Below, piece by piece: positions 1 through 64,000 of a stretch of 64,000 nt of DNA (its first letter is position 1; the number at the start of each line of letters is the position of its first letter). Below the pieces are notes generated by a model. The model saw only the letters and a program-made list of their open reading frames with translations. It was not told the DNA's origin and did not search any database. The position numbers were made by a program, and so were the translations under genes. The DNA lies in NCBI RefSeq assembly GCF_014204865.1, contig NZ_JACHMG010000001.1, positions 2,108,001 to 2,172,000 of the forward strand, written 5' to 3'. Source of the DNA: Amycolatopsis jiangsuensis (GTDB lineage: Bacteria; Actinomycetota; Actinomycetes; Mycobacteriales; Pseudonocardiaceae).

Positions 1-60
1 CTCAACTAGACGACATCGTAAGCTACCCTCACAGATATCCGCAAGAGGGAGGAAGTTCCT

Positions 61-675
61 TTGACAGCCGAGGAGATGGCTTCGCCCGCACCACGCCGTC
101 GGATGCGAGCGGACGCGCAGCGGAGCATCGAGCAGATCGTGGCCGCGGCCGAGCGCCTCATCGAGCGCGTGGGACCGGGAGTCGCGCTGGAAGAGGTGGC
201 GAAGGAGGCCGGCGTCGGCCCAGCCACGCTTTACCGCCACTTCCCCAGCCGCATGCACCTGTTCGAGCGGATATACGGCGACCGCACCGCCAGGATCGCC
301 GAGCGGGCCCACGCGCTCGCCGGAACCGGCGAGCCGTGGGAGACCCTGACGCAGTGGCTCGGCTCGTTCGTGGCGCTGGGCCTGGAATCCCAAGGCGTGC
401 TCATCCAGCTGATGTCCCAAGGCCTGCAGCAAAGCGACGCCGCGGGCAACGCAGAGCGCGGGCACAAGCTCGTCAGCGAGGCGCTGAACGGGTTGCTCAA
501 TCGGGCGAAGGAGGCCGCAGCCGTCCGGGAGGACGTCGATGCCGAGGACGTCCTCTCCCTCGTCAGCGGCGTGGTCGTGACCGTAGGGTCCCGGGCTGAC
601 ACCACCCCCGACGAGCGGCGCGGACAGGCGGACCGGGCCCTTCGGATCGTCTTGCGGGGCATCAGTCGTCCGTAG
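61..675 (+). CDS. TetR/AcrR-family transcriptional regulator
   Basis: The 204-residue protein has the usual TetR length and an N-terminal helix-turn-helix at about residues 20-65, with the family pattern VGPATLYRHFPSR. The C-terminal part is a divergent helical ligand domain, so the inducer cannot be read. The start is TTG at 61, chosen because GGGAGG lies about 10 bases upstream; ATG at 76 is an alternative. The esterase gene begins 57 bp downstream on the same strand, so the regulator probably controls or is co-transcribed with it. Family assignment is secure; target and ligand are inference. Confidence 0.85.
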   Translation: MTAEEMASPAPRRRMRADAQRSIEQIVAAAERLIERVGPGVALEEVAKEAGVGPATLYRHFPSRMHLFERIYGDRTARIAERAHALAGTGEPWETLTQWLGSFVALGLESQGVLIQLMSQGLQQSDAAGNAERGHKLVSEALNGLLNRAKEAAAVREDVDAEDVLSLVSGVVVTVGSRADTTPDERRGQADRALRIVLRGISRP

Positions 676-732
676 CCCCGAATTTCGGTCCTGTGTAGAC
701 ATTCGCGGGCAAGGCACCTAACGTTCGCGACC

Positions 733-1767
733 ATGGATTTGGTTGTGGAGCCACGACTTCGCGAGATCATCGATCAGATCACCCCGCGCCTGGCCGACAT
801 GCCGGCCCCCACCGTCCGTCACCCGCCTGCCGACCCCGTCGCCCGGGACGCGTGGTTCGCCGGGGTCACGCAGGAGCGCGCCCGGCAGCAGGCGCAGATG
901 AGCGAGGCCATGGGAAGGCCGTCCGCAGGCGCGGACGTCGACGTGAGCGAGGTCCGCATCCCCGTCACCGGCGGATGCGGCTGGGCCGGCTGCGGCGACT
1001 GCTCGGCCGGTGCGATCAACGCAATCGTCTACCGGCCCGCCGGCGTGCGCGCGGCACCGGCGTACATCCACTTCCACGGCGGAGGCTTCTGGGTTGGCGG
1101 CGGGCTCGACGTGTTGCGGGGCAACGCCGCGGTGCACGGCGCACGCGCCCGCGAGCTGGGCGTCGTCGTCATCGACGTCGACTACCGAATGGCTCCGGAC
1201 CACAAGTTCCCGCTCCCGGTCGAGGACTGCTACGCGGCCCTGAACTGGGTGGTGGCTAACACCGAGCGCCTCGGCGTCGACCCGGCCCGCCTGGCGGCGG
1301 GCGGCGGCAGCGCCGGCGGTGCCCTGACCGCGGCGGTGGCCCTGATGAGCCGGGACCGGGGTGGCCCGTCGCTTTCCGCGCAGGTGCTCAACATCCCGGC
1401 GACCGACAGCGGCTGCAACACCCCCTCGATGCACCGCTTCGCCGAGGGCTACGTGATGACCCGGCAGAACGCGTTGGAGATGTGGGACATGTACCTCGCC
1501 TCACCGGCCGACGCCCACAACCCCTACGCCTCCCCCATGCACGCACCCAGCCTCCACGGCCTGCCGCCCACACTGATCGTCCTCGGCGACTACGACGTCT
1601 TGCGGGACGAGGGCAGCACGTACGCCCGGCGCTTGGTCGACGAGGGCGTCACCGTGACGGTGCGGCGCTTGCCCCAGGCCCACGGAGCCGAACTACCCGA
1701 GAACGGACCCAAGACCGAACGCATCATCAACGATTTCCTCAACACCAACCTGCTCCGTTCTTCCTAG
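733..1767 (+). CDS. alpha/beta hydrolase, HSL-type esterase/lipase
   Basis: The protein has 344 residues. It carries the HSL oxyanion motif HGGGFW at residues 115-120 and the nucleophile elbow GGSAGG at 191-196 (Ser193). An Asp in GDYDVLRDEG and a His in AHGAE near the C-terminus complete a Ser-Asp-His triad. Such enzymes hydrolyse short-chain esters in the cytoplasm; the substrate cannot be told. A Cys-rich stretch around residues 82-90 (CGWAGCGDC) precedes the catalytic core and is not typical of the family. The gene follows a TetR gene by 57 bp and is followed by an MBL hydrolase on the same strand. Confidence 0.85.
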   Translation: MDLVVEPRLREIIDQITPRLADMPAPTVRHPPADPVARDAWFAGVTQERARQQAQMSEAMGRPSAGADVDVSEVRIPVTGGCGWAGCGDCSAGAINAIVYRPAGVRAAPAYIHFHGGGFWVGGGLDVLRGNAAVHGARARELGVVVIDVDYRMAPDHKFPLPVEDCYAALNWVVANTERLGVDPARLAAGGGSAGGALTAAVALMSRDRGGPSLSAQVLNIPATDSGCNTPSMHRFAEGYVMTRQNALEMWDMYLASPADAHNPYASPMHAPSLHGLPPTLIVLGDYDVLRDEGSTYARRLVDEGVTVTVRRLPQAHGAELPENGPKTERIINDFLNTNLLRSS

Positions 1768-1871
1768 CGGCACCGCGGACTCCAAAGTGGACGGCGCAGT
1801 CCGCGAGCTCGAAGTAGTGCTCACTACACAGTCGGCGGTAGGGTTGATGAGGACGACCGGAAGGGAGATCG

Positions 1872-2681
1872 ATGCAGATCGGCGACATCACCATCCACCC
1901 CCTCACCGACGGCACCTTCCGCGCGTCGCCCGCCTACTTCGGCGAGCACGTGCGACCGGAAGGCCATGAACACCTGTTCCAGGCCCGCGACGGCATGGCG
2001 TGGCTGCCCATCGGCTGCTTCCTCGTCCGCACCGGGGACCGCACGGTGCTCGTCGACGCCGGTATGGGCCCTACGCTGGACGACGCCGGCCCGCGACGAC
2101 TCCTCATCGGCGGCCAGCTGCTGCTCGGTCTCCGCGCGATCGGCATGACACCGGCCGATGTCACTGATGTCGTCTGCACCCACCTGCACAGCGACCACTG
2201 CGGCTGGCTCTTCGACACGAACGCCGAACCGGTGTTCCCCGGGGCCACGATCTGGTTCGGCACCGGCGACTGGGACCATTTCGTCGTCGGCGAAGCCAAA
2301 CTGGCCGACCACATCCGCCGCGGTCTGCTCGCCACGCGCGAACTCGGCGACGGCGTGCAGCTCGCCGACCACGACACCACCATCGCACCCGGACTGTCGC
2401 TGATGCTGACCCCAGGCCACACACCAGGCCACCTCTGCGTCGTCGTGTCCTCGGCAGGGCAACGCGCTTTGCTGCTCGGCGACGCGATCACCTGCCCGGT
2501 GCAGCTCGACGAGCCCAGCTGGCAGTCGATGGCCGACGTCGACCCGGCCCTCGCCCGGCGAGTGCGCGACAGCCTCTTCCGCGAACTGGAGGACGACGCC
2601 ACGACGGGCGTGGGCGCGCACTTCCCCGAGCTGGCGTTCGGGCGTGTCCTCACCGGGCAGGGGCGGAGCTGGCACACCTGA
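1872..2681 (+). CDS. MBL-fold metallo-hydrolase
   Basis: The 269-residue protein has the metallo-beta-lactamase signature HLHSDH at residues 104-109, a later GHTPGH block and a metal-binding Asp in LLLGDA. The order matches AttM/glyoxalase-II-like hydrolases that bind two metals and open lactones or hydrolyse thioesters. The N-terminus QIGDITIHPLTDG resembles that group. No signal peptide is seen, so it should be cytoplasmic. It starts with ATG after AAGGGAG, 104 bp downstream of the esterase, and may form one unit with it. Lactonase, thioesterase or other hydrolase activity cannot be distinguished from sequence. Confidence 0.85.
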   Translation: MQIGDITIHPLTDGTFRASPAYFGEHVRPEGHEHLFQARDGMAWLPIGCFLVRTGDRTVLVDAGMGPTLDDAGPRRLLIGGQLLLGLRAIGMTPADVTDVVCTHLHSDHCGWLFDTNAEPVFPGATIWFGTGDWDHFVVGEAKLADHIRRGLLATRELGDGVQLADHDTTIAPGLSLMLTPGHTPGHLCVVVSSAGQRALLLGDAITCPVQLDEPSWQSMADVDPALARRVRDSLFRELEDDATTGVGAHFPELAFGRVLTGQGRSWHT

Positions 2682-2717
2682 CGGGGTCTACCCGACCTCC
2701 ACGAAGAGTCGTTCGGG

Positions 2718-2850
2718 GTGATCGGCCGTCTGGTGAACCAGGTCCGTGATGGCCAGTGGGCGCAGCCGACGCTGTGTTCCGAGCGGGCTGGCGCGCGACC
2801 TCATCGGCCACCTGGTGCGCATGTCGAGCACGTCATCCGGGTACCGCATA
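2718..2850 (+). pseudogene. fragment of a DinB-like / TIGR03086-type protein
   Basis: From 2718 the reading frame gives a stretch ending WAQPTLCSE, and after a one-base shift the next frame gives ARDLIGHLVRMS. Together these match the N-terminal helix pair of the mycothiol-dependent maleylpyruvate isomerase/DinB superfamily (pattern QW..PTPCSEW.VRDLVGHL). The rest of the gene is absent because the convergent TetR gene begins at 2858. This is a short broken remnant, not a gene. Confidence 0.6.
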
Positions 2851-2857
2851 CCGCGGA

Positions 2858-3451
2858 CTAACCGTACTGGGCCAGGATAGCCTCGACAATCTCCAGCAGC
2901 CGGTCCCCTGCTTGCTCGATGCTGCCGTTCTGCGTGCTCACCTGCGCGCCTTCCAAGACGAAAGTGATCGCAGCCGTGGCTTGCTCTGGGTCACGCAGGC
3001 CAGCCTCGGAGCACATGCCCAGCAGCCGTGATGCCTGGTGGGCCTTGTGCTCCTCGATCACCCGCCGCGCAGGGTGCGCGCGGTCGGGCAGCTCGGCGAG
3101 AGAGTTGATGAACGGGCAGCCCCGGTACGAGATCGACGGCAGGCCGTCCGCGATGAAGCGGGCGAGGCCCAGGATCTGCTCGCGCGGCCGGCCGGGGTAG
3201 TCGGCCTCGACCCGGTCGAAGGCCGCCTGGTACTCGGCGGCGAGGATGCGCAGCCACTCCGCGACCAGCGCGTCCTTCGTCTCGAAGTGTCGGTAGATCG
3301 CCATCTTGGTGGTCCCGGCCCGGTCGGCAATCGCCTGGACACCCACGCGCTGGATGCCCTCGCGCTGGAACAGCTCCTCCGCGGCGTCGAGGATGCGCTC
3401 GCGCGGGGGCAGCGTGGCCACCCTGCCAGGCCTGCCGGGGCTCACGGTCAT
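2858..3451 (-). CDS. TetR/AcrR-family regulator, divergent from amidase
   Basis: The 197-residue protein has a TetR helix-turn-helix near residues 35-65 (GTTKMAIYRHFETKD). Its ligand domain contains YRGCPFINSLAELPD, a pattern shared with the TetR encoded at 21274-21867, so the two belong to one subfamily. It is transcribed away from the amidase gene at 3527. The 75-bp gap between them carries two GATAC/GTATC inverted repeats, one of which covers likely promoter sequence for both genes. Autoregulation and repression of the amidase are the natural inference. The inducer is unknown. Confidence 0.85.
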   Translation of the reverse strand: MTVSPGRPGRVATLPPRERILDAAEELFQREGIQRVGVQAIADRAGTTKMAIYRHFETKDALVAEWLRILAAEYQAAFDRVEADYPGRPREQILGLARFIADGLPSISYRGCPFINSLAELPDRAHPARRVIEEHKAHQASRLLGMCSEAGLRDPEQATAAITFVLEGAQVSTQNGSIEQAGDRLLEIVEAILAQYG

Positions 3452-3460
3452 GACGACTAC

Positions 3461-3496
3461 GATACCATTCCGTATCTTCTGATACCGTTCGGTATC
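3461..3496. promoter_or_regulatory. paired TetR-type operators
   Basis: Two inverted repeats lie between the divergent TetR and amidase genes. The first is GATAC-N6-GTATC at 3461-3476. The second is the stronger GATACCG-TT-CGGTATC at 3481-3496. Their centres are 20 bp apart, about two helical turns, which would place two dimers on one face of the DNA. They are probably bound by the TetR encoded at 2858-3451. Confidence 0.7.
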
Positions 3497-3526
3497 GTAT
3501 GAGACTGATAGGTATCGCTTTGGCTG

Positions 3527-4975
3527 ATGGGAGCAGCAGTGGAAACCACCGAGTACGTCAGCTTCGACGCGGTCGGGCTCGCGAAGCTGGTTGCCGAGGG
3601 CGAAGTGACCCCGGCGGAGCTGGAGACCGCCGCCCGCGCGGCCACCGAAGCCGTCAACCCGCAGATCAACGCCGTCGTGGAAACGTGGCCCGCCGACGAC
3701 GAACCCCGCTCAGGCCCCCTGGCCGGCGTCCCGTTCCTGATCAAGGACATCGCGGTCGCCATGGCGGGCAAGCGGATGGAGCTGGGCAGCCGCCTCGCGG
3801 CCGGCCACGTCTCCCCCGCCGACTCCTCCCTGATGCGGCGGATCCGCCAGGCCGGGCTCGTCACGTTCGGGCGCACCGCGACCGCCGAGCTGGCCTACAG
3901 CACCACGACGGAACCGGTGCTGTACGGCGCGACCCGCAACCCGTGGGACCCGGCGCGCAGCGCGGGCGGATCCAGCGGAGGAGCCGGCGCGGCCGTCGCC
4001 GCCGGCGCGGTCCCGATCGCGCACGGCACCGACGCCGCCGGCTCACTCCGCATCCCCGCCTCCTACAACGGCCTGTTCGGGTTAAAGCCCACCCGCGGCC
4101 GAGTCTCCGTGGGCCCGTACGCCGACGAAGTCTTCAATGGCCTGGCCGTGCACGGCAGCCTCAGCCGCACCGTGCGCGACAGCGCCGTTCTGCTCGACCA
4201 GATCCGCGGCCCGGAGCCGGGCGACCCGTACTTCGCCCAGGAGCCGTCGCGCCCGTATGCGGAGGAGGTGAGGCGCGATCCGCGCTCGCTGCGGGTCGGC
4301 GTCCTGACCCACGCCTGGGGCGGGAACCGCACGGCCGCGTGCGTCGCCGATGCGCTCGCCCGCACCGCGCGCTTGCTCGAATCCCTCGGCCACCACGTGG
4401 AAGAAGCCGAAGTTCACCTCGGTGTCGATTGGGAGGACTTTGTCCTCGCCAGCGCCCGCCAGTGGACGGCGAATCTCACCGCGTCGATCGACGAGCTGGC
4501 CGCCGCCACCGGACGTCCAATCGACTCCTCGACCCTTGAGCCGGCCACCCTGACGAGCTATCACTACGGTCGACAGGTCAGCGGCGCCCAGTTCGTCGCC
4601 GCGCTCGAACTCCGCAACCGGATCGCCCGGAGCCTGGCACGTTCCTTCGCCGCCTACGACGTCCTGCTCAGCCCGACAGCGCCGGACCTTCCTCCGCTCT
4701 TGGGCACGCACGCGCGGGGTGTCGAAGCACTGGACGGCCTCGGCTGGCTTCGCCGGCTCTTCGCCTCCTCGCCGTTCAGCGCGGTGTTCAACGTGACGGG
4801 CACGCCAGCCATGTCGGTGCCGTTGACGGTCGACATGGGAACCGGACTGCCGATTGGCATGCAGTTCGCTGCGGGGTATGGGTTGGAAGGCCTCCTCTTC
4901 CGCCTCGCCGGTCAGCTCGAACAGGCAAGCCCGTGGGCCGACCGGGTGCCCGCCGTGTGGGCGGGGAACCAGTGA
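3527..4975 (+). CDS. amidase-signature family amidase
   Basis: The 482-residue protein matches the amidase signature family over its full length. The catalytic Ser-cisSer-Lys triad is visible as Lys in PFLIKDIAV, Ser in the AGGSSGG loop, and the nucleophile Ser in [12 protein letters not shown]. Such enzymes hydrolyse carboxylic amides to acid and ammonia; 6-aminohexanoate-cyclic-dimer hydrolases and GatA-like proteins belong here. No gatB or gatC is nearby, so a catabolic amidase is more likely than tRNA amidotransferase. The ATG at 3527 begins [10 protein letters not shown]. The gene is divergent from a TetR gene with operators between them and is probably repressed by it. Confidence 0.85.
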
Positions 4976-5262
4976 CCGGGCGCGCCCGCGACGATGACCG
5001 AGTCTTCGCATGCGACTCGTGCGTGGGACCGCGGATCGCCTCGATTGTCAGGTGAATGCTCTGGGCAAGGCCCCTACGCGACGGGTCGGACAGGGTGGTC
5101 GGGATCGTGGTCCCGATGGTGAGCAACCCGTCTTGCGCAGCCCTCGGCACTAGTTCGAAGACCACTTGGCCAAATTCGACAGCAAACTGCTCATCGAGAT
5201 GTTGAGGCCGACCATGCTGAGTGGGAGGCCAGGCTTAAAGGGCTCTTCCGGATCTAGATGAG
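4976..5262. other. intergenic stretch with an unidentified coding-like remnant
   Basis: No intact gene is present. On the minus strand at about 5030-5200 an open frame with protein-like composition reads FGQVVFELVPRA followed by LLTIGTTIPTTL, without a good start. It may be the end of a gene cut by the IS982 element whose left end is at 5263. I cannot name a family. Confidence 0.3.
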
Positions 5263-6241
5263 TGATTCCGTGAAGGTCGTGTGAAGTGGCCCCGAGTGTG
5301 GGCATGAGTGGAGGGTGCTCATGATCATTTTGTGAAGAACGACCTGAACACCCTCCTGACGGCACTGTACGTGCTCGTCGATGACCATGTGGTGCTGCCC
5401 CGGACCGGCCGGGGACGGCGCCCACTACTCACGGACAGTGAGTTGATCACGCTGGCCACTGCCCAAGTGTTGCTGCGGTATGACTCCGAGCGCCGATGGA
5501 TTCGCCATCTTCATGCCGACTCCCGGTGGCGTGAATGGTTTGCTCATCTTCCTGGGCAGTCCGGCTACCACAAGCGGTTAAAGGCATCAGAACCGTTGCT
5601 GCGCAAGACCATCCTGGCCCTTTCCCTGTGCTGTCCGTCCTGGTTTGACGACATGTGGATCACCGATGCCACCCCGGTGCCGTGCGGGATGTCCCGGGAA
5701 ACCGTGAAGCGCTCCGACCTGGCCGGCCACGCCAGTTACGGCTACTGTGCGTCACACTCTCGGTGGTATTGGGGGCTCAAGCTTTACCTCGTCTGCGCCG
5801 GCGACGGCATGCCGATCATGTGGTGCCTGGCCAACCCGAAACTCGGCGAACGCGAGGTCTTGGCCGCCCTGCTCGAGCACAACCACCACCTCGTTCGTGA
5901 CGGCCAGACCCTGTTGGCGGACAAGGGTTTCGCCGGCAAGGAATTCAAGAAGCTGACCGCGGCGATGGGGCTGGAGTTGCTGCGCCCGGACCGCAAGGAC
6001 GAGACCTACCGCAACGGCAACCTCGGCGGTGTCCGTCAACGGATCGAGTCGGTCAACCAGACCCTCAAGGGCCAGCTCGACCTCGAAGCCCACGGCGGAC
6101 GCACCCCCGCCGGAGTGTTCACCCGCGTCGCCCAACGCCTGCTGGCCATGGCCGCCGGCATCTGGCACAACTGGAACACCGGCCTGACCAGCAAACGATC
6201 ACTCATCGCCTACGACCACTAACACTAACTTCACGGAATCA
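5263..6241 (+). mobile_element. IS982-family insertion sequence, complete
   Basis: The element is bounded by inverted repeats TGATTCCGTGAAG at 5263-5275 and its complement at 6229-6241. The match continues inward as nTnGTGT for several more bases. Between them lies one intact transposase gene. No convincing target duplication is seen next to the ends, which suggests age or later rearrangement. The right end is only 5 bp from the stop codon of the ISL3 transposase, so this copy may have inserted into or beside the end of that element. Confidence 0.8.
5332..6222 (+). CDS. IS982-family DDE transposase
   Basis: The 296-residue protein aligns by eye over its whole length with actinobacterial IS982 transposases: an N-terminal LLTALYVLVDD block, then WITDATPVPCG with the first Asp, SDLAGHASYGYC, LLADKGFAGKEF with the second Asp, and RIESVNQTLKGQ with the Glu of the DDE triad. 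It ends SLIAYDH as usual. GTG at 5332 was chosen because it gives the family N-terminus; an upstream GTG at 5308 would add eight residues. It appears intact. Confidence 0.88.
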   Translation: MKNDLNTLLTALYVLVDDHVVLPRTGRGRRPLLTDSELITLATAQVLLRYDSERRWIRHLHADSRWREWFAHLPGQSGYHKRLKASEPLLRKTILALSLCCPSWFDDMWITDATPVPCGMSRETVKRSDLAGHASYGYCASHSRWYWGLKLYLVCAGDGMPIMWCLANPKLGEREVLAALLEHNHHLVRDGQTLLADKGFAGKEFKKLTAAMGLELLRPDRKDETYRNGNLGGVRQRIESVNQTLKGQLDLEAHGGRTPAGVFTRVAQRLLAMAAGIWHNWNTGLTSKRSLIAYDH

Positions 6242-6246
6242 GCCGT

Positions 6247-7560
6247 CTAGAGTGCGAGGGCTCCGCAGTGCAGTAGCGACCGGATGCGGTAGTTGATCAG
6301 GTTGCGGAAGCCCAGGGCGTTGCGACGGAGTGCTTCGAGCCGGCCGTTGATGGCCTCGGTCGGGCCGTTGGAGGCTCGGTGCTCGAAGTAGGCCAGGACG
6401 TCGTCTCGGCGCCGGTGCAGCGTCCGTCCGAGGGTGGCAAGCTCGTCGAGCCCGGCCGGTAGCCCGCTGCGGATCCGGTCGATGACCGCGGTGAGTGCGG
6501 CCTTGCCGCGGCGGCGGTCAGCGGCGGCGTAGGCGGCGATGATCTGCTGGTAGGCCCACCAGGTGACCTCGACCGCGACGTGCTCGTCGGCGGCGAACAC
6601 CGTCTCGAGCCGAGATCTCTGTTTGTCGGTGAGCAGTGCGAGGCGGGTCCGCAGGGTGCGGCGTGCCCGGTAGAGCGGGTCACCGGTGCGGCCGCGGTGG
6701 CCGAGGGTGTCCTGTTGGATGCGTTGGCGACACAGGTCGAGCTTGTGCCCGGCCAGGGCGACGACGTGGAACGGGTCCATCACCGTGACCGCGTCCGGGA
6801 CCGCGTCGGTGGCGGCGTTCTTGTAGCCGCCGAACCCGTCCATCGCCACGACCTGGACTGCGTCGCGGAATCCCTGGTCTCGGGCCTCGAGCCAGGTCCT
6901 CATCGCCGCCGCCGAGCGGCCCGGGACCAGGTCGAGCAGTCGCGCACGACCCTGCCCCGCGACGACCGCGGTGAGGTCGGTGATCACGGTGACGAACCCG
7001 TCCCCGTCGGCGCCGAACACGTGCGCCCACTTGTGTTCGTCGACTCCGACCACCCGGACTCCGTCGAGTCGGGCGGGGCCGGCGGACAGCAAGAGCTGCT
7101 CGGTCGCGGTGACCGCGACGTTGTTCACGGTGTCCCAACTGCGGCCGAGTTCGCGGGCGACCGCGGCGACGGTGACCTTGTCGATCGCCAAGCGCCGCAA
7201 CACATACTCCGCGCACCGCCGAGTGGTCGACGCACCGCGGCGGGCCAACCGGCTGCTGTCGTGGGCGAAAATCTCGCGGGCGCAGCCGCCGTGGACACAG
7301 CGGTAGCGCGGCACCCGCACGCGCAGCTGCAACGGATGTCCGACCACCGGAACATCGCTGACGCGGCGCTCGACGCTGTCGCGGTAGATCCCGACCAGCC
7401 CGCACCCGGGGCACGTGCCGGGCCCGTCGGTGAGCAGGTCGCACCACAACACCGTGACCTCGCCGCGCAGGGCGGCATCGGTGATCCGCACCCCGAGCTC
7501 AACGGTACGGATGATCGTGTCGGCCACGATCTGGGCAGGCGGGCACGTAGGCTGCGACAT
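6247..7560 (-). CDS. ISL3-family transposase
   Basis: The 437-residue protein has the ISL3 layout. An N-terminal zinc-ribbon-like CPGCGLVGIYRD block with further Cys in RCVHGGC is followed by a helix-turn-helix (VAAVARELGRSWDTVNNV). The DDE core then runs through GVDEHKW, VAMDGFGGYK, VMDPFHVVAL and SNGPTEAINGRLE. The C-terminus RSLLHCGAL is the usual one. I could not find clear terminal inverted repeats: the left end next to the stop abuts the IS982 copy, and the flank upstream of the start (7561-7660) shows no good match. The gene looks intact, but the element may have lost an end. Confidence 0.88.
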   Translation of the reverse strand: MSQPTCPPAQIVADTIIRTVELGVRITDAALRGEVTVLWCDLLTDGPGTCPGCGLVGIYRDSVERRVSDVPVVGHPLQLRVRVPRYRCVHGGCAREIFAHDSSRLARRGASTTRRCAEYVLRRLAIDKVTVAAVARELGRSWDTVNNVAVTATEQLLLSAGPARLDGVRVVGVDEHKWAHVFGADGDGFVTVITDLTAVVAGQGRARLLDLVPGRSAAAMRTWLEARDQGFRDAVQVVAMDGFGGYKNAATDAVPDAVTVMDPFHVVALAGHKLDLCRQRIQQDTLGHRGRTGDPLYRARRTLRTRLALLTDKQRSRLETVFAADEHVAVEVTWWAYQQIIAAYAAADRRRGKAALTAVIDRIRSGLPAGLDELATLGRTLHRRRDDVLAYFEHRASNGPTEAINGRLEALRRNALGFRNLINYRIRSLLHCGALAL

Positions 7561-7669
7561 CGGGTCCCCGGGATCGTTGCTGATGTTGGCGTAGGAACCG
7601 TCATCATCAACTTCTCGGGGCCCGCCTCACCGCAGCGACACGACCCCAACCTCGCGGTCCGTCACGCCC

Positions 7670-7945
7670 TCACCTGCACTCCATTTCCGGAAGAGCCGCT
7701 TAAAGACCAGGTCGGCCGCCTCGCGATCGACCCAGGCATTGAACTCGGGTAGGCCCCGACGTTTCCTCTGCTGCTGGACCCGCCCATCCAGATGATCTCC
7801 TTGATCTCCTGCTGGAGATCGAGGCGCTGTTCGAGCACGGTCGCGATGTTGGTTCGCGGGCCGGTCGGGATGAGCGTGAGGGGCTCGGCCATGCTCTCGA
7901 GGATGCCCGCGATCAGTTCGGTCGCGCTTCGCCGTCTAAGGGACC
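7670..7945 (-). pseudogene. inosine-uridine nucleoside hydrolase fragment, frameshifted
   Basis: One minus-strand frame reads LTLIPTGPRTNIATVLEQ and EIIWMGGSSSRGNVGAYP, the classic central part of IU-nucleoside hydrolases. The next residues appear in another frame as EFNAWVDREAADLVFKRL, so there is a frameshift near 7750. The N-terminal Asp-rich metal site (DxDPGxDD) is missing, and the 3' part stops near 7670, about 110 bp from the ISL3 transposase start. The gene was probably broken by the insertion-sequence activity next to it. Confidence 0.75.
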
Positions 7946-8407
7946 GTGGATTCCGGAAGAGCATCACATTGCGAACTTCGCTCGACAATGCGCATAGCGC
8001 CCTTCGGCGGCGGCCATGCGTGGTCGACCTGATGCCCGGATGACCGCCTGGCTGCGCGAGCCAGACGTCGCTCGCCACCGCGGTCTACGCTGGTTCGGCG
8101 CCGCTCGAAGGCTAGCGTGCCACGTCCGAAAGCGCGGTTTCGACCGGGTTTCGCCGACGGCAACAACGTCGGCTTGGCACGACAGCCCCGGTGGGTCCCG
8201 GACGGTCGGTCGACGCTGTCCGTCGATGTGATACGAACCACCCAGGGGTGGCCTACTCCGCGGTAGCGGTCAAAAGTCGGAGTGCCTGCCGCCGAACGGC
8301 GCAGCCGAGTGACGAGCCACCGAACCGAGGTGCACCATGCGGCCGAGACAACCCCCTCCCGCCCACGGCCGCCGTAGACACCTCGCGAAGATCATGCCGG
8401 CCCGGCC
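7946..8407. other. non-coding or decayed stretch
   Basis: The region has several stop codons in each frame, weak codon bias and no recognisable family. It lies between the nucleoside hydrolase remnant and a small hypothetical gene, and is probably decayed sequence. Confidence 0.4.
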
Positions 8408-8758
8408 ATGAACCCGGCATACGGTCGCATCGCCCAGCTACGCGCGTATGGCTTCGTGATCAGACCGCTCCCCAACGCTTTCGGCGAAGTCGACGGTCTG
8501 CACGCCACACGAACCGGACTGGGCTGGGTCGACTCCGTGGTGATTCGCGGCCCCGAATACGCGGTGGCGGTGCGGGGCGCGGACACCTTCAGCCTTTCCA
8601 CCCCGTTCGCCCCCTCGGAAGTCGCCTGGGCCGAGAGCGGCGAAGTCGTCGAGGTGATCGACAAGCTCCTCGCACTGTGCCTGTCCGGAACCGTCTACCC
8701 CGACGAACTCAGCCGAGAATCGAATCTACACCACGTTGATAAACTCGACACTACGTAG
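8408..8758 (+). CDS. small conserved-looking hypothetical protein
   Basis: The 116-residue protein begins MNPAYGRIAQLRAYGF and has steady GC-rich third positions up to about residue 100. No signal peptide, membrane segment or catalytic motif is visible. Composition and length resemble small actinobacterial proteins often found beside XRE/DUF397 gene pairs, but no such pair is intact here. The last dozen residues (SNLHHVDKLDTT) look unlike the rest, so the C-terminus may be altered. The stop lies 10 bp from the convergent alcohol dehydrogenase gene. Function unknown. Confidence 0.5.
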   Translation: MNPAYGRIAQLRAYGFVIRPLPNAFGEVDGLHATRTGLGWVDSVVIRGPEYAVAVRGADTFSLSTPFAPSEVAWAESGEVVEVIDKLLALCLSGTVYPDELSRESNLHHVDKLDTT

Positions 8759-8768
8759 ATTCCGCCGC

Positions 8769-9788
8769 TCACGGCCGAGCGAAGACCGGCTTGCCCGGCG
8801 GCGGGTCCAGCAGCACCTCGACCGCGTCCTCGTAGCCGAACGGGCCCGCCAGTACCGGCGCCGGGTCGAGGGTTCCGTCCTCGACGAGCCGCAGCACGCC
8901 GGGAACGTGCGGACTGGCGTGCGGCGGCCCGACGACGAGCGTGATTCCCGTGCCGTACAACGAGAAGTACGGCAGCCGAGGCTCTCCGAAGTAGACAGAC
9001 CGGATCACGCACGTCCCGCCCGGACGTGTGGACAGCAAGGCGCACCGGAAGCCCGCGCTCGCGGCCGAAGCGTCCACGACCAGGTCGAAAGGGCCGTCGA
9101 GCCGGTCGGGGTAAGCGTCGGCCGCGATGACAGTCGCCCCGGCCGCGGCGGCCTGGGCGCACCGGGCTTCGTCGACGTCGAGGTAGGTGACGCTGCCCGC
9201 GCCCAGCGCGACGGCGCTCAGGACGACCAGCAGCCCGAGGCTGGCCGTCCCGCCGACCACGAGCACGTCGGCGCCTGGCTGAGCGTCGAGAGTCGGCCGA
9301 ACGGCCTGGAAGGCGTCGGTGAGATTATCGGAAGCCGAGGCGGCCACGACCGGATCGACGCCCCGCGGAAGCGGAGTGAGGTTGTACGAGGCCCACGGCA
9401 CCCGCACCAGCTCGTCGAACAACCCGCCCCAGAGCCCGCCGGCGCTCGTGCCGTAGGACGCCAGGCGCGGCACCGAACCGCAGGCACCGGGCAGGTCGCG
9501 CCGACAGTTCTCGCACGTGCCGCAGCTGATGTGCCACGGGATGACCACCCGCTGGCCGACCCGCAGCGGAGAATCGTCGCCGGCCAGGTCGACGATCTCG
9601 CCGACCGCCTCGTGCCCGAGCGCGAACGGGGTGGCGAACGGCGCGGGCGACACCACGAGCCGGCGGTCGAGATCGCAGGCGGACGAGGCTATCGGCCGCA
9701 CCAGCGCGTCCCCGGGCGCGGTCAGGCGAGGCGCGGGCCGGTCCTGCCACTCCAGGCCGCGCGGGCCGCTGACGACGAGGCTCTGCAT
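8769..9788 (-). CDS. zinc-dependent alcohol dehydrogenase (MDR superfamily)
   Basis: The 339-residue protein is a medium-chain dehydrogenase. Cys in SSACDLDRR and the GHEAVGEI motif supply catalytic zinc ligands. A structural-zinc-like loop with Cys residues reads SCGTCENCRRDLPGAC. The Rossmann fold VVGGTASLGLLVV binds NAD(P). Such enzymes oxidise an alcohol or reduce the matching carbonyl; the substrate cannot be read. It is divergent from a TetR gene (9856), with a perfect palindrome in the 67-bp gap, so it is probably repressed by that regulator. Confidence 0.85.
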   Translation of the reverse strand: MQSLVVSGPRGLEWQDRPAPRLTAPGDALVRPIASSACDLDRRLVVSPAPFATPFALGHEAVGEIVDLAGDDSPLRVGQRVVIPWHISCGTCENCRRDLPGACGSVPRLASYGTSAGGLWGGLFDELVRVPWASYNLTPLPRGVDPVVAASASDNLTDAFQAVRPTLDAQPGADVLVVGGTASLGLLVVLSAVALGAGSVTYLDVDEARCAQAAAAGATVIAADAYPDRLDGPFDLVVDASAASAGFRCALLSTRPGGTCVIRSVYFGEPRLPYFSLYGTGITLVVGPPHASPHVPGVLRLVEDGTLDPAPVLAGPFGYEDAVEVLLDPPPGKPVFARP

Positions 9789-9806
9789 GACGTGCTCCTT
9801 AGACGA

Positions 9807-9822
9807 CTCTCTCTAGAGAGAG
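9807..9822. promoter_or_regulatory. 16-bp perfect palindrome, likely TetR operator
   Basis: CTCTCTCTAGAGAGAG is perfectly self-complementary. It lies in the 67-bp gap between the alcohol dehydrogenase and the divergent TetR gene, about 19 bp upstream of the dehydrogenase start. Position and symmetry fit an operator for the adjacent TetR regulator. Confidence 0.65.
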
Positions 9823-9855
9823 AACTCTAGAAGGCGCGTTCGGTATCGTCAACCC

Positions 9856-10434
9856 ATGCCACGCCTCGTGCACGACACGTCGACGATCCTCGACGCGGCC
9901 GCCCGGCTGCTCGCCGCGGGCAGCGCCGACGCGATCACCATCGCCGGCGTGATCAGGGAAGCCGCCGTGTCGAGCGGCTCCGTCTACCACCGGTTCCCCA
10001 ACCGCGCGGCCCTGCTGGCCGCGGTCTGGAACCGGGCCGTGCGGAGCTTCCACGCGGAGCTGTACCCGCTCTTCGACGCCGAGCCGGTGGCCGCGGCGGT
10101 CGCGCTCGGGCGCCGGACCGTGTCCTGGTGCCGCACCCACCCGGCCGACGCGCGGGTGCTGCTGGCCGGTCTCGGCTCCTTCGACCCCGCGGCCTGGCCC
10201 GCGGAAAGCCGGGAAGCGCGAGAGACCGACCAGGCCGACTGGGACCGGCACATCCGCCGCCTGGTGACCGACTTGAAAGCGGCGACCGGGCGGGGCACGG
10301 CGGAGATCCTGCTGATCGTGGTCGATCTGCCCTACGCCGCCGCACGCCGGTACCTGAGCGCCGACCGCGAAATCCCGGCGGCCCTGGAAGACATCGTCGA
10401 GCGCGCCATCCGGGCGGCGCTCACCGCGGACTAG
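9856..10434 (+). CDS. TetR/AcrR-family regulator
   Basis: The 192-residue protein has an N-terminal helix-turn-helix at about residues 10-55, with ASSGSVYHRFPNR-like recognition sequence (actual AVSSGSVYHRFPNRAAL). The C-terminal half is a helical ligand domain with no readable specificity. The start ATG at 9856 gives MPRLVHDTSTILDAA. It is divergent from the alcohol dehydrogenase gene with a palindrome between them, and convergent with the MarR gene 18 bp downstream. Probable role: autoregulated repressor of the dehydrogenase. Confidence 0.85.
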   Translation: MPRLVHDTSTILDAAARLLAAGSADAITIAGVIREAAVSSGSVYHRFPNRAALLAAVWNRAVRSFHAELYPLFDAEPVAAAVALGRRTVSWCRTHPADARVLLAGLGSFDPAAWPAESREARETDQADWDRHIRRLVTDLKAATGRGTAEILLIVVDLPYAAARRYLSADREIPAALEDIVERAIRAALTAD

Positions 10435-10452
10435 CCCGGCGGCGACCGGACG

Positions 10453-10923
10453 TCAGCCGTCCCCGCCGCACCGGCGGGGAGGCGGGGTGGCGGCACTTCC
10501 GTTGAACTTCGCCAGCAGCTCGGCGAACGCGCGGATCTCGGCGTCCGCCCACGAGCCGAGCAACCGGTCCAGCCGCCGCCGTCGGGCCACACCGACCTCT
10601 TCCACCCGGCGGCGTCCCGCCTCGGTCAACTGCACCAGGTACGCCCGCCCGTCGTCCGGTGCCCCGACCCGCTCGATCAACCCCAGCTCCTCCAGGTGCT
10701 GGAGCTGGCGCGAGATCGTCGGCGCCGTCACGCCGACGTGACACGCGAGCTCGGTCGGGCGGCGCGGGCCGCGCTCCGCCAGGTGGGCCAGCAGGCGGTA
10801 CGCCGCGACCTTGAGGTCCGGGTGCACCTCCCGGCCGAGTCGCCCCAGCGCCGCCCGGTCCTGGCGGACGAAGACGGCGAACTCGCGTTCGAGGCCGGTG
10901 ATCGTCTCCTCGTCGAGGGTCAT
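10453..10923 (-). CDS. MarR-family transcriptional regulator
   Basis: The 156-residue protein has a winged helix: LACHVGVTAPTISRQLQHLEELGLIERV is followed by the wing DDGRAYLVQLTEAG. The start ATG at 10921-10923 overlaps the stop of the MFS exporter gene by 4 bp, which indicates translational coupling and one operon (hydrolase, MFS, MarR). A much longer minus-strand open frame fuses upstream sequence to this gene, but that part is an out-of-frame shadow of the MFS gene. MarR next to a DHA2 exporter usually means drug-responsive control. Confidence 0.85.
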   Translation of the reverse strand: MTLDEETITGLEREFAVFVRQDRAALGRLGREVHPDLKVAAYRLLAHLAERGPRRPTELACHVGVTAPTISRQLQHLEELGLIERVGAPDDGRAYLVQLTEAGRRRVEEVGVARRRRLDRLLGSWADAEIRAFAELLAKFNGSAATPPPRRCGGDG

Positions 10924-12440
10924 CGCGAACCCTCGGCGTTGGTCGTCCGGAGCGGCACTTCCCGGATGAACAGCACGCACACGAGCGCGACCAGCGCCAG
11001 CGGCACGGCGTATTGGAAGAGGGTGCCGGTCGCCTGCCCGTAGGCCTCTTCGACCACGGCCCGGACGGGTGCGGGCAGTTCGGCCGGCCGGGACAGGGCG
11101 CCGCCGGCGGCGGAGCCGAGCTTTTCCGCGATGTGGTGGCCGACCTGGCCGGCCAGCACCGCGCCGAGAGCGGACACGCCGATGGTGCCGCCGAGCGTGC
11201 GGAAGAACGACACCGACGAGGTCGCCGCGCCGAGTTCGCGCGGGCTCACCTGGTTCTGGACGGCCAGGACGAGGTTCTGCAGCGTGCTGCCCAGCCCCAG
11301 GCCGAGCAGGGTCATCGCGACGGCCAGCTGCCAGTACGGCGTTTCGCGGTCGGTGAAGCCGAGCAGCGCCAGCCCGGCGGTGATCAGCACGGCGCCGGTG
11401 ACCAGGATCGGCTTCCAGCGGCCGGTGGCGGTGATGATCCGGCCGGCGACGCTGGACGCCAAGGCGAGGCTGAGGATCTGCGGCAGCGCGAGCAGCCCCG
11501 CCACCGTGGGCGACTTGCCTTCGGCCAGCTGGAAGTACTGGCTCAGGTAGGTCGTCGCGGAGTAGAGGGCGACCCCGATCGCGAGGCCCGCCGTGATGGC
11601 CAGCAGCACGGTCCGGGTGCGGAACAGCCACAGCGGCAGCACCGGGGCCGCGGCCCGCCGTTCGACGGCGACGAACGCCAGTGCCAGCAGCAGGGTGCCG
11701 CCGAGCAGGACGGCGGTCGGCCAGGACAGCCAGGCGTACCGGTCGCCGGCGAGCGTCACCCAGATCAGCAGGACCGACGCCGCGGCCGTCAGCAGCGCGG
11801 ACCCGGCCCAGTCGACCTTCACCGAGCCCTTCACGACCGGCAGGTTCAGCGTCTTCTGCAGCATGATCAGCGCGACGACGGCGAACGGCACGCCGACGAA
11901 GAAGCACCAGCGCCAGCCCAGCCAGTCCGTGTCGACGATGAGGCCGCCGATCAGCGGCCCGGCGCTGGTCCCGACCGCGAACACCGCGCCGAAGTAGCCG
12001 GAATACCGCCCGAGTTCCCGCGGCGGGATCATCGTCGCGATGATCACCTGGATCAGCGCCATCAGCCCGCCCGCGCCGATCCCCTGCACGACGCGGGCCG
12101 CGATGAGCAAGCCGGCGTCAGCGGACAGGCCCGACAGCACCGAGCCCACCGTGAAGATGGTCAGGCTGGCCTGGACGAGCAGCTTCTTGCTGACCAGGTC
12201 GGCCAGCTTTCCCCAGACCGGGCTCGACACCGTCGTGGAGAGCAGCGCCGCGGTGATCACCCAGGTGTAGACGCTCTGGCCGGCGTGCAGGTCGGCGACG
12301 ATCGTCGGCAGCGCGTTCGTCACGACGGTCGAGGACAGGATGGCCACGAAGATCCCCAGGTACAGCCCGGACAGGGCCTGCAGGATCTGCTTGTGGGTCA
12401 TCGGCGCGGGAACGGCGCGCGGGAGGGTCTCGGCGGTCAT
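10920..12440 (-). CDS. MFS drug exporter, DHA2 (14-TM, EmrB/QacA-like)
   Basis: The 506-residue membrane protein has about 14 hydrophobic segments. MFS motif A is seen as GKLADLVSKK after TM2, and the DHA2 sequence GPLIGG follows in the fifth segment. Such proteins export drugs or toxic compounds with proton antiport across the cytoplasmic membrane. The start at 12440 (MTAETLPRAV) overlaps the stop of the hydrolase gene by 4 bp. A longer frame to 12599 only adds hydrolase shadow. The gene lies in an operon with an exported hydrolase and a MarR regulator. Confidence 0.88.
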   Translation of the reverse strand: MTAETLPRAVPAPMTHKQILQALSGLYLGIFVAILSSTVVTNALPTIVADLHAGQSVYTWVITAALLSTTVSSPVWGKLADLVSKKLLVQASLTIFTVGSVLSGLSADAGLLIAARVVQGIGAGGLMALIQVIIATMIPPRELGRYSGYFGAVFAVGTSAGPLIGGLIVDTDWLGWRWCFFVGVPFAVVALIMLQKTLNLPVVKGSVKVDWAGSALLTAAASVLLIWVTLAGDRYAWLSWPTAVLLGGTLLLALAFVAVERRAAAPVLPLWLFRTRTVLLAITAGLAIGVALYSATTYLSQYFQLAEGKSPTVAGLLALPQILSLALASSVAGRIITATGRWKPILVTGAVLITAGLALLGFTDRETPYWQLAVAMTLLGLGLGSTLQNLVLAVQNQVSPRELGAATSSVSFFRTLGGTIGVSALGAVLAGQVGHHIAEKLGSAAGGALSRPAELPAPVRAVVEEAYGQATGTLFQYAVPLALVALVCVLFIREVPLRTTNAEGSR

Positions 12441-13210
12441 CGCGCGGCTTGTTCGATGAGCTCGGTGACGGCGTCGGGCCGGCTGAGCATGACCGCGTGG
12501 GAGCCGTCCACCTCGGTGTTGCGGGCGCCGGCCCGGGCGGTCATGAAGCGCTGCACGTCGGGGCTGATCGCGCGGTCCTGGCGCGGGATCAGCGCCCACG
12601 ACGGGATGGCGCGGAACCCTTCGGCGACGCTGGCGTCGGTGACGGCCCTCGTGTTGGCGGGCCTCTGCGTGGTGGCCAGATCGGCCGCGGTGGTGCGGTC
12701 GAGGTCGCCGGCGAAGGCCGCGGGGAACTGCGCCGGGTCGATGACGACCTCGGTGCCGGCCGGGACCTGGGTGGCGATCAGCGGCAGCGGCGTCGACGAC
12801 TTCGCGGCGACCTCGCCGATGGTCTCACCGGCGGCGGGGACGAACCCGGCGATGTAGACGAGCGACTTCACGCCGGTGACCTCCGTGGCGGCGTTGGTGA
12901 TCACCGCGCCGCCGTAGGAGTGGCGGACCAGTACCTTCGGTCCGTCTATCGTGGACAGGTAGCCGGCGACGTACGCGGTGTCGCTCGTCAGCCCCTGCAA
13001 CGGATCGGCGATGGCGCGCACGGGGTAGCCGTCGCGGCGCAGCCGCTCGATGACGGGTGCCCAGCTCGAGGAGTCGGCCCACGCGCCGTGGACGAGGACG
13101 ATGGTCGGCTTCGGGCCGCCGGTGGCGGTGGCCGTGGCCGGTGCGGAAGTGGCGAGCAGGGCGAGGGCCGCGACGCCGGCAACGGCGAGGCGGGAGAAGC
13201 GGAAAAGCAT
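12437..13210 (-). CDS. exported alpha/beta hydrolase with altered nucleophile elbow
   Basis: From the ATG at 13210 the protein has 257 residues. A signal peptide is seen at about residues 1-29 (hydrophobic core AGVAALALLA, then SAPATATAT). The mature part has the alpha/beta-hydrolase oxyanion motif VLVHGAW and a nucleophile region RHSYGG. The normal G-x-S-x-G is changed at its first Gly to Arg (codon CGC). The catalytic Ser and a C-terminal His (DGSHAVML) remain. Homologues of this type (VHGAWADSSSW) include EstC-like esterases and salicylate-esterase-like proteins. It is first in the operon with the MFS exporter and MarR. Confidence 0.82.
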   Translation of the reverse strand: MLFRFSRLAVAGVAALALLATSAPATATATGGPKPTIVLVHGAWADSSSWAPVIERLRRDGYPVRAIADPLQGLTSDTAYVAGYLSTIDGPKVLVRHSYGGAVITNAATEVTGVKSLVYIAGFVPAAGETIGEVAAKSSTPLPLIATQVPAGTEVVIDPAQFPAAFAGDLDRTTAADLATTQRPANTRAVTDASVAEGFRAIPSWALIPRQDRAISPDVQRFMTARAGARNTEVDGSHAVMLSRPDAVTELIEQAAR

Positions 13211-13244
13211 GGCGAAACCCCTTTCGGGGAAAGGAGGGCGTGCC

Positions 13245-13284
13245 GGTGCCCCGCCCCGCCGGATCGCGGCGGGGCCGGGGCACC
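13245..13284 (-). terminator. strong hairpin after FAD oxidoreductase
   Basis: GGTGCCCC and CCCCGCC on the left pair with GGCGGGG and CGGGGCACC on the right, with one bulged base and a 7-base loop. It lies 12 bp past the stop of the FAD oxidoreductase and before the start of the hydrolase, so it should end the DUF308-oxidoreductase transcript. Confidence 0.6.
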
Positions 13285-13296
13285 AGGCCGGGTGGG

Positions 13297-14703
13297 TCAG
13301 CGGCCGTAGGCTTCGAGCAGCCGCAGCCACACCTCGCTGACGGTGGGAAACGCCGGGACCGCGTGCCAGAGCCGGTCGATCGGCACCTCGCCGGTGATCG
13401 CGATGGTCGCCGCGTGGATCATCTCCGCGACATCCGGGCCGACGAGGGTGAAGCCGACGATCACCTTGCGGTCCTCGTCGACGACCATCCGGGCATGCCC
13501 GCGGTAACCCTCGGCGTGCACGGCGGACCCCGCCGTAGCGGCCAAGTCATAATCGACGACCCGGAAGTTCAGCCCGGCCGCCTCGGCCTTGGCCGCGGTC
13601 AGACCGACCGACGCGACTTCCGGGTCGGTGAAGACCACCTGGGGCACCGCGCGCTCGTCGGCGGTGGCCGCGTGCCGCCCCCAGGGCGCGTCGTCGACCG
13701 GCTCACCCTTCGCGCGAGCGACGATGACGTCGCCGACCGCCCGGGCCTGGTACTTGCCCTGGTGCGTCAGCAGCACGCGCCGGTTCACATCACCGGCCGC
13801 GTACAGCCAGTCGTTGACCCGCATCGTGTCGTCGACCGTCAGCCAGGACCCCGGCGTCAAGCCGATGTTCTCCAGCCCGAGGTCCTGGGTATTCGGCGTG
13901 CGGCCGATCGCGACGAGCAGCTCGTCGGCTTCGATCTGCTCGCCGTCGGTGAGCGTGATCGAGACCGTGCCGTCCTCGTTGCGCTTGACGGACCCGGCTT
14001 CGGCACCGACGCGGACCGAGACTCCCTTGTCCTGCAACGAGGCCGCCACCTGCTCACCGACGAACGGCTCTTGCATGTGCAGGACACCGTCGCGGGCCAG
14101 CATCGTCACCGACGATCCCAGCTGGCTGAACGCGGTCGCCATCTCCGAGGCCACCACGCCGCCGCCGATGACGGCGAGCCGGGCCGGGACCTCCTTCGCC
14201 GCGACGGTTTCGCGGCTCGTCCACGGCTTCGCGTCGCGCAGGCCCTCGATGTCCGGGACCAGCGCGCCGCTGCCGGTGGCCACGACGACCGCGTGCCGCG
14301 CGGTCACCGTCGTGGTGGTGCCGTCGGCGGCGGTCACCTCGACGACCCGGTCGCCGGTGATCCGGCCGTGCCCGCGGTGCAACGCGATGCCCGCCGAGTC
14401 GAGCCAGGAGACCTGGCCTTCGTCGTTCCAGTGCGAGGCGAAGTCGTCACGGCGGCCGAGGACAGCGGCCACGTCGAGCTCGCCGGTCACCGCTTCCCGC
14501 GCGCCGGGCACCTGCCGGGCGGCGCGTAGGGCCGCGCCGCTGCGCAGCAGCGCCTTGGTCGGCATGCACGCCCAGTACGAGCACTCGCCCCCGACCAGCT
14601 CCCGCTCGACGATCGCGGCGGTCAGGCCGCCCTGCACCACCCGATCGGCCACGTTCTCCCCGACCGGGCCGGCCCCGATGACGATGACGTCGTAGGTCGA
14701 CAT
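13297..14703 (-). CDS. FAD-dependent pyridine nucleotide-disulfide oxidoreductase
   Basis: The 468-residue protein has an FAD-binding GAGPVG near residue 10. A redox-active CSYWAC pair (Cys41 and Cys46) sits in [13 protein letters not shown], and a second NAD(P)-binding GGGVVASE follows mid-protein. This is the layout of dihydrolipoyl dehydrogenase/mercuric reductase relatives. The C-terminal catalytic-base motif, usually HAHPTLSE, here reads AFPTVSE, so the usual His is missing. It may therefore reduce something other than lipoamide, for example mycothiol-like or quinone substrates. The start lies 1 bp after the stop of the DUF308 membrane protein. Promoter and operators upstream of that gene would control both. 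Confidence 0.85.
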
Positions 14704-14704
14704 G

Positions 14705-15268
14705 TCAATTCCCCTTCGCGGCGCGGCCGAGCCGGATCGCCGAGACGAGGAAGAAGATGCCGCCGAGGACGGCGTAACCAGCTACCCCGGACAGCGCCGG
14801 GTTCGCCGCGGAAGCACTGATCACGAAGTTCGCGCCGGCCAGCACCGAGATGCCACCGCTGAGGATCATCGGCCACTGGCCGCCCATCTTGCGGCGGGAA
14901 ATGCCGACGACCAGCTGGACCAGACCGGCCACGATCGCCCAGGCACCCCACACCCGCAGCACCGCCGGGATGCCCGACGCGGCGGCGACCCCGATGCCGA
15001 TGGCGGCGAGCAGGCTGATCGCCATGTTCACGTAGAGCCCGGTCACCGAACCGGCACCCTTCGCCGACCGAGCGTCCACAATGGCCGAACCCACGTCGAA
15101 GAGCGGGTAGACGACGACCAGGGCGACGCCGACCGCCCCCAGACCCGACTTGGTCGTCAGGAACACCAGGACCGCCCACACGATGGCGAACGCGAACCGC
15201 ACGAAGTACAACCGGCGCAGCGCCGGGGCGAACCCACCTACGGCGGGCGAGTCGACAGTAATCACCAT
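14705..15268 (-). CDS. DUF308/HdeD-like membrane protein
   Basis: The 187-residue protein has about five or six hydrophobic segments and a conserved-looking [15 protein letters not shown] block, followed by [20 protein letters not shown]. It closely resembles the protein at 20560-21126 (same block order, with LRRLYF.RFAFA.VWA at the N-terminus), so the two are paralogues. HdeD-like proteins are integral membrane proteins of unclear, often stress-linked function. ATG at 15268 follows a run with AAGGGATC. The FAD oxidoreductase begins 1 bp after its stop. The promoter shares operators with the second paralogue. Confidence 0.82.
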
Positions 15269-15302
15269 GATCCCTTCAAGGCCGCGGGAACCTTCCCCGA
15301 CA

Positions 15303-15372
15303 AGACCGAACGTTCTATCTCATGCCAGCATGACGGGCACGTCACCCGATGTCAAGACAGATCGTTCTATCC
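15303..15372 (-). promoter_or_regulatory. promoter with two GAACGTTC-type operators
   Basis: On the minus strand a -35 TTGACA (15350-15355) and a -10-like CATGCT (15327-15332) are spaced by 17 bp. One operator (GACAGATCGTTCTATC on the plus strand, 15356-15371) abuts the -35. A second (GACCGAACGTTCTATC, 15304-15319) lies around the transcription start. The same layout occurs upstream of 41213 and, with one clear operator, upstream of 21126. It should drive the DUF308 gene and the FAD oxidoreductase. Confidence 0.7.
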
Positions 15373-15425
15373 AGATTCTTACGAACCCATGACCGCAAGG
15401 GGGCCGTCCCTCCACAGCAGACTGA

Positions 15426-15473
15426 CGAAACCTCCGGCCACCGCGCAGAACTTCGCGGTGGCCGGAGGTTTCG
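15426..15473. terminator. 20-bp perfect hairpin
   Basis: Positions 15426-15445 and 15454-15473 are exact reverse complements around the loop CAGAACTT. The stem begins CGAAACCTCC and ends GGAGGTTTCG. It lies between the promoter of the DUF308 operon and the broken MFS gene. A bidirectional transcription terminator is the simplest reading. Confidence 0.65.
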
Positions 15474-15524
15474 CGGGCAGCCGCCAACGGTGTGGCCCGC
15501 CGTCGGCGGCGGTCATCGGGAGGC

Positions 15525-15972
15525 CGGGTCGTGATCAGCGCGACCACCAGCCCTCGGCGCCGGTGACTGGCGTATTCGGAGGTGAGCACCGGCAGGCTGG
15601 CCGCCATCGCGCCCACGGCCGCCCCGTCACCACCCGGCACGCGAGCAGCTGGTCGAAGTCCTGTGCCGCGGCGGCGGCGAGCATGCCCAGCGACGCCAAG
15701 GCGAGACAGCCGAGCGTGAGCCGGCGGCGCCCGACGCGGTCGGCCAGCGGGGCGAGGAAGAGCCCGCCGACGGCCATGCCGGCGAGCCCCCCGCTCAGCA
15801 GCACACCCACCGCCGACGGGAACAGGCCCCACTGCCAGGTGATCGCCGGGCCGGCGAACGACGTGACCAGCAGGTCGAAGCCGTCGATCAGGTTGATGAC
15901 GAGGCAGAGCGCGACCGCTCTCACCTGAGCACGGCTCATCAGTGAGTTCTTGACCTGCTCGAGGACGTTCAC
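15525..15972 (-). pseudogene. truncated aromatic acid:H+ symporter-like MFS gene
   Basis: From GTG at 15972 one frame reads VNVLEQVKNSLMSRAQ, then a TM1 with NLIDGFDLLV, then LAPLADRVGRRRLTLG (MFS motif A). These are hallmarks of the AAHS family, which takes up benzoate-like acids. After CRVVTG, near 15630, the frame is lost. The next residues (GAAVGAM, then SEYASHRRRGLVVALITT) continue in another frame and end near 15530. Only about the first third of the usual 440 residues remains. Confidence 0.75.
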
Positions 15973-16107
15973 GGGAAACCTCGCTTCGTTGCGGCGGTCG
16001 GCGACGTCCCCCGGGAAGACTCTGCATGTAGCGCTCACTCAATAACTTGGGAGACGCGTTGACCAGCGATCGAACCCGGGACGATCCACAGTGGCCGGTT
16101 TCCGTAC

Positions 16108-16923
16108 TCAGTCGGGGTTGATCCACGACACCTGGATCAGCTGCTTGCCCGCCTTGCGGGTCAGCAGGTTGCCCCGGCCCGGTGGCATCGCGCTGGCCTT
16201 GATGTTGCCGACCAGCGCGCCCTCGTCGCGGGAACCGTTCATCACCATGCCCGGCGCCGCGATCTCCTTCAGCTTCCCGATGATCGGGTCATACATCGAC
16301 TTGCTCGCACCACCCGTGCGGCGCACCACCACCAGATGCAACCCAACATCCTTCGCCTGCGGCAGGAAATCGGAAATCTTCCGCAACGGGTTGTTCGTCG
16401 ACGTCGCGACCAGGTCGTAGTCGTCGACCAGGATGAACAACTCCGGGCCCTTCCACCACGACCGCGTCTTCAGCTGCTCCTGCGTCACATCCGGACCCGG
16501 CAGGCGGCGGGTCATCGAGTTGAACACGTCGTTGACCATGCTTTCCAGCTGCGCCGCCGACACCGCATACCCCAGCAGCGAATCCCCCTGGATGAACCCC
16601 AGCATCGTGCGCCGGTAGTCCACCAGCAGGATCAGCGCCTCCTTGGCCGTATACCGCTCGGAGATCCCGCGGGCGATCTGGCGCAGCAGGTTCGTCTTCC
16701 CGGATTCGCCGTCGGCGAAGGCGTAGAAGTGCGGCTCGGCGTTGAAGTCCAGATAGATCGGCTGCAGATCCTCCTCGTTCACCCCGATCGGGACCAGCTT
16801 CGAATCCCGCGCCGAATCGAGCTTGAGCACCTCCTCATAGGTGATCATCTCCGGCAGCAGCCGCACCTGCGGCGCCGCCCGGCCCCGCCACGCACCCTTG
16901 ATCTTCGCCACCGCGTCCGCCAC
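16108..16923 (-). CDS. eccC: C-terminal ATPase domain of EccC, separated by a frameshift
   Basis: The 271-residue frame is the third FtsK/SpoIIIE-like domain of a type VII secretion EccC protein. It has Walker A ADGESGKT at residues 70-77, Walker B LFILVDDYDLV, and ends GKQLIQVSWINPD. It continues directly from the upstream frame (16845-20120), whose last in-family residues are GSSDPETIAAG. The shift is at a run of four C on the plus strand (16923-16926). One more base would restore GVADAVAKIKGAW in frame. GTG at 16923 could start this part separately, giving a split EccCa/EccCb-like arrangement, but a single gene broken by a base loss is the simpler reading. Confidence 0.8.
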   Translation of the reverse strand: MADAVAKIKGAWRGRAAPQVRLLPEMITYEEVLKLDSARDSKLVPIGVNEEDLQPIYLDFNAEPHFYAFADGESGKTNLLRQIARGISERYTAKEALILLVDYRRTMLGFIQGDSLLGYAVSAAQLESMVNDVFNSMTRRLPGPDVTQEQLKTRSWWKGPELFILVDDYDLVATSTNNPLRKISDFLPQAKDVGLHLVVVRRTGGASKSMYDPIIGKLKEIAAPGMVMNGSRDEGALVGNIKASAMPPGRGNLLTRKAGKQLIQVSWINPD

Positions 16924-19900
16924 CCCGCGGCGATGGTTTCCGGGTCGCTGGAGCCGTCGATGCGCGGGAGACCGCCGAGCATGTGCAGCTTCTCCCGGGT
17001 CAGGCCGCGGCCCGGCCGCCCGGCCGGGATGTTCACCGCCACGCGCCGGTCGATGTCGGACTCGGTCGGGTCACCCAGCCGCAGCTCGAACCGGGTCCCG
17101 ATCATGTCCTTGATCGCCGGGCGGATGTCCGCCCACCGGTTGGCGGCGATGATGACGTGCACGCCGTAGGACAGACCCTGCGTGGCGAGCCGGGTGATCG
17201 TGGTTTCCAGCTCTTCGAAGTCGTCGCGCAGGGCACGCCAGTTGTCGACGATGAGGAACGCGTCGCCGAACGGGTCCTGGTCGGCCCGGATCTCGCCGCG
17301 GCGCTTGCGGTTGCGGAACTCGGTCATCGAGTCGATGCCCATCGCCCCGAACCGGCCCTCCCGCTCGGTGAGCAGGGTGGTCAGCTCGGCCACGATCCGT
17401 CGCGCCTTGTCCGGCTCGCGCCGCGCGACCGCGACCCCACCGACATGGGGGAGGTCGGCGAGCCCGGCGAGCGTGCCGCCGCCGAGGTCCAGGCAGTAGA
17501 ACTGCGCCTCTTCCGGGGTGTGGGTCAGCGCCATCGACATGATCAGCGTCCGCAGCATCGTCGACTTGCCCGACTGCGGGCCGCCGACGATCACGCCGTG
17601 CCCGGCCGCGCCGGAGAAGTCCGCCCACAGCGGGTCGCGCCGCTGCTCATACGGCCGGTCGATGATCCCCAGCGGCACCTGCAACCGCCCGTTGCCGAAG
17701 AAGCCGACCGGGGACAACCCGCGGTCGTCGGTCGGGTTCAGGTTCGGCAGCAGCGTGTCGAGGGAGTTCGGGTCCTTCAGCGGCGGCAGCCACACCTCGT
17801 GCGCGGGCGGGCCCTGCCCGATCAGCCGCGAGACGATCACATCCAGCTCGGACGGCTCGACCGCTTCTTCGGACTGCGGGGCCGCCGCCACCGGCGCGGC
17901 CTCGATCTGCTCCGGCTCCGGTTCCTTCGGCAGCTCGACGAAGTCCGGGACGAACAGCTGCGGCCGCTTGTCCGCCCGCACCACCGTCGCCGCCGGGCCC
18001 GCCGCCTGGATCCCGGCCGGCCGGTAGGGACCCGACACGTAGGACGCCTTGAACCGCACCAGCGTCGAGGTGTCGTACTTGAGGTACCCGCCACCGGGGA
18101 CCGAGGGCAGCTCGAACGCGTCCGGCACGCCGATCGCCGCGCGGGACTCCGCCGCGGAGAACGTCTTCAGGCCGATCCGGTAGGACAGGTGCGAGTCCAG
18201 GCCGCGCAGCTTGCCCTCTTCCAGGCGCTGGGAGGCCAGCAGCATGTGCATCTGCAGCGACCGGCCCAGCCGGCCGATCGCGACGAACAGGTCGATGAAG
18301 TCCGGCTTCGCCGCCAACAGCTCGGAAAACTCGTCACAGACGATGAACAACGCCGGCAGCGGGTCCAGGTCGGCGCCGTTTTCGCGGGCTTTCTCGTATT
18401 CCCAGACGTTTTTGAAGTTGCCGCCGTTTTTCAGCGCTTCCTGCCGGCGGTTCATCTCCCCCGCCAGCGCGTCCTTCATCCGGTCGACCAGGGTGACCTC
18501 ATCGGCGAGGTTGGTGATCACCGCCGAGACGTGCGGGGCCTTGTCCAACCCGAGGAACGTCGCGCCACCCTTGAAGTCCACCAGCACGAAATTCAACGTG
18601 GAGGAGGAGTGGGTGGCCAGCATCCCGAGCACCAGGGTGCGGAGGAACTCCGACTTACCGGAACCGGTCGCGCCGATGCACAACCCGTGCGGGCCCATCC
18701 CCTCGGCCGCGGCCTCCTTGATGTCCAGCTCCACCGGCTGCCCGTACTCACCCACCCCGAACGGCACCCGGTAGCGGTCACGGATCGGCCGCGGCCGCCA
18801 CGCCTGCTGCACATCGAAGGTCATCGGGTCACCCGGGATGCCCAGCAGCTCCAGCAGCGACGGGTTCGACAGCAGCGGCTCCTCCTCCGCCGCGTCCTGG
18901 CCACCTGAACTTCCCAGGCGATACGGGGAAATCCGACGGGCCAGCGTTTCCGCTTCCACGACGCTCAACGTGTCCGGCCGCCCGAACCACTCCACTCCGC
19001 CGGTGCTGCGCGCCCCCATGCGATCCGCTTCCACCACCAGCCGGAGGCCTCGGCGGGAAGCGAGGTTGCCGATCGACTCCGACAGGTCGATCAACGTCAC
19101 TCCCACCAACCCCTCTTCGAGGATGATCTGCTCCTCGCGCGTGACTTCGGCGTCGTCGATGATGATGACGACGTGCGGTTGGTCCGGCGCCGGAGTGGCG
19201 TTGCGGGAGAACCGCTGGCGATCACGCAGTTCTTCGTCGAGCCAGTTTTCGATCTGGGCCAGCGAGCCGGCCATCATCCGCAGCTGCCCGATGCCGTCGG
19301 AGAGGGTGGGGTGCTGCACGTGCGGCAGCCACTTCGCCCACTCCCACTCCCCCTTGGCGCGCCCCGCGGTCGCCACGGCGACCAGCACGTCGTCCGGGCT
19401 GTGGAACGAAACGATCTGCGCGAGCATCGCGCGGACCAGGCCCCGCGTCAGTTCGAGGTCCCCTTGCAGGCACACCGCGGCGAAGCCCCGCAACGCGATC
19501 TGCGTGGGCAGGTCCGGCACGATCGAATGTGCCCGGACGAACCGGCGCAACGCCAAGGTCGAGATCGGCTCCAGCTCGTCGACCGGGCCCGTCTGCGGCG
19601 GCACGAGCCGGGTGGCCAGCCGATGCGAACTCCGTCCCACACGCAGGTGCAGGAAATCCGAGTCGTTCTGCCGTCGCTCCCACATCCGGCGGCTCGCCGC
19701 GAGCGACCACAGCGTCTGCGGGTCGGGGTGCACCCACTCCAGCGCCGCACGCTGGTCGACCATCGCCTCCCGCGCACGGTCACGCATCTGGCCCAGGTAC
19801 CGCAGGTAGTCCTTGCGGTCCTCGTCCATCTCGGCGCGCTTGACCCCGCTGCCCTTGCCACCGCCGCCGGCCATCATCCCGAGCGTGCCGAGGACCGTCG

Positions 19901-20120
19901 TGGCGCCCAGCGCGATCGTCAGCGGGTTGCGCTGGCTCGACTGGAACAGGAACACCAGCAGCCCCAGCGACGCGACGATCATCACCACTGGGAGTGCCTT
20001 CAGCACGATGTTGCCGGGAATGACCCGGGGCACCTCGGGTGGCGGCTCGAGGTGCACCTCACCACCCGGTGGACGCGGCGCCGCCAACCGCGGGGAACGC
20101 TTGAACTGCAAGGTGCTCAT
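16845..20120 (-). CDS. eccC: type VII secretion ATPase EccC, N-terminal and first two ATPase domains
   Basis: This 1091-residue frame begins MSTLQFKRSPR and has two membrane segments at about 38-60 and 65-84. It then carries FtsK-like domain 1 with Walker A GATGSGKS (483-490) and Walker B LFIVCDEF (591-598), and domain 2 with GGPQSGKS (846-853). EccC powers export of WXG100/ESX substrates through the ESX channel. The last 21 or so residues (WRTRWRRSR onward) are out-of-frame; the true continuation is the frame at 16108-16923. No esx, eccB, eccD, eccE or mycP gene is in the window. Its ATG overlaps the stop of ohr by 4 bp. Confidence 0.85.
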   Translation of the reverse strand: MSTLQFKRSPRLAAPRPPGGEVHLEPPPEVPRVIPGNIVLKALPVVMIVASLGLLVFLFQSSQRNPLTIALGATTVLGTLGMMAGGGGKGSGVKRAEMDEDRKDYLRYLGQMRDRAREAMVDQRAALEWVHPDPQTLWSLAASRRMWERRQNDSDFLHLRVGRSSHRLATRLVPPQTGPVDELEPISTLALRRFVRAHSIVPDLPTQIALRGFAAVCLQGDLELTRGLVRAMLAQIVSFHSPDDVLVAVATAGRAKGEWEWAKWLPHVQHPTLSDGIGQLRMMAGSLAQIENWLDEELRDRQRFSRNATPAPDQPHVVIIIDDAEVTREEQIILEEGLVGVTLIDLSESIGNLASRRGLRLVVEADRMGARSTGGVEWFGRPDTLSVVEAETLARRISPYRLGSSGGQDAAEEEPLLSNPSLLELLGIPGDPMTFDVQQAWRPRPIRDRYRVPFGVGEYGQPVELDIKEAAAEGMGPHGLCIGATGSGKSEFLRTLVLGMLATHSSSTLNFVLVDFKGGATFLGLDKAPHVSAVITNLADEVTLVDRMKDALAGEMNRRQEALKNGGNFKNVWEYEKARENGADLDPLPALFIVCDEFSELLAAKPDFIDLFVAIGRLGRSLQMHMLLASQRLEEGKLRGLDSHLSYRIGLKTFSAAESRAAIGVPDAFELPSVPGGGYLKYDTSTLVRFKASYVSGPYRPAGIQAAGPAATVVRADKRPQLFVPDFVELPKEPEPEQIEAAPVAAAPQSEEAVEPSELDVIVSRLIGQGPPAHEVWLPPLKDPNSLDTLLPNLNPTDDRGLSPVGFFGNGRLQVPLGIIDRPYEQRRDPLWADFSGAAGHGVIVGGPQSGKSTMLRTLIMSMALTHTPEEAQFYCLDLGGGTLAGLADLPHVGGVAVARREPDKARRIVAELTTLLTEREGRFGAMGIDSMTEFRNRKRRGEIRADQDPFGDAFLIVDNWRALRDDFEELETTITRLATQGLSYGVHVIIAANRWADIRPAIKDMIGTRFELRLGDPTESDIDRRVAVNIPAGRPGRGLTREKLHMLGGLPRIDGSSDPETIAAGWRTRWRRSRVRGGAGRRRRCGCCRR

Positions 20121-20554
20121 TGAAGCCTTTCACCGACCCGAACCGTGACGGATACGGGGACGTTGCCGCGCGTCGCGACGGAGTAGGGGCACGTGGCATG
20201 GGCAGCCAACGCCAGCTCTTCGGCCGCCACCTGGCCGACACCGGACACGTCGACGTGCAGCGCGGCGCTGAGCGTCAATCGGCCGTCCGCAGTGGAGTGC
20301 AGCTGTACCGCGGCGACCACCACGGAATCCACGATGAGGCGACCCGTCCGCGCCGCGACGGTCTTGAGCGCCGAGTGGAAGCACGAAGCCCAGCCCGCCG
20401 CGAACAGCTGTTCTGGATTGGTCGCTCCTCCGGGTCCACCCATCTCCGGTGGTAGAACGAGATCGAGGTCGAGGAGTCCGTCGTCGGTTCGGGCGTGGCC
20501 AGCCGCCCGGCCATCGCCCGTGGAGACGGCCACGCCGGTGTAGCGCGCGCTCAT
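20117..20554 (-). CDS. ohr: organic hydroperoxide resistance protein (Ohr/OsmC family)
   Basis: The 145-residue protein has both Ohr redox cysteines: one in FAAGWASCFHSALK (about residue 60) and one in HATCPYSVATRGN (about 125). Ohr reduces organic hydroperoxides in the cytoplasm using lipoyl or low-molecular thiols. ATG at 20554 gives MSARYTGVAV; longer frames upstream only read the DUF308 gene out of frame. It begins 5 bp after the DUF308 stop and its stop TGA overlaps the eccC ATG. A paralogue lies at 23311-23739. Confidence 0.9.
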   Translation of the reverse strand: MSARYTGVAVSTGDGRAAGHARTDDGLLDLDLVLPPEMGGPGGATNPEQLFAAGWASCFHSALKTVAARTGRLIVDSVVVAAVQLHSTADGRLTLSAALHVDVSGVGQVAAEELALAAHATCPYSVATRGNVPVSVTVRVGERLQ

Positions 20555-20559
20555 CTGCG

Positions 20560-21126
20560 TCAGACGGTTCCGGCGCTCAGGGCCGCCTTCTTCGCGGCAG
20601 TACCGAGCCGAAGGGCCGAAACGAGGAAGAAGACGCCACCGAGCACGGCGTAGCCACCGATGGCGGCCAGCGAGGCCCCGTCGCGCCCGGCCTGCAGGAC
20701 GAACGAAGTGCCGGCGATGACCGAGAGGCCGCCGCTGAGGATCATCGGCCACTGGCCGCCGAGCCGGCGGCGGCTGATCCCGACCGCGAGCTGCGCCAGG
20801 CCCGAGACGATGGCCCAGCTCCCCCACACGCGGAGGACGCCGGGGATGCCGGACGTTGCCGTGACGGCCACTCCGGCCGCGGCCAGCAGGCTGACCGCGA
20901 CGTTGACGTACAGCGCCAGCACCGAGCCGGTCGCTTTCGCCGCCCGCGCGTCGACGATCGCCGCGGCGACGTCGAACAGTGGGTATAGCACCAGCAGCGC
21001 GACGGCCGCTGGGCCGAGGTCCGACGCGGTGGCGATCACCAGCGCAGCCCAGACGAAAGCGAAGGCGAACCGGGTGAAGTACAACCGCCGCAACGACGCC
21101 GCGAGGGCACTGGAAGCGACGCTCAC
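20560..21126 (-). CDS. DUF308/HdeD-like membrane protein, paralogue of 14705-15268
   Basis: From GTG at 21126, preceded by AAGGAGACC, the protein has 188 residues with about six hydrophobic segments. VLYPLFDVAAAIVDAR and WGSWAIVSGLAQLAVGISRR match its paralogue at 14705-15268 almost block for block. It is first in a DUF308-ohr-eccC unit driven by a promoter at 21217-21260 with a GAACGTTC operator. Pairing with ohr suggests a role in oxidant or membrane stress, which is inference. An upstream ATG at 21213 would add 29 residues and lacks a ribosome site. Confidence 0.82.
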   Translation of the reverse strand: MSVASSALAASLRRLYFTRFAFAFVWAALVIATASDLGPAAVALLVLYPLFDVAAAIVDARAAKATGSVLALYVNVAVSLLAAAGVAVTATSGIPGVLRVWGSWAIVSGLAQLAVGISRRRLGGQWPMILSGGLSVIAGTSFVLQAGRDGASLAAIGGYAVLGGVFFLVSALRLGTAAKKAALSAGTV

Positions 21127-21216
21127 GGGGGTCTCCTTCGGTCCGGCGGGCACGTACGGGCCCGCCGACGCGGAACCCGGCATCACCCCTTGTATGGAGC
21201 GATCAGTACACAACTC

Positions 21217-21260
21217 ACCGTAGCGACGAACTCCACGCTCGTCAAGACTGAACGTTCTAC
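21217..21260 (-). promoter_or_regulatory. promoter with GAACGTTC-type operator
   Basis: The minus strand has -35 TTGACG (21240-21245) and -10 TACGGT (21217-21222), spaced 17 bp apart. The operator GACTGAACGTTCTACC (plus strand, 21246-21261) abuts the -35. Layout and operator match the promoters upstream of 15268 and 41213. It should drive DUF308-ohr-eccC. Confidence 0.7.
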
Positions 21261-21273
21261 CCCTACGGCAGGG

Positions 21274-21867
21274 TCATTTCCCTGCGGACTCGAGGCGGTG
21301 CTGCAGGATGCCGTCGACACCCCGGAGGAACGTGTCGCAGACCTCAGCGGGATCCGACAGGCAGCCCGCCGCCATCGCGCCGTCGCGCAACATCACGAAG
21401 TGCCGCCCCGCAAGCTCCGGCGAGGTGTCACCCACCTGCGCCAGCAGGTCCGTGACCGTCCGCAGGAACCACTCGCGATGCGCGAGGACGGCCCGGTGCA
21501 CGGTGTGGTCAGGGTCCGGGTATTCCGCCACGGCGTTAAGGAAAGCGCAGCCCCGGAAATGCGCCGACCCGATACCGTCGGCGATCGACTTGGCGATCGC
21601 CCGCACCCCGTCGCCCGCCGGCAAGTCCCCGGCGATGACCTTGTCGATCCCCTCGCGCTCCATCTCGTGGACACCTTCGAGGTACGCGACGACGAGGTCG
21701 TCCTTGCTCGGGAAGTGCCGGTACAGCGTGGCGCGGGTGACCTTCGCCTCAGCGACGATCCGGTCGATGCCCACGGAGTGCAGGCCTTCGGCGTAGAAGA
21801 TCTGCGTGGCCGTCGCGAGCAGCCTCGACCGCGCTTCGGAGACCCGGCTTCGAGCAGTACGTACCAT
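21274..21867 (-). CDS. TetR/AcrR-family regulator, likely controller of the GAACGTTC regulon
   Basis: From ATG at 21867 the protein has 197 residues. Its helix-turn-helix reads AKVTRATLYRHFPSKDDL, and the ligand domain contains FRGCAFLNAVAEYPDPDH, a pattern shared with the TetR at 2858-3451. A copy of the shared operator (GATACCGACCGTTCTATC on its own strand) lies 16 bp upstream of its start, which fits autoregulation. The DUF308-ohr promoter just downstream carries the same box. The inferred role is repression of several stress or catabolic units in the window. A longer open frame fusing it to upstream pseudogenes was rejected. Confidence 0.85.
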   Translation of the reverse strand: MVRTARSRVSEARSRLLATATQIFYAEGLHSVGIDRIVAEAKVTRATLYRHFPSKDDLVVAYLEGVHEMEREGIDKVIAGDLPAGDGVRAIAKSIADGIGSAHFRGCAFLNAVAEYPDPDHTVHRAVLAHREWFLRTVTDLLAQVGDTSPELAGRHFVMLRDGAMAAGCLSDPAEVCDTFLRGVDGILQHRLESAGK

Positions 21868-21882
21868 CTTTCGAGTGTAGCA

Positions 21883-21900
21883 GATAGAACGGTCGGTATC
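21883..21900 (-). promoter_or_regulatory. operator upstream of the TetR gene
   Basis: Read on the minus strand, GATACCGACCGTTCTATC differs by one base from the site at 23775-23792. It lies 16 bp from the TetR start and probably covers that promoter. Confidence 0.65.
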
Positions 21901-21943
21901 ACTACTCCAAGTCACGAGTTCGCTGGGTGGCGCACTCGTTGGA

Positions 21944-22245
21944 GTGAGCGCTACAGTCAATGAGGAGAACGTTCGATCCGCCATCCTGGCCGACGGAGGG
22001 TTGACCCTGGACCTGCGGCCGCTGAGAGGGTCCGGGTCGGCGAGCACGTGGGCGGCTGGGCGGACGCGGCCTCCGTCACGCTGGCCGCCCACGCCTTCCC
22101 CGGCGGGTACGCCAACCTGCTCGGCCCGGACGCGGCCGACCAGATCCCGCACGTCCACGGGGACAACCTGCCGCGACTGCGGCGTATCAAGGCCGCCGTC
22201 GACCCGGACGGCGTCTTCGCCGCGACACCGTTGCCGATGACCTGA
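21944..22245 (+). pseudogene. FAD-linked oxidase with large internal deletion
   Basis: The first part reads ENVRSAILADGGLTLDLRPL, which is the PCMH-type FAD-binding N-terminus of a berberine-bridge oxidase. Almost at once another frame continues with GGWADAASVTLAAH and then GDNLPRLRRIKAAVDPDGVF, the C-terminal BBE part of the same family. Hundreds of residues between are missing and the join is out of frame. Confidence 0.7.
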
Positions 22246-22265
22246 CCGCCCCGAGCGGGTCCTGG

Positions 22266-22650
22266 TCAGGAGGCGCTCCAGCCTCCGTCCAGGACCAGTT
22301 CGGTGCCGCTGACCGAATCGGCTTCGGGCGAGCACAGGTACGCCACCGCGCCGGCGACCTCGCCCGGCTCGATCAGCCGCTTGACCGCCGACCTCGCCAG
22401 CAGCACTTCCGACAGCACCGCTTCGGTGCTCAGCCCGTGCACGGCCGCCTGGTCCGCCAGCTGGTTCTCCACCAGCGGAGTGCGCACGTACCCGGGGCAC
22501 ACGCAGTTGCTGCTGACGCCGTGGGCGGCGCCTTCCAGCGCGAGCACTTTGGACAGTCCCAGCAGGCCGTGCTCGGCACTGACGTAGGCGGACTTGTACG
22601 CGCTGGCCCGCAGGCCGTGAATGCTCGAAAGGCCGGTGACGCCGGTCGGC
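22266..22650 (-). pseudogene. 3-hydroxybutyrate-dehydrogenase-like SDR, C-terminal fragment
   Basis: The frame reads SSIHGLRASAYKSAYVSAEH (catalytic Tyr and a Ser upstream), then CVCPGYVRTPLVENQLADQA, and ends VSGTELVLDGGWSAS. These are typical of 3-hydroxybutyrate dehydrogenases. In the active-site pattern Y-x3-K the Lys position reads Glu (YVSAEH). The N-terminal Rossmann half is gone: at about 22650 the sequence switches to an extradiol dioxygenase fragment. Confidence 0.75.
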
Positions 22651-23037
22651 CCTGAGGCGCATCTTGGCTTCGCCGACCGCGAGCTCCACGCGGTAGCCGA
22701 CCGGGTCGGTGAACCAGCGCAGGTGGGTCGCACCGCGCAGCTCTTTCTCCTCGACGGAGCCGTCCGCGACGGTGAACCCCGCGTCGGTGAGTCGCCCAGT
22801 CAGCCGGTCCAGCTCGCCGGCCGAATCGACGATCCAGCCCAGCTCGCGCGGACGGTCCTCAGTGGACGGACGCAGCGCGAGGCGGTACTTGAACTCGTCG
22901 AGCTCGGCGAGGACGATCTCGTCCGTGCCCGACTTGGCGTGGGTGACGCCCACGCCCAGCGTGCGCACGAGCAGATCGGTCCATGCGTCGAGGTCGGTGA
23001 CGTCGAGACCGACGTAACCCAGTTTCCGGATTCCCAC
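22651..23037 (-). pseudogene. extradiol dioxygenase (VOC), N-terminal fragment
   Basis: From GTG at 23037 the frame reads GIRKLGYVGLDVTDLDAWTD and later WFTDPVGYRVELAVG. This is the N-terminal VOC domain of type I extradiol dioxygenases such as BphC/HsaC-like enzymes. The C-terminal domain, which holds the iron ligands, is absent. The fragment joins the SDR remnant near 22650. It starts 4 bp after the stop of a hydrolase remnant, as in an operon. Confidence 0.75.
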
Positions 23038-23041
23038 GGTG

Positions 23042-23178
23042 TCATCCCTCCGCCGCGGCGGCCGCGCCACCCTGCAGGAACTCGCGGACGACGTAGTTGA
23101 ACTCGGGCGCGCGCTCGTACCGGGCCCAGTGCCGGCAGTGCGGCAGCACTCGCAGCTGGGCGTCCGGGATGCCGGCGA
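23042..23178 (-). pseudogene. meta-cleavage hydrolase, C-terminal fragment
   Basis: The frame reads IPDAQLRVLPHCRHWARYE and ends at TGA 23042. This matches the last 40 residues of 2-hydroxymuconic-semialdehyde/HsaD-like alpha/beta hydrolases, including the catalytic-His region (HCGHW, here HCRHW). An in-frame stop lies just upstream near 23178, so the rest of the gene is lost. Confidence 0.7.
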
Positions 23179-23310
23179 GGGCTGCTCAACCGGCGGCGGT
23201 CGATGCGGACCTGGAATCCCTCGCCATGCGGCCATGATAGGTCCGCGACGCCCCTGCTCCCCCACCGGGAGCGCCGGGCCGGCGGTCCTCGGCCGGCCCG
23301 GCCACCCGGC

Positions 23311-23739
23311 TCAGGCGACGGTCGCGTCGACCGTCACCGGGATGTTGCCACGCGTCGCATTGGAGTACGGGCAGATCGCGTGGGCGCCTTCGACGAGCCG
23401 GTCGGCCGTCGTCTGGTCCACACCGGACAGTTCGGCGTGCAACGCCGCGCTGAGGGTGAAGCCGCCCTCGTCCGTCGAGTGCACCTGCACCTCCGCGACG
23501 ACGGCGGAGTCGGTGACCTTGACCTTCCGCTGAGCGGCAACGGCCTTGAGCGCCGAGTGGAAGCACGAGGCCCAGCCCGCCGCGAACAGCTGCTCCGGGT
23601 TGGTCGCACCGCCGGGGCCACCCATTTCCTTGGGGATCGCCAGGGAGATGTCGAGCAGGCCGTCGTCGGTCCGCGCCTGACCTCCCGTACGGCCGTCGCC
23701 GGTCGAGGTGGCGATGCCGAGGTACAGAGGCTTGGTCAT
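23311..23739 (-). CDS. ohr: organic hydroperoxide resistance protein, second copy
   Basis: The 142-residue protein has the Ohr cysteines in AGWASCFHSALK and HAICPYSNATRGN, and resembles the copy at 20117-20554 over its full length. The ATG at 23739 gives MTKPLYLGIATSTGDG, preceded by AAAGGA. The promoter region is shared with the divergent SDR gene and contains the GAACGTTC operator at 23775-23792, so control by the TetR at 21274-21867 is likely. Intact and probably functional. Confidence 0.9.
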   Translation of the reverse strand: MTKPLYLGIATSTGDGRTGGQARTDDGLLDISLAIPKEMGGPGGATNPEQLFAAGWASCFHSALKAVAAQRKVKVTDSAVVAEVQVHSTDEGGFTLSAALHAELSGVDQTTADRLVEGAHAICPYSNATRGNIPVTVDATVA

Positions 23740-23774
23740 GCCGGGGGTCCTTTCTCGATCGCGAACACTCCCGC

Positions 23775-23808
23775 GATACCGAACGTTCTATCCGAGCTCT
23801 GCTATAGT
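23775..23808. promoter_or_regulatory. GAACGTTC operator and -10 of SDR gene
   Basis: GATACCGAACGTTCTATC lies at 23775-23792 between the divergent ohr and SDR genes. A -10-like TATAGT follows at 23803-23808 for the plus-strand gene. The operator sits where the -35 would be. Confidence 0.65.
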
Positions 23809-23840
23809 GATCGCTACATACAGACACGAAAGGTGTACCT

Positions 23841-24791
23841 GTGACACGCCAACGCTGGTCCTTCGAGGACATCCCGGCACAGCACGGCCGGACCGCCCTC
23901 GTCACCGGCGCCAGCACCGGACTGGGTTTCGCGATCGCGGACGCGCTCGCGCGCCGCGGCGCCGACGTCGTGCTGGCTTGCCGCGATGCGAGCCGAGCGG
24001 CCGCGGCAGCCGACCGCATCTGGGCCGGCTCCCCGGGCGCCGTCGTGCGGACCCTGCTGGTCGACTTCGCGTCGCTCGCGTCGGTCCGCGCCGCCGCCCG
24101 GCGGCTGCACGACGAGTACGACCACCTCGACCTGCTCGTGAACAACGTCGGCGGCTTCCGCGTGCGGTACGCGGTCACCGAAGACGGCTTCGAATCGACC
24201 ATCGCCGTGAACCACCTCGGCCCCTTCGCGTTCACCGGCCTGGTGCTGAACCTGCTCACCGGCACCGCCGGGTCGCGCGCGGTGACGGTGGGCAGCAACG
24301 GCCACCGGCAGGGCACGATCGAGCCGGCCGGCCTCGATCCCGAGCCCGGCCGCGCTTACCGGTTCATGGCGGCCTACAACCGGGCCAAGCTGGCCAACCT
24401 GCTGTTCGCCCACGAACTCGATCGCCGGCTGCGGGCCGCCAGGGCCCCGACGATCGCGGTGGCCGGGCACCCGGGCCTGGCCCGGACCGAGGGCGGGCGC
24501 GAAATGAACCCGCTGATCCGGGCCGCGCTCAACCCCAAGATCAACCCGCTCGCGCTCGCCCTGTCCCAGACCGCGGCGAGAGGCGCACTGGGACCGCTGC
24601 GAGCCGCCACCGACCCGCACGCCCGAGGCGGCGACTACTTCGGCCCGCGCGGACGCACCGGCTACCCCGAACTGGTCACCTCCAGCGCCCTGTCCCACGA
24701 CATCCGCCTGCAGCGGCGATTGTGGGAGGCCTCCGAGCGGCTCACCGGCGTCACCTACCTCCCCCTCCAGGAAAGCGAGAAATGCAGTTGA
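23841..24791 (+). CDS. short-chain dehydrogenase, retinol-dehydrogenase-like
   Basis: The 316-residue protein is a classical SDR with NAD(P)-binding TGASTGLG near residue 27 and a structural NNVGG. The catalytic Ser is in VGSNGH and the Tyr-Lys pair in YNRAK. Length and layout resemble WWOX/retinol-dehydrogenase-like oxidoreductases rather than the 250-residue FabG type. GTG at 23841 was chosen because of AAAGGTGTACC just upstream. The secreted chorismate mutase gene overlaps its last 10 bases. The GAACGTTC operator lies in its promoter. Confidence 0.85.
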   Translation: MTRQRWSFEDIPAQHGRTALVTGASTGLGFAIADALARRGADVVLACRDASRAAAAADRIWAGSPGAVVRTLLVDFASLASVRAAARRLHDEYDHLDLLVNNVGGFRVRYAVTEDGFESTIAVNHLGPFAFTGLVLNLLTGTAGSRAVTVGSNGHRQGTIEPAGLDPEPGRAYRFMAAYNRAKLANLLFAHELDRRLRAARAPTIAVAGHPGLARTEGGREMNPLIRAALNPKINPLALALSQTAARGALGPLRAATDPHARGGDYFGPRGRTGYPELVTSSALSHDIRLQRRLWEASERLTGVTYLPLQESEKCS

Positions 24792-25417
24792 AGACGAGCA
24801 CCAAGGTGGCCCGCGGCATCGCCGCCACCGCTCTGACGGTGGCCGGCACGATGACGCTGTCCGTTCCCGCGGCGACGGCCGCCGAAATTCCCACCGGGGC
24901 CGCGCTCACCGCGAACGGCTCCCTTGGCCGGCTCGGCTCGCTGACCGACCTCGTCGTCGAACGCCTGCGCGTGGGCGACGACGTGGCGGCGGCCAAGTTC
25001 GGCACCGACTCACCGATCGACGACCCCGCCCGGGAGGAGCAGGTGCTGAACCAGGTCCGCGAGCAGGCCGGGGCCATCGGGCTCGACCCGGACGCGGCGG
25101 CAGCGTTCTTCCGCGACCAGATCACCGCGAGCAAAGTGGTGCAGCGCGGGCTGTTCGACCGCTGGACAACGCACCCGGACCAAGCGCCGACCACTCGCCC
25201 GGACCTGGGCCAGATCCGCGCGCGGCTCGACCAGCTCACCGCTGAGCTGCTCGCGCACCTAAAGACCACTATGGACGTACGCGCCGACCGGATCCCGTGC
25301 ACCGTCCAGCTCGCACTGGCCACCGGCTCGGCGATCGTCCTGGATCGGCTCGACGCGCTGCACCGCCAGGCGCTCGGCACCGCCGTGCACTCCGTGTGCG
25401 CGGTCAGCCCGGCGTAG
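24782..25417 (+). CDS. secreted chorismate mutase (AroQ gamma, *MtCM-like)
   Basis: The 211-residue protein has a signal peptide at about residues 1-34 (ALTVAGTMTLSVPAATAA). The mature protein follows the secreted chorismate mutase pattern: LTDLVVERLRVGDDVAAAKF, DDPAREEQVL, and FFRDQITASKVVQRGLFDRW, with Arg, Lys and Gln residues that line the active site. Two Cys in the C-terminal half (PCTVQ and VHSVCAV) could form the usual disulfide. It converts chorismate to prephenate outside the cytoplasm; its purpose is unclear. ATG at 24782 overlaps the SDR gene by 10 bases. Confidence 0.85.
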   Translation: MQLKTSTKVARGIAATALTVAGTMTLSVPAATAAEIPTGAALTANGSLGRLGSLTDLVVERLRVGDDVAAAKFGTDSPIDDPAREEQVLNQVREQAGAIGLDPDAAAAFFRDQITASKVVQRGLFDRWTTHPDQAPTTRPDLGQIRARLDQLTAELLAHLKTTMDVRADRIPCTVQLALATGSAIVLDRLDALHRQALGTAVHSVCAVSPA

Positions 25418-25503
25418 CCACGTACCTCCGCGTCAACGATCTGCCCACGATGTTCCCGCCGACCACCTGAATCGGCACCATCCCACACTGGAGGCAATCT
25501 CCC

Positions 25504-26295
25504 ATGAACGCCGTTGTCCACAAGGCCGCCGAACTGCTGGCGTCCGCGACCGCTGCTGGAACCCCCTGCCCGCCGATCCGCGACCTCTTCGCCGACGGTG
25601 ACCTCGACGCGGCCTACGCCGTCCAGCAGCTCACCACCGAGCGCGTGCTCGCGGCGGGACACCGCCTCGTCGGGCGCAAGATCGGCCTGACCTCGCCGGC
25701 CGTGCAGCGCCAGCTGGGCGTCGACCAGCCCGACTTCGGCGCGCTGTTCTCCGACATGGCCCTCGACCACGACGGCACCATCCCGATCGGCCGGCTGCTG
25801 CAGCCCAAGGTCGAAGCCGAAATCGCGCTCGTCCTCGGGGCCGACCTGCCCGGCCCCGACTGCTCGATCGCCGACGTCCGCGCGGCCACCGCGTTCCTCG
25901 CCCCGGCGCTGGAGATCGTCGACAGCCGGATCGCGGGCTGGGACATCACCATCGTCGACACCATCGCCGACAACGCCTCCTCCGGCCTGTTCGTCCTCGG
26001 CGACACCCACAAGACCCTCGACGACGTCGAGCCCGCCGAGGTCGAGATGCAGCTGCACCGCGGCACTGAACTTGTTTCGCAGGGCACCGGCCGCGACTGC
26101 CTCGGCGACCCCCTCAACGCCGCCGCCTGGCTCGCCACCACCCTCGCCCGGCGCGGCGAACCCCTGCGCGCCGGTGACATCGTCCTGACCGGCGCGCTCG
26201 GGCCGATGGTCCCCGCCGTGCCCGGGGACGCCTTCACCGCCCGGATCTCCGGCCTCGGCGACGTCACGATCACCTTCGCAGGAGAAGCCGCATGA
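25504..26295 (+). CDS. mhpD: 2-keto-4-pentenoate hydratase
   Basis: The 263-residue protein belongs to the MhpD/HpcG hydratase family, with [38 protein letters not shown] and the metal-binding Glu residues in that block. It adds water to 2-hydroxypenta-2,4-dienoate to give 4-hydroxy-2-oxovalerate in meta-cleavage of aromatics or steroid A-ring breakdown (HsaE). Its stop overlaps the start of the acetaldehyde dehydrogenase gene by 4 bp. The three genes give a complete lower pathway, while the ring-cleavage genes next door are broken. Confidence 0.9.
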
Positions 26296-27224
26296 GCGCG
26301 AAGGTCGCCGTCATCGGCTCCGGCAACATCGGCACCGACCTGATGATCAAGATTCTGCAGCTGTCGGACCAGCTGGAGATCGCGGCCATGGCCGGGATCG
26401 ACCCCGATTCCGATGGTCTCGCCCGCGCCCGCCGCCTCAAGGTCGCCACCACGCACGACGGCGTCGACGGCCTCGTCCGCCTGGACGAATTCGCCGACAT
26501 CAAGTACGTCTTCGACGCCACCTCCGCGGGCGCCCACCGCCGCCACGACGAGGTCCTGCGCGGCCTCGGCCGCACCGTCATCGACCTCACGCCGGCCGCG
26601 CTCGGACCCTACGTCGTCCCACCGGTCAACCTCGGCGAACACCTCGACGCCCCCAACGTCAACATGGTCACCTGCGGCGGCCAGGCCACCATCCCGATCG
26701 TCGCCGCGGTCGGCGCGGTGACGCCGGTGCACTACGGCGAAATCATCGCCTCCATCTCCTCGCGCTCGGCCGGCCCCGGCACCCGGGCCAACATCGACGA
26801 GTTCACCGAAACCACCGCGTCCGCGATCGAAAAAGTCGGCGGCGCCACCCGCGGCAAGGCGATCATCGTGCTCAACCCCGCCGAGCCGCCGCTGATCATG
26901 CGGGACACCGTGCACTGTCTCGTGTCCGATGCGGACACTGTGGACACCGAAGCCATCACGGCGTCGATCGAAGAGATGGTCGGGCGGGTCCAGGCGTACG
27001 TGCCGGGCTACCGGCTCAAGCAGAAGGTCCAGTTCGCCAGCGTGCCCGCCGACGACCCGCTGCACCGGCTGGTCCCGGCGGGCGAGGCGGTCCAGGTGTC
27101 GGTGTTCCTCGAGGTCGAGGGCGCCGCGCACTACCTGCCGGCCTACGCCGGGAACCTCGACATCATGACCTCGGCCGCGCTGCGGACCGCCGAACGCATG
27201 GCCGCCCAGGAGGCAGTCCGATGA
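26292..27224 (+). CDS. mhpF: acetaldehyde dehydrogenase (acetylating)
   Basis: The 310-residue protein has NAD-binding [10 protein letters not shown] at residues 9-18 and the nucleophile Cys128 in [10 protein letters not shown]. Both are standard for MhpF/DmpF/HsaG. It turns acetaldehyde plus CoA and NAD into acetyl-CoA. It works with the aldolase encoded next, with acetaldehyde passing through a channel between the two. Both neighbours overlap it by 4 bp, so the three are translationally coupled. Confidence 0.92.
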
Positions 27225-28234
27225 CCGACCTGTACATCCAGGACGTGACCCTGCGGGACGGCATGCACGCCATCCGGCACCACTACACCGTCGAGCAGGC
27301 GCGGGCGATCGCCGGCGCACTGGACGCCGCGGGCGTCGCCGCCATCGAAATCGCCCACGGCGACGGGCTTTCCGGCTCCAGCATCAACTACGGCGTCGGC
27401 GCGCACACCGACTGGGAGTGGATCGAGGCGGTCTGCGACGTGACGCGCACCGCCATCCCCACCACGCTCCTGCTGCCCGGGATCGGCACGCTGCACGACC
27501 TGAGGGAGGCGCACCGGCTCGGCGTCCGCTCGGTCCGCGTCGCCACGCACTGCACCGAAGCCGACATCTCCGCCCAGCACATCAGCGCCGCCCGCGACCT
27601 GGGCATGGACGTCGCCGGGTTCCTGATGATGTCGCACATGGCCGAGCCGGGCGAACTCGCGAAGCAGGCCAAGCTGATGGAGTCCTACGGCGCCGCGTGC
27701 GTCTACGTCACCGACTCCGGCGGCCGCCTCACGATGGACGGCGTCCGGGACCGGGTCCGCGCCTACCGGGACGTCCTCGAGCCGGAGACGCAGATCGGCA
27801 TCCACGCCCACCACAACCTCGCCCTCGGCGTCGCCAACAGCGTGGTCGCGGTGGAGAACGGCGTGGTCCGGGTCGACGCTTCCCTGGCCGGGCAGGGCGC
27901 GGGGGCGGGCAACTGCCCCCTCGAAGCGTTCATCGCCGTGGCCGACCTGATGGGCTGGGACCACGGCTGCGAGCTGTTCCCGCTGATGGACGCCGCCGAC
28001 GACCTGGTGCGCCCGCTGCAGGACCGCGAAGTCCGGGTCGACCGCGAGACGCTGAGCCTCGGCTACGCGGGCGTCTACTCCAGCTTCCTGCGCCACGCCG
28101 AAGCGGCCGCGGTGCGCTACGGCCTGGACACCCGGGCGATCCTCGTCGAGGTCGGCCGCCGCGGCATGGTCGGCGGTCAGGAGGACATGATCACCGACAT
28201 CGCGCTCGACCTGGCCGCCACCGAGAAGTCCTGA
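27221..28234 (+). CDS. mhpE: 4-hydroxy-2-oxovalerate aldolase
   Basis: The 337-residue protein has the DRE-TIM metallolyase layout of MhpE/DmpG/Hsa[15 protein letters not shown] contains the metal Asp and catalytic base, [14 protein letters not shown] follows, and a metal-binding [13 protein letters not shown] comes later. It splits 4-hydroxy-2-oxovalerate to pyruvate and acetaldehyde and forms a complex with the dehydrogenase encoded just before. A strong terminator at 28436-28479 ends the operon about 200 bp downstream. Confidence 0.92.
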
Positions 28235-28329
28235 CCTGCCTCGCGCGCGATCAGTTCGGCGAGGATGACCAGGGCTGAGGTCCCGCTGGTGAACGAGTGG
28301 GCCTCGATGGTCGACGATGTCGTCGAGAC

Positions 28330-28440
28330 GGCTGGCCCACCGCATGCGTCGGTGCATACGCGGCGTTCAAGACTGCCATGCGCACGCTCACGCGCGGCTG
28401 GGCGAACGAGCTGAAGGACCACGGTCCGGGTGAACGACCG
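28330..28440 (+). pseudogene. SDR fragment
   Basis: One frame reads AYAAFKTAMRTLTRGWANEL, matching the catalytic-helix region of classical SDRs (YAASKAAVRSLTRTWANEL). The catalytic Tyr-x3-Lys remains as YAAFK. A few residues later the frame breaks where G-I-R-V-N is expected. Nothing else of the gene is present. Confidence 0.6.
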
Positions 28441-28479
28441 CGGCGGCGGGCCGACCAATGTCGGCCCGCCGCCGCGGTC
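28436..28479. terminator. 19-bp perfect hairpin between convergent operons
   Basis: GACCGCGGCGGCGGGCCGA at 28436-28454 is the exact reverse complement of 28461-28479, with the loop CCAATG. It ends 1 bp before the stop of the convergent mannosidase gene, and probably terminates both the aldolase operon and the mannosidase. Confidence 0.75.
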
Positions 28480-28480
28480 C

Positions 28481-31400
28481 TCAGCGCGTCAGCCGCGCGC
28501 GGATGGTCGTGATCTGGAACGGCCGCAGCTCCAGCGTGATCGGCTCGTTCCCGGACCACGCCGGTTCACCCAGGTCCCGCTCGAGTAGATCCGTCCGCCA
28601 CGCCGAGGAAAACGGCGCTCCCAGCCCGACGGTGACCTCGGCCCGGGCCCCCTGCGCTTCGTACAGCCGAACGACGAGGTCGCCGGAACGGTCCTCGGCG
28701 AGCTTGACGGATTCGACGAGCACGGACGGAGAGGACACCGTCGCGATCGGCTCGACGGGGTGGTCGCCCCGCACGCCGCGCTGCGGCAGGTTGAGCCGGT
28801 AGCCGGCGGCCGCCGCCTCGAGCGGGGTCGCCGCGAAGCCGATCGTGGTGTGAAAGACATGGGCGCCTTGATCGGCGTCCGGATCCGGGAACTTCGGAGC
28901 ACGCAGCAAGGATTGGCGCACCAGCGTGGTCGTTCCGCCGTCGTCGCGGGTCGTGCGCGTGACGTCGTGGCCGTACGTCGACGCGTTGGCGATCACCACC
29001 CCGAACCCCGGCTCGCCCACGTGCACCCAGCGGTGGGCGACCGTCTCGAACCGGGCCGCGTCCCACGACGTGTTGGTGTAGGTCGGCCGCAGCACGTGCC
29101 CGAACTGGATCTCGGACGCGTAGTGCTCGGCCCGCACGTCGACGGGGAACGCGAGCTTGAGCAGCTTTTCCTGTTCGTGCCAGTCGACCGCCGTCTCGAT
29201 CTGCAGCTCGCCGGCGTCGGCGGCGAGCCGGAAGCGCTGGACGATCTCGGATTTCCCGTGGGTGTGGCGCACGGTCAGGGCGTCGCCGACGATCCGGACC
29301 TCGGCGGGAGCACGCAGCTCGGTGACGGTGTTGGCGTAGGAGCGGTCGATGTCCCACGCTTCGAACAGGTTCGGCTTGTCCCGGAAGACCTGCAGCAGCG
29401 AAGCCACCTCGCCGGGCGGGATCAGGTCGCGGCCCGAGGCGACGTCGACCAGCGAGACCAGGAAGCCCGCCGCGTCGAACCGCGCGGAGATGCGGCTGTT
29501 CTCGAGGAGGTGGCCGTCGGGGACGGCCTTCGGCCGCACCACCGGTTTCGTACCCCCCACCGCCGCGGCCAAGGGCCGGACGTCCCCGTCCGCCACCGGA
29601 GCCGCGTTGAACACGACCGTCGTCTCCCCTTCCCCGGCGAGGGCACGCTGGGCGACCGCGATGACGGCTTCGAGTTCCTCGCCGGCGCGCCGGTAGTTCT
29701 CCTCGGCCTCCTCGTGCACCCAGGCGATCGCGGAGCCGGGCAGGATGTCGTGGAACTGCTGGAGGAGCACCGTGCGCCAGACGGCGTCCAGCTGCTCGTA
29801 GGGGTAGTCGAGCAGCCCGCGGGCGGCCGCGGTCGCGCTCCACAGCTCGGCTTCGCGGAGCAGGTGCTCGCTGCGGCGGTTGCCGCGCTTGGTCCGGGCT
29901 TGCGACGTGTAGGTCCCCCGGTGCGTTTCGAGGTACATCTCGCCCGACCAGACGTCGGGCCGGGCCAGGTTCGCCTTCGCCTCGGCGAAGAACTCGGCCG
30001 GGGAACCCAGCGTCACCCGCGGTGATCCCTCGAGGTCCCGCGTGCGGTGCGCGGCGGCGATCATCTCGCGGGTCGGCCCGCCGCCGCCGTCGTACCAGCC
30101 GAACAAGGTCATGGAGACGTTCGACGCGCCCTTTTCGGCGTACTGGCGCTGCGCCTTGGCGAGGTCGGCGGCGCCGAGGTCGGAACCGTAGGTGTCGTTC
30201 GGCGGGAAGTGGGTGAAGATCCGGCTGCCGTCCAGGCCCTCCCACAGGAAGCTGTGGTGCGGCATGCGGTTCGTGTCGTTCCAGGACATCTTCTGGGTGA
30301 GGAAGCTGTCCGTGCCGGCCGAGCGGGCGATCTGCGGGAACGCGGCGGTGAAGCCGAACGAGTCGGGCAGCCAGGCTTCGCGTGAGAGCAGCCCGAACTC
30401 GCGGAGGAAGAAGCCTTGCCCGTGCAGGAACTGGCGCACCAGGGCTTCGCCGCCGGGCATGTTCGTGTCGCTCTCCACCCACATGCCGCCCACGGGGACG
30501 AACCGGCCTTCGGCCACGCGCTCCCGGATGCGGTCGAAGAGCTGCGGGTAGAACTCCTTCACCCACGCGAACTGCTGCGCGCTGGAGCAGGCGAAGGTGA
30601 AGCCGGGGTCGGCGTCCATCAGGTCGAGGACGTTGGAGAACGTCCGCGCGCACTTGCGGACCGTTTCCCGCGTCGGCCACAACCACGCGGAGTCCAGGTG
30701 CGCGTGGCCGACCGCCACGATCGAGTGCGCCGTCGCGTGAGCCGGCGCGGCCAGCACGGCGGCGAGTTCCCGGCGGGCGGCCGCCACGCTCCCGCGGACG
30801 TCGTCCGGGTCGATCGCGTCGCACATCCGCTCGAGCGCGCGGAGGATTTCGGCCCGGCGCGGAAGGCTGGGTTCGAGTTCGCGCATGAGTCCGGTGAGGA
30901 CGGTGACGTCGGCGAGCAGCGCGTCCACCTCGAGATCGCGCTCGACGAGCAGGACGCTGCGCAGCGTGTAGATCGGCGCCGAGCCGGCCGTGGCCTTGCT
31001 GCCCAGGCGGGCGGTGTGCGCGGGCGGCGCCGGCAGGAAGGTCCCGGGGAGGGCCGCCGCCATCCCGCCGGGCGCCGCGGGGGCGGCCGAGACGAAGAAG
31101 TGCTCGAGCATGTTCGGGTTGGACGCCGCTTCGACGTAGAGGTCGACGGACTTGCCCTCGACGTCGACGACGTGGTTGAAGGGCTCGACGCCCTTCACGA
31201 TCGTGCCGTCCGGCCGGTACAGCAGGCCTTCCGCCTGGAAGGCCGGCATGAGGCTGGAGAACCCCAGGTCGACGAACAGCTGCACGGTGGTGCCCGCGCG
31301 GCCCCAGCCCGCCGGCACCGGGCCGGTGAGGTGGAACCACGTGGTCCCCCACGGCTTGCTCCACGCCTGGCCGGCCTCGAACGGCTCGAACTCCTGCCGC

Positions 31401-31546
31401 ACGGCGTCCGCGAACGGGACGGGTTCGTCGGGCACCTCCCACGCGGTGATGTCGACGGGGGCGGTCCGGCGGAACAGCGCGGGCGCCACGAAATCGCGGA
31501 CGGTGGCGCCGACGCGCTGTTCGACCTGGGCGACGTTGTCATGCAT
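28481..31546 (-). CDS. alpha-mannosidase, glycoside hydrolase family 38
   Basis: The 1021-residue protein has the full GH38 layout. An N-terminal domain is followed by the catalytic fold with zinc-binding GHAHLDSAW at residues 280-288 and the nucleophile Asp395 in WLPDSFGF. A middle three-helix bundle follows, then a long beta-rich C-terminal region. It removes alpha-linked mannose from glycans by a retaining mechanism. No signal peptide is seen, so it should act on imported oligosaccharides. It is divergent from a TetR gene, with an operator between, and probably shares control with the MFS gene at 32346-33599. Confidence 0.92.
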   Translation of the reverse strand: MHDNVAQVEQRVGATVRDFVAPALFRRTAPVDITAWEVPDEPVPFADAVRQEFEPFEAGQAWSKPWGTTWFHLTGPVPAGWGRAGTTVQLFVDLGFSSLMPAFQAEGLLYRPDGTIVKGVEPFNHVVDVEGKSVDLYVEAASNPNMLEHFFVSAAPAAPGGMAAALPGTFLPAPPAHTARLGSKATAGSAPIYTLRSVLLVERDLEVDALLADVTVLTGLMRELEPSLPRRAEILRALERMCDAIDPDDVRGSVAAARRELAAVLAAPAHATAHSIVAVGHAHLDSAWLWPTRETVRKCARTFSNVLDLMDADPGFTFACSSAQQFAWVKEFYPQLFDRIRERVAEGRFVPVGGMWVESDTNMPGGEALVRQFLHGQGFFLREFGLLSREAWLPDSFGFTAAFPQIARSAGTDSFLTQKMSWNDTNRMPHHSFLWEGLDGSRIFTHFPPNDTYGSDLGAADLAKAQRQYAEKGASNVSMTLFGWYDGGGGPTREMIAAAHRTRDLEGSPRVTLGSPAEFFAEAKANLARPDVWSGEMYLETHRGTYTSQARTKRGNRRSEHLLREAELWSATAAARGLLDYPYEQLDAVWRTVLLQQFHDILPGSAIAWVHEEAEENYRRAGEELEAVIAVAQRALAGEGETTVVFNAAPVADGDVRPLAAAVGGTKPVVRPKAVPDGHLLENSRISARFDAAGFLVSLVDVASGRDLIPPGEVASLLQVFRDKPNLFEAWDIDRSYANTVTELRAPAEVRIVGDALTVRHTHGKSEIVQRFRLAADAGELQIETAVDWHEQEKLLKLAFPVDVRAEHYASEIQFGHVLRPTYTNTSWDAARFETVAHRWVHVGEPGFGVVIANASTYGHDVTRTTRDDGGTTTLVRQSLLRAPKFPDPDADQGAHVFHTTIGFAATPLEAAAAGYRLNLPQRGVRGDHPVEPIATVSSPSVLVESVKLAEDRSGDLVVRLYEAQGARAEVTVGLGAPFSSAWRTDLLERDLGEPAWSGNEPITLELRPFQITTIRARLTR

Positions 31547-31562
31547 GGGCGCACCGTATCAG

Positions 31563-31584
31563 AAAAGTTCCACGTGGAGCTTTT
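31563..31584. promoter_or_regulatory. operator between mannosidase and TetR
   Basis: AAAAGTTCCA-N2-TGGAGCTTTT is a near-perfect inverted repeat with one mismatch. It lies 17 bp from the mannosidase start and 43 bp from the TetR start. A perfect copy occurs at 32261-32282 before the MFS gene. Confidence 0.75.
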
Positions 31585-31626
31585 TGTCTTGATACGTTGG
31601 GCCGGACATCCGACGAGGAGGCGAAC

Positions 31627-32262
31627 GTGTCGCAAGGCAAGCGTGCCGGGGAGCCCGGCGACGCCGAGGCGAAGGACACCGCGAAGCGCGGCCGGTACCC
31701 CAAGGGCATCCACCGCCGGCAGCAGATCCTCGACCGGACCATCGAGGTGTTCGCCGAGTTCGGCTTCGAAGGCACCAGCCTGCGCGCCATCGGCGAGGCG
31801 ATCGGCGTCAGCCACGCCGCCCTCCGCCGGTACTTCGACACGCGCGAAGAGCTCTTTCTCGAAGTACTGCACGAAAAGGACCGGCAGGCACTGGCCGACG
31901 CCCGCGTCGACGTGGTCGAGTCGATCGATTTCGCGTCCCACCTGGAGGACTACGTCACCCGGGCACCAGGCTTGGTCGCCCTGCGCCACAGCATGGTCGC
32001 CCGCGCACTCGAGCCGGGCAACGAACGTTCGCGCACGTTCTTCGTCGAGCGCTACGAATCCATCCGCCGGGAGGCACTGCTGATCCTGCGGCTCGCCAAG
32101 GCCGCGGGCACCGTGCGGGACGACATCTCCCCGGAGGTGGCGGCCTCCCTGGTGATCGCCACCATGGACGGGCTTTCGACGCAGTGCCTGCTCGATTCCC
32201 GAGTGGACCTGCACGCCGGCATGACGCTCCTGGAGCACCTGCTGAAGCCCGTCGGAAAGTAA
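31627..32262 (+). CDS. TetR-family regulator of mannosidase and MFS genes
   Basis: From GTG at 31627, preceded by GAGGAGG, the protein has 211 residues. The helix-turn-helix includes IGVSHAALRRYFDTREEL near residues 55-75. The ligand domain is not informative. Inverted repeats AAAAGTTCCA/TGGAACTTTT flank the gene on both sides: one in the mannosidase promoter, one right at its stop codon before the MFS gene. That makes it the likely repressor of both neighbours and of itself. Confidence 0.86.
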   Translation: MSQGKRAGEPGDAEAKDTAKRGRYPKGIHRRQQILDRTIEVFAEFGFEGTSLRAIGEAIGVSHAALRRYFDTREELFLEVLHEKDRQALADARVDVVESIDFASHLEDYVTRAPGLVALRHSMVARALEPGNERSRTFFVERYESIRREALLILRLAKAAGTVRDDISPEVAASLVIATMDGLSTQCLLDSRVDLHAGMTLLEHLLKPVGK

Positions 32263-32282
32263 AAGTTCCACTTGGAACTTTT
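32261..32282 (+). promoter_or_regulatory. operator before MFS gene
   Basis: AAAAGTTCCA-CT-TGGAACTTTT is a perfect inverted repeat. It begins in the last base of the TetR stop codon region and lies 63 bp before the MFS start. It matches the site at 31563-31584. Confidence 0.75.
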
Positions 32283-32345
32283 CGGTGTTACGTTGGCTCC
32301 CCTCCGGGGCACCGCGCCCCGGCACGCCTGCCGAGGGAAGTCACC

Positions 32346-33599
32346 GTGGACGAGTCGAACCCCTTAACCGACGCCAGACCAGTGGCCGTGTCCCCGCGGC
32401 CGTCGCGCTACCCCCAGTTCGCCATTCCCTTGGCCCTCCTGGGTTTCTCCATCGCGCTGGTGCCCCCGCTCGTCATCACGATCGCGCTCCGGCTGCGGGA
32501 ACTGGACCTGACCGGCGCGGCGGCGGACCTCGGCCTGATCCTCGGCGTCGGCGCGTTCTTCTCGCTGCTCGCCAATCCGCTCGCCGGCCGGTTCTCCGAC
32601 CGCACCACCAGCCGCTTGGGCATGCGCAAGCCGTGGATCTTCTCCGGCGCCGCGATCGGTTACGCGGGGATCGTCCTCATCGCGTTCGCCCCCAGCGTGC
32701 CCGTGGTGCTCATCGGCTGGAGCATCGCGCAGATCGGGCTGAACTTCGCGCTCGCCGCGCTGGTCGCCATGCTCCCGGACCAGATCGGCCCGGGGCGGCG
32801 CGGGCGCACTGCGTCGTTCATCAGCCTGGCCCAGAACGTCGGCGGGGTCGCCGCGACCTTCTTCGTCCAGCTCTTCCCCGCGGGCCTCGGGCAGTACCTG
32901 GTTCCCAGCCTGATCGGCACCGTGCTGATGGTCGCCGTGATCGCCCCGGTCAAGGACCGCGTCCGGCCCGCGGGCCCCCGCGAGCCGTTCGACCTCAGGT
33001 CCCTGTTCGGCTCGTTCGTGTTCAACCCGCGGAAGTACCCTGACCTCGGCTGGGCCTGGCTGACGCGGTTCTTCCTGACGACCACGCAGTTCACCGCGAC
33101 CAGCTACCTGACGTACTTCCTCATCGCCCAGTTCGGGGTGTCCGACGAGGACGCCCCGACCCTCGTCTTCCAGGCGATCCTCGCCAACGCCATCGGGATC
33201 GTCCTGGTCGCCCCACTGCTGGGCTGGCTCTCCGACCGGCTCCGGCGCCGCAAGCTGTTCGTGATCATCTCGTCGGTCATCGCCATCGCCGGCCTGACCG
33301 TGATCGCGCTGGCCCCCTCGGTCTCAGTGGTCTTCGCGGGCGAACTGGTTCTGGGCGCGGGCTTGGGCGCGTTCTTCGCCGTCGAGCTCGCCCTGATCGC
33401 CGACGTGCTGCCCAGCGCGGAGACCGCCGGGAAGGACCTGGGAGTGGCGAACCTCGCGCAGTCCCTGCCGCAGTCGCTCATCCCGGTCGCGGCGCCCGCG
33501 CTGATCGCTTCGTTCGGCTACCTGGGCCTGTTCCTGGGCGGCGCGGTCTTCGGGGTGCTCGGCGCGATCAGCGTGACGCGCGTGCGGAAAGTCCGTTGA
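32346..33599 (+). CDS. MFS transporter, probably sugar uptake
   Basis: The 417-residue protein has about 12 membrane segments. MFS motif A is seen as GRFSDRTTSRLGMRKPW after TM2, and its counterpart WLSDRLRRRK in the second half. The RTTSRLGMRKPW block resembles glycoside/sucrose-type transporters. It resembles the MFS protein at 39915-41213, which also pairs with a glycosidase gene. GTG at 32346 follows GAGGGAAG. Operator position suggests co-regulation with the alpha-mannosidase, so a mannoside import role is inferred. The 3' end overlaps the convergent TetR gene by 32 bp. Confidence 0.82.
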   Translation: MDESNPLTDARPVAVSPRPSRYPQFAIPLALLGFSIALVPPLVITIALRLRELDLTGAAADLGLILGVGAFFSLLANPLAGRFSDRTTSRLGMRKPWIFSGAAIGYAGIVLIAFAPSVPVVLIGWSIAQIGLNFALAALVAMLPDQIGPGRRGRTASFISLAQNVGGVAATFFVQLFPAGLGQYLVPSLIGTVLMVAVIAPVKDRVRPAGPREPFDLRSLFGSFVFNPRKYPDLGWAWLTRFFLTTTQFTATSYLTYFLIAQFGVSDEDAPTLVFQAILANAIGIVLVAPLLGWLSDRLRRRKLFVIISSVIAIAGLTVIALAPSVSVVFAGELVLGAGLGAFFAVELALIADVLPSAETAGKDLGVANLAQSLPQSLIPVAAPALIASFGYLGLFLGGAVFGVLGAISVTRVRKVR

Positions 33600-34191
33600 G
33601 GAGCAGTTCGAGGTAACGCAGGCCGTGTGCGGCCCGTCCCGCCGGGTCGAGTGCACTGTGGACGTTCGCGGCGAAGGCAACGCCGCACATCAGGGGGGCC
33701 ATGTCCGCCTCCGTGACACGGGAATCGATCACTTCCGCCGCGTGCGCACGTGCCAGGAGTTCGGTGAAGGCGGTGACGAGCCCGCGTTTGAGGTCGCCGG
33801 TGTGCTCCAAGCTGTCGGTGACCGCGGAGAACACCGGGGGCACGGCCGGGTCGGTCAGCAGGGCCTCGATCGCGGCGGCGAGGAAAGCCCGCAACGCGGT
33901 CCACGGGTCCGGCTCGGTCAGCGCCTGCCCGGCTCGCCGGACCAGCTCCTCGATGGCCGGGTGCGCGACGGTCTCCAGCAGTGCTTCCGGCGTATGGAAG
34001 TGCCGGTAGACGGTGGCCACGCCGATGGATGCCGTCCGCGCCACGTCGTTGAGCTGCAGAGGCTTGCCGTCATCGACGTAGTGCCGGGCGACCTCGATGA
34101 TCCGGTGCCGGTTCCGGGCGGCATCCTTGCGCAAAGGCTGAGGAAACTCCCGGAACGGACCTGGGGGATGGGGCAAACTGTCCGCAGTCAC
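33568..34191 (-). CDS. TetR/AcrR-family regulator
   Basis: From GTG at 34191, preceded by GGGGGGAG, the protein has 207 residues. The helix-turn-helix reads IGVATVYRHFHTPEAL at about residues 48-65. The C-terminal half resembles SbtR-like ligand domains. The start overlaps the stop of the MmyB-like regulator gene by 4 bp, so two regulators are translated as a coupled pair. The 3' end runs 32 bp into the convergent MFS gene. Confidence 0.82.
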   Translation of the reverse strand: MTADSLPHPPGPFREFPQPLRKDAARNRHRIIEVARHYVDDGKPLQLNDVARTASIGVATVYRHFHTPEALLETVAHPAIEELVRRAGQALTEPDPWTALRAFLAAAIEALLTDPAVPPVFSAVTDSLEHTGDLKRGLVTAFTELLARAHAAEVIDSRVTEADMAPLMCGVAFAANVHSALDPAGRAAHGLRYLELLLNGLSARASR

Positions 34192-35093
34192 TCCCCCCGG
34201 TCGGTTACCCGGGTCTGTTCCGGTGACCGTGTCCAGCTGTGCAGCAAGGGCATAATCCGAGCAGTCGGCGAATCGGGCTCCACGGTGTAGATCACCAGCC
34301 GTTGGTCCGGGCAGTGCGGAGCGGTGACCGCCTCGACACCGAATTCGAGCGGGCCGGCCGCCGGGTGCAGGATCCGTTTGACCAGCGAAGTCTGGTCGAT
34401 GACGCCCTGCTCGTCCCACCACCGCGACACATCGGCCGAGCTTGCCCGCAGGTCGTTGACGAGGTCCGCAAGCTTGGTGTCGCCCGGGTGCCGGCCGATC
34501 TCATACCGCAGGTTGCCGACCGCGGCGGCGGCGAAGTGGTCCCAGTTGGTGATGCGTTCGCGAGCCGCCGGTTCCAGCAGCAGCCAGCGAACGAACGACG
34601 CTCCCGGTTCGAAGACCACGCCGAGGACGGCGTCGAGCAGGGTATTGCGCGCCAGGACCTCTGTGCGCTGCCCCAGCAGCAGCACCGGAAGCTCGTCGAG
34701 CGCGGTCATCACCCGAAGCAATCCCGGGTCCGCGACCTGCGCGGGCCGCCAGCGTGCTCTGCGTGGCGAGCGCGCCGCCAGCGTCCGGAGGTGCCTGCTC
34801 TCGAACTCGTCCAGCCGCAGCGCCCGGGCCAGCGCGTCGCACAGCTCCTCGCTGAGCGTGGCCTGACGACCTTGCTCGAGCCGGCTGTAGTGGTCGGGGC
34901 TGATCCCGGCCAGCACCGCGACCTCTTCCTTCCGCAGGCCCGGCACCCGGCGCAGTCCCGGGAACGCAGTGATCCCCGCCTGAGCCGGGGTGAGCCGATC
35001 CCTTCTCGAGCGCAGGAAGGAGCCCAGCGCCAGGTTGGAATTGGCGCGCGGCGGCGAAAGAGCCGGCTGGGACCGGGCTGGCTGTGCGGGCAT
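34188..35093 (-). CDS. XRE-type regulator with MmyB-like ligand domain
   Basis: The 301-residue protein has an N-terminal XRE helix-turn-helix (GLRKEEVAVLAGISPDHYSR, then LEQGRQATLSEELCDALARAL), with the RR.LTP..AG block before it. It is followed by the MmyB-like domain (LDELPVLLLGQRTEVLARN), ending in the region ADVSRWWDEQ. This layout is frequent in actinobacteria, and the second domain may bind fatty-acid-like ligands. Its stop overlaps the TetR start. It is divergent from the Gfo/Idh/MocA oxidoreductase at 35249, which is a plausible target. Confidence 0.87.
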   Translation of the reverse strand: MPAQPARSQPALSPPRANSNLALGSFLRSRRDRLTPAQAGITAFPGLRRVPGLRKEEVAVLAGISPDHYSRLEQGRQATLSEELCDALARALRLDEFESRHLRTLAARSPRRARWRPAQVADPGLLRVMTALDELPVLLLGQRTEVLARNTLLDAVLGVVFEPGASFVRWLLLEPAARERITNWDHFAAAAVGNLRYEIGRHPGDTKLADLVNDLRASSADVSRWWDEQGVIDQTSLVKRILHPAAGPLEFGVEAVTAPHCPDQRLVIYTVEPDSPTARIMPLLHSWTRSPEQTRVTDRGE

Positions 35094-35248
35094 GAAACCA
35101 GTCTAAGAAGGAGATTCGTTTTCTGCCTGGGCACACCATGACCAGGCAGCTCCGGACCTGGTTGCCGACCCGGCGTGGGAGTTGACTGACGTCCACGAGA
35201 CGGCGTCGATCGCCGTTTCCGGTCGCGACACAGAGCAAGGAGAAGTGA

Positions 35249-36337
35249 ATGGCAGAGCGGGTTTTTCGGGTGGGGGTCGTCGGAGCCGACACGAAGGCGA
35301 GCTGGGCGCAGGTGTCCCACATCCCGGCAATCCAGGGCGTGGGCGCGGTGGAATTGTCCGCCGTAGCCACCCGCCGTGAGGAAAGCGCGCGCGAGGCCGC
35401 AGCGGCATTCGGCGCTTCGCAATGGTTCTCCGACCCGTTCCGGATGATCGCGGACAGCTCGGTGGACATCGTGACCATCGCGGTGCGGGTCCCCGCACAC
35501 CGCGACCTCGTCGTCGCCGCGCTCGATGCGGGCAAGGCGGTGTACTGCGAAGCACCGCTGGGCGTATCACTGGCCGAAACCGAGCAAATCGCCGCCGCCT
35601 CGCAGGCCCAGCACAGTGCCATCGGATTGCAGGGCCGCCTCAACCCGGCGGTGCGGCGGGCAGCCGAACTGGTTGCGAAGGGCGCCATAGGCAAGCCCCT
35701 CCATGCGCGCGTCGTGTCCACCTCAATGGGATTCGGCCCCGTCGCCCTCGCGGCCTACCAATACTTCGAGCAAGCGGCCTCCGGCGCCAACCTCATGACC
35801 ATCACGGCCGGGCACACCCTGGACATCGTGGAAGCGGTGCTCGGCGACCTGACCGAGGCCGACGCCCGGACCGCGACCCTCTGGCCGAACCCCACCCTCC
35901 TCGACACCGGCGAAACCACCCGCCGGGAGGTCCCCGACCAGGTCGACGTCCTGGCCCGGACATCCTCGGGCGCGGTCGTCACCATCGACGCCCAGGGCGG
36001 CGTCGCACCCGAGGACGCGCTCTTCACCCTCGAGCTCCGCGGCTCCGACGGATGGCTGAAGCTCAGCGGCGGCTCCATCTACGGAGTGCAGGGCGCAGAT
36101 CTGGCACTGACGGCGAGCGTGCCGTTCGAAGCACCGGACGAGCCAGTCGCCCGGGAATTGCCGGCTTCGGCGCTCAACGTGGCCGAGGTCTACGCGAGCC
36201 TGGCTCGCGACCTGGCACTGGGCACGCACACCACCCCGGGTTTCCAGCACGCCGTCCACAACTCCGCACTGATAGCGGCGATCGCCCGTGCCGCCGAGAC
36301 CGGCCGCCGCTGGACGGCGGCCAAGGCGGACGGGTAG
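35249..36337 (+). CDS. Gfo/Idh/MocA-family oxidoreductase
   Basis: The 362-residue protein has an N-terminal Rossmann fold (VGVVGADTKASWAQVSHIPA, residues 8-27), VATRREESAREAAAAFGA, and the family motif EAPLG (normally EKPL, so Lys is changed to Ala). A C-terminal alpha/beta domain follows. The loss of the motif Lys is notable because it commonly takes part in catalysis. Such enzymes oxidise sugars or related compounds with NAD(P). ATG at 35249 follows AAGGAGAAGTGA. Divergent from the MmyB-like regulator. Confidence 0.82.
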   Translation: MAERVFRVGVVGADTKASWAQVSHIPAIQGVGAVELSAVATRREESAREAAAAFGASQWFSDPFRMIADSSVDIVTIAVRVPAHRDLVVAALDAGKAVYCEAPLGVSLAETEQIAAASQAQHSAIGLQGRLNPAVRRAAELVAKGAIGKPLHARVVSTSMGFGPVALAAYQYFEQAASGANLMTITAGHTLDIVEAVLGDLTEADARTATLWPNPTLLDTGETTRREVPDQVDVLARTSSGAVVTIDAQGGVAPEDALFTLELRGSDGWLKLSGGSIYGVQGADLALTASVPFEAPDEPVARELPASALNVAEVYASLARDLALGTHTTPGFQHAVHNSALIAAIARAAETGRRWTAAKADG

Positions 36338-36371
36338 GCGCGGGCCGGCATCGCCCGCGCATTTCCTGAAA

Positions 36372-37007
36372 TCAAGGTCGCCCGGAGGTGGTCGCCGGCA
36401 TCAGCTCGCCGACGAGGTCGTCGGTGGTCAGGATGCGATGGGCGTAGCGGGGCCAGTTCTGTTCGATCGTCGCTCGGTGCATCTCGATCGTGAAGGTGGC
36501 GGTGGCGTCGGTGACGAACGTGACGTGGTAGCCCTTCTCGACCGCGTCGCGGCCGGTGGAGTCGACGCACGTGTTGGTGGTCAGGCCACAAAGGACTACA
36601 TGGTCGATGTCGCGCTGGCGCAGCTGGGTGTCGATGTCCGTGCCGTGGAACGCGGTGAACGTCTTGTGCGGGGTGGCCACCACCTCGCCTTCGACGGGGA
36701 CGAAGTCCGGATGGAACCGGGCACCCCAGGTGCCGGCCTGGAACAGCTGGGCCGCGAGCATGCCGTCGTGGCTGGGAGTGCGGTGTCGCCACGGCCCGTA
36801 GTCCCACGGCTGGGTCTCCATCGGGGCGTGCAGCACCTGGATCCCGGCCGCTCGGGCCACGTCCAGCAGGCGCTTCATGTTGCCGACGGTGCCGACCTCG
36901 TCAAGCACGTCTTTGAGGCCAGGCCAGGCTTTGCCGCCCTCGGAAATGAAGTCGTTGGTCGCGTCGATGACAACCAGCGCGGTGCGGTCCGCTGGGTAGA
37001 CGGTCAT
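36372..37007 (-). CDS. isochorismatase-family cysteine hydrolase
   Basis: From ATG at 37007 the protein has 211 residues. The catalytic triad of the family is present: Asp in VVIDATNDF, Lys in TPHKTF and Cys in LCGLTTNTCVDST. Members hydrolyse isochorismate, nicotinamide, N-carbamoyl amides or ureas; the substrate is not readable. No signal peptide. It is divergent from a TetR gene, with an inverted repeat in the gap. A 23-residue longer form from 37076 was rejected because it reads through the operator. Confidence 0.85.
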   Translation of the reverse strand: MTVYPADRTALVVIDATNDFISEGGKAWPGLKDVLDEVGTVGNMKRLLDVARAAGIQVLHAPMETQPWDYGPWRHRTPSHDGMLAAQLFQAGTWGARFHPDFVPVEGEVVATPHKTFTAFHGTDIDTQLRQRDIDHVVLCGLTTNTCVDSTGRDAVEKGYHVTFVTDATATFTIEMHRATIEQNWPRYAHRILTTDDLVGELMPATTSGRP

Positions 37008-37028
37008 GGTGGACTCCTTATCTAGCTC

Positions 37029-37069
37029 GTACGGACATACTAGCATCGTGGGTGCTCGTATGTGCGTAC
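37029..37069. promoter_or_regulatory. inverted repeat between hydrolase and TetR
   Basis: GTACGGACATAC at 37029-37040 and GTATGTGCGTAC at 37058-37069 are inverted copies with one mismatch. They lie in the divergent promoter region of the hydrolase and the TetR gene and are likely bound by that regulator. Confidence 0.65.
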
Positions 37070-37100
37070 TATTCACCCGAGAGCTCGAGGAGGTTCGGGA

Positions 37101-37670
37101 ATGGGCCAGCGGACCGACACACGCGACCGCATCATCAAGGCGTCGCTGCAGGCCATGCGCGAGAAGGGGTACGGCGCCACGGCGATCAGCGATATCGTCG
37201 ACGCTTCCGGCGCTCCTCGCGGGTCAGTCACCTTCCATTTCAAGGGCGGCAAGGACGAGATCGCCCGGGAGGTCATCGCTCTGCGCACCGCACAGGTGCT
37301 CGGAGCACTCGATCAGGTCGCGGCCGAAAGTACGTCCGCCGCGGACCTGCTGGGAACGAGCATCGACCGGATCGCCGCCGAGTTCGCCGACTCCGGCTTC
37401 GTCCTCGGGTGCCCGGTCGTCCCCATCACGATCGAACGCGCCGCGCAGGCGCCGGAGATCCGGCAGGCGGGAGCGGAGTTCTTCCAAGCCTGGTGCGCAA
37501 GCCTGGTGCGCGGCCTCACGAGCCACGGCATCGACGCCACCCGCGCGGACCGTATCGCCATCCTGGCGGTCACCGCCGCCGAAGGGGCCCTCGCGATCAG
37601 CCGGGTCGAGCAGAGCCCTGCCGTCTTCACCGCCGTCCGCGAAGAACTGATGGCCCTGGTCACGCCTTAA
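37101..37670 (+). CDS. TetR/AcrR-family regulator (LmrA/YxaF type)
   Basis: From ATG at 37101, preceded by GAGGAGG, the protein has 189 residues. The helix-turn-helix reads VDASGAPRGSVTFHFKGGKDE; the pattern GAPRGSxYxHFPxGK is typical of the LmrA/YxaF subfamily. That group often controls efflux or small catabolic genes and responds to flavonoids or drugs. GTG at 37062 is a possible longer start but lies inside the inverted repeat. The probable target is the divergent isochorismatase-like gene. Confidence 0.85.
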   Translation: MGQRTDTRDRIIKASLQAMREKGYGATAISDIVDASGAPRGSVTFHFKGGKDEIAREVIALRTAQVLGALDQVAAESTSAADLLGTSIDRIAAEFADSGFVLGCPVVPITIERAAQAPEIRQAGAEFFQAWCASLVRGLTSHGIDATRADRIAILAVTAAEGALAISRVEQSPAVFTAVREELMALVTP

Positions 37671-37675
37671 TGCCC

Positions 37676-37695
37676 CGACCGGCTTTCCCCGGTCG
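37676..37695. terminator. small hairpin between convergent genes
   Basis: CGACCGG and CCGGTCG form a 7-bp stem with a 6-base loop (37676-37695), placed between the convergent TetR and GH89 stops. A weak candidate terminator. Confidence 0.4.
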
Positions 37696-37698
37696 ACC

Positions 37699-39918
37699 TC
37701 AAATGTGCCCGAGAATCGCGATCGCACGATCCAGGACCGCAGCCGCCGCCGCACGTGAGTCGCCTGCCGGGTGGTCGGGATACGAGGTGTCCGCACGGTT
37801 CCACCGGTCGGCGTGGGCGTACCAGTCGATCGGCGTGGTCGGCTCACCGAGGAGGGTCGCACGGACTTCGCCGAGCCAGAGCGCCCACCGCGAGCGGTAG
37901 TAGCCGCCCACGAGACCCGCCCAAGAGCGGGTCGCGTACTCCGCCAGAACGGCCGAATCCCTATAACCCCAGGACGTCAGGAGGCGCTTGGCCTCCTCGG
38001 CGAGATAGTCACGCTCTTCCTCCGTCGAGCCCCATGCGCGAGCGTCGGCGAGCCACTGGCCGAGTAGAAAGTGCTCGTTCGTCGCGAGCACGCCGTCCTG
38101 TGCGTCCATCAGGTCGAGGAGGCGCTGGACACCGGCGTCGTACGCCTTGACATCGCGGGCGCGCGCGGCGGCCGCGATCGTGCCGACAGCGACCCGGGCC
38201 ACGTCGTCCGCCAGCTGGCGGGCCACGTCGACGAGGTCGTAGGACAGTCCTGGGGAGTCCAGCCGCCCGGCGGTACCGAGCAACGCCCGCAGGGCGGGGA
38301 CAAGGGCTCCGGCTGGGTAGGCGGCGGCGCGCGGTCCCAACAGGCTCGCCTGGTTCGCTTGCAGGCTAGGCACTGCCGCGAGCACCGAGTCGGTGCTCGC
38401 GTAGGGCGACGAGGTTTCGGACATGGCGTCCTCCACGTGGTCGAGCATCTCGGCGAACCCCGGCGCGCCGCGAACATCCGCGGCATCGACCGGCAGGCCG
38501 GCCAAGGCTTGTGCCGTCTCGGCGGGGAGGCCACCCCGATTCGCGTGCCGCCAGGGTCCGTAGGCGGTGCGCAGCAGGATCCGCCACGCCTCGTCGGCCC
38601 CGCTGTCCGCCGCGCCGTACCGCGACGCCGTCCACTCCGGTAGCCACGAGCGCAGTTCGACAGGGCCCGGTGCCCAGGCGAGGTCGTGGAAGAGGTCCCA
38701 CAGCACCGGGTTGTTGTCGACGCCTTCGGCCATGTCGGCGATCCCGGTGAGCCCTGGCGGCCGGCTCGCGCCGCGCCACCGGCGTGGAAGAGCAGCCACC
38801 TCTTCCAGGTCGCCGTAGAGCACCGTCCGGCCGCCGTAGTTGGGCAGGATGCCGTGCACCCACTCCGGGCCGCCGAACCCGTCCTCGCGGTGGTCCTCGC
38901 CGGTGAGGTCGATGACCACTACGCGATCGGCGTCGACGGCCTCGAGCAGTTCGCGGCGGGGGTTGCCGGCCCAGGCCTGCATGACCCACGTCGCGTCCGG
39001 GTCGGCCGCGGTCATCGCCTGCTGGACCGCGCGGGCCGCCGAGCCCAGGTCGGTGCCGCCGGTGTGGCCGCCTTCGTGAACCAGGTCCACGGCCCACATT
39101 CCGGTCGAGCCGAAGGCCGCTCGCTGCTCGGCGTAGAACGCTTTGGCTACGGCGGCGTAGGTGTCAGTGGCCGAGTCGAGCCAGTCCGGCCGCACGGGGC
39201 CGACAACGTCCTTGAACCAGCGGCCTTGCGGGACGATACGTGCGTCAGCGCGGTGCTCGACGAAACCTGGTGGGACCGTGCCGGAGAATCCCGGCAGGAT
39301 CGGAACCACGTCGAGTGTGCGCATCCGCTCGATCACCCGCCGGGCCAGTGCCGCCCGGCCGTCGACGAGGGCTCGGCTGGTGCCGCGGCCGAAGTCCTGG
39401 ATGTTGTTCAGCCAGAGCCACGGCTGGTGCGTCGGCGGCCCGAGCCACCGCAGGAGCTCGCGCTCCTCGTAGCCGTACCGCAGGAACGTGGTGAGGTAGA
39501 CCAGCTCCTGTCCAAGGGTGAGGTGCGCCGCGGTCACCCCCGCCGCCGCCAGCAGGTCGATCTCGTGTTCCCATCGCGTCCAGTCGTAGTACGGGGTCGT
39601 GTATCCGGCGACGGTCAGGTTGTAGGCGACGCGACGGCGGATCGTCGCGTCGCCGGAGAGTTCCGTACCCTCGGGGAGCTCGCGGTCGACTAGGCGGGTG
39701 CCGAGTCGCGAGACGTGGGCGGCACCCGTCCGGCGCGCGAATGCGGCGTACCCGGCGACGGCGGCGCCGGCACCGGACGCGGCGACGGTCAGTACGCCGT
39801 CGGAGACCCGGACACGGAAGCCGTCCTCGATGTCCGGGGTGAGGCAGACCCGGACGACGGACTCCGGCAGGCCGCTGAGCCGGCGAATCGCCGCCTCAGC
39901 GTGCTCGTGCGCGATCAT
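37699..39918 (-). CDS. alpha-N-acetylglucosaminidase-like glycoside hydrolase (GH89)
   Basis: From ATG at 39918 the protein has 739 residues with GH89 layout: a small N-terminal domain, a TIM barrel starting RRRVAYNLTVAGYTTPYYDW, then GQELVYLTTFLRYGY, and the long helical C-terminal domain. NAGLU landmarks include WLWLNNIQDFG, VPILPGFSGTVPPGF, the acidic DLVHEGGHTGGTDL and WVHGILPNYGGR. It removes terminal alpha-linked N-acetylglucosamine from glycans. No signal peptide is seen. The start overlaps the stop of an MFS gene by 4 bp, so transport and cleavage are coupled. Promoter and operators lie at 41274-41342. Confidence 0.85.
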   Translation of the reverse strand: MIAHEHAEAAIRRLSGLPESVVRVCLTPDIEDGFRVRVSDGVLTVAASGAGAAVAGYAAFARRTGAAHVSRLGTRLVDRELPEGTELSGDATIRRRVAYNLTVAGYTTPYYDWTRWEHEIDLLAAAGVTAAHLTLGQELVYLTTFLRYGYEERELLRWLGPPTHQPWLWLNNIQDFGRGTSRALVDGRAALARRVIERMRTLDVVPILPGFSGTVPPGFVEHRADARIVPQGRWFKDVVGPVRPDWLDSATDTYAAVAKAFYAEQRAAFGSTGMWAVDLVHEGGHTGGTDLGSAARAVQQAMTAADPDATWVMQAWAGNPRRELLEAVDADRVVVIDLTGEDHREDGFGGPEWVHGILPNYGGRTVLYGDLEEVAALPRRWRGASRPPGLTGIADMAEGVDNNPVLWDLFHDLAWAPGPVELRSWLPEWTASRYGAADSGADEAWRILLRTAYGPWRHANRGGLPAETAQALAGLPVDAADVRGAPGFAEMLDHVEDAMSETSSPYASTDSVLAAVPSLQANQASLLGPRAAAYPAGALVPALRALLGTAGRLDSPGLSYDLVDVARQLADDVARVAVGTIAAAARARDVKAYDAGVQRLLDLMDAQDGVLATNEHFLLGQWLADARAWGSTEEERDYLAEEAKRLLTSWGYRDSAVLAEYATRSWAGLVGGYYRSRWALWLGEVRATLLGEPTTPIDWYAHADRWNRADTSYPDHPAGDSRAAAAAVLDRAIAILGHI

Positions 39919-41213
39919 GTCGGCTCCTCGGGGAGTTGGTGCCGGGACACGGCTTTCGGGTTGACTCGCAACACCGCGACGGACCCGATCAGCGCGATGG
40001 CGCCGCCGATGAGGAACAACGCCGAGTAGCCGCCGAGGCTCGTCACAGCGAGCGACGCGAGGAACGGCGCTACGACCTGGGGCGCGGTCAGGGCGATGTG
40101 GAACACGCCGAGATCGCGGCCCCCGGCGTCGGACTTCGGCAGGACGAGGGTGGCCAGCGCCAGGTCCACCCCGAGGTAGAGCCCCAGCGCGAAGCCGCTC
40201 AGAGCGGCACAGACGAGGAAGCCGGTCCACGTCGGCCACACCACCGGTACGAACAGGGCGGCGGAGAGCAGCAGCGACGACACCAGCACGAAGCCGCGGT
40301 GTTGTCCGAGGCGGTCCACTAGCGGGCCGGCACCGGCCGTTCCGATGGTGACGAACACCAGGCTGATGGTCAGTGCGGTGGCCACTCCGTCGGCCGGGGC
40401 CACCCCCGGCGGCGGATCGATGAAGTCCTGTAGCACGTAGAGGCTGAACCCGTTGACCATGTTGTAGCCCAGGTAGAGCACCGCCCTGGACACGAAAACC
40501 CAGCGGTAGTCACGGAAGCGGAGACCGGAGAAGGTTCTCCGCACGTCCACCCACGCCGGTTGCCGTCCGTCGGGCGAGCTGCGCCGGGGCTCCCGGGCCA
40601 GCCACGCCGAGAATGCCGCGGCAAGCGCGAAGGCGACGGCCAGAACGGCATAGCCGACCAGCACGGAGTCCACAAAGATCGCACCGAGCTGGACGCCGAG
40701 AACACTCCCGACCGGCAGACCCAAGCCTTGCACCGTGCTGGCGAGGCCGTGACGACGCGGCGGGATCCGGTCGGGGATCGTCGCCAGAACGACGTTGAGC
40801 CCGATGTTCACGGTGCCCTGCACGAGGAACCAGCCGACGAGCAGTCCGGGGACGGAGCCGGCCACCCCGAGCAGGAGGAGCGAAGCGGCCGTGGCGAGTC
40901 CCCCGGACAAGATCCACGGGGTCCGCCGTCCCCACCTGCTGCGCGTGCGGTCGGACAACAGCCCGACGAGGGGTGGCACGGCGAGGGAGGCGATCGCGCT
41001 GACTCCAGTGATCAGGGCCAGCGCCGAGGGTGCTCCGTCCCCCGCGACGAGCCGGACCTGGCTCGGCAGCAGGACCGAAAGCACCCCGCCGATGGCCGCG
41101 TAGCCGAAGATGTTGACGACGAACATCGAGGCCAGCAGCGGCCACATTCGCGAGGACTTCGGTAGTACTGGCCGGACATTCGGACCGTCGACGCCGCCCA
41201 GTCGGACGGTCAT
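39915..41213 (-). CDS. MFS transporter coupled to GH89
   Basis: The 432-residue protein has 12 membrane segments. Motif A is GLLSDRTRSRWGRRTPWI after TM2, and LVDRLGQHRG marks the second half. It resembles the transporter at 32346-33599. Its stop overlaps the GH89 start by 4 bp, which suggests import of an amino-sugar glycoside, though the substrate is inference. The promoter upstream has TTGACA-N17-CATGCT with two GAACGTTC operators, the same layout as the DUF308 operon at 15 kb. Confidence 0.83.
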   Translation of the reverse strand: MTVRLGGVDGPNVRPVLPKSSRMWPLLASMFVVNIFGYAAIGGVLSVLLPSQVRLVAGDGAPSALALITGVSAIASLAVPPLVGLLSDRTRSRWGRRTPWILSGGLATAASLLLLGVAGSVPGLLVGWFLVQGTVNIGLNVVLATIPDRIPPRRHGLASTVQGLGLPVGSVLGVQLGAIFVDSVLVGYAVLAVAFALAAAFSAWLAREPRRSSPDGRQPAWVDVRRTFSGLRFRDYRWVFVSRAVLYLGYNMVNGFSLYVLQDFIDPPPGVAPADGVATALTISLVFVTIGTAGAGPLVDRLGQHRGFVLVSSLLLSAALFVPVVWPTWTGFLVCAALSGFALGLYLGVDLALATLVLPKSDAGGRDLGVFHIALTAPQVVAPFLASLAVTSLGGYSALFLIGGAIALIGSVAVLRVNPKAVSRHQLPEEPT

Positions 41214-41273
41214 CGGCCAAGCGATTCGGCAGCGACCACGACGATTCCTTCAGCGATGGAGACAACCCTACGA

Positions 41274-41342
41274 GACTGAACGTTCTACCTCGCCATTAGC
41301 ATGATCCATCCTCGCGGTTCTGTCAAGACAGAACGTTCTAGT
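41274..41342 (-). promoter_or_regulatory. promoter with two GAACGTTC operators
   Basis: The minus strand shows -35 TTGACA (41321-41326) and -10 CATGCT (41298-41303), 17 bp apart. Operators GACAGAACGTTCTAGT (41327-41342) and GACTGAACGTTCTACC (41274-41289) flank it. The arrangement matches 15303-15372 almost base for base in the elements. Confidence 0.72.
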
Positions 41343-41368
41343 CAGCGGCAGCTTAGGGCCGAATGCGG

Positions 41369-41707
41369 TTAGGCGATCCACTCTGCGAGCAAGGAGGCTC
41401 GCATGGGCAGAACGGCATCGGCACCGACGTGAGCGACGCGACGCTGGCCCCTCGCGCGCGCCGCGATCGTGGTGGCTGTGTCGATCACCCCTGCCGCCCG
41501 GCGAATCGTCTTGTGCGATGAGCGCCTGCTCGCCACCGCCCTTGCCGACCGAGACAGGTAACCGCCTGCTCGGCAGCGCCCGCGGACAAAGCGGCCTCGG
41601 ATCCAGGCCAGGAGCCGATCACGCACGGGCACGAAGTTCGGCGATGCCTCGGCCGCTCGGCGGAAAGCCTCGTCTGTTCCCACGGTTTCCTGACGGCCAA
41701 GATTCAT
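41369..41707 (-). CDS. hypothetical open reading frame, doubtful
   Basis: A 112-residue frame begins MNLGRQETVGTDEAFRR and is rich in Arg and Ala. The first 40 residues have protein-like composition; the rest has weaker codon bias and could be noise. No family, signal or membrane segment is recognised. It may be a decayed N-terminal piece of a gene. The 200 bp up to the DJ-1-like gene hold no other feature that I can support. Confidence 0.25.
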   Translation of the reverse strand: MNLGRQETVGTDEAFRRAAEASPNFVPVRDRLLAWIRGRFVRGRCRAGGYLSRSARAVASRRSSHKTIRRAAGVIDTATTIAARARGQRRVAHVGADAVLPMRASLLAEWIA

Positions 41708-41904
41708 GCCCGGGCTCCCTCCTTACGTCGGTGCGATCAGTGTGGGCGTTGTGAAACCTGCGTCACAATCGACCGTTGTCGAAGTCTGTTGCGAGCCGCT
41801 CGACAAATGTCGTTGCTCGAAACCACGCCTCTTCACCGACCGGGAACTCAGGCGAGAGCGTGCACGACTGCTGAAGCGACACCCCTGGCAGAAAGGCGTC
41901 ACCC

Positions 41905-42615
41905 ATGGAACGCAGGGACTTCCTCCGGCTCTCCGCCGCCTCGACGAGTACCGCCGCGCTCGCCTCACTCGCAGCCGCCGGCACCGCTTCGGCCGCTCAG
42001 CCGACGCGCGGGACCCTCCGCGTGCAGATCCTGCTCTTCGACGGCGTCGAGGAGCAGGACGTCATCGGTCCCCTTGCCGTGCTGGGCCACGCCGGGCATC
42101 AGCACGGCAAGGTCGAGGTGATGCTCGTCAAACAGGGTGCGCCGGGCGTCGTGACCGGCACCTTCGGCACCAAGTTCGCCGTGGCCACGTCATGGAACCC
42201 GAACGTCGCCGGCGACGTCCTCATCGTCCCCGGCGGCGGGTACGCCGCGAAGAACGGCCCAGGCGTCAACGCCCTCATCAAAGACAGCGCCTTCCTGCAC
42301 GATCTGGGCCGCGCCCGCCATGCCGTCGTCGCCGGAGTGTGCACCGGAGTCATGGTGCTCGCCGCCGCCGGTCTGACGAAGGGCCGTCCGTGCACGACAC
42401 ACCACCTCGCGAAAGCCGACCTCGCCGCCCAGCAGGCGCGAGTGATCGACGCCCGGGTCGTCGACGACGGCGACCTCGTCACCGCGGGCGGCGTCACGTC
42501 CGGCCTGGACCTCGCTCTCTGGCTGGTAACCCGGGAACTCGGCGCCGAAGCGGCCATCGGCGCCGAAGCCGTCCTGGAGTACGAGCAACGCGGAACGGTG
42601 TGGCGACGTCCGTGA
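41905..42615 (+). CDS. Tat-exported DJ-1/PfpI-family protein
   Basis: The 236-residue protein starts MERRDFLRLSAAS, a twin-arginine signal (RRDFLRL), with a hydrophobic stretch and TASAA before the mature part. The DJ-1/PfpI fold is seen as VQILLFDGVEEQDVIGPLAVL, LIVPGGGY and the nucleophile elbow VAGVCTGVMVLAAAGL with its Cys. The layout resembles the N-terminal domain of GATase1-like AraC regulators and isonitrile-hydratase-like proteins, but no DNA-binding domain follows. It is probably an exported enzyme or chaperone of unknown substrate. ATG at 41905 follows AGAAAGGCG. Confidence 0.82.
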   Translation: MERRDFLRLSAASTSTAALASLAAAGTASAAQPTRGTLRVQILLFDGVEEQDVIGPLAVLGHAGHQHGKVEVMLVKQGAPGVVTGTFGTKFAVATSWNPNVAGDVLIVPGGGYAAKNGPGVNALIKDSAFLHDLGRARHAVVAGVCTGVMVLAAAGLTKGRPCTTHHLAKADLAAQQARVIDARVVDDGDLVTAGGVTSGLDLALWLVTRELGAEAAIGAEAVLEYEQRGTVWRRP

Positions 42616-42659
42616 CTTAAGGCGTGTCTGGCACCGGGAGTTCGTGATTGGGCGCTGAT

Positions 42660-43220
42660 TCCTGCGCTGGGCTCTGGAAGCAGGGCACCAGGTCGAGTTC
42701 TACGTTCGCCCGCGCCGAAGCGCCTCGCTTGGTTCCAAAGTGAACCTGTAGATCTGAGACGGGCGGGTGCGCCGCGGCGCACCCGCCCGTCCAGCAGTGG
42801 CCGATCATCTTGCGGGAGGAACTGACCGCCGGGCACGACTACGACCTGATCGTGCTGAGTCTCACCCATGTCAGATGGACAACGTCGTCGACTTTCTCAG
42901 CATCCGGGTCGGCGACACCGCCGTACTGATGTTCGGAAACGTCTGGGCGGAGCCATCGGCAGTTGTATCCCGGCTGCGCGGCGTCCAGGTTGTCTGAGTT
43001 TTCCCGGCGGCGGAAGATTCTACGGTTCCCTTCCCCGGTGACGTCCTGAAGAACATCTTCATGGGTTTCTGCGAAGCTCGTGGAAGAACTGGATCGGACG
43101 GGGCACATGACGCGAGAGGACGCAGGCCCCTACGCCAGAGACGTACTGGCGGAGGCACGGCAAATTGGGTTTCCGGTGCCACGGCTCGCGGCCCTGGAGG
43201 CCGTTTCGCGGCATGAGTGG
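42660..43220 (+). pseudogene. decayed duplicate of the PanE-like gene at 47152-48099
   Basis: Long stretches are nearly identical to the intact gene: sequence for the VEFYVRP region, DYDLIVLS, VLMFGNVWAEPSAVVSRL, LKNIFMGFCE, and a C-terminal ERTGHMTRE-like part, then ARDVLAEARQIGFP. Several frameshifts break it, and about 370 bases between the FMGFCE and ELDRTGHMT regions are missing. The first ~30 codons, including the NADP-binding GxGxxxxxxG, are also lost. Confidence 0.88.
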
Positions 43221-43254
43221 CCACCTTCACTGACTCCCACGTCCGCCCGGTCGG

Positions 43255-44553
43255 TCACTGTAGATCGCGGCCCTTCGTCTCCGGGCTCAGCAGAGTGGTA
43301 ACCACGCCGACCAGGACGAGGACGACCATGTAGAGGGCGAACGCCCACTCCAGGCCGCGGCTGCTCGCCCAGGTCAGGATGTAGGGTGCCGTCCCGCCGA
43401 AGATCGCGACGACGAATGAGTAGGGCACGCCGATCCCCGACGCCCGCACCTCGGTCGGGAACAGTTCGGCGAAGTAGGCGGGCATGATCCCGACGAAGGC
43501 ACCCAGGAAGAACAGGGCGACGGCCATGATTCCGAACAGGCGCCACGCGGAGTCGTTCAACGCCGCCAGTAGCGGAAAAGACAGCGCGACGAACGCCACC
43601 CCATAGCCGAGGAAGACAGGTTTGCGCCCGATGCGGTCGGACAGCTTGCCCCACAAGGGCAACGTGGCCATGAACACGACGTTGGCCGCGACCGTGGCCC
43701 ACAGCGCCCCCGGCGCAGGCACGCCCTTCGCGGTGATCGCGAAGCCGGACAGTCCGATCGCCCAGGCGTAGTAGACGACAGTGCTGGCCAGGCTGAATCC
43801 GAGGATCCGCGCGAGGCTGCGCTTGTTCCGGCCCAGCCCGCGCAGCAGGTCGCGAGTGGACTGGCGTGCGGACACGGCCCCGGTGAACGACTCGGTTTCC
43901 GGCAGCGTCCTACGCAGGTACAGACCCACGAGCCCGAGCAGCCCGCCGATCAGAAAGGGGATGCGCCACGCCCAGTTCCGCACGGCCTCAGCGCCGAGCA
44001 CGCTGCTCGCGCCCGCGCCGATCAGCGAGGCCAGCACGATACCGGCGGTCACCGAAACGTAGAGGCTCGTGGACCACAGTCCGCGGCGGGCGCGCGGCGC
44101 GATCTCGGCGATGTAGGTGTACGACGCCGCGATCTCCCCGCCGTGGGCCAGCCCCTGCGCCAGACGCGCGAACACGAGAATCACCGCAGCCCAGGTACCG
44201 ACCTGGGCGTGGGTCGGCGCGAGCCCGATGAGGAGACTGCCGGCCGCCATGAGGATCATCGACGCGGTCATCGAGAACCGGCGGCCGCGCCGGTCGGCGA
44301 GCCAGCCAAAGACGAAGCCGCCGATCGGCCGCATCACGAACCCGACCGCGAACACGGCCAAAGTGGACAGCAACGCGCCGGTGGCTCCGTCGTCGACGAA
44401 GAACTGCTTGGCGAAGAAGGACGCGAAGATCGCGTAGACGCTCCAGTCATACCACTCGAGCGTGTTGCCGACCCCGGCACCGAGCAAAGTGCGAAAAGCT
44501 CGCGGGCGGGTGGTGGTCGTAGTAGTGATGGATTGTCTGCTGGGTGCGGACAT
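43255..44553 (-). CDS. MFS transporter, metabolite:H+ symporter (MHS) family
   Basis: From ATG at 44553, preceded by AAAGGAG, the protein has 432 residues and 12 membrane segments. MHS signatures include GNTLEWYDWSVYAIFASFF at TM1, RPIGGFVFGWLADRRGRR (motif A), ASYTYIAEIAPRARRGL in the first half and LWGKLSDRIGRKPV in the second. The family imports shikimate, citrate, proline/betaine and similar small acids. An upstream ATG at 44571 is possible but lacks a ribosome site. It lies between the decayed and intact PanE-like copies. Confidence 0.87.
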   Translation of the reverse strand: MSAPSRQSITTTTTTRPRAFRTLLGAGVGNTLEWYDWSVYAIFASFFAKQFFVDDGATGALLSTLAVFAVGFVMRPIGGFVFGWLADRRGRRFSMTASMILMAAGSLLIGLAPTHAQVGTWAAVILVFARLAQGLAHGGEIAASYTYIAEIAPRARRGLWSTSLYVSVTAGIVLASLIGAGASSVLGAEAVRNWAWRIPFLIGGLLGLVGLYLRRTLPETESFTGAVSARQSTRDLLRGLGRNKRSLARILGFSLASTVVYYAWAIGLSGFAITAKGVPAPGALWATVAANVVFMATLPLWGKLSDRIGRKPVFLGYGVAFVALSFPLLAALNDSAWRLFGIMAVALFFLGAFVGIMPAYFAELFPTEVRASGIGVPYSFVVAIFGGTAPYILTWASSRGLEWAFALYMVVLVLVGVVTTLLSPETKGRDLQ

Positions 44554-44619
44554 GTGCACTCCTTTGGGCATTCCGACGAGCCGTCGCGGCTGCGCCGCGA
44601 CGGTGTAGTTCGAATGGCG

Positions 44620-44907
44620 TTAGCGCCCGGCTGCGCGGCGCACGGCGCGGACGGCGTTGACGTAACCGGTGCAGCGACAGAGGTTGCCGCTCAACGCGTC
44701 ACGGATCTCCGCGTCCGACGGCGAGGGCGTGCTTTCGAGTAGCGTGACGGCGGACAGGATCATGCCGGGAAGGCAGAACCCGCATTGGAAGGCGTACTCG
44801 GCCATGAACGCTTCCTGCACGGGATGGGGATCCGCGTGTGTCCCCAGCCCGGCCAGTGTGTCGACGCGGGCGCCGTCGGCTCGCCCGGCGAGCAGCAGGC
44901 AGTTCAT
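44620..44907 (-). pseudogene. [2Fe-2S] subunit of a molybdenum hydroxylase, C-terminal fragment
   Basis: The 95-residue frame contains QCGFCLPGMILSAVTLL and LSGNLCRCTGY, the second [2Fe-2S] domain of xanthine-dehydrogenase/CO-dehydrogenase small subunits. The N-terminal plant-ferredoxin-like domain with its four Cys is missing; only MNCLLLAG, the end of the linker region, remains. No medium or large subunit gene is next to it. It cannot work as a complete subunit. Confidence 0.75.
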
Positions 44908-45125
44908 AGTTTCGCGACCTGGGAGCTCACCCCAGGTCGGCGACAGCGCGGTGGTCGCCTAAGACGTCTGCATCGGCGGTCTCATGCTCCCTCCCGGACA
45001 GTCGGCGGTAGACGCGCTCGCCGGCGCCGAGCAGTGATGGACGAGGGACTGTCGCGGCCAAGACCTTCGTCGAGGGACACGTTCTCGATTCCTAGCGCGC
45101 CTGGTGGCGGGCAAAGCAGCCTGAG
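44908..45125. other. intergenic stretch without recognisable gene
   Basis: All frames are short and none resembles a family. It lies upstream of the truncated iron-sulfur gene and may hold the rest of its decayed 5' part. Confidence 0.4.
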
Positions 45126-45782
45126 TCAGGTGTCCTCGCCCCGCCGCTGCGCGTGGTGCAGGCCCAGCGCGCCGGCCGGCGGCAGGGGCTCGCGTTCCGC
45201 CGCGCCATCGGCGCTGAATGTCTGCAACAGGTAGGCGACGAAGCGCCGAGAGAGGTCCTCCGCGTGTTCCGGTGGGGCGTCGCGAAGACCTCCGTTGGCC
45301 AGCAGGATCATGATCAGGTCGCCGGGGGCGAAGTCCGGCCGCAGCCGCCCCGCCTCCTGCGCACGCTGGACGAGTTTCGCGAACAGGGTTTCGACGTCCC
45401 TGCGCCGCTTCCGGTAGTCGACCCGGTCGGCGAACAGCGCGAGGAATGCCTCGGTAAAGCCGCGATCTTTCAGCTGCTCCGCGCAGGTGAACTCGAGGAG
45501 CCGGCAGAAGCCGTGCCACGGATCGGGGTCGTCGGCGGCTTCGTCCAGCAAAGCCTGGCAGCGCGCGATCTGCTCGGTGAACACCTCGGTCACCAAAGCT
45601 TCCTTCGTCGGGAACCGACGGAAGAGCGTCGCCACCCCGACGTCCGCGTGGCGGGCGATGGTGCTCATCGGGACGTCGATGCCGCGGGCGCGGAAGAGCT
45701 CTCGGGCCGTCTCCACGATCCTCACGCGGTTGCGCGCGGCGTCCGAGCGCAACCCGTCCTCGCCGCTCCGTTGCGTATTCAC
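45126..45782 (-). CDS. TetR/AcrR-family regulator, divergent from P450
   Basis: From GTG at 45782 the protein has 218 residues. The helix-turn-helix is ARHADVGVATLFRRFPTKEAL at about residues 38-58. The second domain resembles the SbtR-like group (DRGFTEAFLALFADR). It is divergent from the P450-PanE-like pair, with 167 bp between the starts, and is the likely regulator of those genes. A longer frame from 45896 adds residues without a ribosome site. Confidence 0.85.
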   Translation of the reverse strand: MNTQRSGEDGLRSDAARNRVRIVETARELFRARGIDVPMSTIARHADVGVATLFRRFPTKEALVTEVFTEQIARCQALLDEAADDPDPWHGFCRLLEFTCAEQLKDRGFTEAFLALFADRVDYRKRRRDVETLFAKLVQRAQEAGRLRPDFAPGDLIMILLANGGLRDAPPEHAEDLSRRFVAYLLQTFSADGAAEREPLPPAGALGLHHAQRRGEDT

Positions 45783-45949
45783 ACGTCCAGTGAACCGGAC
45801 GCGACATCGGAATTCCAGCCCGCGTGCGCCACAGCGAGTTGAGTCACTCGAACGACGGTTGTTCTCACTTCCGCAGAAGTGGACAACTCGCTCCATTTGG
45901 AGTGTTAACGTCGATGACAGTGATCATCGGAGCACATTCGGGAGATGTC

Positions 45950-47155
45950 GTGACTACAAGCCGTATCGATCCGCCGGCGGAAATTCCGTTGCCCATGCGG
46001 CGAAATGGTCTCGATCCTGCCCCCGAGCTGCTTTCCCTGCACAAGGACGACGGCGTTGTGCGAATCGACGGCCCGTTCCGGGCTCCGACCTGGCTGGTGA
46101 CCCGTTACGCGGACGTCAGAGCCGTCTTGGCGGACACCGCCCGGTTCAGCAATGCCGCTCCCCTGCCGGGATTCGCCGAGGCGAACGCGGAACAATCCGT
46201 CGCCGGAAACCTGCTTCTTTCCGACCCGCCGGACCACCACCGCCTGCGCCGGATGCTCAGCGGTCAGTTCACCCTGCGGAGGATGCGCGCGCTCGCCCCG
46301 CGCGTCGAGCAGATCGTCGAAGAGCACCTCGACGTGATGGCGCAGAAGGGACCACCGGCGGACCTCATCGCCGACTTCGCCCTTCCCGTTCCATCGCTGG
46401 TGATCTGCGAACTGCTCGGCGTCCCCTGGGACGAACGCGACGAATTCCAGCGGCGCAGCGCCGAGCAGATGGACCTTTCGCGGCCCGAGCACGAGCGCGT
46501 GGCCGCCCTGCAGGAACTGCACCGGTACCTGAGCGGGCTGGTCGTCCGTGCGCGGCGGAGTCCTGCCGACGACCTGCTCGGAATGCTGGTGCGCGAACAC
46601 GGCGACGAGCTGACCGATCCCGAGCTGGCCGGGATGGCGCTATTGCTCCTGGTCGCCGGCCACGAGACGACGGCCAACATGATCGGCCTGGGCACCCTGG
46701 CACTGTTGCGCCACCCCGATCAGCTCGCCGTCGTCCGCGACGACCCGGCCGCAACGGAGAGGGCCGTGGAGGAACTGCTGCGATGGCTGTCGGTGGTCCA
46801 CACGGGTGTCCAGCGCACGGCCACGGCCGATGTCGAATTGGCCGGCGTCACCATCCGCGCCGGCGACGCCGTGCTAGTCGCCCTTCCCGCCGCCAACCGC
46901 GATCCCGGGTTCATCGACCACCCCGACGCGCTCGACATCGGTCGCGGCGAAGCGGGACACCTGGCGTTCGGTCATGGCGTGCACCATTGTCTGGGAGCAC
47001 CGCTGGCGCGTTTGGAACTGTGCGCGGCGTTTCCTGCCCTGCTCCGCCGCTTCCCTTCACTGGCGCTCGCCGTGCCGGACTCTGAGGTCGAGTTCCGCGT
47101 GTTCAATTCCGTCTACGGCGCGGCTGCGCTCCCGGTCAGCTGGGAGATCCGATGA
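45950..47155 (+). CDS. cytochrome P450
   Basis: From GTG at 45950, preceded by GGGAG at 5 bases, the protein has 401 residues. The I-helix oxygen-binding motif is AGHETT (236-241), the K-helix ExxR is EELLR (274-278), and the heme-binding FGHGVHHCLG holds Cys347. It is a soluble bacterial class I P450 that needs a ferredoxin; none is encoded nearby. Its stop overlaps the start of the PanE-like gene by 4 bp, so oxidation by the P450 and reduction by the dehydrogenase may act on one substrate. ATG at 45914 is an alternative start. Confidence 0.9.
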   Translation: MTTSRIDPPAEIPLPMRRNGLDPAPELLSLHKDDGVVRIDGPFRAPTWLVTRYADVRAVLADTARFSNAAPLPGFAEANAEQSVAGNLLLSDPPDHHRLRRMLSGQFTLRRMRALAPRVEQIVEEHLDVMAQKGPPADLIADFALPVPSLVICELLGVPWDERDEFQRRSAEQMDLSRPEHERVAALQELHRYLSGLVVRARRSPADDLLGMLVREHGDELTDPELAGMALLLLVAGHETTANMIGLGTLALLRHPDQLAVVRDDPAATERAVEELLRWLSVVHTGVQRTATADVELAGVTIRAGDAVLVALPAANRDPGFIDHPDALDIGRGEAGHLAFGHGVHHCLGAPLARLELCAAFPALLRRFPSLALAVPDSEVEFRVFNSVYGAAALPVSWEIR

Positions 47156-48099
47156 AAATCCTGATGTTCGGGCGCGGCACGATCGCCACCCTCTACGGCT
47201 GGGCGCTGGAAAAGGCGGGACACGAGGTCGAGTTCTACGTCCGGCCGGGCCGAGCGGCAACGCTCGGTTCCCTGGTGGACCTGCAGATCCGGGACGGGCG
47301 GGCGCGCCGCGGCGCTGCGGTCGTCCAGCACTGGCCAATCACCCTACGGGAAGAGCTGACCGCCAGGCACGACTACGACCTGATCGTGCTGAGCGTCAAC
47401 CACGACCAGCTGGACAACGCCATCGGCTTCCTGAGCCCTCGTGTCGGCGATGCCACCGTGCTGATGTTCGGAAACGTCTGGGCGGAGCCATCGGCCGTCG
47501 TGTCCCGGCTGCCCGGCGACCAAGTTGTCTGGGCATTCCCCGGCGGTGGTGGGGGCTTCACCGGCTCCACCCTCCGCGGTGGCGTCCTGAAGAACATCTT
47601 CATGGGTTTCTGCGAAGGCTCGAACCGGACCGAGCGGTACCAGACCGTCCGAGCCCTCTTCAAGGACGCCGGCTTCTCAGTGTCCGAGCAACCGGACTTC
47701 CGCACCTGGCTCTGGATCCACTTCATCATGGACGCCGGACTCCTGACTCAGGGACTGGCGGTGGGAGGACAGGCGCGCCTGGTCGCCTCGCGCGAGGCGG
47801 TCAAGCAGTCCGTTCTCCTGGTGCGCGAAATGATTCCGCTGGTGCAGGCCCGAGGAGGAACACCAGGCAGGGGTGCCGCCCTCATCTCGCGTGTCCCCGC
47901 AGAGCTGCTCGGCTTCCTCCTGCACAGACTCCTGGCCGGTAAGAACCTGTACAGCTTCATCATGGAAGAGGTGGAACGGACGGGGCACATGACTCGGGAG
48001 AGTGCCGGCCTCTACGCCAGAGACGTACTCGCGGAAGCACGGAGAATCGGGTTCCCGATGCCGCGGCTCGCGTCACTGGAGACCGTATTCGCACTCTGA
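47152..48099 (+). CDS. ketopantoate reductase-like (PanE/ApbA) dehydrogenase
   Basis: The 315-residue protein has N-terminal NADP-binding GRGTIATLYG (residues 8-17) and the PanE-type layout: DYDLIVLSVNHDQLDNAI, then VLMFGNVWAEPSAV, with a helical C-terminal domain. The true ketopantoate reductase Lys/Asn/Ser/Glu set is not all recognisable, and several residues differ, so a specialised 2-hydroxy-acid or other NADP-dependent reductase is likely. It is coupled to the P450 by a 4-bp overlap. A decayed near-identical copy lies at 42660-43220. Confidence 0.8.
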   Translation: MKILMFGRGTIATLYGWALEKAGHEVEFYVRPGRAATLGSLVDLQIRDGRARRGAAVVQHWPITLREELTARHDYDLIVLSVNHDQLDNAIGFLSPRVGDATVLMFGNVWAEPSAVVSRLPGDQVVWAFPGGGGGFTGSTLRGGVLKNIFMGFCEGSNRTERYQTVRALFKDAGFSVSEQPDFRTWLWIHFIMDAGLLTQGLAVGGQARLVASREAVKQSVLLVREMIPLVQARGGTPGRGAALISRVPAELLGFLLHRLLAGKNLYSFIMEEVERTGHMTRESAGLYARDVLAEARRIGFPMPRLASLETVFAL

Positions 48100-48182
48100 G
48101 CGCATCTTTCCGCGCGGAGGAACTAGTTTCCGACGGCAGTACCACCGGTTGTCCACACCGAGCACCGCGCTCGTCACGTTCC

Positions 48183-48201
48183 CGTGTCGGCCACCGACAC
48201 G
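48183..48201. terminator. hairpin between P450 operon and NRPS
   Basis: CGTGTCGG-CCA-CCGACACG forms a perfect 8-bp stem at 48183-48201, between two convergent genes. It could end transcription from both sides; there is no T run. Confidence 0.45.
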
Positions 48202-48221
48202 CCTGACAGCACCAACTCAGC

Positions 48222-51200
48222 TCAACTTGGTCGAGGCGAATTCGACACAGGCCCCAAGGCCTCGGCGAGGCCGGCGAGAGTGGGATTCTTGAAGACCAGG
48301 GCCGGCGGAACCCGGCGCCCGAGTCGTTCGCCGAGCCGGCTCGCGACCGTGGCGATGGTCAACGAGCTGCCGCCGACGTCGAAGAAGCCGTCCTCCGGCC
48401 CGAAGTCGTCGCCGAGCCCCAGGCACTCCCGCCACACTTCGGCGACGAGGAGCTGGATTTTGGTTGCGGGCCGGCGGGTGGCCGGGGGAAGGGCGGCCAC
48501 CGAGCGCGGGGCGGGCAATGCCTCCCGGTCGACCTTGCCGTTCGGGGTCAAGGGGATCTCGCCGATCACGGTGTAACTCTGCGGCAGCATGTAAGGCGGT
48601 AGTTTCGCCGCCACATGAGCGCGCAGTTCCGCCGCTTCCGGAGCGGGCCGGTCAGTGTGCTCGGGGATCACGTAGGCCGCCAGATGATCCGCGCCGGAAC
48701 CGGTGCCGGCCATGGCGACGACGCATTCGGCCACGGCGGGGTGACTCTGCAGCGCGGACTCGATCTCGCCGAGCTCGATGCGGAAGCCGCGCACCTTGAC
48801 CTGGTGGTCGTTGCGACCGAGGAAGACCAGGTTGCCATCGGGTAGCAGCCGAACCACGTCGCCCGTGGCATACATCCGGGCGTCGGGCTCCGCGGCGTAC
48901 GGGTCGGGCAGGTATGCCGCCGCTGTGCGGGCCGGCCGGCCGAGGTAGCCACGGCCGACCGCGCTGCCGCCGACGTACAGCAGGCCGCGACAGCCAGGGG
49001 CCACCGGGCGTAACCGCGGGTCCAGGACGTAGAGGAGCGCGTTGTCGGTCGCCCGGCCGAACGGGACGCTCGGGAGATGACTGTGCCGATCGAGCAGCTC
49101 TTCCGTGATCGGACAGAATGCCGAGGTGATGGTAGCTTCGGTGGGCCCGTACTCGTTGTAGACCTGGCATCCCGGCGCGGTGGCGGACAGGACGCGGCGG
49201 GCCACGTCGTGTGGCACGGCTTCGGCACCAGTGAACAGCAGACGTACGGAAGCGAGTCGCGCGGCCGGATCCGTACCGGACTCCAGCAAGACCCGCATTT
49301 GCGAGGGCGTTGCGTTGAGCGTCGTGATGCCGCGCTCGGCGACCTGCCGCAGGAACTCCTCGGGGTCGTAGGCCGCGGTGGGGCTCGCGAAGTGCAGTTC
49401 GGCGCCGGACACCAGGCACTGGAAGATCTCCCAGACCGAGTTGTCGAACGCTGTCGAGTGGTTGAGCAGGGCCCGGTCCCGCCCGGTCAGTTGGCACAAC
49501 CGCTGGTTCCACTCCAAGAACCCCGTGATGTTGGCGTGGGTGATCATGACACCCTTGGGATTGCCGGTGGAGCCCGATGTGTAGATCACGTAGGCGAGGT
49601 GGTGAGGTTGTGCCTCTTCGAGCGGCCCGGGATCTTTGCCAGGCTCCTGATCCACCTCCACGAGGCACACGTCGTCGCTGAACAGAGCCGATGTGGGGTG
49701 CCCCGGATCGGCGACGACCAGGCGGACGCCCGAGTCGGCCAGCAGGTACCGCAGCCGGTCCGTCGGATAGCTTGGGTCGAGCGGCACGTAGGCGCCTCCC
49801 GCCCTCAGCACGCCCAGCAGGGCGACCACCAGCTCGACCGAGCGCTCGAGGCAAACAGCGACCAGGCTTTCGGGGCGGACCCCCTCGGCTCGCAGTTTCC
49901 GCGCCAAGGCCGAACTCCGTGCATCGGCCTCCGCGAAGGTCAGCGACCGACCGTCGCCAACGACGCAGATCGCGTCCGGCGTGCTCCGCACCTGATGGTC
50001 CCACAGGCGGACCAGGGTGCTGGGCCCTGGCACGGGTTCTGCCCGGTTGCCGGTGGTGAGAGCGCGCAGCTCGTCGGCCGTGACGATCTCCAGCTCGGAC
50101 AGCGGGGCGGCGACGTCGGACACCATCTGCTCGATGACCCGCAGGAAGTGCCGGCCGAGTCCGCGGACGAAGGCAGCGTCGAACAGGTCGGTGGCGTACT
50201 CGACGGAGATGCTGAGGTCACCGGTCCCGGCAGCGTGGTCCGTCACGTCGATGGCGAGGTCGAAGCGGGCGGTGCCGAGCCGTCCCTCCAGCTCCTTGCG
50301 GTCGTACAGCTCGGTGAGGTGACCGGCCACCGGCTCCTCGTGCAGAGCGAACAGCACCTGGAACAACGGGTTGCGGCTCAGGTCGCGTTCCGGGCTCAAC
50401 TCAGCCACCAGCTTCTCGAAAGGCAGCTCTTGGTGCGCGTATGCCTGCCGCGCAACCTCGCGGACCCGGCCCAGCAGCTCGCGCCAGGTCGGATCGCCGG
50501 AGAAGTCGGTGCGCAGGACGACGGTGTTCACGAAGTAGCCGACCACATCGTCCAGCTCGGGACGCGGCCGGCCGCCAATCAGCGTGCCGACGGCGACGTC
50601 GGTCTCGTCGGCGTAGCGACCGAGCAGCACCTGCAACGGAGCCAGCAGGCCCATGAACAACGTGATGCCTTCGGCACGGCACAGCCGCCTGAGCCGGCGA
50701 GTCAAGTCGATCGGGACACGCAGTAGTTCGCGGCGGCCACGATGGCTCGCGGCGGGCGGCCGGGGACGGCTGGTCGGCAGCTCCAGGACAGGCATCCCCG
50801 ACAACCGGGCGCGCCAGTGACCTGACAGCCGCTCCAACTCGGCACCGGTGAGCCGCTCACGCTGCCAAGCCGCGTAGTCGGCGTACGTCACAGGCAGCGG
50901 CGCCGGGATGGGGCGGTGGCCGTCGGCGAGGCCCGCGTAGTACTCGCCAAGCTCCCGGACCATGAGGTCGATCGACGCGCCGTCGCAGGCCAGGTGATGC
51001 ATCGTCAGCAAGACCACGTCACGGCTCGGAGCACACAGCACGTCCGCGCGCAGCAGCGGTGGGCGGTCGAGCGCGAACGGGGCACGGACAAGCCGGGTGA
51101 TCAGCGCGTCCAGCTCCTCCTCTGCCACCTCGATGCGGCGCAGCGGCACCGAGGCCGGCTCGCGCGGTTCGGGACGGCCCCGGCCGTCGTCGGAGACGAA

Positions 51201-53165
51201 AGCCGTGCGCAGCGCGGGGTGCCGTCGCACCAGAGCGGACAGGCATTCCTGCAGCAGCGCCGGATCAACACGCCCGCCGGGTACGCCCAAGGCCACCGGC
51301 AGGTGGTACGCGGGTACCGAGTCGTTCAGCTGCTCGAAGAACCAGATCCGCTCCTGGCCGAAGGACAGTTCGGCAGTCGTTGCCGCGGGGATCGGCCGGT
51401 CGGCCGAGGGGGCCGCGCCGTCCAGCGACGCGGCGAGCGCGGCCGGGGTCGGATGAGCGAAGACCGACTGGGTGTCGACCGGCACGCCGAGCTGCGCGCG
51501 CAGCCGGGCCACGACCCGGACCGCGGTGAGCGACTGGCCGCCCAGTCCGAAGAAGTCGTCATACGGCGCTACGTCGTCAAGCCCGAGGACTTCGGCCCAC
51601 ACGCGGCACACGGCCGCGGTGCGCGACGGCAGCGGCTCATCGCCGGGCGCCGGCCCGCTCGCTCGGACCGGGCCGTGCGGGATTCGCCGGGCGGCTTCCC
51701 GGTCGGCCTTGCCCGCCGGGGTGCGAGGCAAGGCCTCGAGCACGGCGTAGCCCTGGGCCACCATGTGCGCGGGAAGTCGCCGGGCCAGGTGCTCACGGAC
51801 CTGGCGCGGCAGGTCCGCTGCCGCATTCCGTGCGCCGGGGGCGGGCACGAGGTACGCCACCAGCTGGTCGCCCCCGGCTGCCTCGTGGTCGACGACCACC
51901 ACCGCGTCCGCGACGAAGGGGTGGCTGCGCGCAGCGGCCTCGATCTCGCCGAGCTCGATGCGGACGCCGCGTACCTTGACCTGGTCGTCGTTGCGTCCCA
52001 GCAGTTCCAGGGTGCCGTCGGCGGACCACCGGGCGAGGTCTCCGGTCCGGTACAGGCGTCCCGGAGTATCCCCGAACGGGTCGGGTACGAACCGGTCCGC
52101 GGTCAGTGCGGGCCGGTTGAGGTATCCGCGTGCCACGCCTGGGCCGCCGATCCACAGCTCGCCGACGAATCCTGGACCGGCTTCTCGCCCATTCTCGTCC
52201 ACGACGTGCAGGCGGGTGTTGGACAGGGCCGTGCCGACCGTGACGCGGTCGGCGACGGCGATGCGGGCGGCGGTAGCCCACACCGTCGCCTCAGTCGGCC
52301 CGTACAGGTTCCACAGGGTGCCGCCGGTCGCGAGCAGGTCGCCGGCCAGCCGCGAGTCGAGCGGCTCACCACCCGAGAGCAGCACTCGGCCGTGCCCGTC
52401 GGTCCAGCCGGACGCCAGCAGCATCCGCCAGCTGGTGGGAGTCGCCTGCACGACGCTCACCCCCGCCTCGGCGATGGTGGCGGCCAGCAGCTCCGGGTCG
52501 GTGTTGGCGGCGCGCGGGGCCATCACCACCGTCGTCCCTCGGGTCAGCGGCAGGAACAGCTCCAGAATCGAGATGTCGAACGACAGCGGGGTCAGCGCGA
52601 GGACCCGGTCGCCCGGCTCCAGGCCCGGGCGCTCGGCCGCACTCCGCAGGAACGAGGCGACCGCCGCGTGGTCGACGGCGACGCCCTTGGGTACGCCCGT
52701 CGAACCGGAGGTGTAGATGACGTAGGCCAGGTGGGACGGGTGTACTGCCTGCCCGACGGGAACCGACGGTTCCGCGGGGAAGTCCTCGGCGGACAGGACT
52801 TCGGCCACGCCGGACGCCAGAGCCTGCGTGCGCCGGTGCGCGTCGCACAGCGTCAGCCCGGTCCCCGAGTCGGAAGTCATGTACCGCAGCCGGTCGGCTG
52901 GGTAGCCGGGGTCGAGGGGCAGGTACGCGGCGCCCGATTTCAGGATGCCGAGCAAGGCCACGACCAGCTCCACCGAGCGATCGAGGCAAACCCCGACCAG
53001 GTCCTCCGGCCCCACGCCACGGATCCGCAGCTCGGCGGCGAGTGCCGTGGCCCGGCGGTCCACTTCGGCATAGGTGGCGTGGCGACCTCCTGCGACGACG
53101 GCGACCGCGTCGGGTGCTGCGGCTGCCTGCTGTTCCCACAGCGCGACGAGGGTGGTCGGCGTCAT
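48222..53165 (-). CDS. non-ribosomal peptide synthetase, A-T-C-A-T
   Basis: From ATG at 53165 the protein has 1647 residues. Domains in order: A1 (about 10-500, core YTSGSTGVPKG at 151-161), T1 (LGGQSL, Ser545), C (about 590-1010, HHLACDG at 723-729 with an intact active His), A2 (about 1045-1530, YTSGSTGNPKG near 1195), and T2 (VGGSSL near 1600). There is no C domain at the start and no thioesterase at the end. By eye, the A1 code reads D-I-L-Q-L-G-L-V-W-K, the glycine type. A2 reads about D-N-W-N-F-G-E-I-T-K, which I cannot assign; diaminopropionate is a candidate from context. MbtH, a free thioesterase and sbnAB lie just upstream in the same direction. Confidence 0.93.
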   Translation of the reverse strand: MTPTTLVALWEQQAAAAPDAVAVVAGGRHATYAEVDRRATALAAELRIRGVGPEDLVGVCLDRSVELVVALLGILKSGAAYLPLDPGYPADRLRYMTSDSGTGLTLCDAHRRTQALASGVAEVLSAEDFPAEPSVPVGQAVHPSHLAYVIYTSGSTGVPKGVAVDHAAVASFLRSAAERPGLEPGDRVLALTPLSFDISILELFLPLTRGTTVVMAPRAANTDPELLAATIAEAGVSVVQATPTSWRMLLASGWTDGHGRVLLSGGEPLDSRLAGDLLATGGTLWNLYGPTEATVWATAARIAVADRVTVGTALSNTRLHVVDENGREAGPGFVGELWIGGPGVARGYLNRPALTADRFVPDPFGDTPGRLYRTGDLARWSADGTLELLGRNDDQVKVRGVRIELGEIEAAARSHPFVADAVVVVDHEAAGGDQLVAYLVPAPGARNAAADLPRQVREHLARRLPAHMVAQGYAVLEALPRTPAGKADREAARRIPHGPVRASGPAPGDEPLPSRTAAVCRVWAEVLGLDDVAPYDDFFGLGGQSLTAVRVVARLRAQLGVPVDTQSVFAHPTPAALAASLDGAAPSADRPIPAATTAELSFGQERIWFFEQLNDSVPAYHLPVALGVPGGRVDPALLQECLSALVRRHPALRTAFVSDDGRGRPEPREPASVPLRRIEVAEEELDALITRLVRAPFALDRPPLLRADVLCAPSRDVVLLTMHHLACDGASIDLMVRELGEYYAGLADGHRPIPAPLPVTYADYAAWQRERLTGAELERLSGHWRARLSGMPVLELPTSRPRPPAASHRGRRELLRVPIDLTRRLRRLCRAEGITLFMGLLAPLQVLLGRYADETDVAVGTLIGGRPRPELDDVVGYFVNTVVLRTDFSGDPTWRELLGRVREVARQAYAHQELPFEKLVAELSPERDLSRNPLFQVLFALHEEPVAGHLTELYDRKELEGRLGTARFDLAIDVTDHAAGTGDLSISVEYATDLFDAAFVRGLGRHFLRVIEQMVSDVAAPLSELEIVTADELRALTTGNRAEPVPGPSTLVRLWDHQVRSTPDAICVVGDGRSLTFAEADARSSALARKLRAEGVRPESLVAVCLERSVELVVALLGVLRAGGAYVPLDPSYPTDRLRYLLADSGVRLVVADPGHPTSALFSDDVCLVEVDQEPGKDPGPLEEAQPHHLAYVIYTSGSTGNPKGVMITHANITGFLEWNQRLCQLTGRDRALLNHSTAFDNSVWEIFQCLVSGAELHFASPTAAYDPEEFLRQVAERGITTLNATPSQMRVLLESGTDPAARLASVRLLFTGAEAVPHDVARRVLSATAPGCQVYNEYGPTEATITSAFCPITEELLDRHSHLPSVPFGRATDNALLYVLDPRLRPVAPGCRGLLYVGGSAVGRGYLGRPARTAAAYLPDPYAAEPDARMYATGDVVRLLPDGNLVFLGRNDHQVKVRGFRIELGEIESALQSHPAVAECVVAMAGTGSGADHLAAYVIPEHTDRPAPEAAELRAHVAAKLPPYMLPQSYTVIGEIPLTPNGKVDREALPAPRSVAALPPATRRPATKIQLLVAEVWRECLGLGDDFGPEDGFFDVGGSSLTIATVASRLGERLGRRVPPALVFKNPTLAGLAEALGPVSNSPRPS

Positions 53166-53178
53166 GGACGATCCTTTC

Positions 53179-53916
53179 TCAGCCTTGTGCGGACAACGCG
53201 CGGACGATCGTCTCGGCGAGCTCTCGTTCCGCGCCGCGCACATACAGATGGGGCGCACCCGGGAACAGGTGCACCGAGAAGTCGCTCGAGGTGTGCCGGC
53301 GCCAGCCGACGAGCTCCGGCTCGCCGACGCTGTCGTCGGCCGAGCCGGCCAGAACCGTCACAGCGCACGGCAACGGGGCCTCAACGCGGTACGGGTAGGT
53401 CTCGCACAATGTCAGGTCCGCGCGCAGCAGCGGCAGCAGCAGCTCTTTCAGCTCGGCGTCCACGCCGTCGAATTCGGCGGTGGCGAGCAGCTCGTCATCC
53501 GGCAGCGTGTGCCGCGAATCGCGGTCCGGCAGGTCGGGGGCGCGCATGCCCGACAGGAAGAGACGCTCCGGCAGGCGTGTGCCCAGCGCACGCAGCCGCC
53601 GGGCCGTCTCGAAGGCGATCAGGGAACCCATGCTGTGTCCGAAAAAGGCGTACGGCAGGTCCGTGTGGTCCGCGACGAGCGGCGCGAGCGCGGCCACGGC
53701 CTCGTCCATGGACGTCAGGGCTGATTCGGCGAACCGGCTCTCCCTTCCGGGCAGCTGGACCGTGCAGACTTCGACGGTGTCCGGCAGGTGGGGCGCGAGC
53801 CGGTAGGCGGACGCACCGGCCCCGGCGTGCGGGAAGACGAAAAGGCGCCGCCGCGCGGTGCGTTCACGGCTACCGAGCCCGCGCAGCCAGGCGGCCGCGG
53901 GGCCGGCGGCCGTCAT
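53179..53916 (-). CDS. type II thioesterase
   Basis: The 245-residue protein has the alpha/beta-hydrolase layout of external NRPS thioesterases: FVFPHAGAGASAYR, VQLPGRESRF, the nucleophile GHSMG (93-97, Ser95), and a C-terminal GAPHLYV with the His. Type II enzymes clear wrong acyl groups from T domains. Because the NRPS has no built-in release domain, this one could also release the product. ATG at 53916 overlaps the mbtH stop by 4 bp, and the NRPS starts 13 bp after its stop. Confidence 0.9.
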   Translation of the reverse strand: MTAAGPAAAWLRGLGSRERTARRRLFVFPHAGAGASAYRLAPHLPDTVEVCTVQLPGRESRFAESALTSMDEAVAALAPLVADHTDLPYAFFGHSMGSLIAFETARRLRALGTRLPERLFLSGMRAPDLPDRDSRHTLPDDELLATAEFDGVDAELKELLLPLLRADLTLCETYPYRVEAPLPCAVTVLAGSADDSVGEPELVGWRRHTSSDFSVHLFPGAPHLYVRGAERELAETIVRALSAQG

Positions 53917-54110
53917 CGTGACGTCCGTACAGACCGCGGGGTCAAGTCGGTCCACACCTGTTCGATGTGGTCCAGGCACTCCTGGCGGGTCCCCCGGGCG
54001 CCGGTGGCGGTCCAGCCGGCGGGCAGAGCGCGGTCGGCGAACCAAACGGAGTACTGCTCCTCGTGGTTCACCACGACGACGTACCGGTCTTCGACGGGTG
54101 ATGAGCTCAT
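53913..54110 (-). CDS. mbtH: MbtH-family NRPS accessory protein
   Basis: The 65-residue protein has the MbtH pattern: VVVNHEEQYSVWF, PAGWTATG and the C-terminal CLDHIEQVWTDLTP with its conserved Trp and Asp. MbtH proteins bind adenylation domains and are often needed for their folding or activity. ATG at 54110 was chosen; the longer frame to 54263 is an SbnB shadow. Its stop overlaps the thioesterase start by 4 bp. Confidence 0.93.
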   Translation of the reverse strand: MSSSPVEDRYVVVVNHEEQYSVWFADRALPAGWTATGARGTRQECLDHIEQVWTDLTPRSVRTSR

Positions 54111-54115
54111 CTGCG

Positions 54116-55135
54116 TCAGGCCTCCGCCCCGATGAAGAAATCGCCTTCGCGACGGCCGCGGCCCGCGGCGACGATCCGGTCGTGCACCCACTTGCCGACG
54201 GCGAGGTCGAGTACGCCCAGCCCGAACGGCGAGAAGATCGCCGGGCGTCCGGGGTCCCGGCACAACCGCTCGCGCAACAGGTCGCCGAGAGTGCCGTCGA
54301 CGAAGTCCCGGTTGCCGGTGCGCTGTTCGGTCAGGTGCAGCGAGGTGCGCTCACGTACGGCGTGGTCCACGTCGTCGGTGAAGTTCTGCGCGGCGAGTAT
54401 CACCTCGGGTGCGAGGTCGCGCAGGGAGAGGTGCAGGACCACCGGGTTGTGCGCCAGCAGCCGGGGGTCGTGGAGGTGCGGCTCACCGGCCACGGTGGTC
54501 AGCAGCACGAGATCGCAGCCGGTGAACGCGTCCTCCACCCGGTCGGCGAGCACGATCTCGGCCTCGGTGTGCCCGGCGATCATGGCGCCGAAGCGGCTCG
54601 CCACCGCCGGTTCGAGGTCGAAGAGCCGGAACCCGCCGATCTCCCAGCCGAGATCGCGCAGGAACCGCCACACGTGCCGGGCGATCAGGCCGGTGCCCAC
54701 GATGCCGACCTGCCGGGCCCGGCGCCCACCGAGCAGCGTTTGCGCGCCGAGAACCGCGGACGCCGCGGTCCGGGTCGCCGAGACGATCGAGGATTCCATG
54801 CAGGCGAACGGGTAGCCGGTGACGCAGTCGTTGAGGATCAGGGTGGCCGAGGCACGGGGGAGACCGTGCCGCGTGTTGTCCGGGAAGCTGGCGATCCACT
54901 TGTTGCCGGCGACCTCGAACTCGCCGCCGAGGTAAGCGGGCAGGGAGATGATGCGCGACCGGTCCTGGTGCGGGAAGCGCAGGAACGAACTGTGCGGGTT
55001 CGAGCTCTGCCCGGCATCGTGCGCGAGGTAGGCGGCACGGACGACCTCGATCAGCTCCGGGCGGTGATGGTCGGTCTCGGCGGCGATGTCGCCCGCGGCG
55101 ATCACCGTCATGAGCGGTGGGGCCAAGGTGGACAT
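54116..55135 (-). CDS. sbnB: SbnB-like dehydrogenase for L-2,3-diaminopropionate
   Basis: From ATG at 55135 the 339-residue protein belongs to the ornithine-cyclodeaminase/mu-crystallin family. It has GNKWIASFPDN, the SbnB-like N-terminal block LPRASATLILND, and a Rossmann GIVGTGLIARHVWRFL in the middle. SbnB oxidises N-(1-amino-1-carboxyethyl)glutamate, made by SbnA, to release L-2,3-diaminopropionate and 2-oxoglutarate. It sits directly beside the SbnA-like gene (14 bp) and 5 bp before mbtH. Together they give a strong prediction that the peptide contains L-Dap. Confidence 0.88.
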   Translation of the reverse strand: MSTLAPPLMTVIAAGDIAAETDHHRPELIEVVRAAYLAHDAGQSSNPHSSFLRFPHQDRSRIISLPAYLGGEFEVAGNKWIASFPDNTRHGLPRASATLILNDCVTGYPFACMESSIVSATRTAASAVLGAQTLLGGRRARQVGIVGTGLIARHVWRFLRDLGWEIGGFRLFDLEPAVASRFGAMIAGHTEAEIVLADRVEDAFTGCDLVLLTTVAGEPHLHDPRLLAHNPVVLHLSLRDLAPEVILAAQNFTDDVDHAVRERTSLHLTEQRTGNRDFVDGTLGDLLRERLCRDPGRPAIFSPFGLGVLDLAVGKWVHDRIVAAGRGRREGDFFIGAEA

Positions 55136-55149
55136 GGGTTGGCTCTCCT

Positions 55150-56166
55150 TCAGTTGACGGCCAGTACTTCGACGCCGGCGGTCTGTGCTGCTTCGGCGCG
55201 CAACTGCTGAACCCAGGTGGGGTCGTAGACCGTCCCGGCGTAGGCTTGGCCGCGATCGGCGGCGAGGAACGCGACCCGCGGGCGGTGGACGCCGGGACGG
55301 CTGCGGGCGAAGTAGTCCTGGACGGCGGAATAGGCACTGCCCGTCGAACCGCCCGCGTACAAGCCGTACTTGGCGGCCATCGCGGCGCAGGCCTCGACGG
55401 TGTGCACTTCGGAGACGATCTGGACCTCGTCGATCAGCGCCTGGTCGCACAGCGGTGGCTTGATGCTGGACCCGATGCCGGGGATCCGGCGCTTCTTCGG
55501 CGGGCCGCCGAAGATCACCGAGCCTTCGGTGTCGACGGCGACCACCACACAGTCCGGGTAGGCCCCCTTGATCCGGCGGGAGAGCCCGGCGATCGTTCCA
55601 CCCGTGCCCACGCCGACGAACAGGTAGTCCAGCGGACCGGCCTGCGCGATCAATTCGGCAGCCGTGAAACGGTAATGCGCGTCACTGGCATCCGAATTGG
55701 CGTACTGGTTCGGCCAATAGGCAACTTCCAGTTCGGCCAGCAGATCTTGCACACGCGACAACCGCGTCTTCAGATAGCCACCGGCCGCGTCAGCCGCGGC
55801 GACCTTTTCCACGCGTCCGCACAAGAGCCGAAGCTGGGCCTCGGTGGACTCGTTGCAGTTCGGATCGATGACCGGGATGAACCGGATCCCGAGCATTCGG
55901 CAGTAGTAGGCCATGGCTAGCGCGAAGTTTCCGGACGAGGACTCGACCACCGTCGTTTCGCGGGTTATTTCCCCGCGGCCGATCGCCTGTTCCAGAATCC
56001 ACATCGCCGATCGGTCCTTGCTGCTTCCGCTCGGATTGCAGAATTCCAGCTTGACGAAGATTTCGCATTTCTCGTCCGCCAAGGCGATCAGTGGGGTTTC
56101 CGTCAGGCCCGAGCGGATCTGCCTTGCCCGTTCGACCAGGAATTGCTCAGCACGCTCATGGAGCAT
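55150..56166 (-). CDS. sbnA: SbnA-like PLP-dependent ligase for L-2,3-diaminopropionate
   Basis: The 338-residue protein is in the cysteine-synthase family. PLP Lys50 lies in NPSGSSKDRSA, the substrate loop is ESSSGN (75-80), and the phosphate-binding loop is VGTGGTIAG. SbnA-type enzymes join O-phospho-L-serine and glutamate instead of making cysteine. The pairing with an SbnB-like gene supports this over cysteine or cystathionine synthesis. ATG at 56166 begins MLHERAEQFL. The gene is preceded by a 333-bp region with at most one small gene. Confidence 0.88.
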   Translation of the reverse strand: MLHERAEQFLVERARQIRSGLTETPLIALADEKCEIFVKLEFCNPSGSSKDRSAMWILEQAIGRGEITRETTVVESSSGNFALAMAYYCRMLGIRFIPVIDPNCNESTEAQLRLLCGRVEKVAAADAAGGYLKTRLSRVQDLLAELEVAYWPNQYANSDASDAHYRFTAAELIAQAGPLDYLFVGVGTGGTIAGLSRRIKGAYPDCVVVAVDTEGSVIFGGPPKKRRIPGIGSSIKPPLCDQALIDEVQIVSEVHTVEACAAMAAKYGLYAGGSTGSAYSAVQDYFARSRPGVHRPRVAFLAADRGQAYAGTVYDPTWVQQLRAEAAQTAGVEVLAVN

Positions 56167-56200
56167 AGAACGAGTTTGACACGGAATGGGCCGAGGCGAC

Positions 56201-56437
56201 TCAACCGGGACTCAAGTACGCATTGCCACCGGCGTCACCTTCGACGCCGACGCCACCGGACGCGCCTCGGCGCAGGGAGCCGGCGAAGACAAACCGGCTG
56301 CCTGCTCCGAAGTACACGGCCTCGATCCAGGCCAGGGCAGCGCTCGCGGTGGCCTTCGCGGACGGTTCTTCGGCCGCGTTGGCGCTGATTGCGCGCGACT
56401 GCGCGATGACGTTTGAGACCGAACCGCGGCTCGGCAT
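56201..56437 (-). CDS. possible small protein, unidentified
   Basis: A 78-residue frame begins MPSRGSVSNVIAQ and has GC-rich third codon positions in the direction of the cluster. It fits between the 2OG oxygenase (stop 56500) and sbnA (start 56166). No domain is recognised and the opposite strand is also open, so it may be noise. If real, it would be a small cluster-specific protein. Otherwise the 56167-56499 region is non-coding. Confidence 0.28.
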   Translation of the reverse strand: MPSRGSVSNVIAQSRAISANAAEEPSAKATASAALAWIEAVYFGAGSRFVFAGSLRRGASGGVGVEGDAGGNAYLSPG

Positions 56438-56499
56438 GCTTCCGTGCCAAGCGAAACGCGCGCCGCCGGTGGTTGCTCTCGCTGCCGGCCCGGTCGGAA

Positions 56500-57336
56500 T
56501 CAGGTCCAGCTCACGACCGTCTCAGAATCGGTGAACCCCATGATGAAGGACACCGTGGTGCGGTTGCCGGAATTGGCGCCCACCGCGTGGACGAACGCAC
56601 CGTTGAAGGCGTAGACGTCACCCTCTCGAATGTCCACACGCAACTCCTCGAACTCCGCCAGGTCTTCGGCCCGGTAAGGCAGCCCGGTCAGCTCGATGTC
56701 GAGCGCGCGCCGGGTCGCGTCGTCGGGACGGATGTTCCAGATCACCAGCCGCCCGCCGGCGGTGTGTTCGGTGCACATGTTCACCGCGCAGATCTGGTGA
56801 TCCAGAACCCGCTGGATTTCGAAACCGCGCTGCCGCGGGTCCTTGCACTGCGCTTCGTCCTCGTGCGGGTCGAGCGAGAAATCGCCTTCCTTGTCCCACG
56901 CGCGGATCAGCGCGGCGCACGCCGGGCGGCCGTTCATCTCCGCCACCCGCAGCGACGCGCCCTCCTTGCCGAGAACCTCGCCGACGCCCTCACGGAACAA
57001 GTGCCATGGCGAATCGGGGGCGTCGATCACGTCGCGGACGTGCTCGGCGACCGCGGCCGACTCGTCGAGGTAGGTGCCGGCGTCCTTGTTCCAGTGGTAG
57101 GCGCCGACGTAGTGCGATGGCTCGCCCTCCCGGTGCTGTCGTGCCGGGCTGGCCCAGAACCGCTCGGTCAGATCCTTGCGCGCCGCCGCCGGGATGACAT
57201 CCCTGAAGATCACCCCCAGCCTGCGTCCGTGAAGAACGTCCAACACGAGCTCGTAGTCGAGTTCGTCGCGCTCCTCGAACCGGAAGAATCCCGGATCGGC
57301 TTGCTGTCCGCTCAGTCGTGCCTTGCTCTGCTGCAT
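56500..57336 (-). CDS. 2-oxoglutarate/Fe(II)-dependent oxygenase
   Basis: The 278-residue protein has an iron triad His158-x-Asp160 in PHEDEAQ, a distal His250 in NGAFVHAVGAN, and Arg259 nearby for 2-oxoglutarate. The Asp in HxD argues for hydroxylation or epoxidation rather than SyrB2-type chlorination, where it is Ala or Gly. The layout recalls tailoring oxygenases of small peptide pathways such as DdaC of dapdiamide, but that link is inference. Its place between the ATP-grasp gene and sbnA supports action on the peptide or its building blocks. Confidence 0.8.
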   Translation of the reverse strand: MQQSKARLSGQQADPGFFRFEERDELDYELVLDVLHGRRLGVIFRDVIPAAARKDLTERFWASPARQHREGEPSHYVGAYHWNKDAGTYLDESAAVAEHVRDVIDAPDSPWHLFREGVGEVLGKEGASLRVAEMNGRPACAALIRAWDKEGDFSLDPHEDEAQCKDPRQRGFEIQRVLDHQICAVNMCTEHTAGGRLVIWNIRPDDATRRALDIELTGLPYRAEDLAEFEELRVDIREGDVYAFNGAFVHAVGANSGNRTTVSFIMGFTDSETVVSWT

Positions 57337-57471
57337 CTTTTCTCTCCTTCTCGCACGCGTACACCGCTGCTCTCACAAAGCAGGGCTGGAAAGGCAGTGC
57401 TTACTGGCCGAAGTGGGCGCGAAGCTCCGTGCACGACACGATCCGCCGGTCTGCTGCGGCCTGGCGCCGGC

Positions 57472-58740
57472 TCACCCCTGGTCCTCGTACTCGACGTACA
57501 GTGTGCTGGCGAGGTGTTCGCGGTACGCCTCGGCTTCGGCGTCGGACCCGTGGCGGGAAATCACGATCACCGGGTATCCCGCAAAGTCCGGGTAGGGCGG
57601 CAGCAGCGTGCCAGGGCCCGCGTTCTGCACCACGTACTCCACCCGTGGGTCGGCCCGCACCGAGTCCAGTCCGTGCACTCGCTTGACTCGCCCGCCGCTT
57701 CCGACCGGTACCTGGTAGGCCGCCACGTGACCGGCCGGGACCGGCTTCTCACTCCAGTACAGCGGTTGCCTGCCGAGGTGAATGCGCAGCGCGTCGGCGG
57801 CCAGGTCGATCCCGCTTCCGACGTGCGCGAAGTGCGCCATGTATCCCCCGCCACCGATGCGCGCGCCCATCTCCAGCAGCACCGGGCGCACGCCGCCGAC
57901 CAGCCGCAGTTCGGTGTGCGTGGTGCCTTCTGTGACATCGAAGGCGTGGTGCGCGGCGATCACCTCCGCCTCGGTCGCGGCGAGTACTTCGGCGGGCAGC
58001 TGGGCAGGAGCTCGCAAGGTGGTCTCCTGGAAGTATGGCCCCGTCAGCTCGCCCTTCCAGCTGATGGCGCAGACCCGGACCTCCCCCCGATGGACAAGGG
58101 ATTCGGCGGAAATCTCCGGCCCGTCCAGGTACTCTTCGACCACTACGCCGACCTGCGCGGCCAATCCGTCGTTTGCACCCCGGCGCGCATCGACAAGCGC
58201 CCAGGTGCCGGCCACGGCCTCTTCGAGACCGTCCTTGTCGTCCACTCGGACCACACCGAAGCTGGAGTGACCGCTGACCGGCTTCACCACCACGGGGAAC
58301 CGCAGGCTGAGCGCGTCGGCCCACCTGTCCGGGGCCTCCACGACCACGAAGCCGGGTGTGCCAAGACCAGCCTCCAGCAGGTGACGGCGCATGCTTCGCT
58401 TGTCGCGCACCAGCGCCGCCGTTTTCTCGGTGAGCCCGACGAGGCCCAGTTCCCGGGCAGCGCGCGCCACGAACGGCACCGCCTGCTCGTTGGCCGCCAT
58501 GATCCCGCCGAACGGCTCCTGCCGGTAGCGTCCAGCGAGCTGGGACAGCGCGCCTTCCGGATCACCTTCTATGTCCAGCGGCAGCAGTTCGACCACGGCA
58601 GGGGCGCGCCCTGCGGACTCCTTCGTGTCGTCCCCCCTGGGAACGAGGATCAAGTCGATACCGGCCCGCTCGGCGGCCTCGAACAGCCAGGGCAGCGTCG
58701 ACAGCTGACCGACGAGGACGAGTTTCGGGCGCTGGGACAT
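57472..58740 (-). CDS. ATP-grasp ligase
   Basis: From ATG at 58740, preceded by GGAGAAA, the protein has 422 residues. It has an N-terminal preATP domain, then ATP-binding VVKPVSGHSSFG (151-162, Lys153), VVVEEYLDGPE (199-209), and the metal-binding LLEMGARIGGGG (288-299). This is the layout of L-amino-acid ligases such as DdaF of dapdiamide and BacD of bacilysin. It probably forms an amide bond outside the NRPS, joining an amino acid or peptide to a carboxylate. It can be carboxylate-specific in ways not visible here. Confidence 0.87.
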   Translation of the reverse strand: MSQRPKLVLVGQLSTLPWLFEAAERAGIDLILVPRGDDTKESAGRAPAVVELLPLDIEGDPEGALSQLAGRYRQEPFGGIMAANEQAVPFVARAARELGLVGLTEKTAALVRDKRSMRRHLLEAGLGTPGFVVVEAPDRWADALSLRFPVVVKPVSGHSSFGVVRVDDKDGLEEAVAGTWALVDARRGANDGLAAQVGVVVEEYLDGPEISAESLVHRGEVRVCAISWKGELTGPYFQETTLRAPAQLPAEVLAATEAEVIAAHHAFDVTEGTTHTELRLVGGVRPVLLEMGARIGGGGYMAHFAHVGSGIDLAADALRIHLGRQPLYWSEKPVPAGHVAAYQVPVGSGGRVKRVHGLDSVRADPRVEYVVQNAGPGTLLPPYPDFAGYPVIVISRHGSDAEAEAYREHLASTLYVEYEDQG

Positions 58741-58793
58741 AACGGTTTCTCCAAGAATCGGCGATGCGGGCAAGTCCGGGAAAGGTGGTGCCA

Positions 58794-60626
58794 TCAGGCC
58801 GAGCGCCGGATCGGCACGCCGCTCGGCGGCGTCGCGAACGGGCGTACGCCAGGCTCCCATTCATAAGCGAACCGGCTGTCCGCATCGGGGAGCCGCGCGC
58901 GCACCAGGTAGCGCTCTCCCAGCTCCTCCAGCAGGTCCTCGGCGTCCTGGTCGCTGATCCGCAGGGACGCCGCGACCGACGCCGGCGTGACCTGATCGGG
59001 AACTCCGCGGCCGAGCAGCTCGTACGCCAGGGCCAGCGATTCGGCGGGCAGTGTCGCGAGCGTCCGCTCGAATGCGGCGCGTACGCCCAACGGGTCGCCG
59101 TCCGCGCCCTCCGCGGCGAGTAGCCAAGCCGCGGCTTGCTGGGCCGTCCAGTGTGGACGCCGGCGCAACTGCGCCGCGACGGCCAGGAGCGCGCCCGGCA
59201 GCCCCCGGCACAAGCGAACCAGCCGGCGCAGTCCTTCCTGGTCCGTCGCGATGCGGTGCCCGGGCAGGCAAGACGCCAGCAGTTGCAGGCAGTCGGGAAA
59301 GGGCAGTCCGGCCAGTTCGAGGTGGAACGCCGACGAGGACACGAACAGCCGCCGGCGGCTGCCGATCACCACCCCGCAGCCCGTGCCCGATGGCAGTAGC
59401 GGCGTCAGGTCACCCTCGTCGCACACATCGTCGAGTACTACCAGGACGCGGAGATCGGCAGTCCAGCTGCGGAACAACAGACTCAGATCGGCCGAGCCCA
59501 GCCGCAGCTGCTCCCCTGTCGCACCCAACCCGCGCAGGAACGAACGAAGGATCTCGGAGGACCGCACCCGCCGGCCCGCGTCGTCTCGCAGACGCGCGTA
59601 AAGCTGCCCATCCGGATACCAACCGCTCACCTGGTGCGCGGCGTGCAGGCACAGCTCGGTCTTCCCGGTGCTCGGGGCGCCCTCCACGATCACGACCGGC
59701 CGGCCGGTTCGCTCCCGGCCGGTCAACGCCGCAGTGAGGCGCGTCAGCTGGCCGGCGCGTCCGGTCAGACGCTCGCGCGGGGCAGGCGGATGGCAGGGCA
59801 CGCGGATCGCAGCGGGCCCGGCCGTTTTCCGCTCGCCGGGACGCAGCAGTGCCTCATCCGAGGTGAGCACGGCCTTGTGCAGGGCCTGAAGCCGGGCCGA
59901 GGGGTCGAGACCCAGCTCCGCGGCGATCCGCTCGTGAGCCCGGCGGTAGACTTCCAGCGCTTCCGCCCGCCGGTCGATGCGATAAAGCGCGATCATCAAG
60001 TTGCCCTGGGCCCGCTCGTCTGTCGGTTCCCGCCGGGCCATGGAGGTGAGTTCGCCGAGCACCTCGTGGTGCCGGCCGAGGTGCAGGTCCGATTCGATCC
60101 GCAAGTGGTGTGCGCTGGTACGCAACCCCTGCAGTCTGGCCGCCTCAGCCGCCAACCTGGGTCCTTTGCGCACGTCCACCAGTACGTCGTCCCGCCAGAG
60201 CCGCAGGGCCGCAGCAGCCGTGTCACGGGCTCGGGCGAAATCCTCGTCACGGAACTCCGCTCCGGCACGGGCGAGCAGCGGCTCGAACCGGAAGACGTCA
60301 ACGTGGTCCGCGGGCAGCGACAGCTGATAGCCACCGTCGACCGTGGCCAGCAGCACTTCGTCGGCCCGCACCGCGCCGGCGCTCCTCGGATTGCCGAGGG
60401 AAAACCGCTTCCGGAGCTGGTACACATACGTCTGCACCGCGGTGTGCGCACTGGCGGTCGGATCGTCGTTCCACAGCTCGTCCATGAGTTGCTCGAGGGA
60501 CACCACCCGGCCCGCGTTGAGCACGAGCATCGCCAAGGTCTGGCGTACTTTCTGGGCGGCAGGCGCCAGGTTGGCGCGGTGGTCGTCCCGGTGGGCCTCG
60601 AGCGGCCCGAGAAGGTTGATTCGCAT
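58794..60626 (-). CDS. SARP-family pathway regulator with NB-ARC domain
   Basis: The 610-residue protein starts MRINLLGPLEAHR and has the OmpR-like winged helix (LNAGRVVSLEQLMDELW) at about 10-100. It is followed by the bacterial transcriptional activation domain (about 110-260) and an NTPase region with Walker A GAPSTGKTE near 325 and Walker B LVVLDDVCDE. AfsR/DnrI-type SARPs activate antibiotic clusters by binding direct repeats near the -35. It has the first two modules and an ATPase but no TPR tail. It is the only pathway-specific regulator seen in the cluster. Confidence 0.92.
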   Translation of the reverse strand: MRINLLGPLEAHRDDHRANLAPAAQKVRQTLAMLVLNAGRVVSLEQLMDELWNDDPTASAHTAVQTYVYQLRKRFSLGNPRSAGAVRADEVLLATVDGGYQLSLPADHVDVFRFEPLLARAGAEFRDEDFARARDTAAAALRLWRDDVLVDVRKGPRLAAEAARLQGLRTSAHHLRIESDLHLGRHHEVLGELTSMARREPTDERAQGNLMIALYRIDRRAEALEVYRRAHERIAAELGLDPSARLQALHKAVLTSDEALLRPGERKTAGPAAIRVPCHPPAPRERLTGRAGQLTRLTAALTGRERTGRPVVIVEGAPSTGKTELCLHAAHQVSGWYPDGQLYARLRDDAGRRVRSSEILRSFLRGLGATGEQLRLGSADLSLLFRSWTADLRVLVVLDDVCDEGDLTPLLPSGTGCGVVIGSRRRLFVSSSAFHLELAGLPFPDCLQLLASCLPGHRIATDQEGLRRLVRLCRGLPGALLAVAAQLRRRPHWTAQQAAAWLLAAEGADGDPLGVRAAFERTLATLPAESLALAYELLGRGVPDQVTPASVAASLRISDQDAEDLLEELGERYLVRARLPDADSRFAYEWEPGVRPFATPPSGVPIRRSA

Positions 60627-60741
60627 GCAATTCGCCTTGCCTCGTGTTCGTCCGGTTCCGTTCGACCGGCCGGCGACGCGCCGCGCGGCCGCCTGGACCG
60701 GGCGGTGAGAACGCGCCCGGCACAGACGGGTCCGGAATTTC

Positions 60742-61758
60742 TCACCCCGTTTTCGCCGCGGCCAGGTGCGGGTGATGCCGGGCGACGTTTTCGGGGAACG
60801 AGCGGATCACGCCTTTCATGACGTTGTCGCCGTAGAGGGCGAACAACGGGTTGCCGGCAACATCGGTGACTCCACCGGCACTCTCGACGTAGGGGCCGGG
60901 CAGTGGCGGCATCGTGGCATCCAGGCGAGGGTTGTAGAAGAAGGGAATGGAGTAGCGGTTGACGCCCGTGCCGGGCCGGACCACCCGATGGAGCGTGGCG
61001 CGCACGTACCCCCTTGTCGCTACCTCCAGCAGCTCTCCCAGGTTGACCACGAACGCCCCCGGAATCACCGGCACGTCGATGAACCGGTCGTCCTCGACCG
61101 CGACTTGAAGGCCACCATTGCTGTCCTGGACGAGCAGGGTGAGCAGTCCGAGATCGTTGTGGGCACCGGTTCCCTGCCCGGAGCCGTCGTCCTCGCCGGT
61201 CTGCGTGGGACCCGGGTAGTGCAGGAGTTTGAGGTGGATCTGCGGGTCCGGATCGACCACACCGTCCAGGAAGTCCGCCGGTGCCTCGAGCGCCTCGAGC
61301 ATGAGCCGTAGCAAGCGGTGCGAAAGATCGGTCAGCCGGGCGATCCAGGACTCGATGGCCGGACGCAGTTCAGGCATCGCCGAAGGCCACTTGTTCGGCC
61401 CGACCAGGCACTGATAGGCGGGATCGCCGGGCTCGAAACTCCGCGCGGGCTGCTCCGGCCCGATGTCGAGCTGCCGGCGCTGGTCCGGAACACCCTTGGT
61501 GTGTTCGCGGCCGAGTTCGGAGTAGCCGCGGAACAGTGGCGAGTCGAGGATGTTCAGCGCGAGCCGATCGCCCTCCGGCAGGGCGAAGAAGCGGCGGCTC
61601 AGCTCGAGCATGTCTTCGCTGTCCTCGACACCGTGGCCGACGAGCTGGAAGAAGCCGATCTCATGGATGGCCGCGCGCAGCCGGTGCAGGAACTCCGCCT
61701 TGGATCCTGCCGAACCGGCGGCGTCGCGAAGGTCGAGCACGGGGAAGTCTTCGGTCAC
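60742..61758 (-). CDS. 2OG-Fe(II) oxygenase, isopenicillin-N-synthase-like
   Basis: From GTG at 61758 the protein has 338 residues. It has the DIOX_N domain (IGFFQLVGHGV), iron ligands His200-x-Asp202 in GAHNDLGLLTLL and His257 in ATLHRVV, and Arg268-x-Ser270 in NRYSIPFF that binds 2-oxoglutarate. Related proteins hydroxylate, epoxidise or close rings on small molecules. The start overlaps the queC stop by 4 bp, so it is coupled to the 7-deazaguanine enzyme and may act on that base or on the final conjugate. Confidence 0.9.
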   Translation of the reverse strand: MTEDFPVLDLRDAAGSAGSKAEFLHRLRAAIHEIGFFQLVGHGVEDSEDMLELSRRFFALPEGDRLALNILDSPLFRGYSELGREHTKGVPDQRRQLDIGPEQPARSFEPGDPAYQCLVGPNKWPSAMPELRPAIESWIARLTDLSHRLLRLMLEALEAPADFLDGVVDPDPQIHLKLLHYPGPTQTGEDDGSGQGTGAHNDLGLLTLLVQDSNGGLQVAVEDDRFIDVPVIPGAFVVNLGELLEVATRGYVRATLHRVVRPGTGVNRYSIPFFYNPRLDATMPPLPGPYVESAGGVTDVAGNPLFALYGDNVMKGVIRSFPENVARHHPHLAAAKTG

Positions 61759-62444
61759 AACAGCTCCTTCGATGCACTGGTCTGGTAGGCCGTAGGGTCG
61801 GTCACACCGGCACCTTGGAACGCTTCCTGCCGATCCCAGCAGGATGCGCACTCTCCGCAGTGCAGCGGGCCGCCGCGCATGCAGGTCCAGGTCTCGGTCC
61901 AGGGAACGCCGAGCCGCTCGCCGAGCGATACCACGTCACTCTTGCGCAGCCCAGCCAGTGGCGCGGTCAACGTCAGCTCGGGGTGCGCGTACCCGTGGGT
62001 CGCGACCTTCTCCATGGCAAGGAAAGCCTCGAGAAAGGCGACGTTGCTGTCGGGTGCGGCTTGCGGGTCGTCGATCACCCCGATGGCCACCGCGGTCGCC
62101 TCCTCGGCGACAGCGACCGCGAAGGCGACAGAAAGGAGAACGGCATTGCGGTTGGGTACGACGTTCGGGCTCTGCCCGGGTGATTCCGGCTTACGATTCG
62201 GCACCTCGACCGTCAGGTCGGTGAGTGAGGAGCCGTGCATGAGCATGCCGACCGAGCGCAGATCGACGATGTCGTGCGGCACCCCGAGCGTTCTCGCCGC
62301 CCTCGCGGCGAACTTGTGTTCCACCAGGTTGCGTTGCCCGTAGTCCACGGACAACAACCGAAGTGCGTGTCCTTGGGCTCGGAGGTGGTGCGCCATGGTG
62401 ACCGAGTCCAGGCCACCGGAAACAATTGCGACGGTTTTGCGCAT
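61755..62444 (-). CDS. queC: QueC, 7-cyano-7-deazaguanine (preQ0) synthase
   Basis: The 229-residue protein has the PP-loop SGGLDS (residues 9-14), LLSVDYGQRN, and four zinc Cys in TCMRGGPLHCGECASC near the C-terminus. QueC turns 7-carboxy-7-deazaguanine into the amide and then preQ0 with ATP and ammonia. With folE in the same operon this points to a 7-deazaguanine product. It is not next to the usual tRNA-queuosine genes; QueD and QueE are not in the window. ATG at 62444 was chosen; a longer frame lacks a ribosome site. Confidence 0.92.
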   Translation of the reverse strand: MRKTVAIVSGGLDSVTMAHHLRAQGHALRLLSVDYGQRNLVEHKFAARAARTLGVPHDIVDLRSVGMLMHGSSLTDLTVEVPNRKPESPGQSPNVVPNRNAVLLSVAFAVAVAEEATAVAIGVIDDPQAAPDSNVAFLEAFLAMEKVATHGYAHPELTLTAPLAGLRKSDVVSLGERLGVPWTETWTCMRGGPLHCGECASCWDRQEAFQGAGVTDPTAYQTSASKELL

Positions 62445-62547
62445 GTTCTGCCTTTCGGCGCATAGAAGTCGACGGGTCGGCCGGTGGGGCCAAAGCAGCC
62501 TTGCGGCTTGCACAGGAGCCGAAGCGTTGGCGACGCGTGGATCTCCG

Positions 62548-63534
62548 TCAGACCCCCGGTGTGGCCGGAACGCTCAGCCGCGTCGAACGGCGGCCCTTGC
62601 GGTAGGTGAGATCGACTTCGGGCCGTGGAGCGTCCAGCCTGATGGTGAGAGTTCGCTCCTCACTCCACCCGACCAAGCGGTACTCGTTTCCGCCAAGGGC
62701 CGCCAGCGGGAACGGGTGGCCATGGGGAGATCGGATGGCGAGCTCCGTACCGGTGTCGACGATGCTGAACTCCGCCAGGGGCTGCGGACCGTCGAGCGAC
62801 CCGAACACCTCGGTCTCCAGCAGGTGCGCCGGCGCCTCGAACGAACATCGCGCGCCTTCCCGCTCCGAGTCCGTGGTAGCGGCGGCGGCGGGCCGGTTGT
62901 AGAGCACTTCCGGGCCGTCGAAGTAGCCGGCCCAGTCCGCCGGGAACAGCTGCGCGAGAGCCGGAGTGACCAGCACGTCCACGACAAGATGGACGCGATG
63001 CTCGGTGCCGAGGTTCTGGATGTGGTGCTTGCGGCTGAAGTCGCCGAACCAGAACTCGCCGGGTTGCCAGCGGTGGACCTCTCCGTCGAGCTCCAGCGAT
63101 GCTTCCTCGTGGGTGATGACCGGCATGTGCAGCCGGGCCACCCCCCAGTCCGGGGCGAACTTGGCATCGTTGTGGGGATATCCGACGACTCCGGGTCCCA
63201 GATCCATGAACCTCGCCGCGTGGAGCGGCCCGGGAATCGACCGCAGGACCTCCTCCACGTAGGGCATGTGGTCCAGCCACTCGGTGTCGGCGAATTCCGC
63301 GCCGCCGGGGCCGCCCGCGTCGGTACGGGTCTTGTCACCCCCGGGGCTGCGCACCGGGAGGCAGCGCCAGTCCTGCGGCTCCTCCCACCTGGTCACCTGG
63401 CCGTTCGCGTACGCGCTCTGCTCATCCCACAGGTGGTCGCGCGCGGTCATGAGGTCTGCCAGCAGCCGGCCGGCGTCCAGTGTGGGGAGCAGACGGGCCG
63501 CTCCCGCCGGCGTCGAAGAATGGTTTTCGTTCAT
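62548..63534 (-). CDS. aspartyl/asparaginyl beta-hydroxylase-like oxygenase
   Basis: From ATG at 63534, preceded by GGAAAGGA, the protein has 328 residues. The Asp/Asn-hydroxylase double-stranded beta-helix is seen around residues 105-190. His121-x-Asp123 lies in YPHNDAKF, followed by RLHMPVIT, and the distal His (170 or 171) lies in RKHHIQN with Arg180. Related enzymes hydroxylate free or carrier-bound amino acids such as Asp or Pro. The extra 140 residues at the C-terminus are not assigned. It lies between folE and queC in the cluster. Confidence 0.82.
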   Translation of the reverse strand: MNENHSSTPAGAARLLPTLDAGRLLADLMTARDHLWDEQSAYANGQVTRWEEPQDWRCLPVRSPGGDKTRTDAGGPGGAEFADTEWLDHMPYVEEVLRSIPGPLHAARFMDLGPGVVGYPHNDAKFAPDWGVARLHMPVITHEEASLELDGEVHRWQPGEFWFGDFSRKHHIQNLGTEHRVHLVVDVLVTPALAQLFPADWAGYFDGPEVLYNRPAAAATTDSEREGARCSFEAPAHLLETEVFGSLDGPQPLAEFSIVDTGTELAIRSPHGHPFPLAALGGNEYRLVGWSEERTLTIRLDAPRPEVDLTYRKGRRSTRLSVPATPGV

Positions 63535-63584
63535 CGTCGTCCTTTCCCGCAGGCTGGATCGGAACGGTGATCCAGCCTGACTCG

Positions 63585-64000
63585 TCAGGCCCGGAGCAGG
63601 TCGAACAGCTCTCCCCGGAGCTTCGGATCCGTGCCGAAATCCCCGCGATACGCGGTGGAGGTCATCTGCGCCGCGGCTTTGACGCCCCGCATCGTCATGC
63701 AAAGGTGCTCGCCCTTCGCTATGACCGCGACGTCCGCGGTACCGCTCAGCGTGCTGATCTCCAGCGCGATTTGGTCCACGAGGCGCTCCTGGACTTGCAG
63801 CCGGTGCGCGCACTGATGGGCGACCCTGGCGAACTTGGACAGGCCGAGCAGTTTCTCCCCTGGACGATATGCGATCGTCACGGCGCATTTGAAGGGCAGC
63901 AGGTGGTGCTCACACAGTGACCAGACCTGGATATCCGAGACGACTACGAGCTGACTGGTGCCGATCGACTCGAAAAGCGTGTCCAGCGAACCCGGCTCAT
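63585..64000 (-). CDS. folE: GTP cyclohydrolase I, cut by the window edge
   Basis: The C-terminal 138 residues are present and read up to the edge at 64000 without a start. The zinc and active-site block VWSLCEHHLLPFKCAV, then GLSKFARVAHQCAHRLQVQERL and the zinc Cys in HLCMTMRGVK, are unmistakable. GTP cyclohydrolase I makes 7,8-dihydroneopterin triphosphate, the first step of both folate and 7-deazaguanine. The cluster setting beside queC favours the second use. Confidence 0.93.
   Translation of the reverse strand, partial: EPGSLDTLFESIGTSQLVVVSDIQVWSLCEHHLLPFKCAVTIAYRPGEKLLGLSKFARVAHQCAHRLQVQERLVDQIALEISTLSGTADVAVIAKGEHLCMTMRGVKAAAQMTSTAYRGDFGTDPKLRGELFDLLRA

Follow-up and report, generated by a model that had tools for sequence, protein, structure and literature searches.

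The right-hand part of the window, a 64,000-nucleotide stretch of the Amycolatopsis jiangsuensis genome (bases 2108001-2172000 of contig 1; genome 8.05 Mb, completeness 97%), raises the question of why genes for 7-deazaguanine synthesis lie packed against those of a nonribosomal peptide synthetase (NRPS) line equipped to make L-2,3-diaminopropionate (Dap), and what such a gene set would produce. An earlier note on this DNA had proposed a single cluster for a short peptide containing Gly and L-Dap, joined to or decorated by a 7-deazaguanine unit. Our analysis leads us to a similar view, to which we give a probability of about 0.6: a dedicated, patchily distributed gene cluster for a 7-deazaguanine-peptide conjugate (7-deazaguanine-Gly-Dap). 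Genes were called from open reading frames combined with Pfam and NCBIfam scans, some starts being set from overlaps or alignments, and every family named in the note was recovered on the minus strand in this way. The features are as follows, those right of position 64000 being given in coordinates of an extended window:

48222-53165, minus strand: dimodular NRPS, A-T-C-A-T (Pfam; codes taken from anchor motifs, with a script and by eye)
53179-53916, minus strand: stand-alone thioesterase with a GHSMG motif (PF00975 and motif)
53913-54110, minus strand: MbtH-like protein, 65 aa (PF03621)
54116-55135, minus strand: SbnB, L-2,3-diaminopropionate biosynthesis (TIGR03944, 395.6 bits vs. cut-off 326.9)
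55150-56166, minus strand: SbnA, L-2,3-diaminopropionate biosynthesis (TIGR03945, 373.6 bits vs. cut-off 349.95)
56500-57336, minus strand: HilA-like Fe(II)/2OG oxygenase, accessory (NF041274, 102.7 bits, below the cut-off of 500)
57472-58740, minus strand: ATP-grasp L-amino acid ligase (PF13535, PF18130, PF18603; start set from relative P0066, 422 aa)
58794-60626, minus strand: SARP regulator with NB-ARC domain (PF03704)
60742-61758, minus strand: DIOX_N / 2OG-Fe(II) oxygenase, DIOX (PF14226, PF03171; start inferred from overlap with the queC stop)
61755-62444, minus strand: QueC-like enzyme with a variant substrate motif: Ala, Ser and Met at the equivalents of Y131, C134 and Y189 (PF06508; start by alignment)
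62548-63534, minus strand: aspartyl/asparaginyl hydroxylase-type (AspH-type) oxygenase (PF05118)
63585 to about 64175, minus strand: FolE (PF01227), cut by the window end at 64000
64213-64575, right of the window: QueD (Pfam)
64613-65326, right of the window: QueE (Pfam)
65340-66122, right of the window: SAM methyltransferase (Pfam)
66584-69499, right of the window: AfsR-type SARP (Pfam)
75590-77023, after other intervening genes: MFS transporter
77033-78469: circularly permuted (CP) ATP-grasp protein (weak Pfam match, below the curated cut-off)
78686-79834: FemAB-like protein (weak Pfam match, below the curated cut-off)

The block is a real cluster, but its right edge is not at 64000, where the window ends: queD, queE, the methyltransferase gene and the AfsR-type SARP follow. 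The note had advised looking beyond this point for queD, queE and a transporter; the first two lie directly outside the window and the MFS gene some way further on. The two weakly matching proteins at the far end have clearer relatives: in a protein search, those of the CP ATP-grasp protein carry the names glutathionylspermidine synthase or circularly permuted ATP-grasp, and the FemAB_like cut-off is passed by a relative sharing 41% identity with the FemAB-like protein. Genes for an ALDH, a second HilA-like oxygenase and an MppQ-like aminotransferase (71038-75131, extended coordinates) were set aside as cluster members because they had no separate match in the stretches fetched for other loci, where the overlap filter would have hidden a second-HilA match lying at the first HilA's place. 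The P450, ApbA and MFS genes on the left-hand side likewise had no separate match in the stretches of other loci.

Related loci were found with the AspH-type protein as query. Among 5.8 billion proteins there were 65 matches, 19 of them (P0002-P0020) 75-84% identical and nearly full length. Matches occur in 35 of 390 genomes of the bacterial family, reaching at least 75% identity only in the window's own genome and in G220 (79%). In the named genomes scanned, 22 loci were located, eight of which encode the protein at 75% identity or more (Streptomyces kronopolitis, S. rhizoryzae, Streptomyces sp. NRRL S-337, Kutzneria buriramensis, S. filipinensis, S. iranensis, Streptomyces sp. NBC_00568 and S. 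olivochromogenes). QueC, QueD, QueE and FolE surround the AspH-type gene in all eight, whereas none of the 14 lower-identity loci has a match to the cluster QueC within the stretch examined. The gene set is therefore not peculiar to the window strain; it recurs in eight named genomes.

Six of these eight loci were readable from one end of the cluster to the other and form the basis of our co-conservation count; S. iranensis was left out for a contig break within SbnA, and S. olivochromogenes because its NRPS block sits on a short contig of its own. Seventeen genes are present in all six (Streptomyces and Kutzneria), namely those for the methyltransferase, QueE, QueD, FolE, AspH-type oxygenase, QueC, DIOX, SARP, L-amino acid ligase, FemAB-like protein, CP ATP-grasp protein, MFS transporter, SbnA, SbnB, MbtH, thioesterase and NRPS. 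The AfsR-type regulator is found in five of the six, and the HilA-like oxygenase is full-length in two. The order of the modules varies among genomes, but the set remains joined, and SbnA/SbnB directly adjoin MbtH-thioesterase-NRPS in each of the six. This co-occurrence argues against a chance neighbourhood and bears out the idea of one cluster in which an NRPS line equipped with SbnA/SbnB is joined to a cassette for 7-deazaguanine. Proteins alone suggest a still wider spread: the L-amino acid ligase has 43 relatives at 65% identity or more (P0067-P0109), and the CP ATP-grasp protein 40 at 70% or more, including the query's and the window's own (P0186-P0225).

On the deazaguanine side, the FolE-QueD-QueE-QueC route is complete by Pfam (pass or match), with the catalytic motifs of FolE (CEHH), QueD (CxxxHGH) and QueE (CxxxCxxC) intact. 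FolE passes one NCBIfam subfamily model, while the equivalog cut-offs are missed by QueD (85.8 vs. 89.25 bits), QueE (96.3 vs. 206.1) and QueC (130.3 vs. 150.3). Compared with locus L121, which we have taken as huimycin-like from its gene content, QueC is 42% identical and QueE, QueD and FolE 62-64%; compared with L123, the values are 50% and 60-63%, respectively. This drift of QueC is visible against these two loci only, since the cassette of L120 shares 29-41% identity with ours in all four proteins.

On the peptide side, the first adenylation domain (A1) has the code DILQLGLVWK, which agrees at eight of ten positions with the published glycine signature DILQLGMIWK (PMC12283262). The second (A2) reads DNWNFGEITK, with V for I in relatives and the F at position 299 read by eye; the string DNWN is absent from the main text, tables aside, of PMC12283262. 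The eight NRPSs read by script, including that of the window, agree in both codes except for the I/V change in A2, with A1 part-read in one of them and A2 position 299 outside the script's reading. The C domain carries the motif HHLACDG. SbnA and SbnB both exceed their NCBIfam equivalog cut-offs (373.6 vs. 349.95 and 395.6 vs. 326.9 bits, respectively). A peptide containing Gly and L-Dap, as suggested in the note, thus has the A1 code and the two equivalogs in its favour. We could assign no substrate to the A2 code, and the placing of Dap on the assembly line therefore rests on gene neighbourhood.

From these components we propose the following pathway. FolE, QueD and QueE would convert GTP to 7-carboxy-7-deazaguanine (CDG), while SbnA and SbnB would supply Dap. 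With the aid of MbtH, module 1 of the NRPS would take up glycine and module 2, most probably, Dap, yielding Gly-Dap. The carboxylate of CDG would then be activated with ATP and amide-bonded to the peptide; the altered QueC, acting on the free amine of the glycine, is the most likely catalyst of this step, and failing that either ATP-grasp ligase. The AspH-type oxygenase would probably hydroxylate the Dap part, the methyltransferase and the other oxygenases would tailor the product, and the ATP-grasp and FemAB-like enzymes may add more residues. The MFS protein would export the product, and the two SARP-type regulators would control the cluster.

The proposed role of QueC stems from its substrate pocket. 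We aligned seven cluster QueCs with 37 others of the same bacterial family, using E. coli numbering; 30 of the 37 are best Pfam hits in one bacterial family, so that the comparison leans towards canonical enzymes. The Ser and Asp of SGGxDS, the equivalents of Y35, R99, D133 and K165, and the VPxRN motif are retained in all seven cluster proteins. The equivalent of Y131 is Ala in all seven (Tyr in 33/37 others; T, S, C or F in the rest), that of C134 is Ser in all seven (Cys in 35/37 others), and that of Y189 is Phe in five and Met in two (Tyr in 34/37 others). Two further cluster QueCs (L043 and L045) have Ala at Y131, Ala and Ser at C134, and Met and Phe at Y189, so that Ala at Y131 is found in 9/9 cluster copies examined. 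With respect to the features of a canonical QueC (cluster 1 in PMC13329287), the cluster enzyme has SGGxDS, the Y35, R99 and K165 equivalents and the zinc cysteines, but lacks both the aromatic Y131 of the YPDC motif and Y189 in the seven aligned and the two further loci. The four zinc cysteines are spaced C-x7-CxxCxxC rather than C-x8, as judged by eye in the alignment, and the protein is about 229 aa long from its inferred start. Its PDB matches are plain QueC (2pg3, 1.7e-14), Cap9 (9nto, 2.1e-13) and B. subtilis QueC (3bl5, 8.1e-12). A structure prediction was unusable (mean pLDDT of 47 with seven sequences).

In E. coli QueC, the Y131A and Y189A substitutions abolish queuosine formation and Y131F is partly active (PMC13329287). 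In the QueC-family enzyme Cap9, the deazaguanine is stacked against the corresponding tyrosine and has its Watson-Crick edge read by the Asp, and the enzyme joins CDG to an N-terminal glycine; QatC has threonines at both matching residues (PMC13279940). The words nonribosomal and Streptomyces are absent from the main texts of both papers. Retention of the ATP site and the guanine-reading Asp suggests that the cluster enzyme still activates a deazaguanine carboxylate, while loss of the tyrosines makes a normal preQ0 synthase unlikely. The view of QueC as a preQ0 maker thus stands as regards family and ATP site, but two residues essential in the E. coli enzyme are replaced, and the base may instead enter as the carboxylate CDG, via an amide. 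We tentatively suggest that this QueC could be a small-molecule deazaguanylation ligase rather than a nitrile synthase, adenylating CDG and capping the first residue of the NRPS chain, glycine, at its free amine. Module 1 loads glycine and has no C domain in front, which would leave the glycine amine free, an acceptor of the same type as that of Cap9. It should be noted that Ala at Y131 is not itself a Cap9 feature, since Cap9 retains its stacking tyrosine. Four of the 37 comparison QueCs also lack the Y131 tyrosine, and its loss here may merely reflect a larger or methylated base.

The alternative that survives best, though we consider it unlikely, is that QueC still makes preQ0, whose nitrile is then attacked by Dap through its vicinal diamine or, in the manner of archaeosine formation, by an amino acid, so that an amidine or imidazoline links base and peptide. 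The chemistry has precedent: 1,2-diamines add to nitriles, and archaeosine synthesis adds lysine to preQ0. The retained ATP site and guanine-reading Asp speak for this route, and another aromatic residue could replace Y131, in which case the enzyme could still produce the nitrile. Against it, Ala at this position inactivates E. coli QueC (PMC13329287), the genes scanned include no recognisable enzyme that would add to the nitrile or reduce it, and QueF is without a match in the genome.

If the conjugate is instead amide-linked, as we propose, either of the two other cluster ligases could perform the coupling in place of QueC. The ATP-grasp ligase in the window has the L-amino acid ligase BL00235 (3vot, E 2e-68) as its closest match. 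The nearest solved relatives of the AspH-type oxygenase are proline hydroxylases (E 3.1e-4 and 9.2e-4). Relatives of this oxygenase (46-53% identity) occur with SbnA/SbnB and without QueC in five of the 14 lower-identity loci (L046, L047, L049, L050 and L051) and in L062, from the family search, which suggests that it may act on the Dap part. DIOX relatives (42-56% identity) are common in Actinomycetes, with matches in 62 of 394 genomes at 1e-70, the window's own included. No function for DIOX could be derived from context: among the first 60 residues of the frames in six loci, inspected by eye, no preQ0 gene was recognised.

A second alternative, rather improbable in our view, is that the base is made and decorated separately and never covalently joined to the peptide, the cluster yielding two cooperating products. 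In keeping with this, the gene beside queE encodes a methyltransferase comparable to that of huiC, which its authors propose to methylate the huimycin base (PMC7439116), and the rearrangement of modules among genomes points the same way. The modules nevertheless stay together in 6/6 loci, and the genes scanned included none for nucleoside formation and none for a glycosyltransferase. Nor could the methyltransferase be placed as a HuiC orthologue, as it had no tblastn match at 1e-4 in L121. At 1e-30, it was found only in the window's own genome and K. buriramensis among 390 family genomes, up to six candidates having been scored in each.

The note had also raised the prospect that folE and queC belong to a housekeeping queuosine operon, which our data do not bear out. 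TGT (PF01702) has no match in the window's own genome (97% complete), compared to 14/14 control genomes, and QueF has none either, compared to 8/14. There are two QueC-model matches in this genome, that of the cluster QueC being strong (2.4e-46) and the other weaker and outside the matches listed; two further folE loci lie elsewhere. Thus, although FolE is common to folate and pterin synthesis, it is very improbable that FolE and QueD serve pterin cofactor supply, or that a queuosine operon adjoins the NRPS cluster by chance, in a genome lacking TGT and QueF matches and having two other folE loci, and with QueE and QueC present and the co-clustering conserved.

A second type of cluster occurs in the same genus. 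In G115 (L123 and L127), after QueC-QueD-QueE-FolE come genes for a methyltransferase-like protein (scoring below the Pfam cut-offs), for a PLP decarboxylase and for an aminotransferase. The series goes on with a DIOX 60% identical to that of the window, a DapD-like protein, a ligase of the ATP-grasp type, an acyl-CoA dehydrogenase-A-T protein and a thioesterase. The L123 QueC has T for Y131 and F for Y189, but despite this variant QueC the A domain code is not glycine-like. Deazaguanine and amino-acid ligation may be a wider theme.

Were a 7-deazaguanine-Gly-Dap conjugate confirmed, deazaguanine-peptide hybrids would be a new chemical class, produced by a cluster family common to several culturable Streptomyces, and QueC would have been recruited for amide ligation in metabolism too, not in immunity alone. 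If QueC is indeed the ligase, the product would be a 7-deazaguanine-capped nonribosomal peptide, of which we found no description in the open-access literature searched, and the enzyme would be a biosynthetic counterpart of protein modification by Cap9 in phage defence. The residue change in QueC permits a sharp, cheap enzyme test.

The note knew of no characterised cluster with this gene set, and in the open-access literature searched (subscription papers and MIBiG being outside this scope) we likewise recognised none that combines genes for 7-deazaguanine with those for an NRPS or for Dap. The closest on the deazaguanine side is the huimycin cluster of Kutzneria albida, in which QueC, QueD, QueE, FolE and a SAM methyltransferase also lie together (PMC7439116). 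It differs in that no NRPS, Dap genes or ATP-grasp protein are reported in the available text of PMC7439116, and the base is linked to GlcNAc via a glycosyltransferase. The L121 QueC moreover retains the YPDC motif and the second tyrosine, unlike the QueC of this cluster. Toyocamycin and tubercidin clusters likewise dedicate FolE, QueD and QueE homologues to a secondary metabolite (PMC6112128, PMC12648386), but their products are nucleosides and they include purine-salvage-type genes, none of which was recognised here. Indeed, no gene for base ribosylation, nucleoside formation or glycosyl transfer was found among the scanned cluster genes.

Echiguanine A is not known to be a ribosylated nucleoside, and we know of no gene cluster for it. 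On the peptide side, NjxA and NjxB of the S. albulus poly-Dap system are presumably SbnA/SbnB homologues. Echiguanine A is a 7-deazaguanine compound of Streptomyces (PMC6112128), and in the poly-Dap system a two-enzyme pair also supplies L-Dap to a peptide synthetase (PMC4668381). Unlike those of S. albulus, the Dap genes here accompany a Gly-X dimodule as well as genes for deazaguanine.

Two QueC relatives complete the comparison. QatC is about 400 aa long and has lost both YPDC and VPxRN, whereas the cluster QueC, at about 229 aa, keeps VPxRN. Cap9, a QueC-family enzyme of type IV CBASS, carries out NDG modification (PMC11996544, PMC13279940). It differs in having a protein substrate, a defence operon, a shorter protein and a retained stacking tyrosine; its motif H(x)4YxDCxxxF is absent from the cluster QueC, and no CD-NTase was seen among the scanned genes. 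Cap9 nevertheless shares the QueC family, is the second-best PDB match of the cluster enzyme, and forms a CDG amide on a glycine amine, the very reaction we propose here.

At the left-hand side of the cluster two genes adjoin its NRPS end, and on the right-hand side three more are set among the cluster genes:

45824-48099 of the window, plus strand: P450, then ApbA-family reductase

71038-75131 in window numbering extended past 64000 (8038-12131 of own-genome stretch L002): aldehyde dehydrogenase, HilA-like oxygenase and MppQ/VioD-like aminotransferase

Within the stretches retrieved from the other loci, the left-hand pair had no match and the right-hand genes no separate match.

Another folE lies elsewhere in the same genome (C1:5752190-5753221; 1471-2532 of stretch L007), with an FtsH-like gene, recognised by eye, upstream. 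Its reading frame is interrupted ahead of the zinc-ligand CEHH by an in-frame insert, some 160 aa long. The insert begins with Cys, ends in His-Asn and matches Intein_splicing with a score below the model cut-off; this GTP cyclohydrolase insert is likely a mini-intein.

In L046, a locus of an uncultured Streptomyces, an AspH-type oxygenase adjoins SbnA-SbnB and there is no match to the cluster QueC in the stretch covered; such an oxygenase and SbnA/SbnB are also combined, likewise with no match to that QueC, in L047, L049, L050 and L051. L046 further encodes asparagine synthetase, ATP-grasp and AllG-like proteins, a gene set that we consider a putative Dap pathway.

A preQ0-type cluster of a different kind is found in a genome of the same genus (loci L123 and L127; G115:C1:2087000-2123999), comprising an ATP-grasp ligase, DIOX, DapD-like, decarboxylase and A-T proteins together with a variant QueC.
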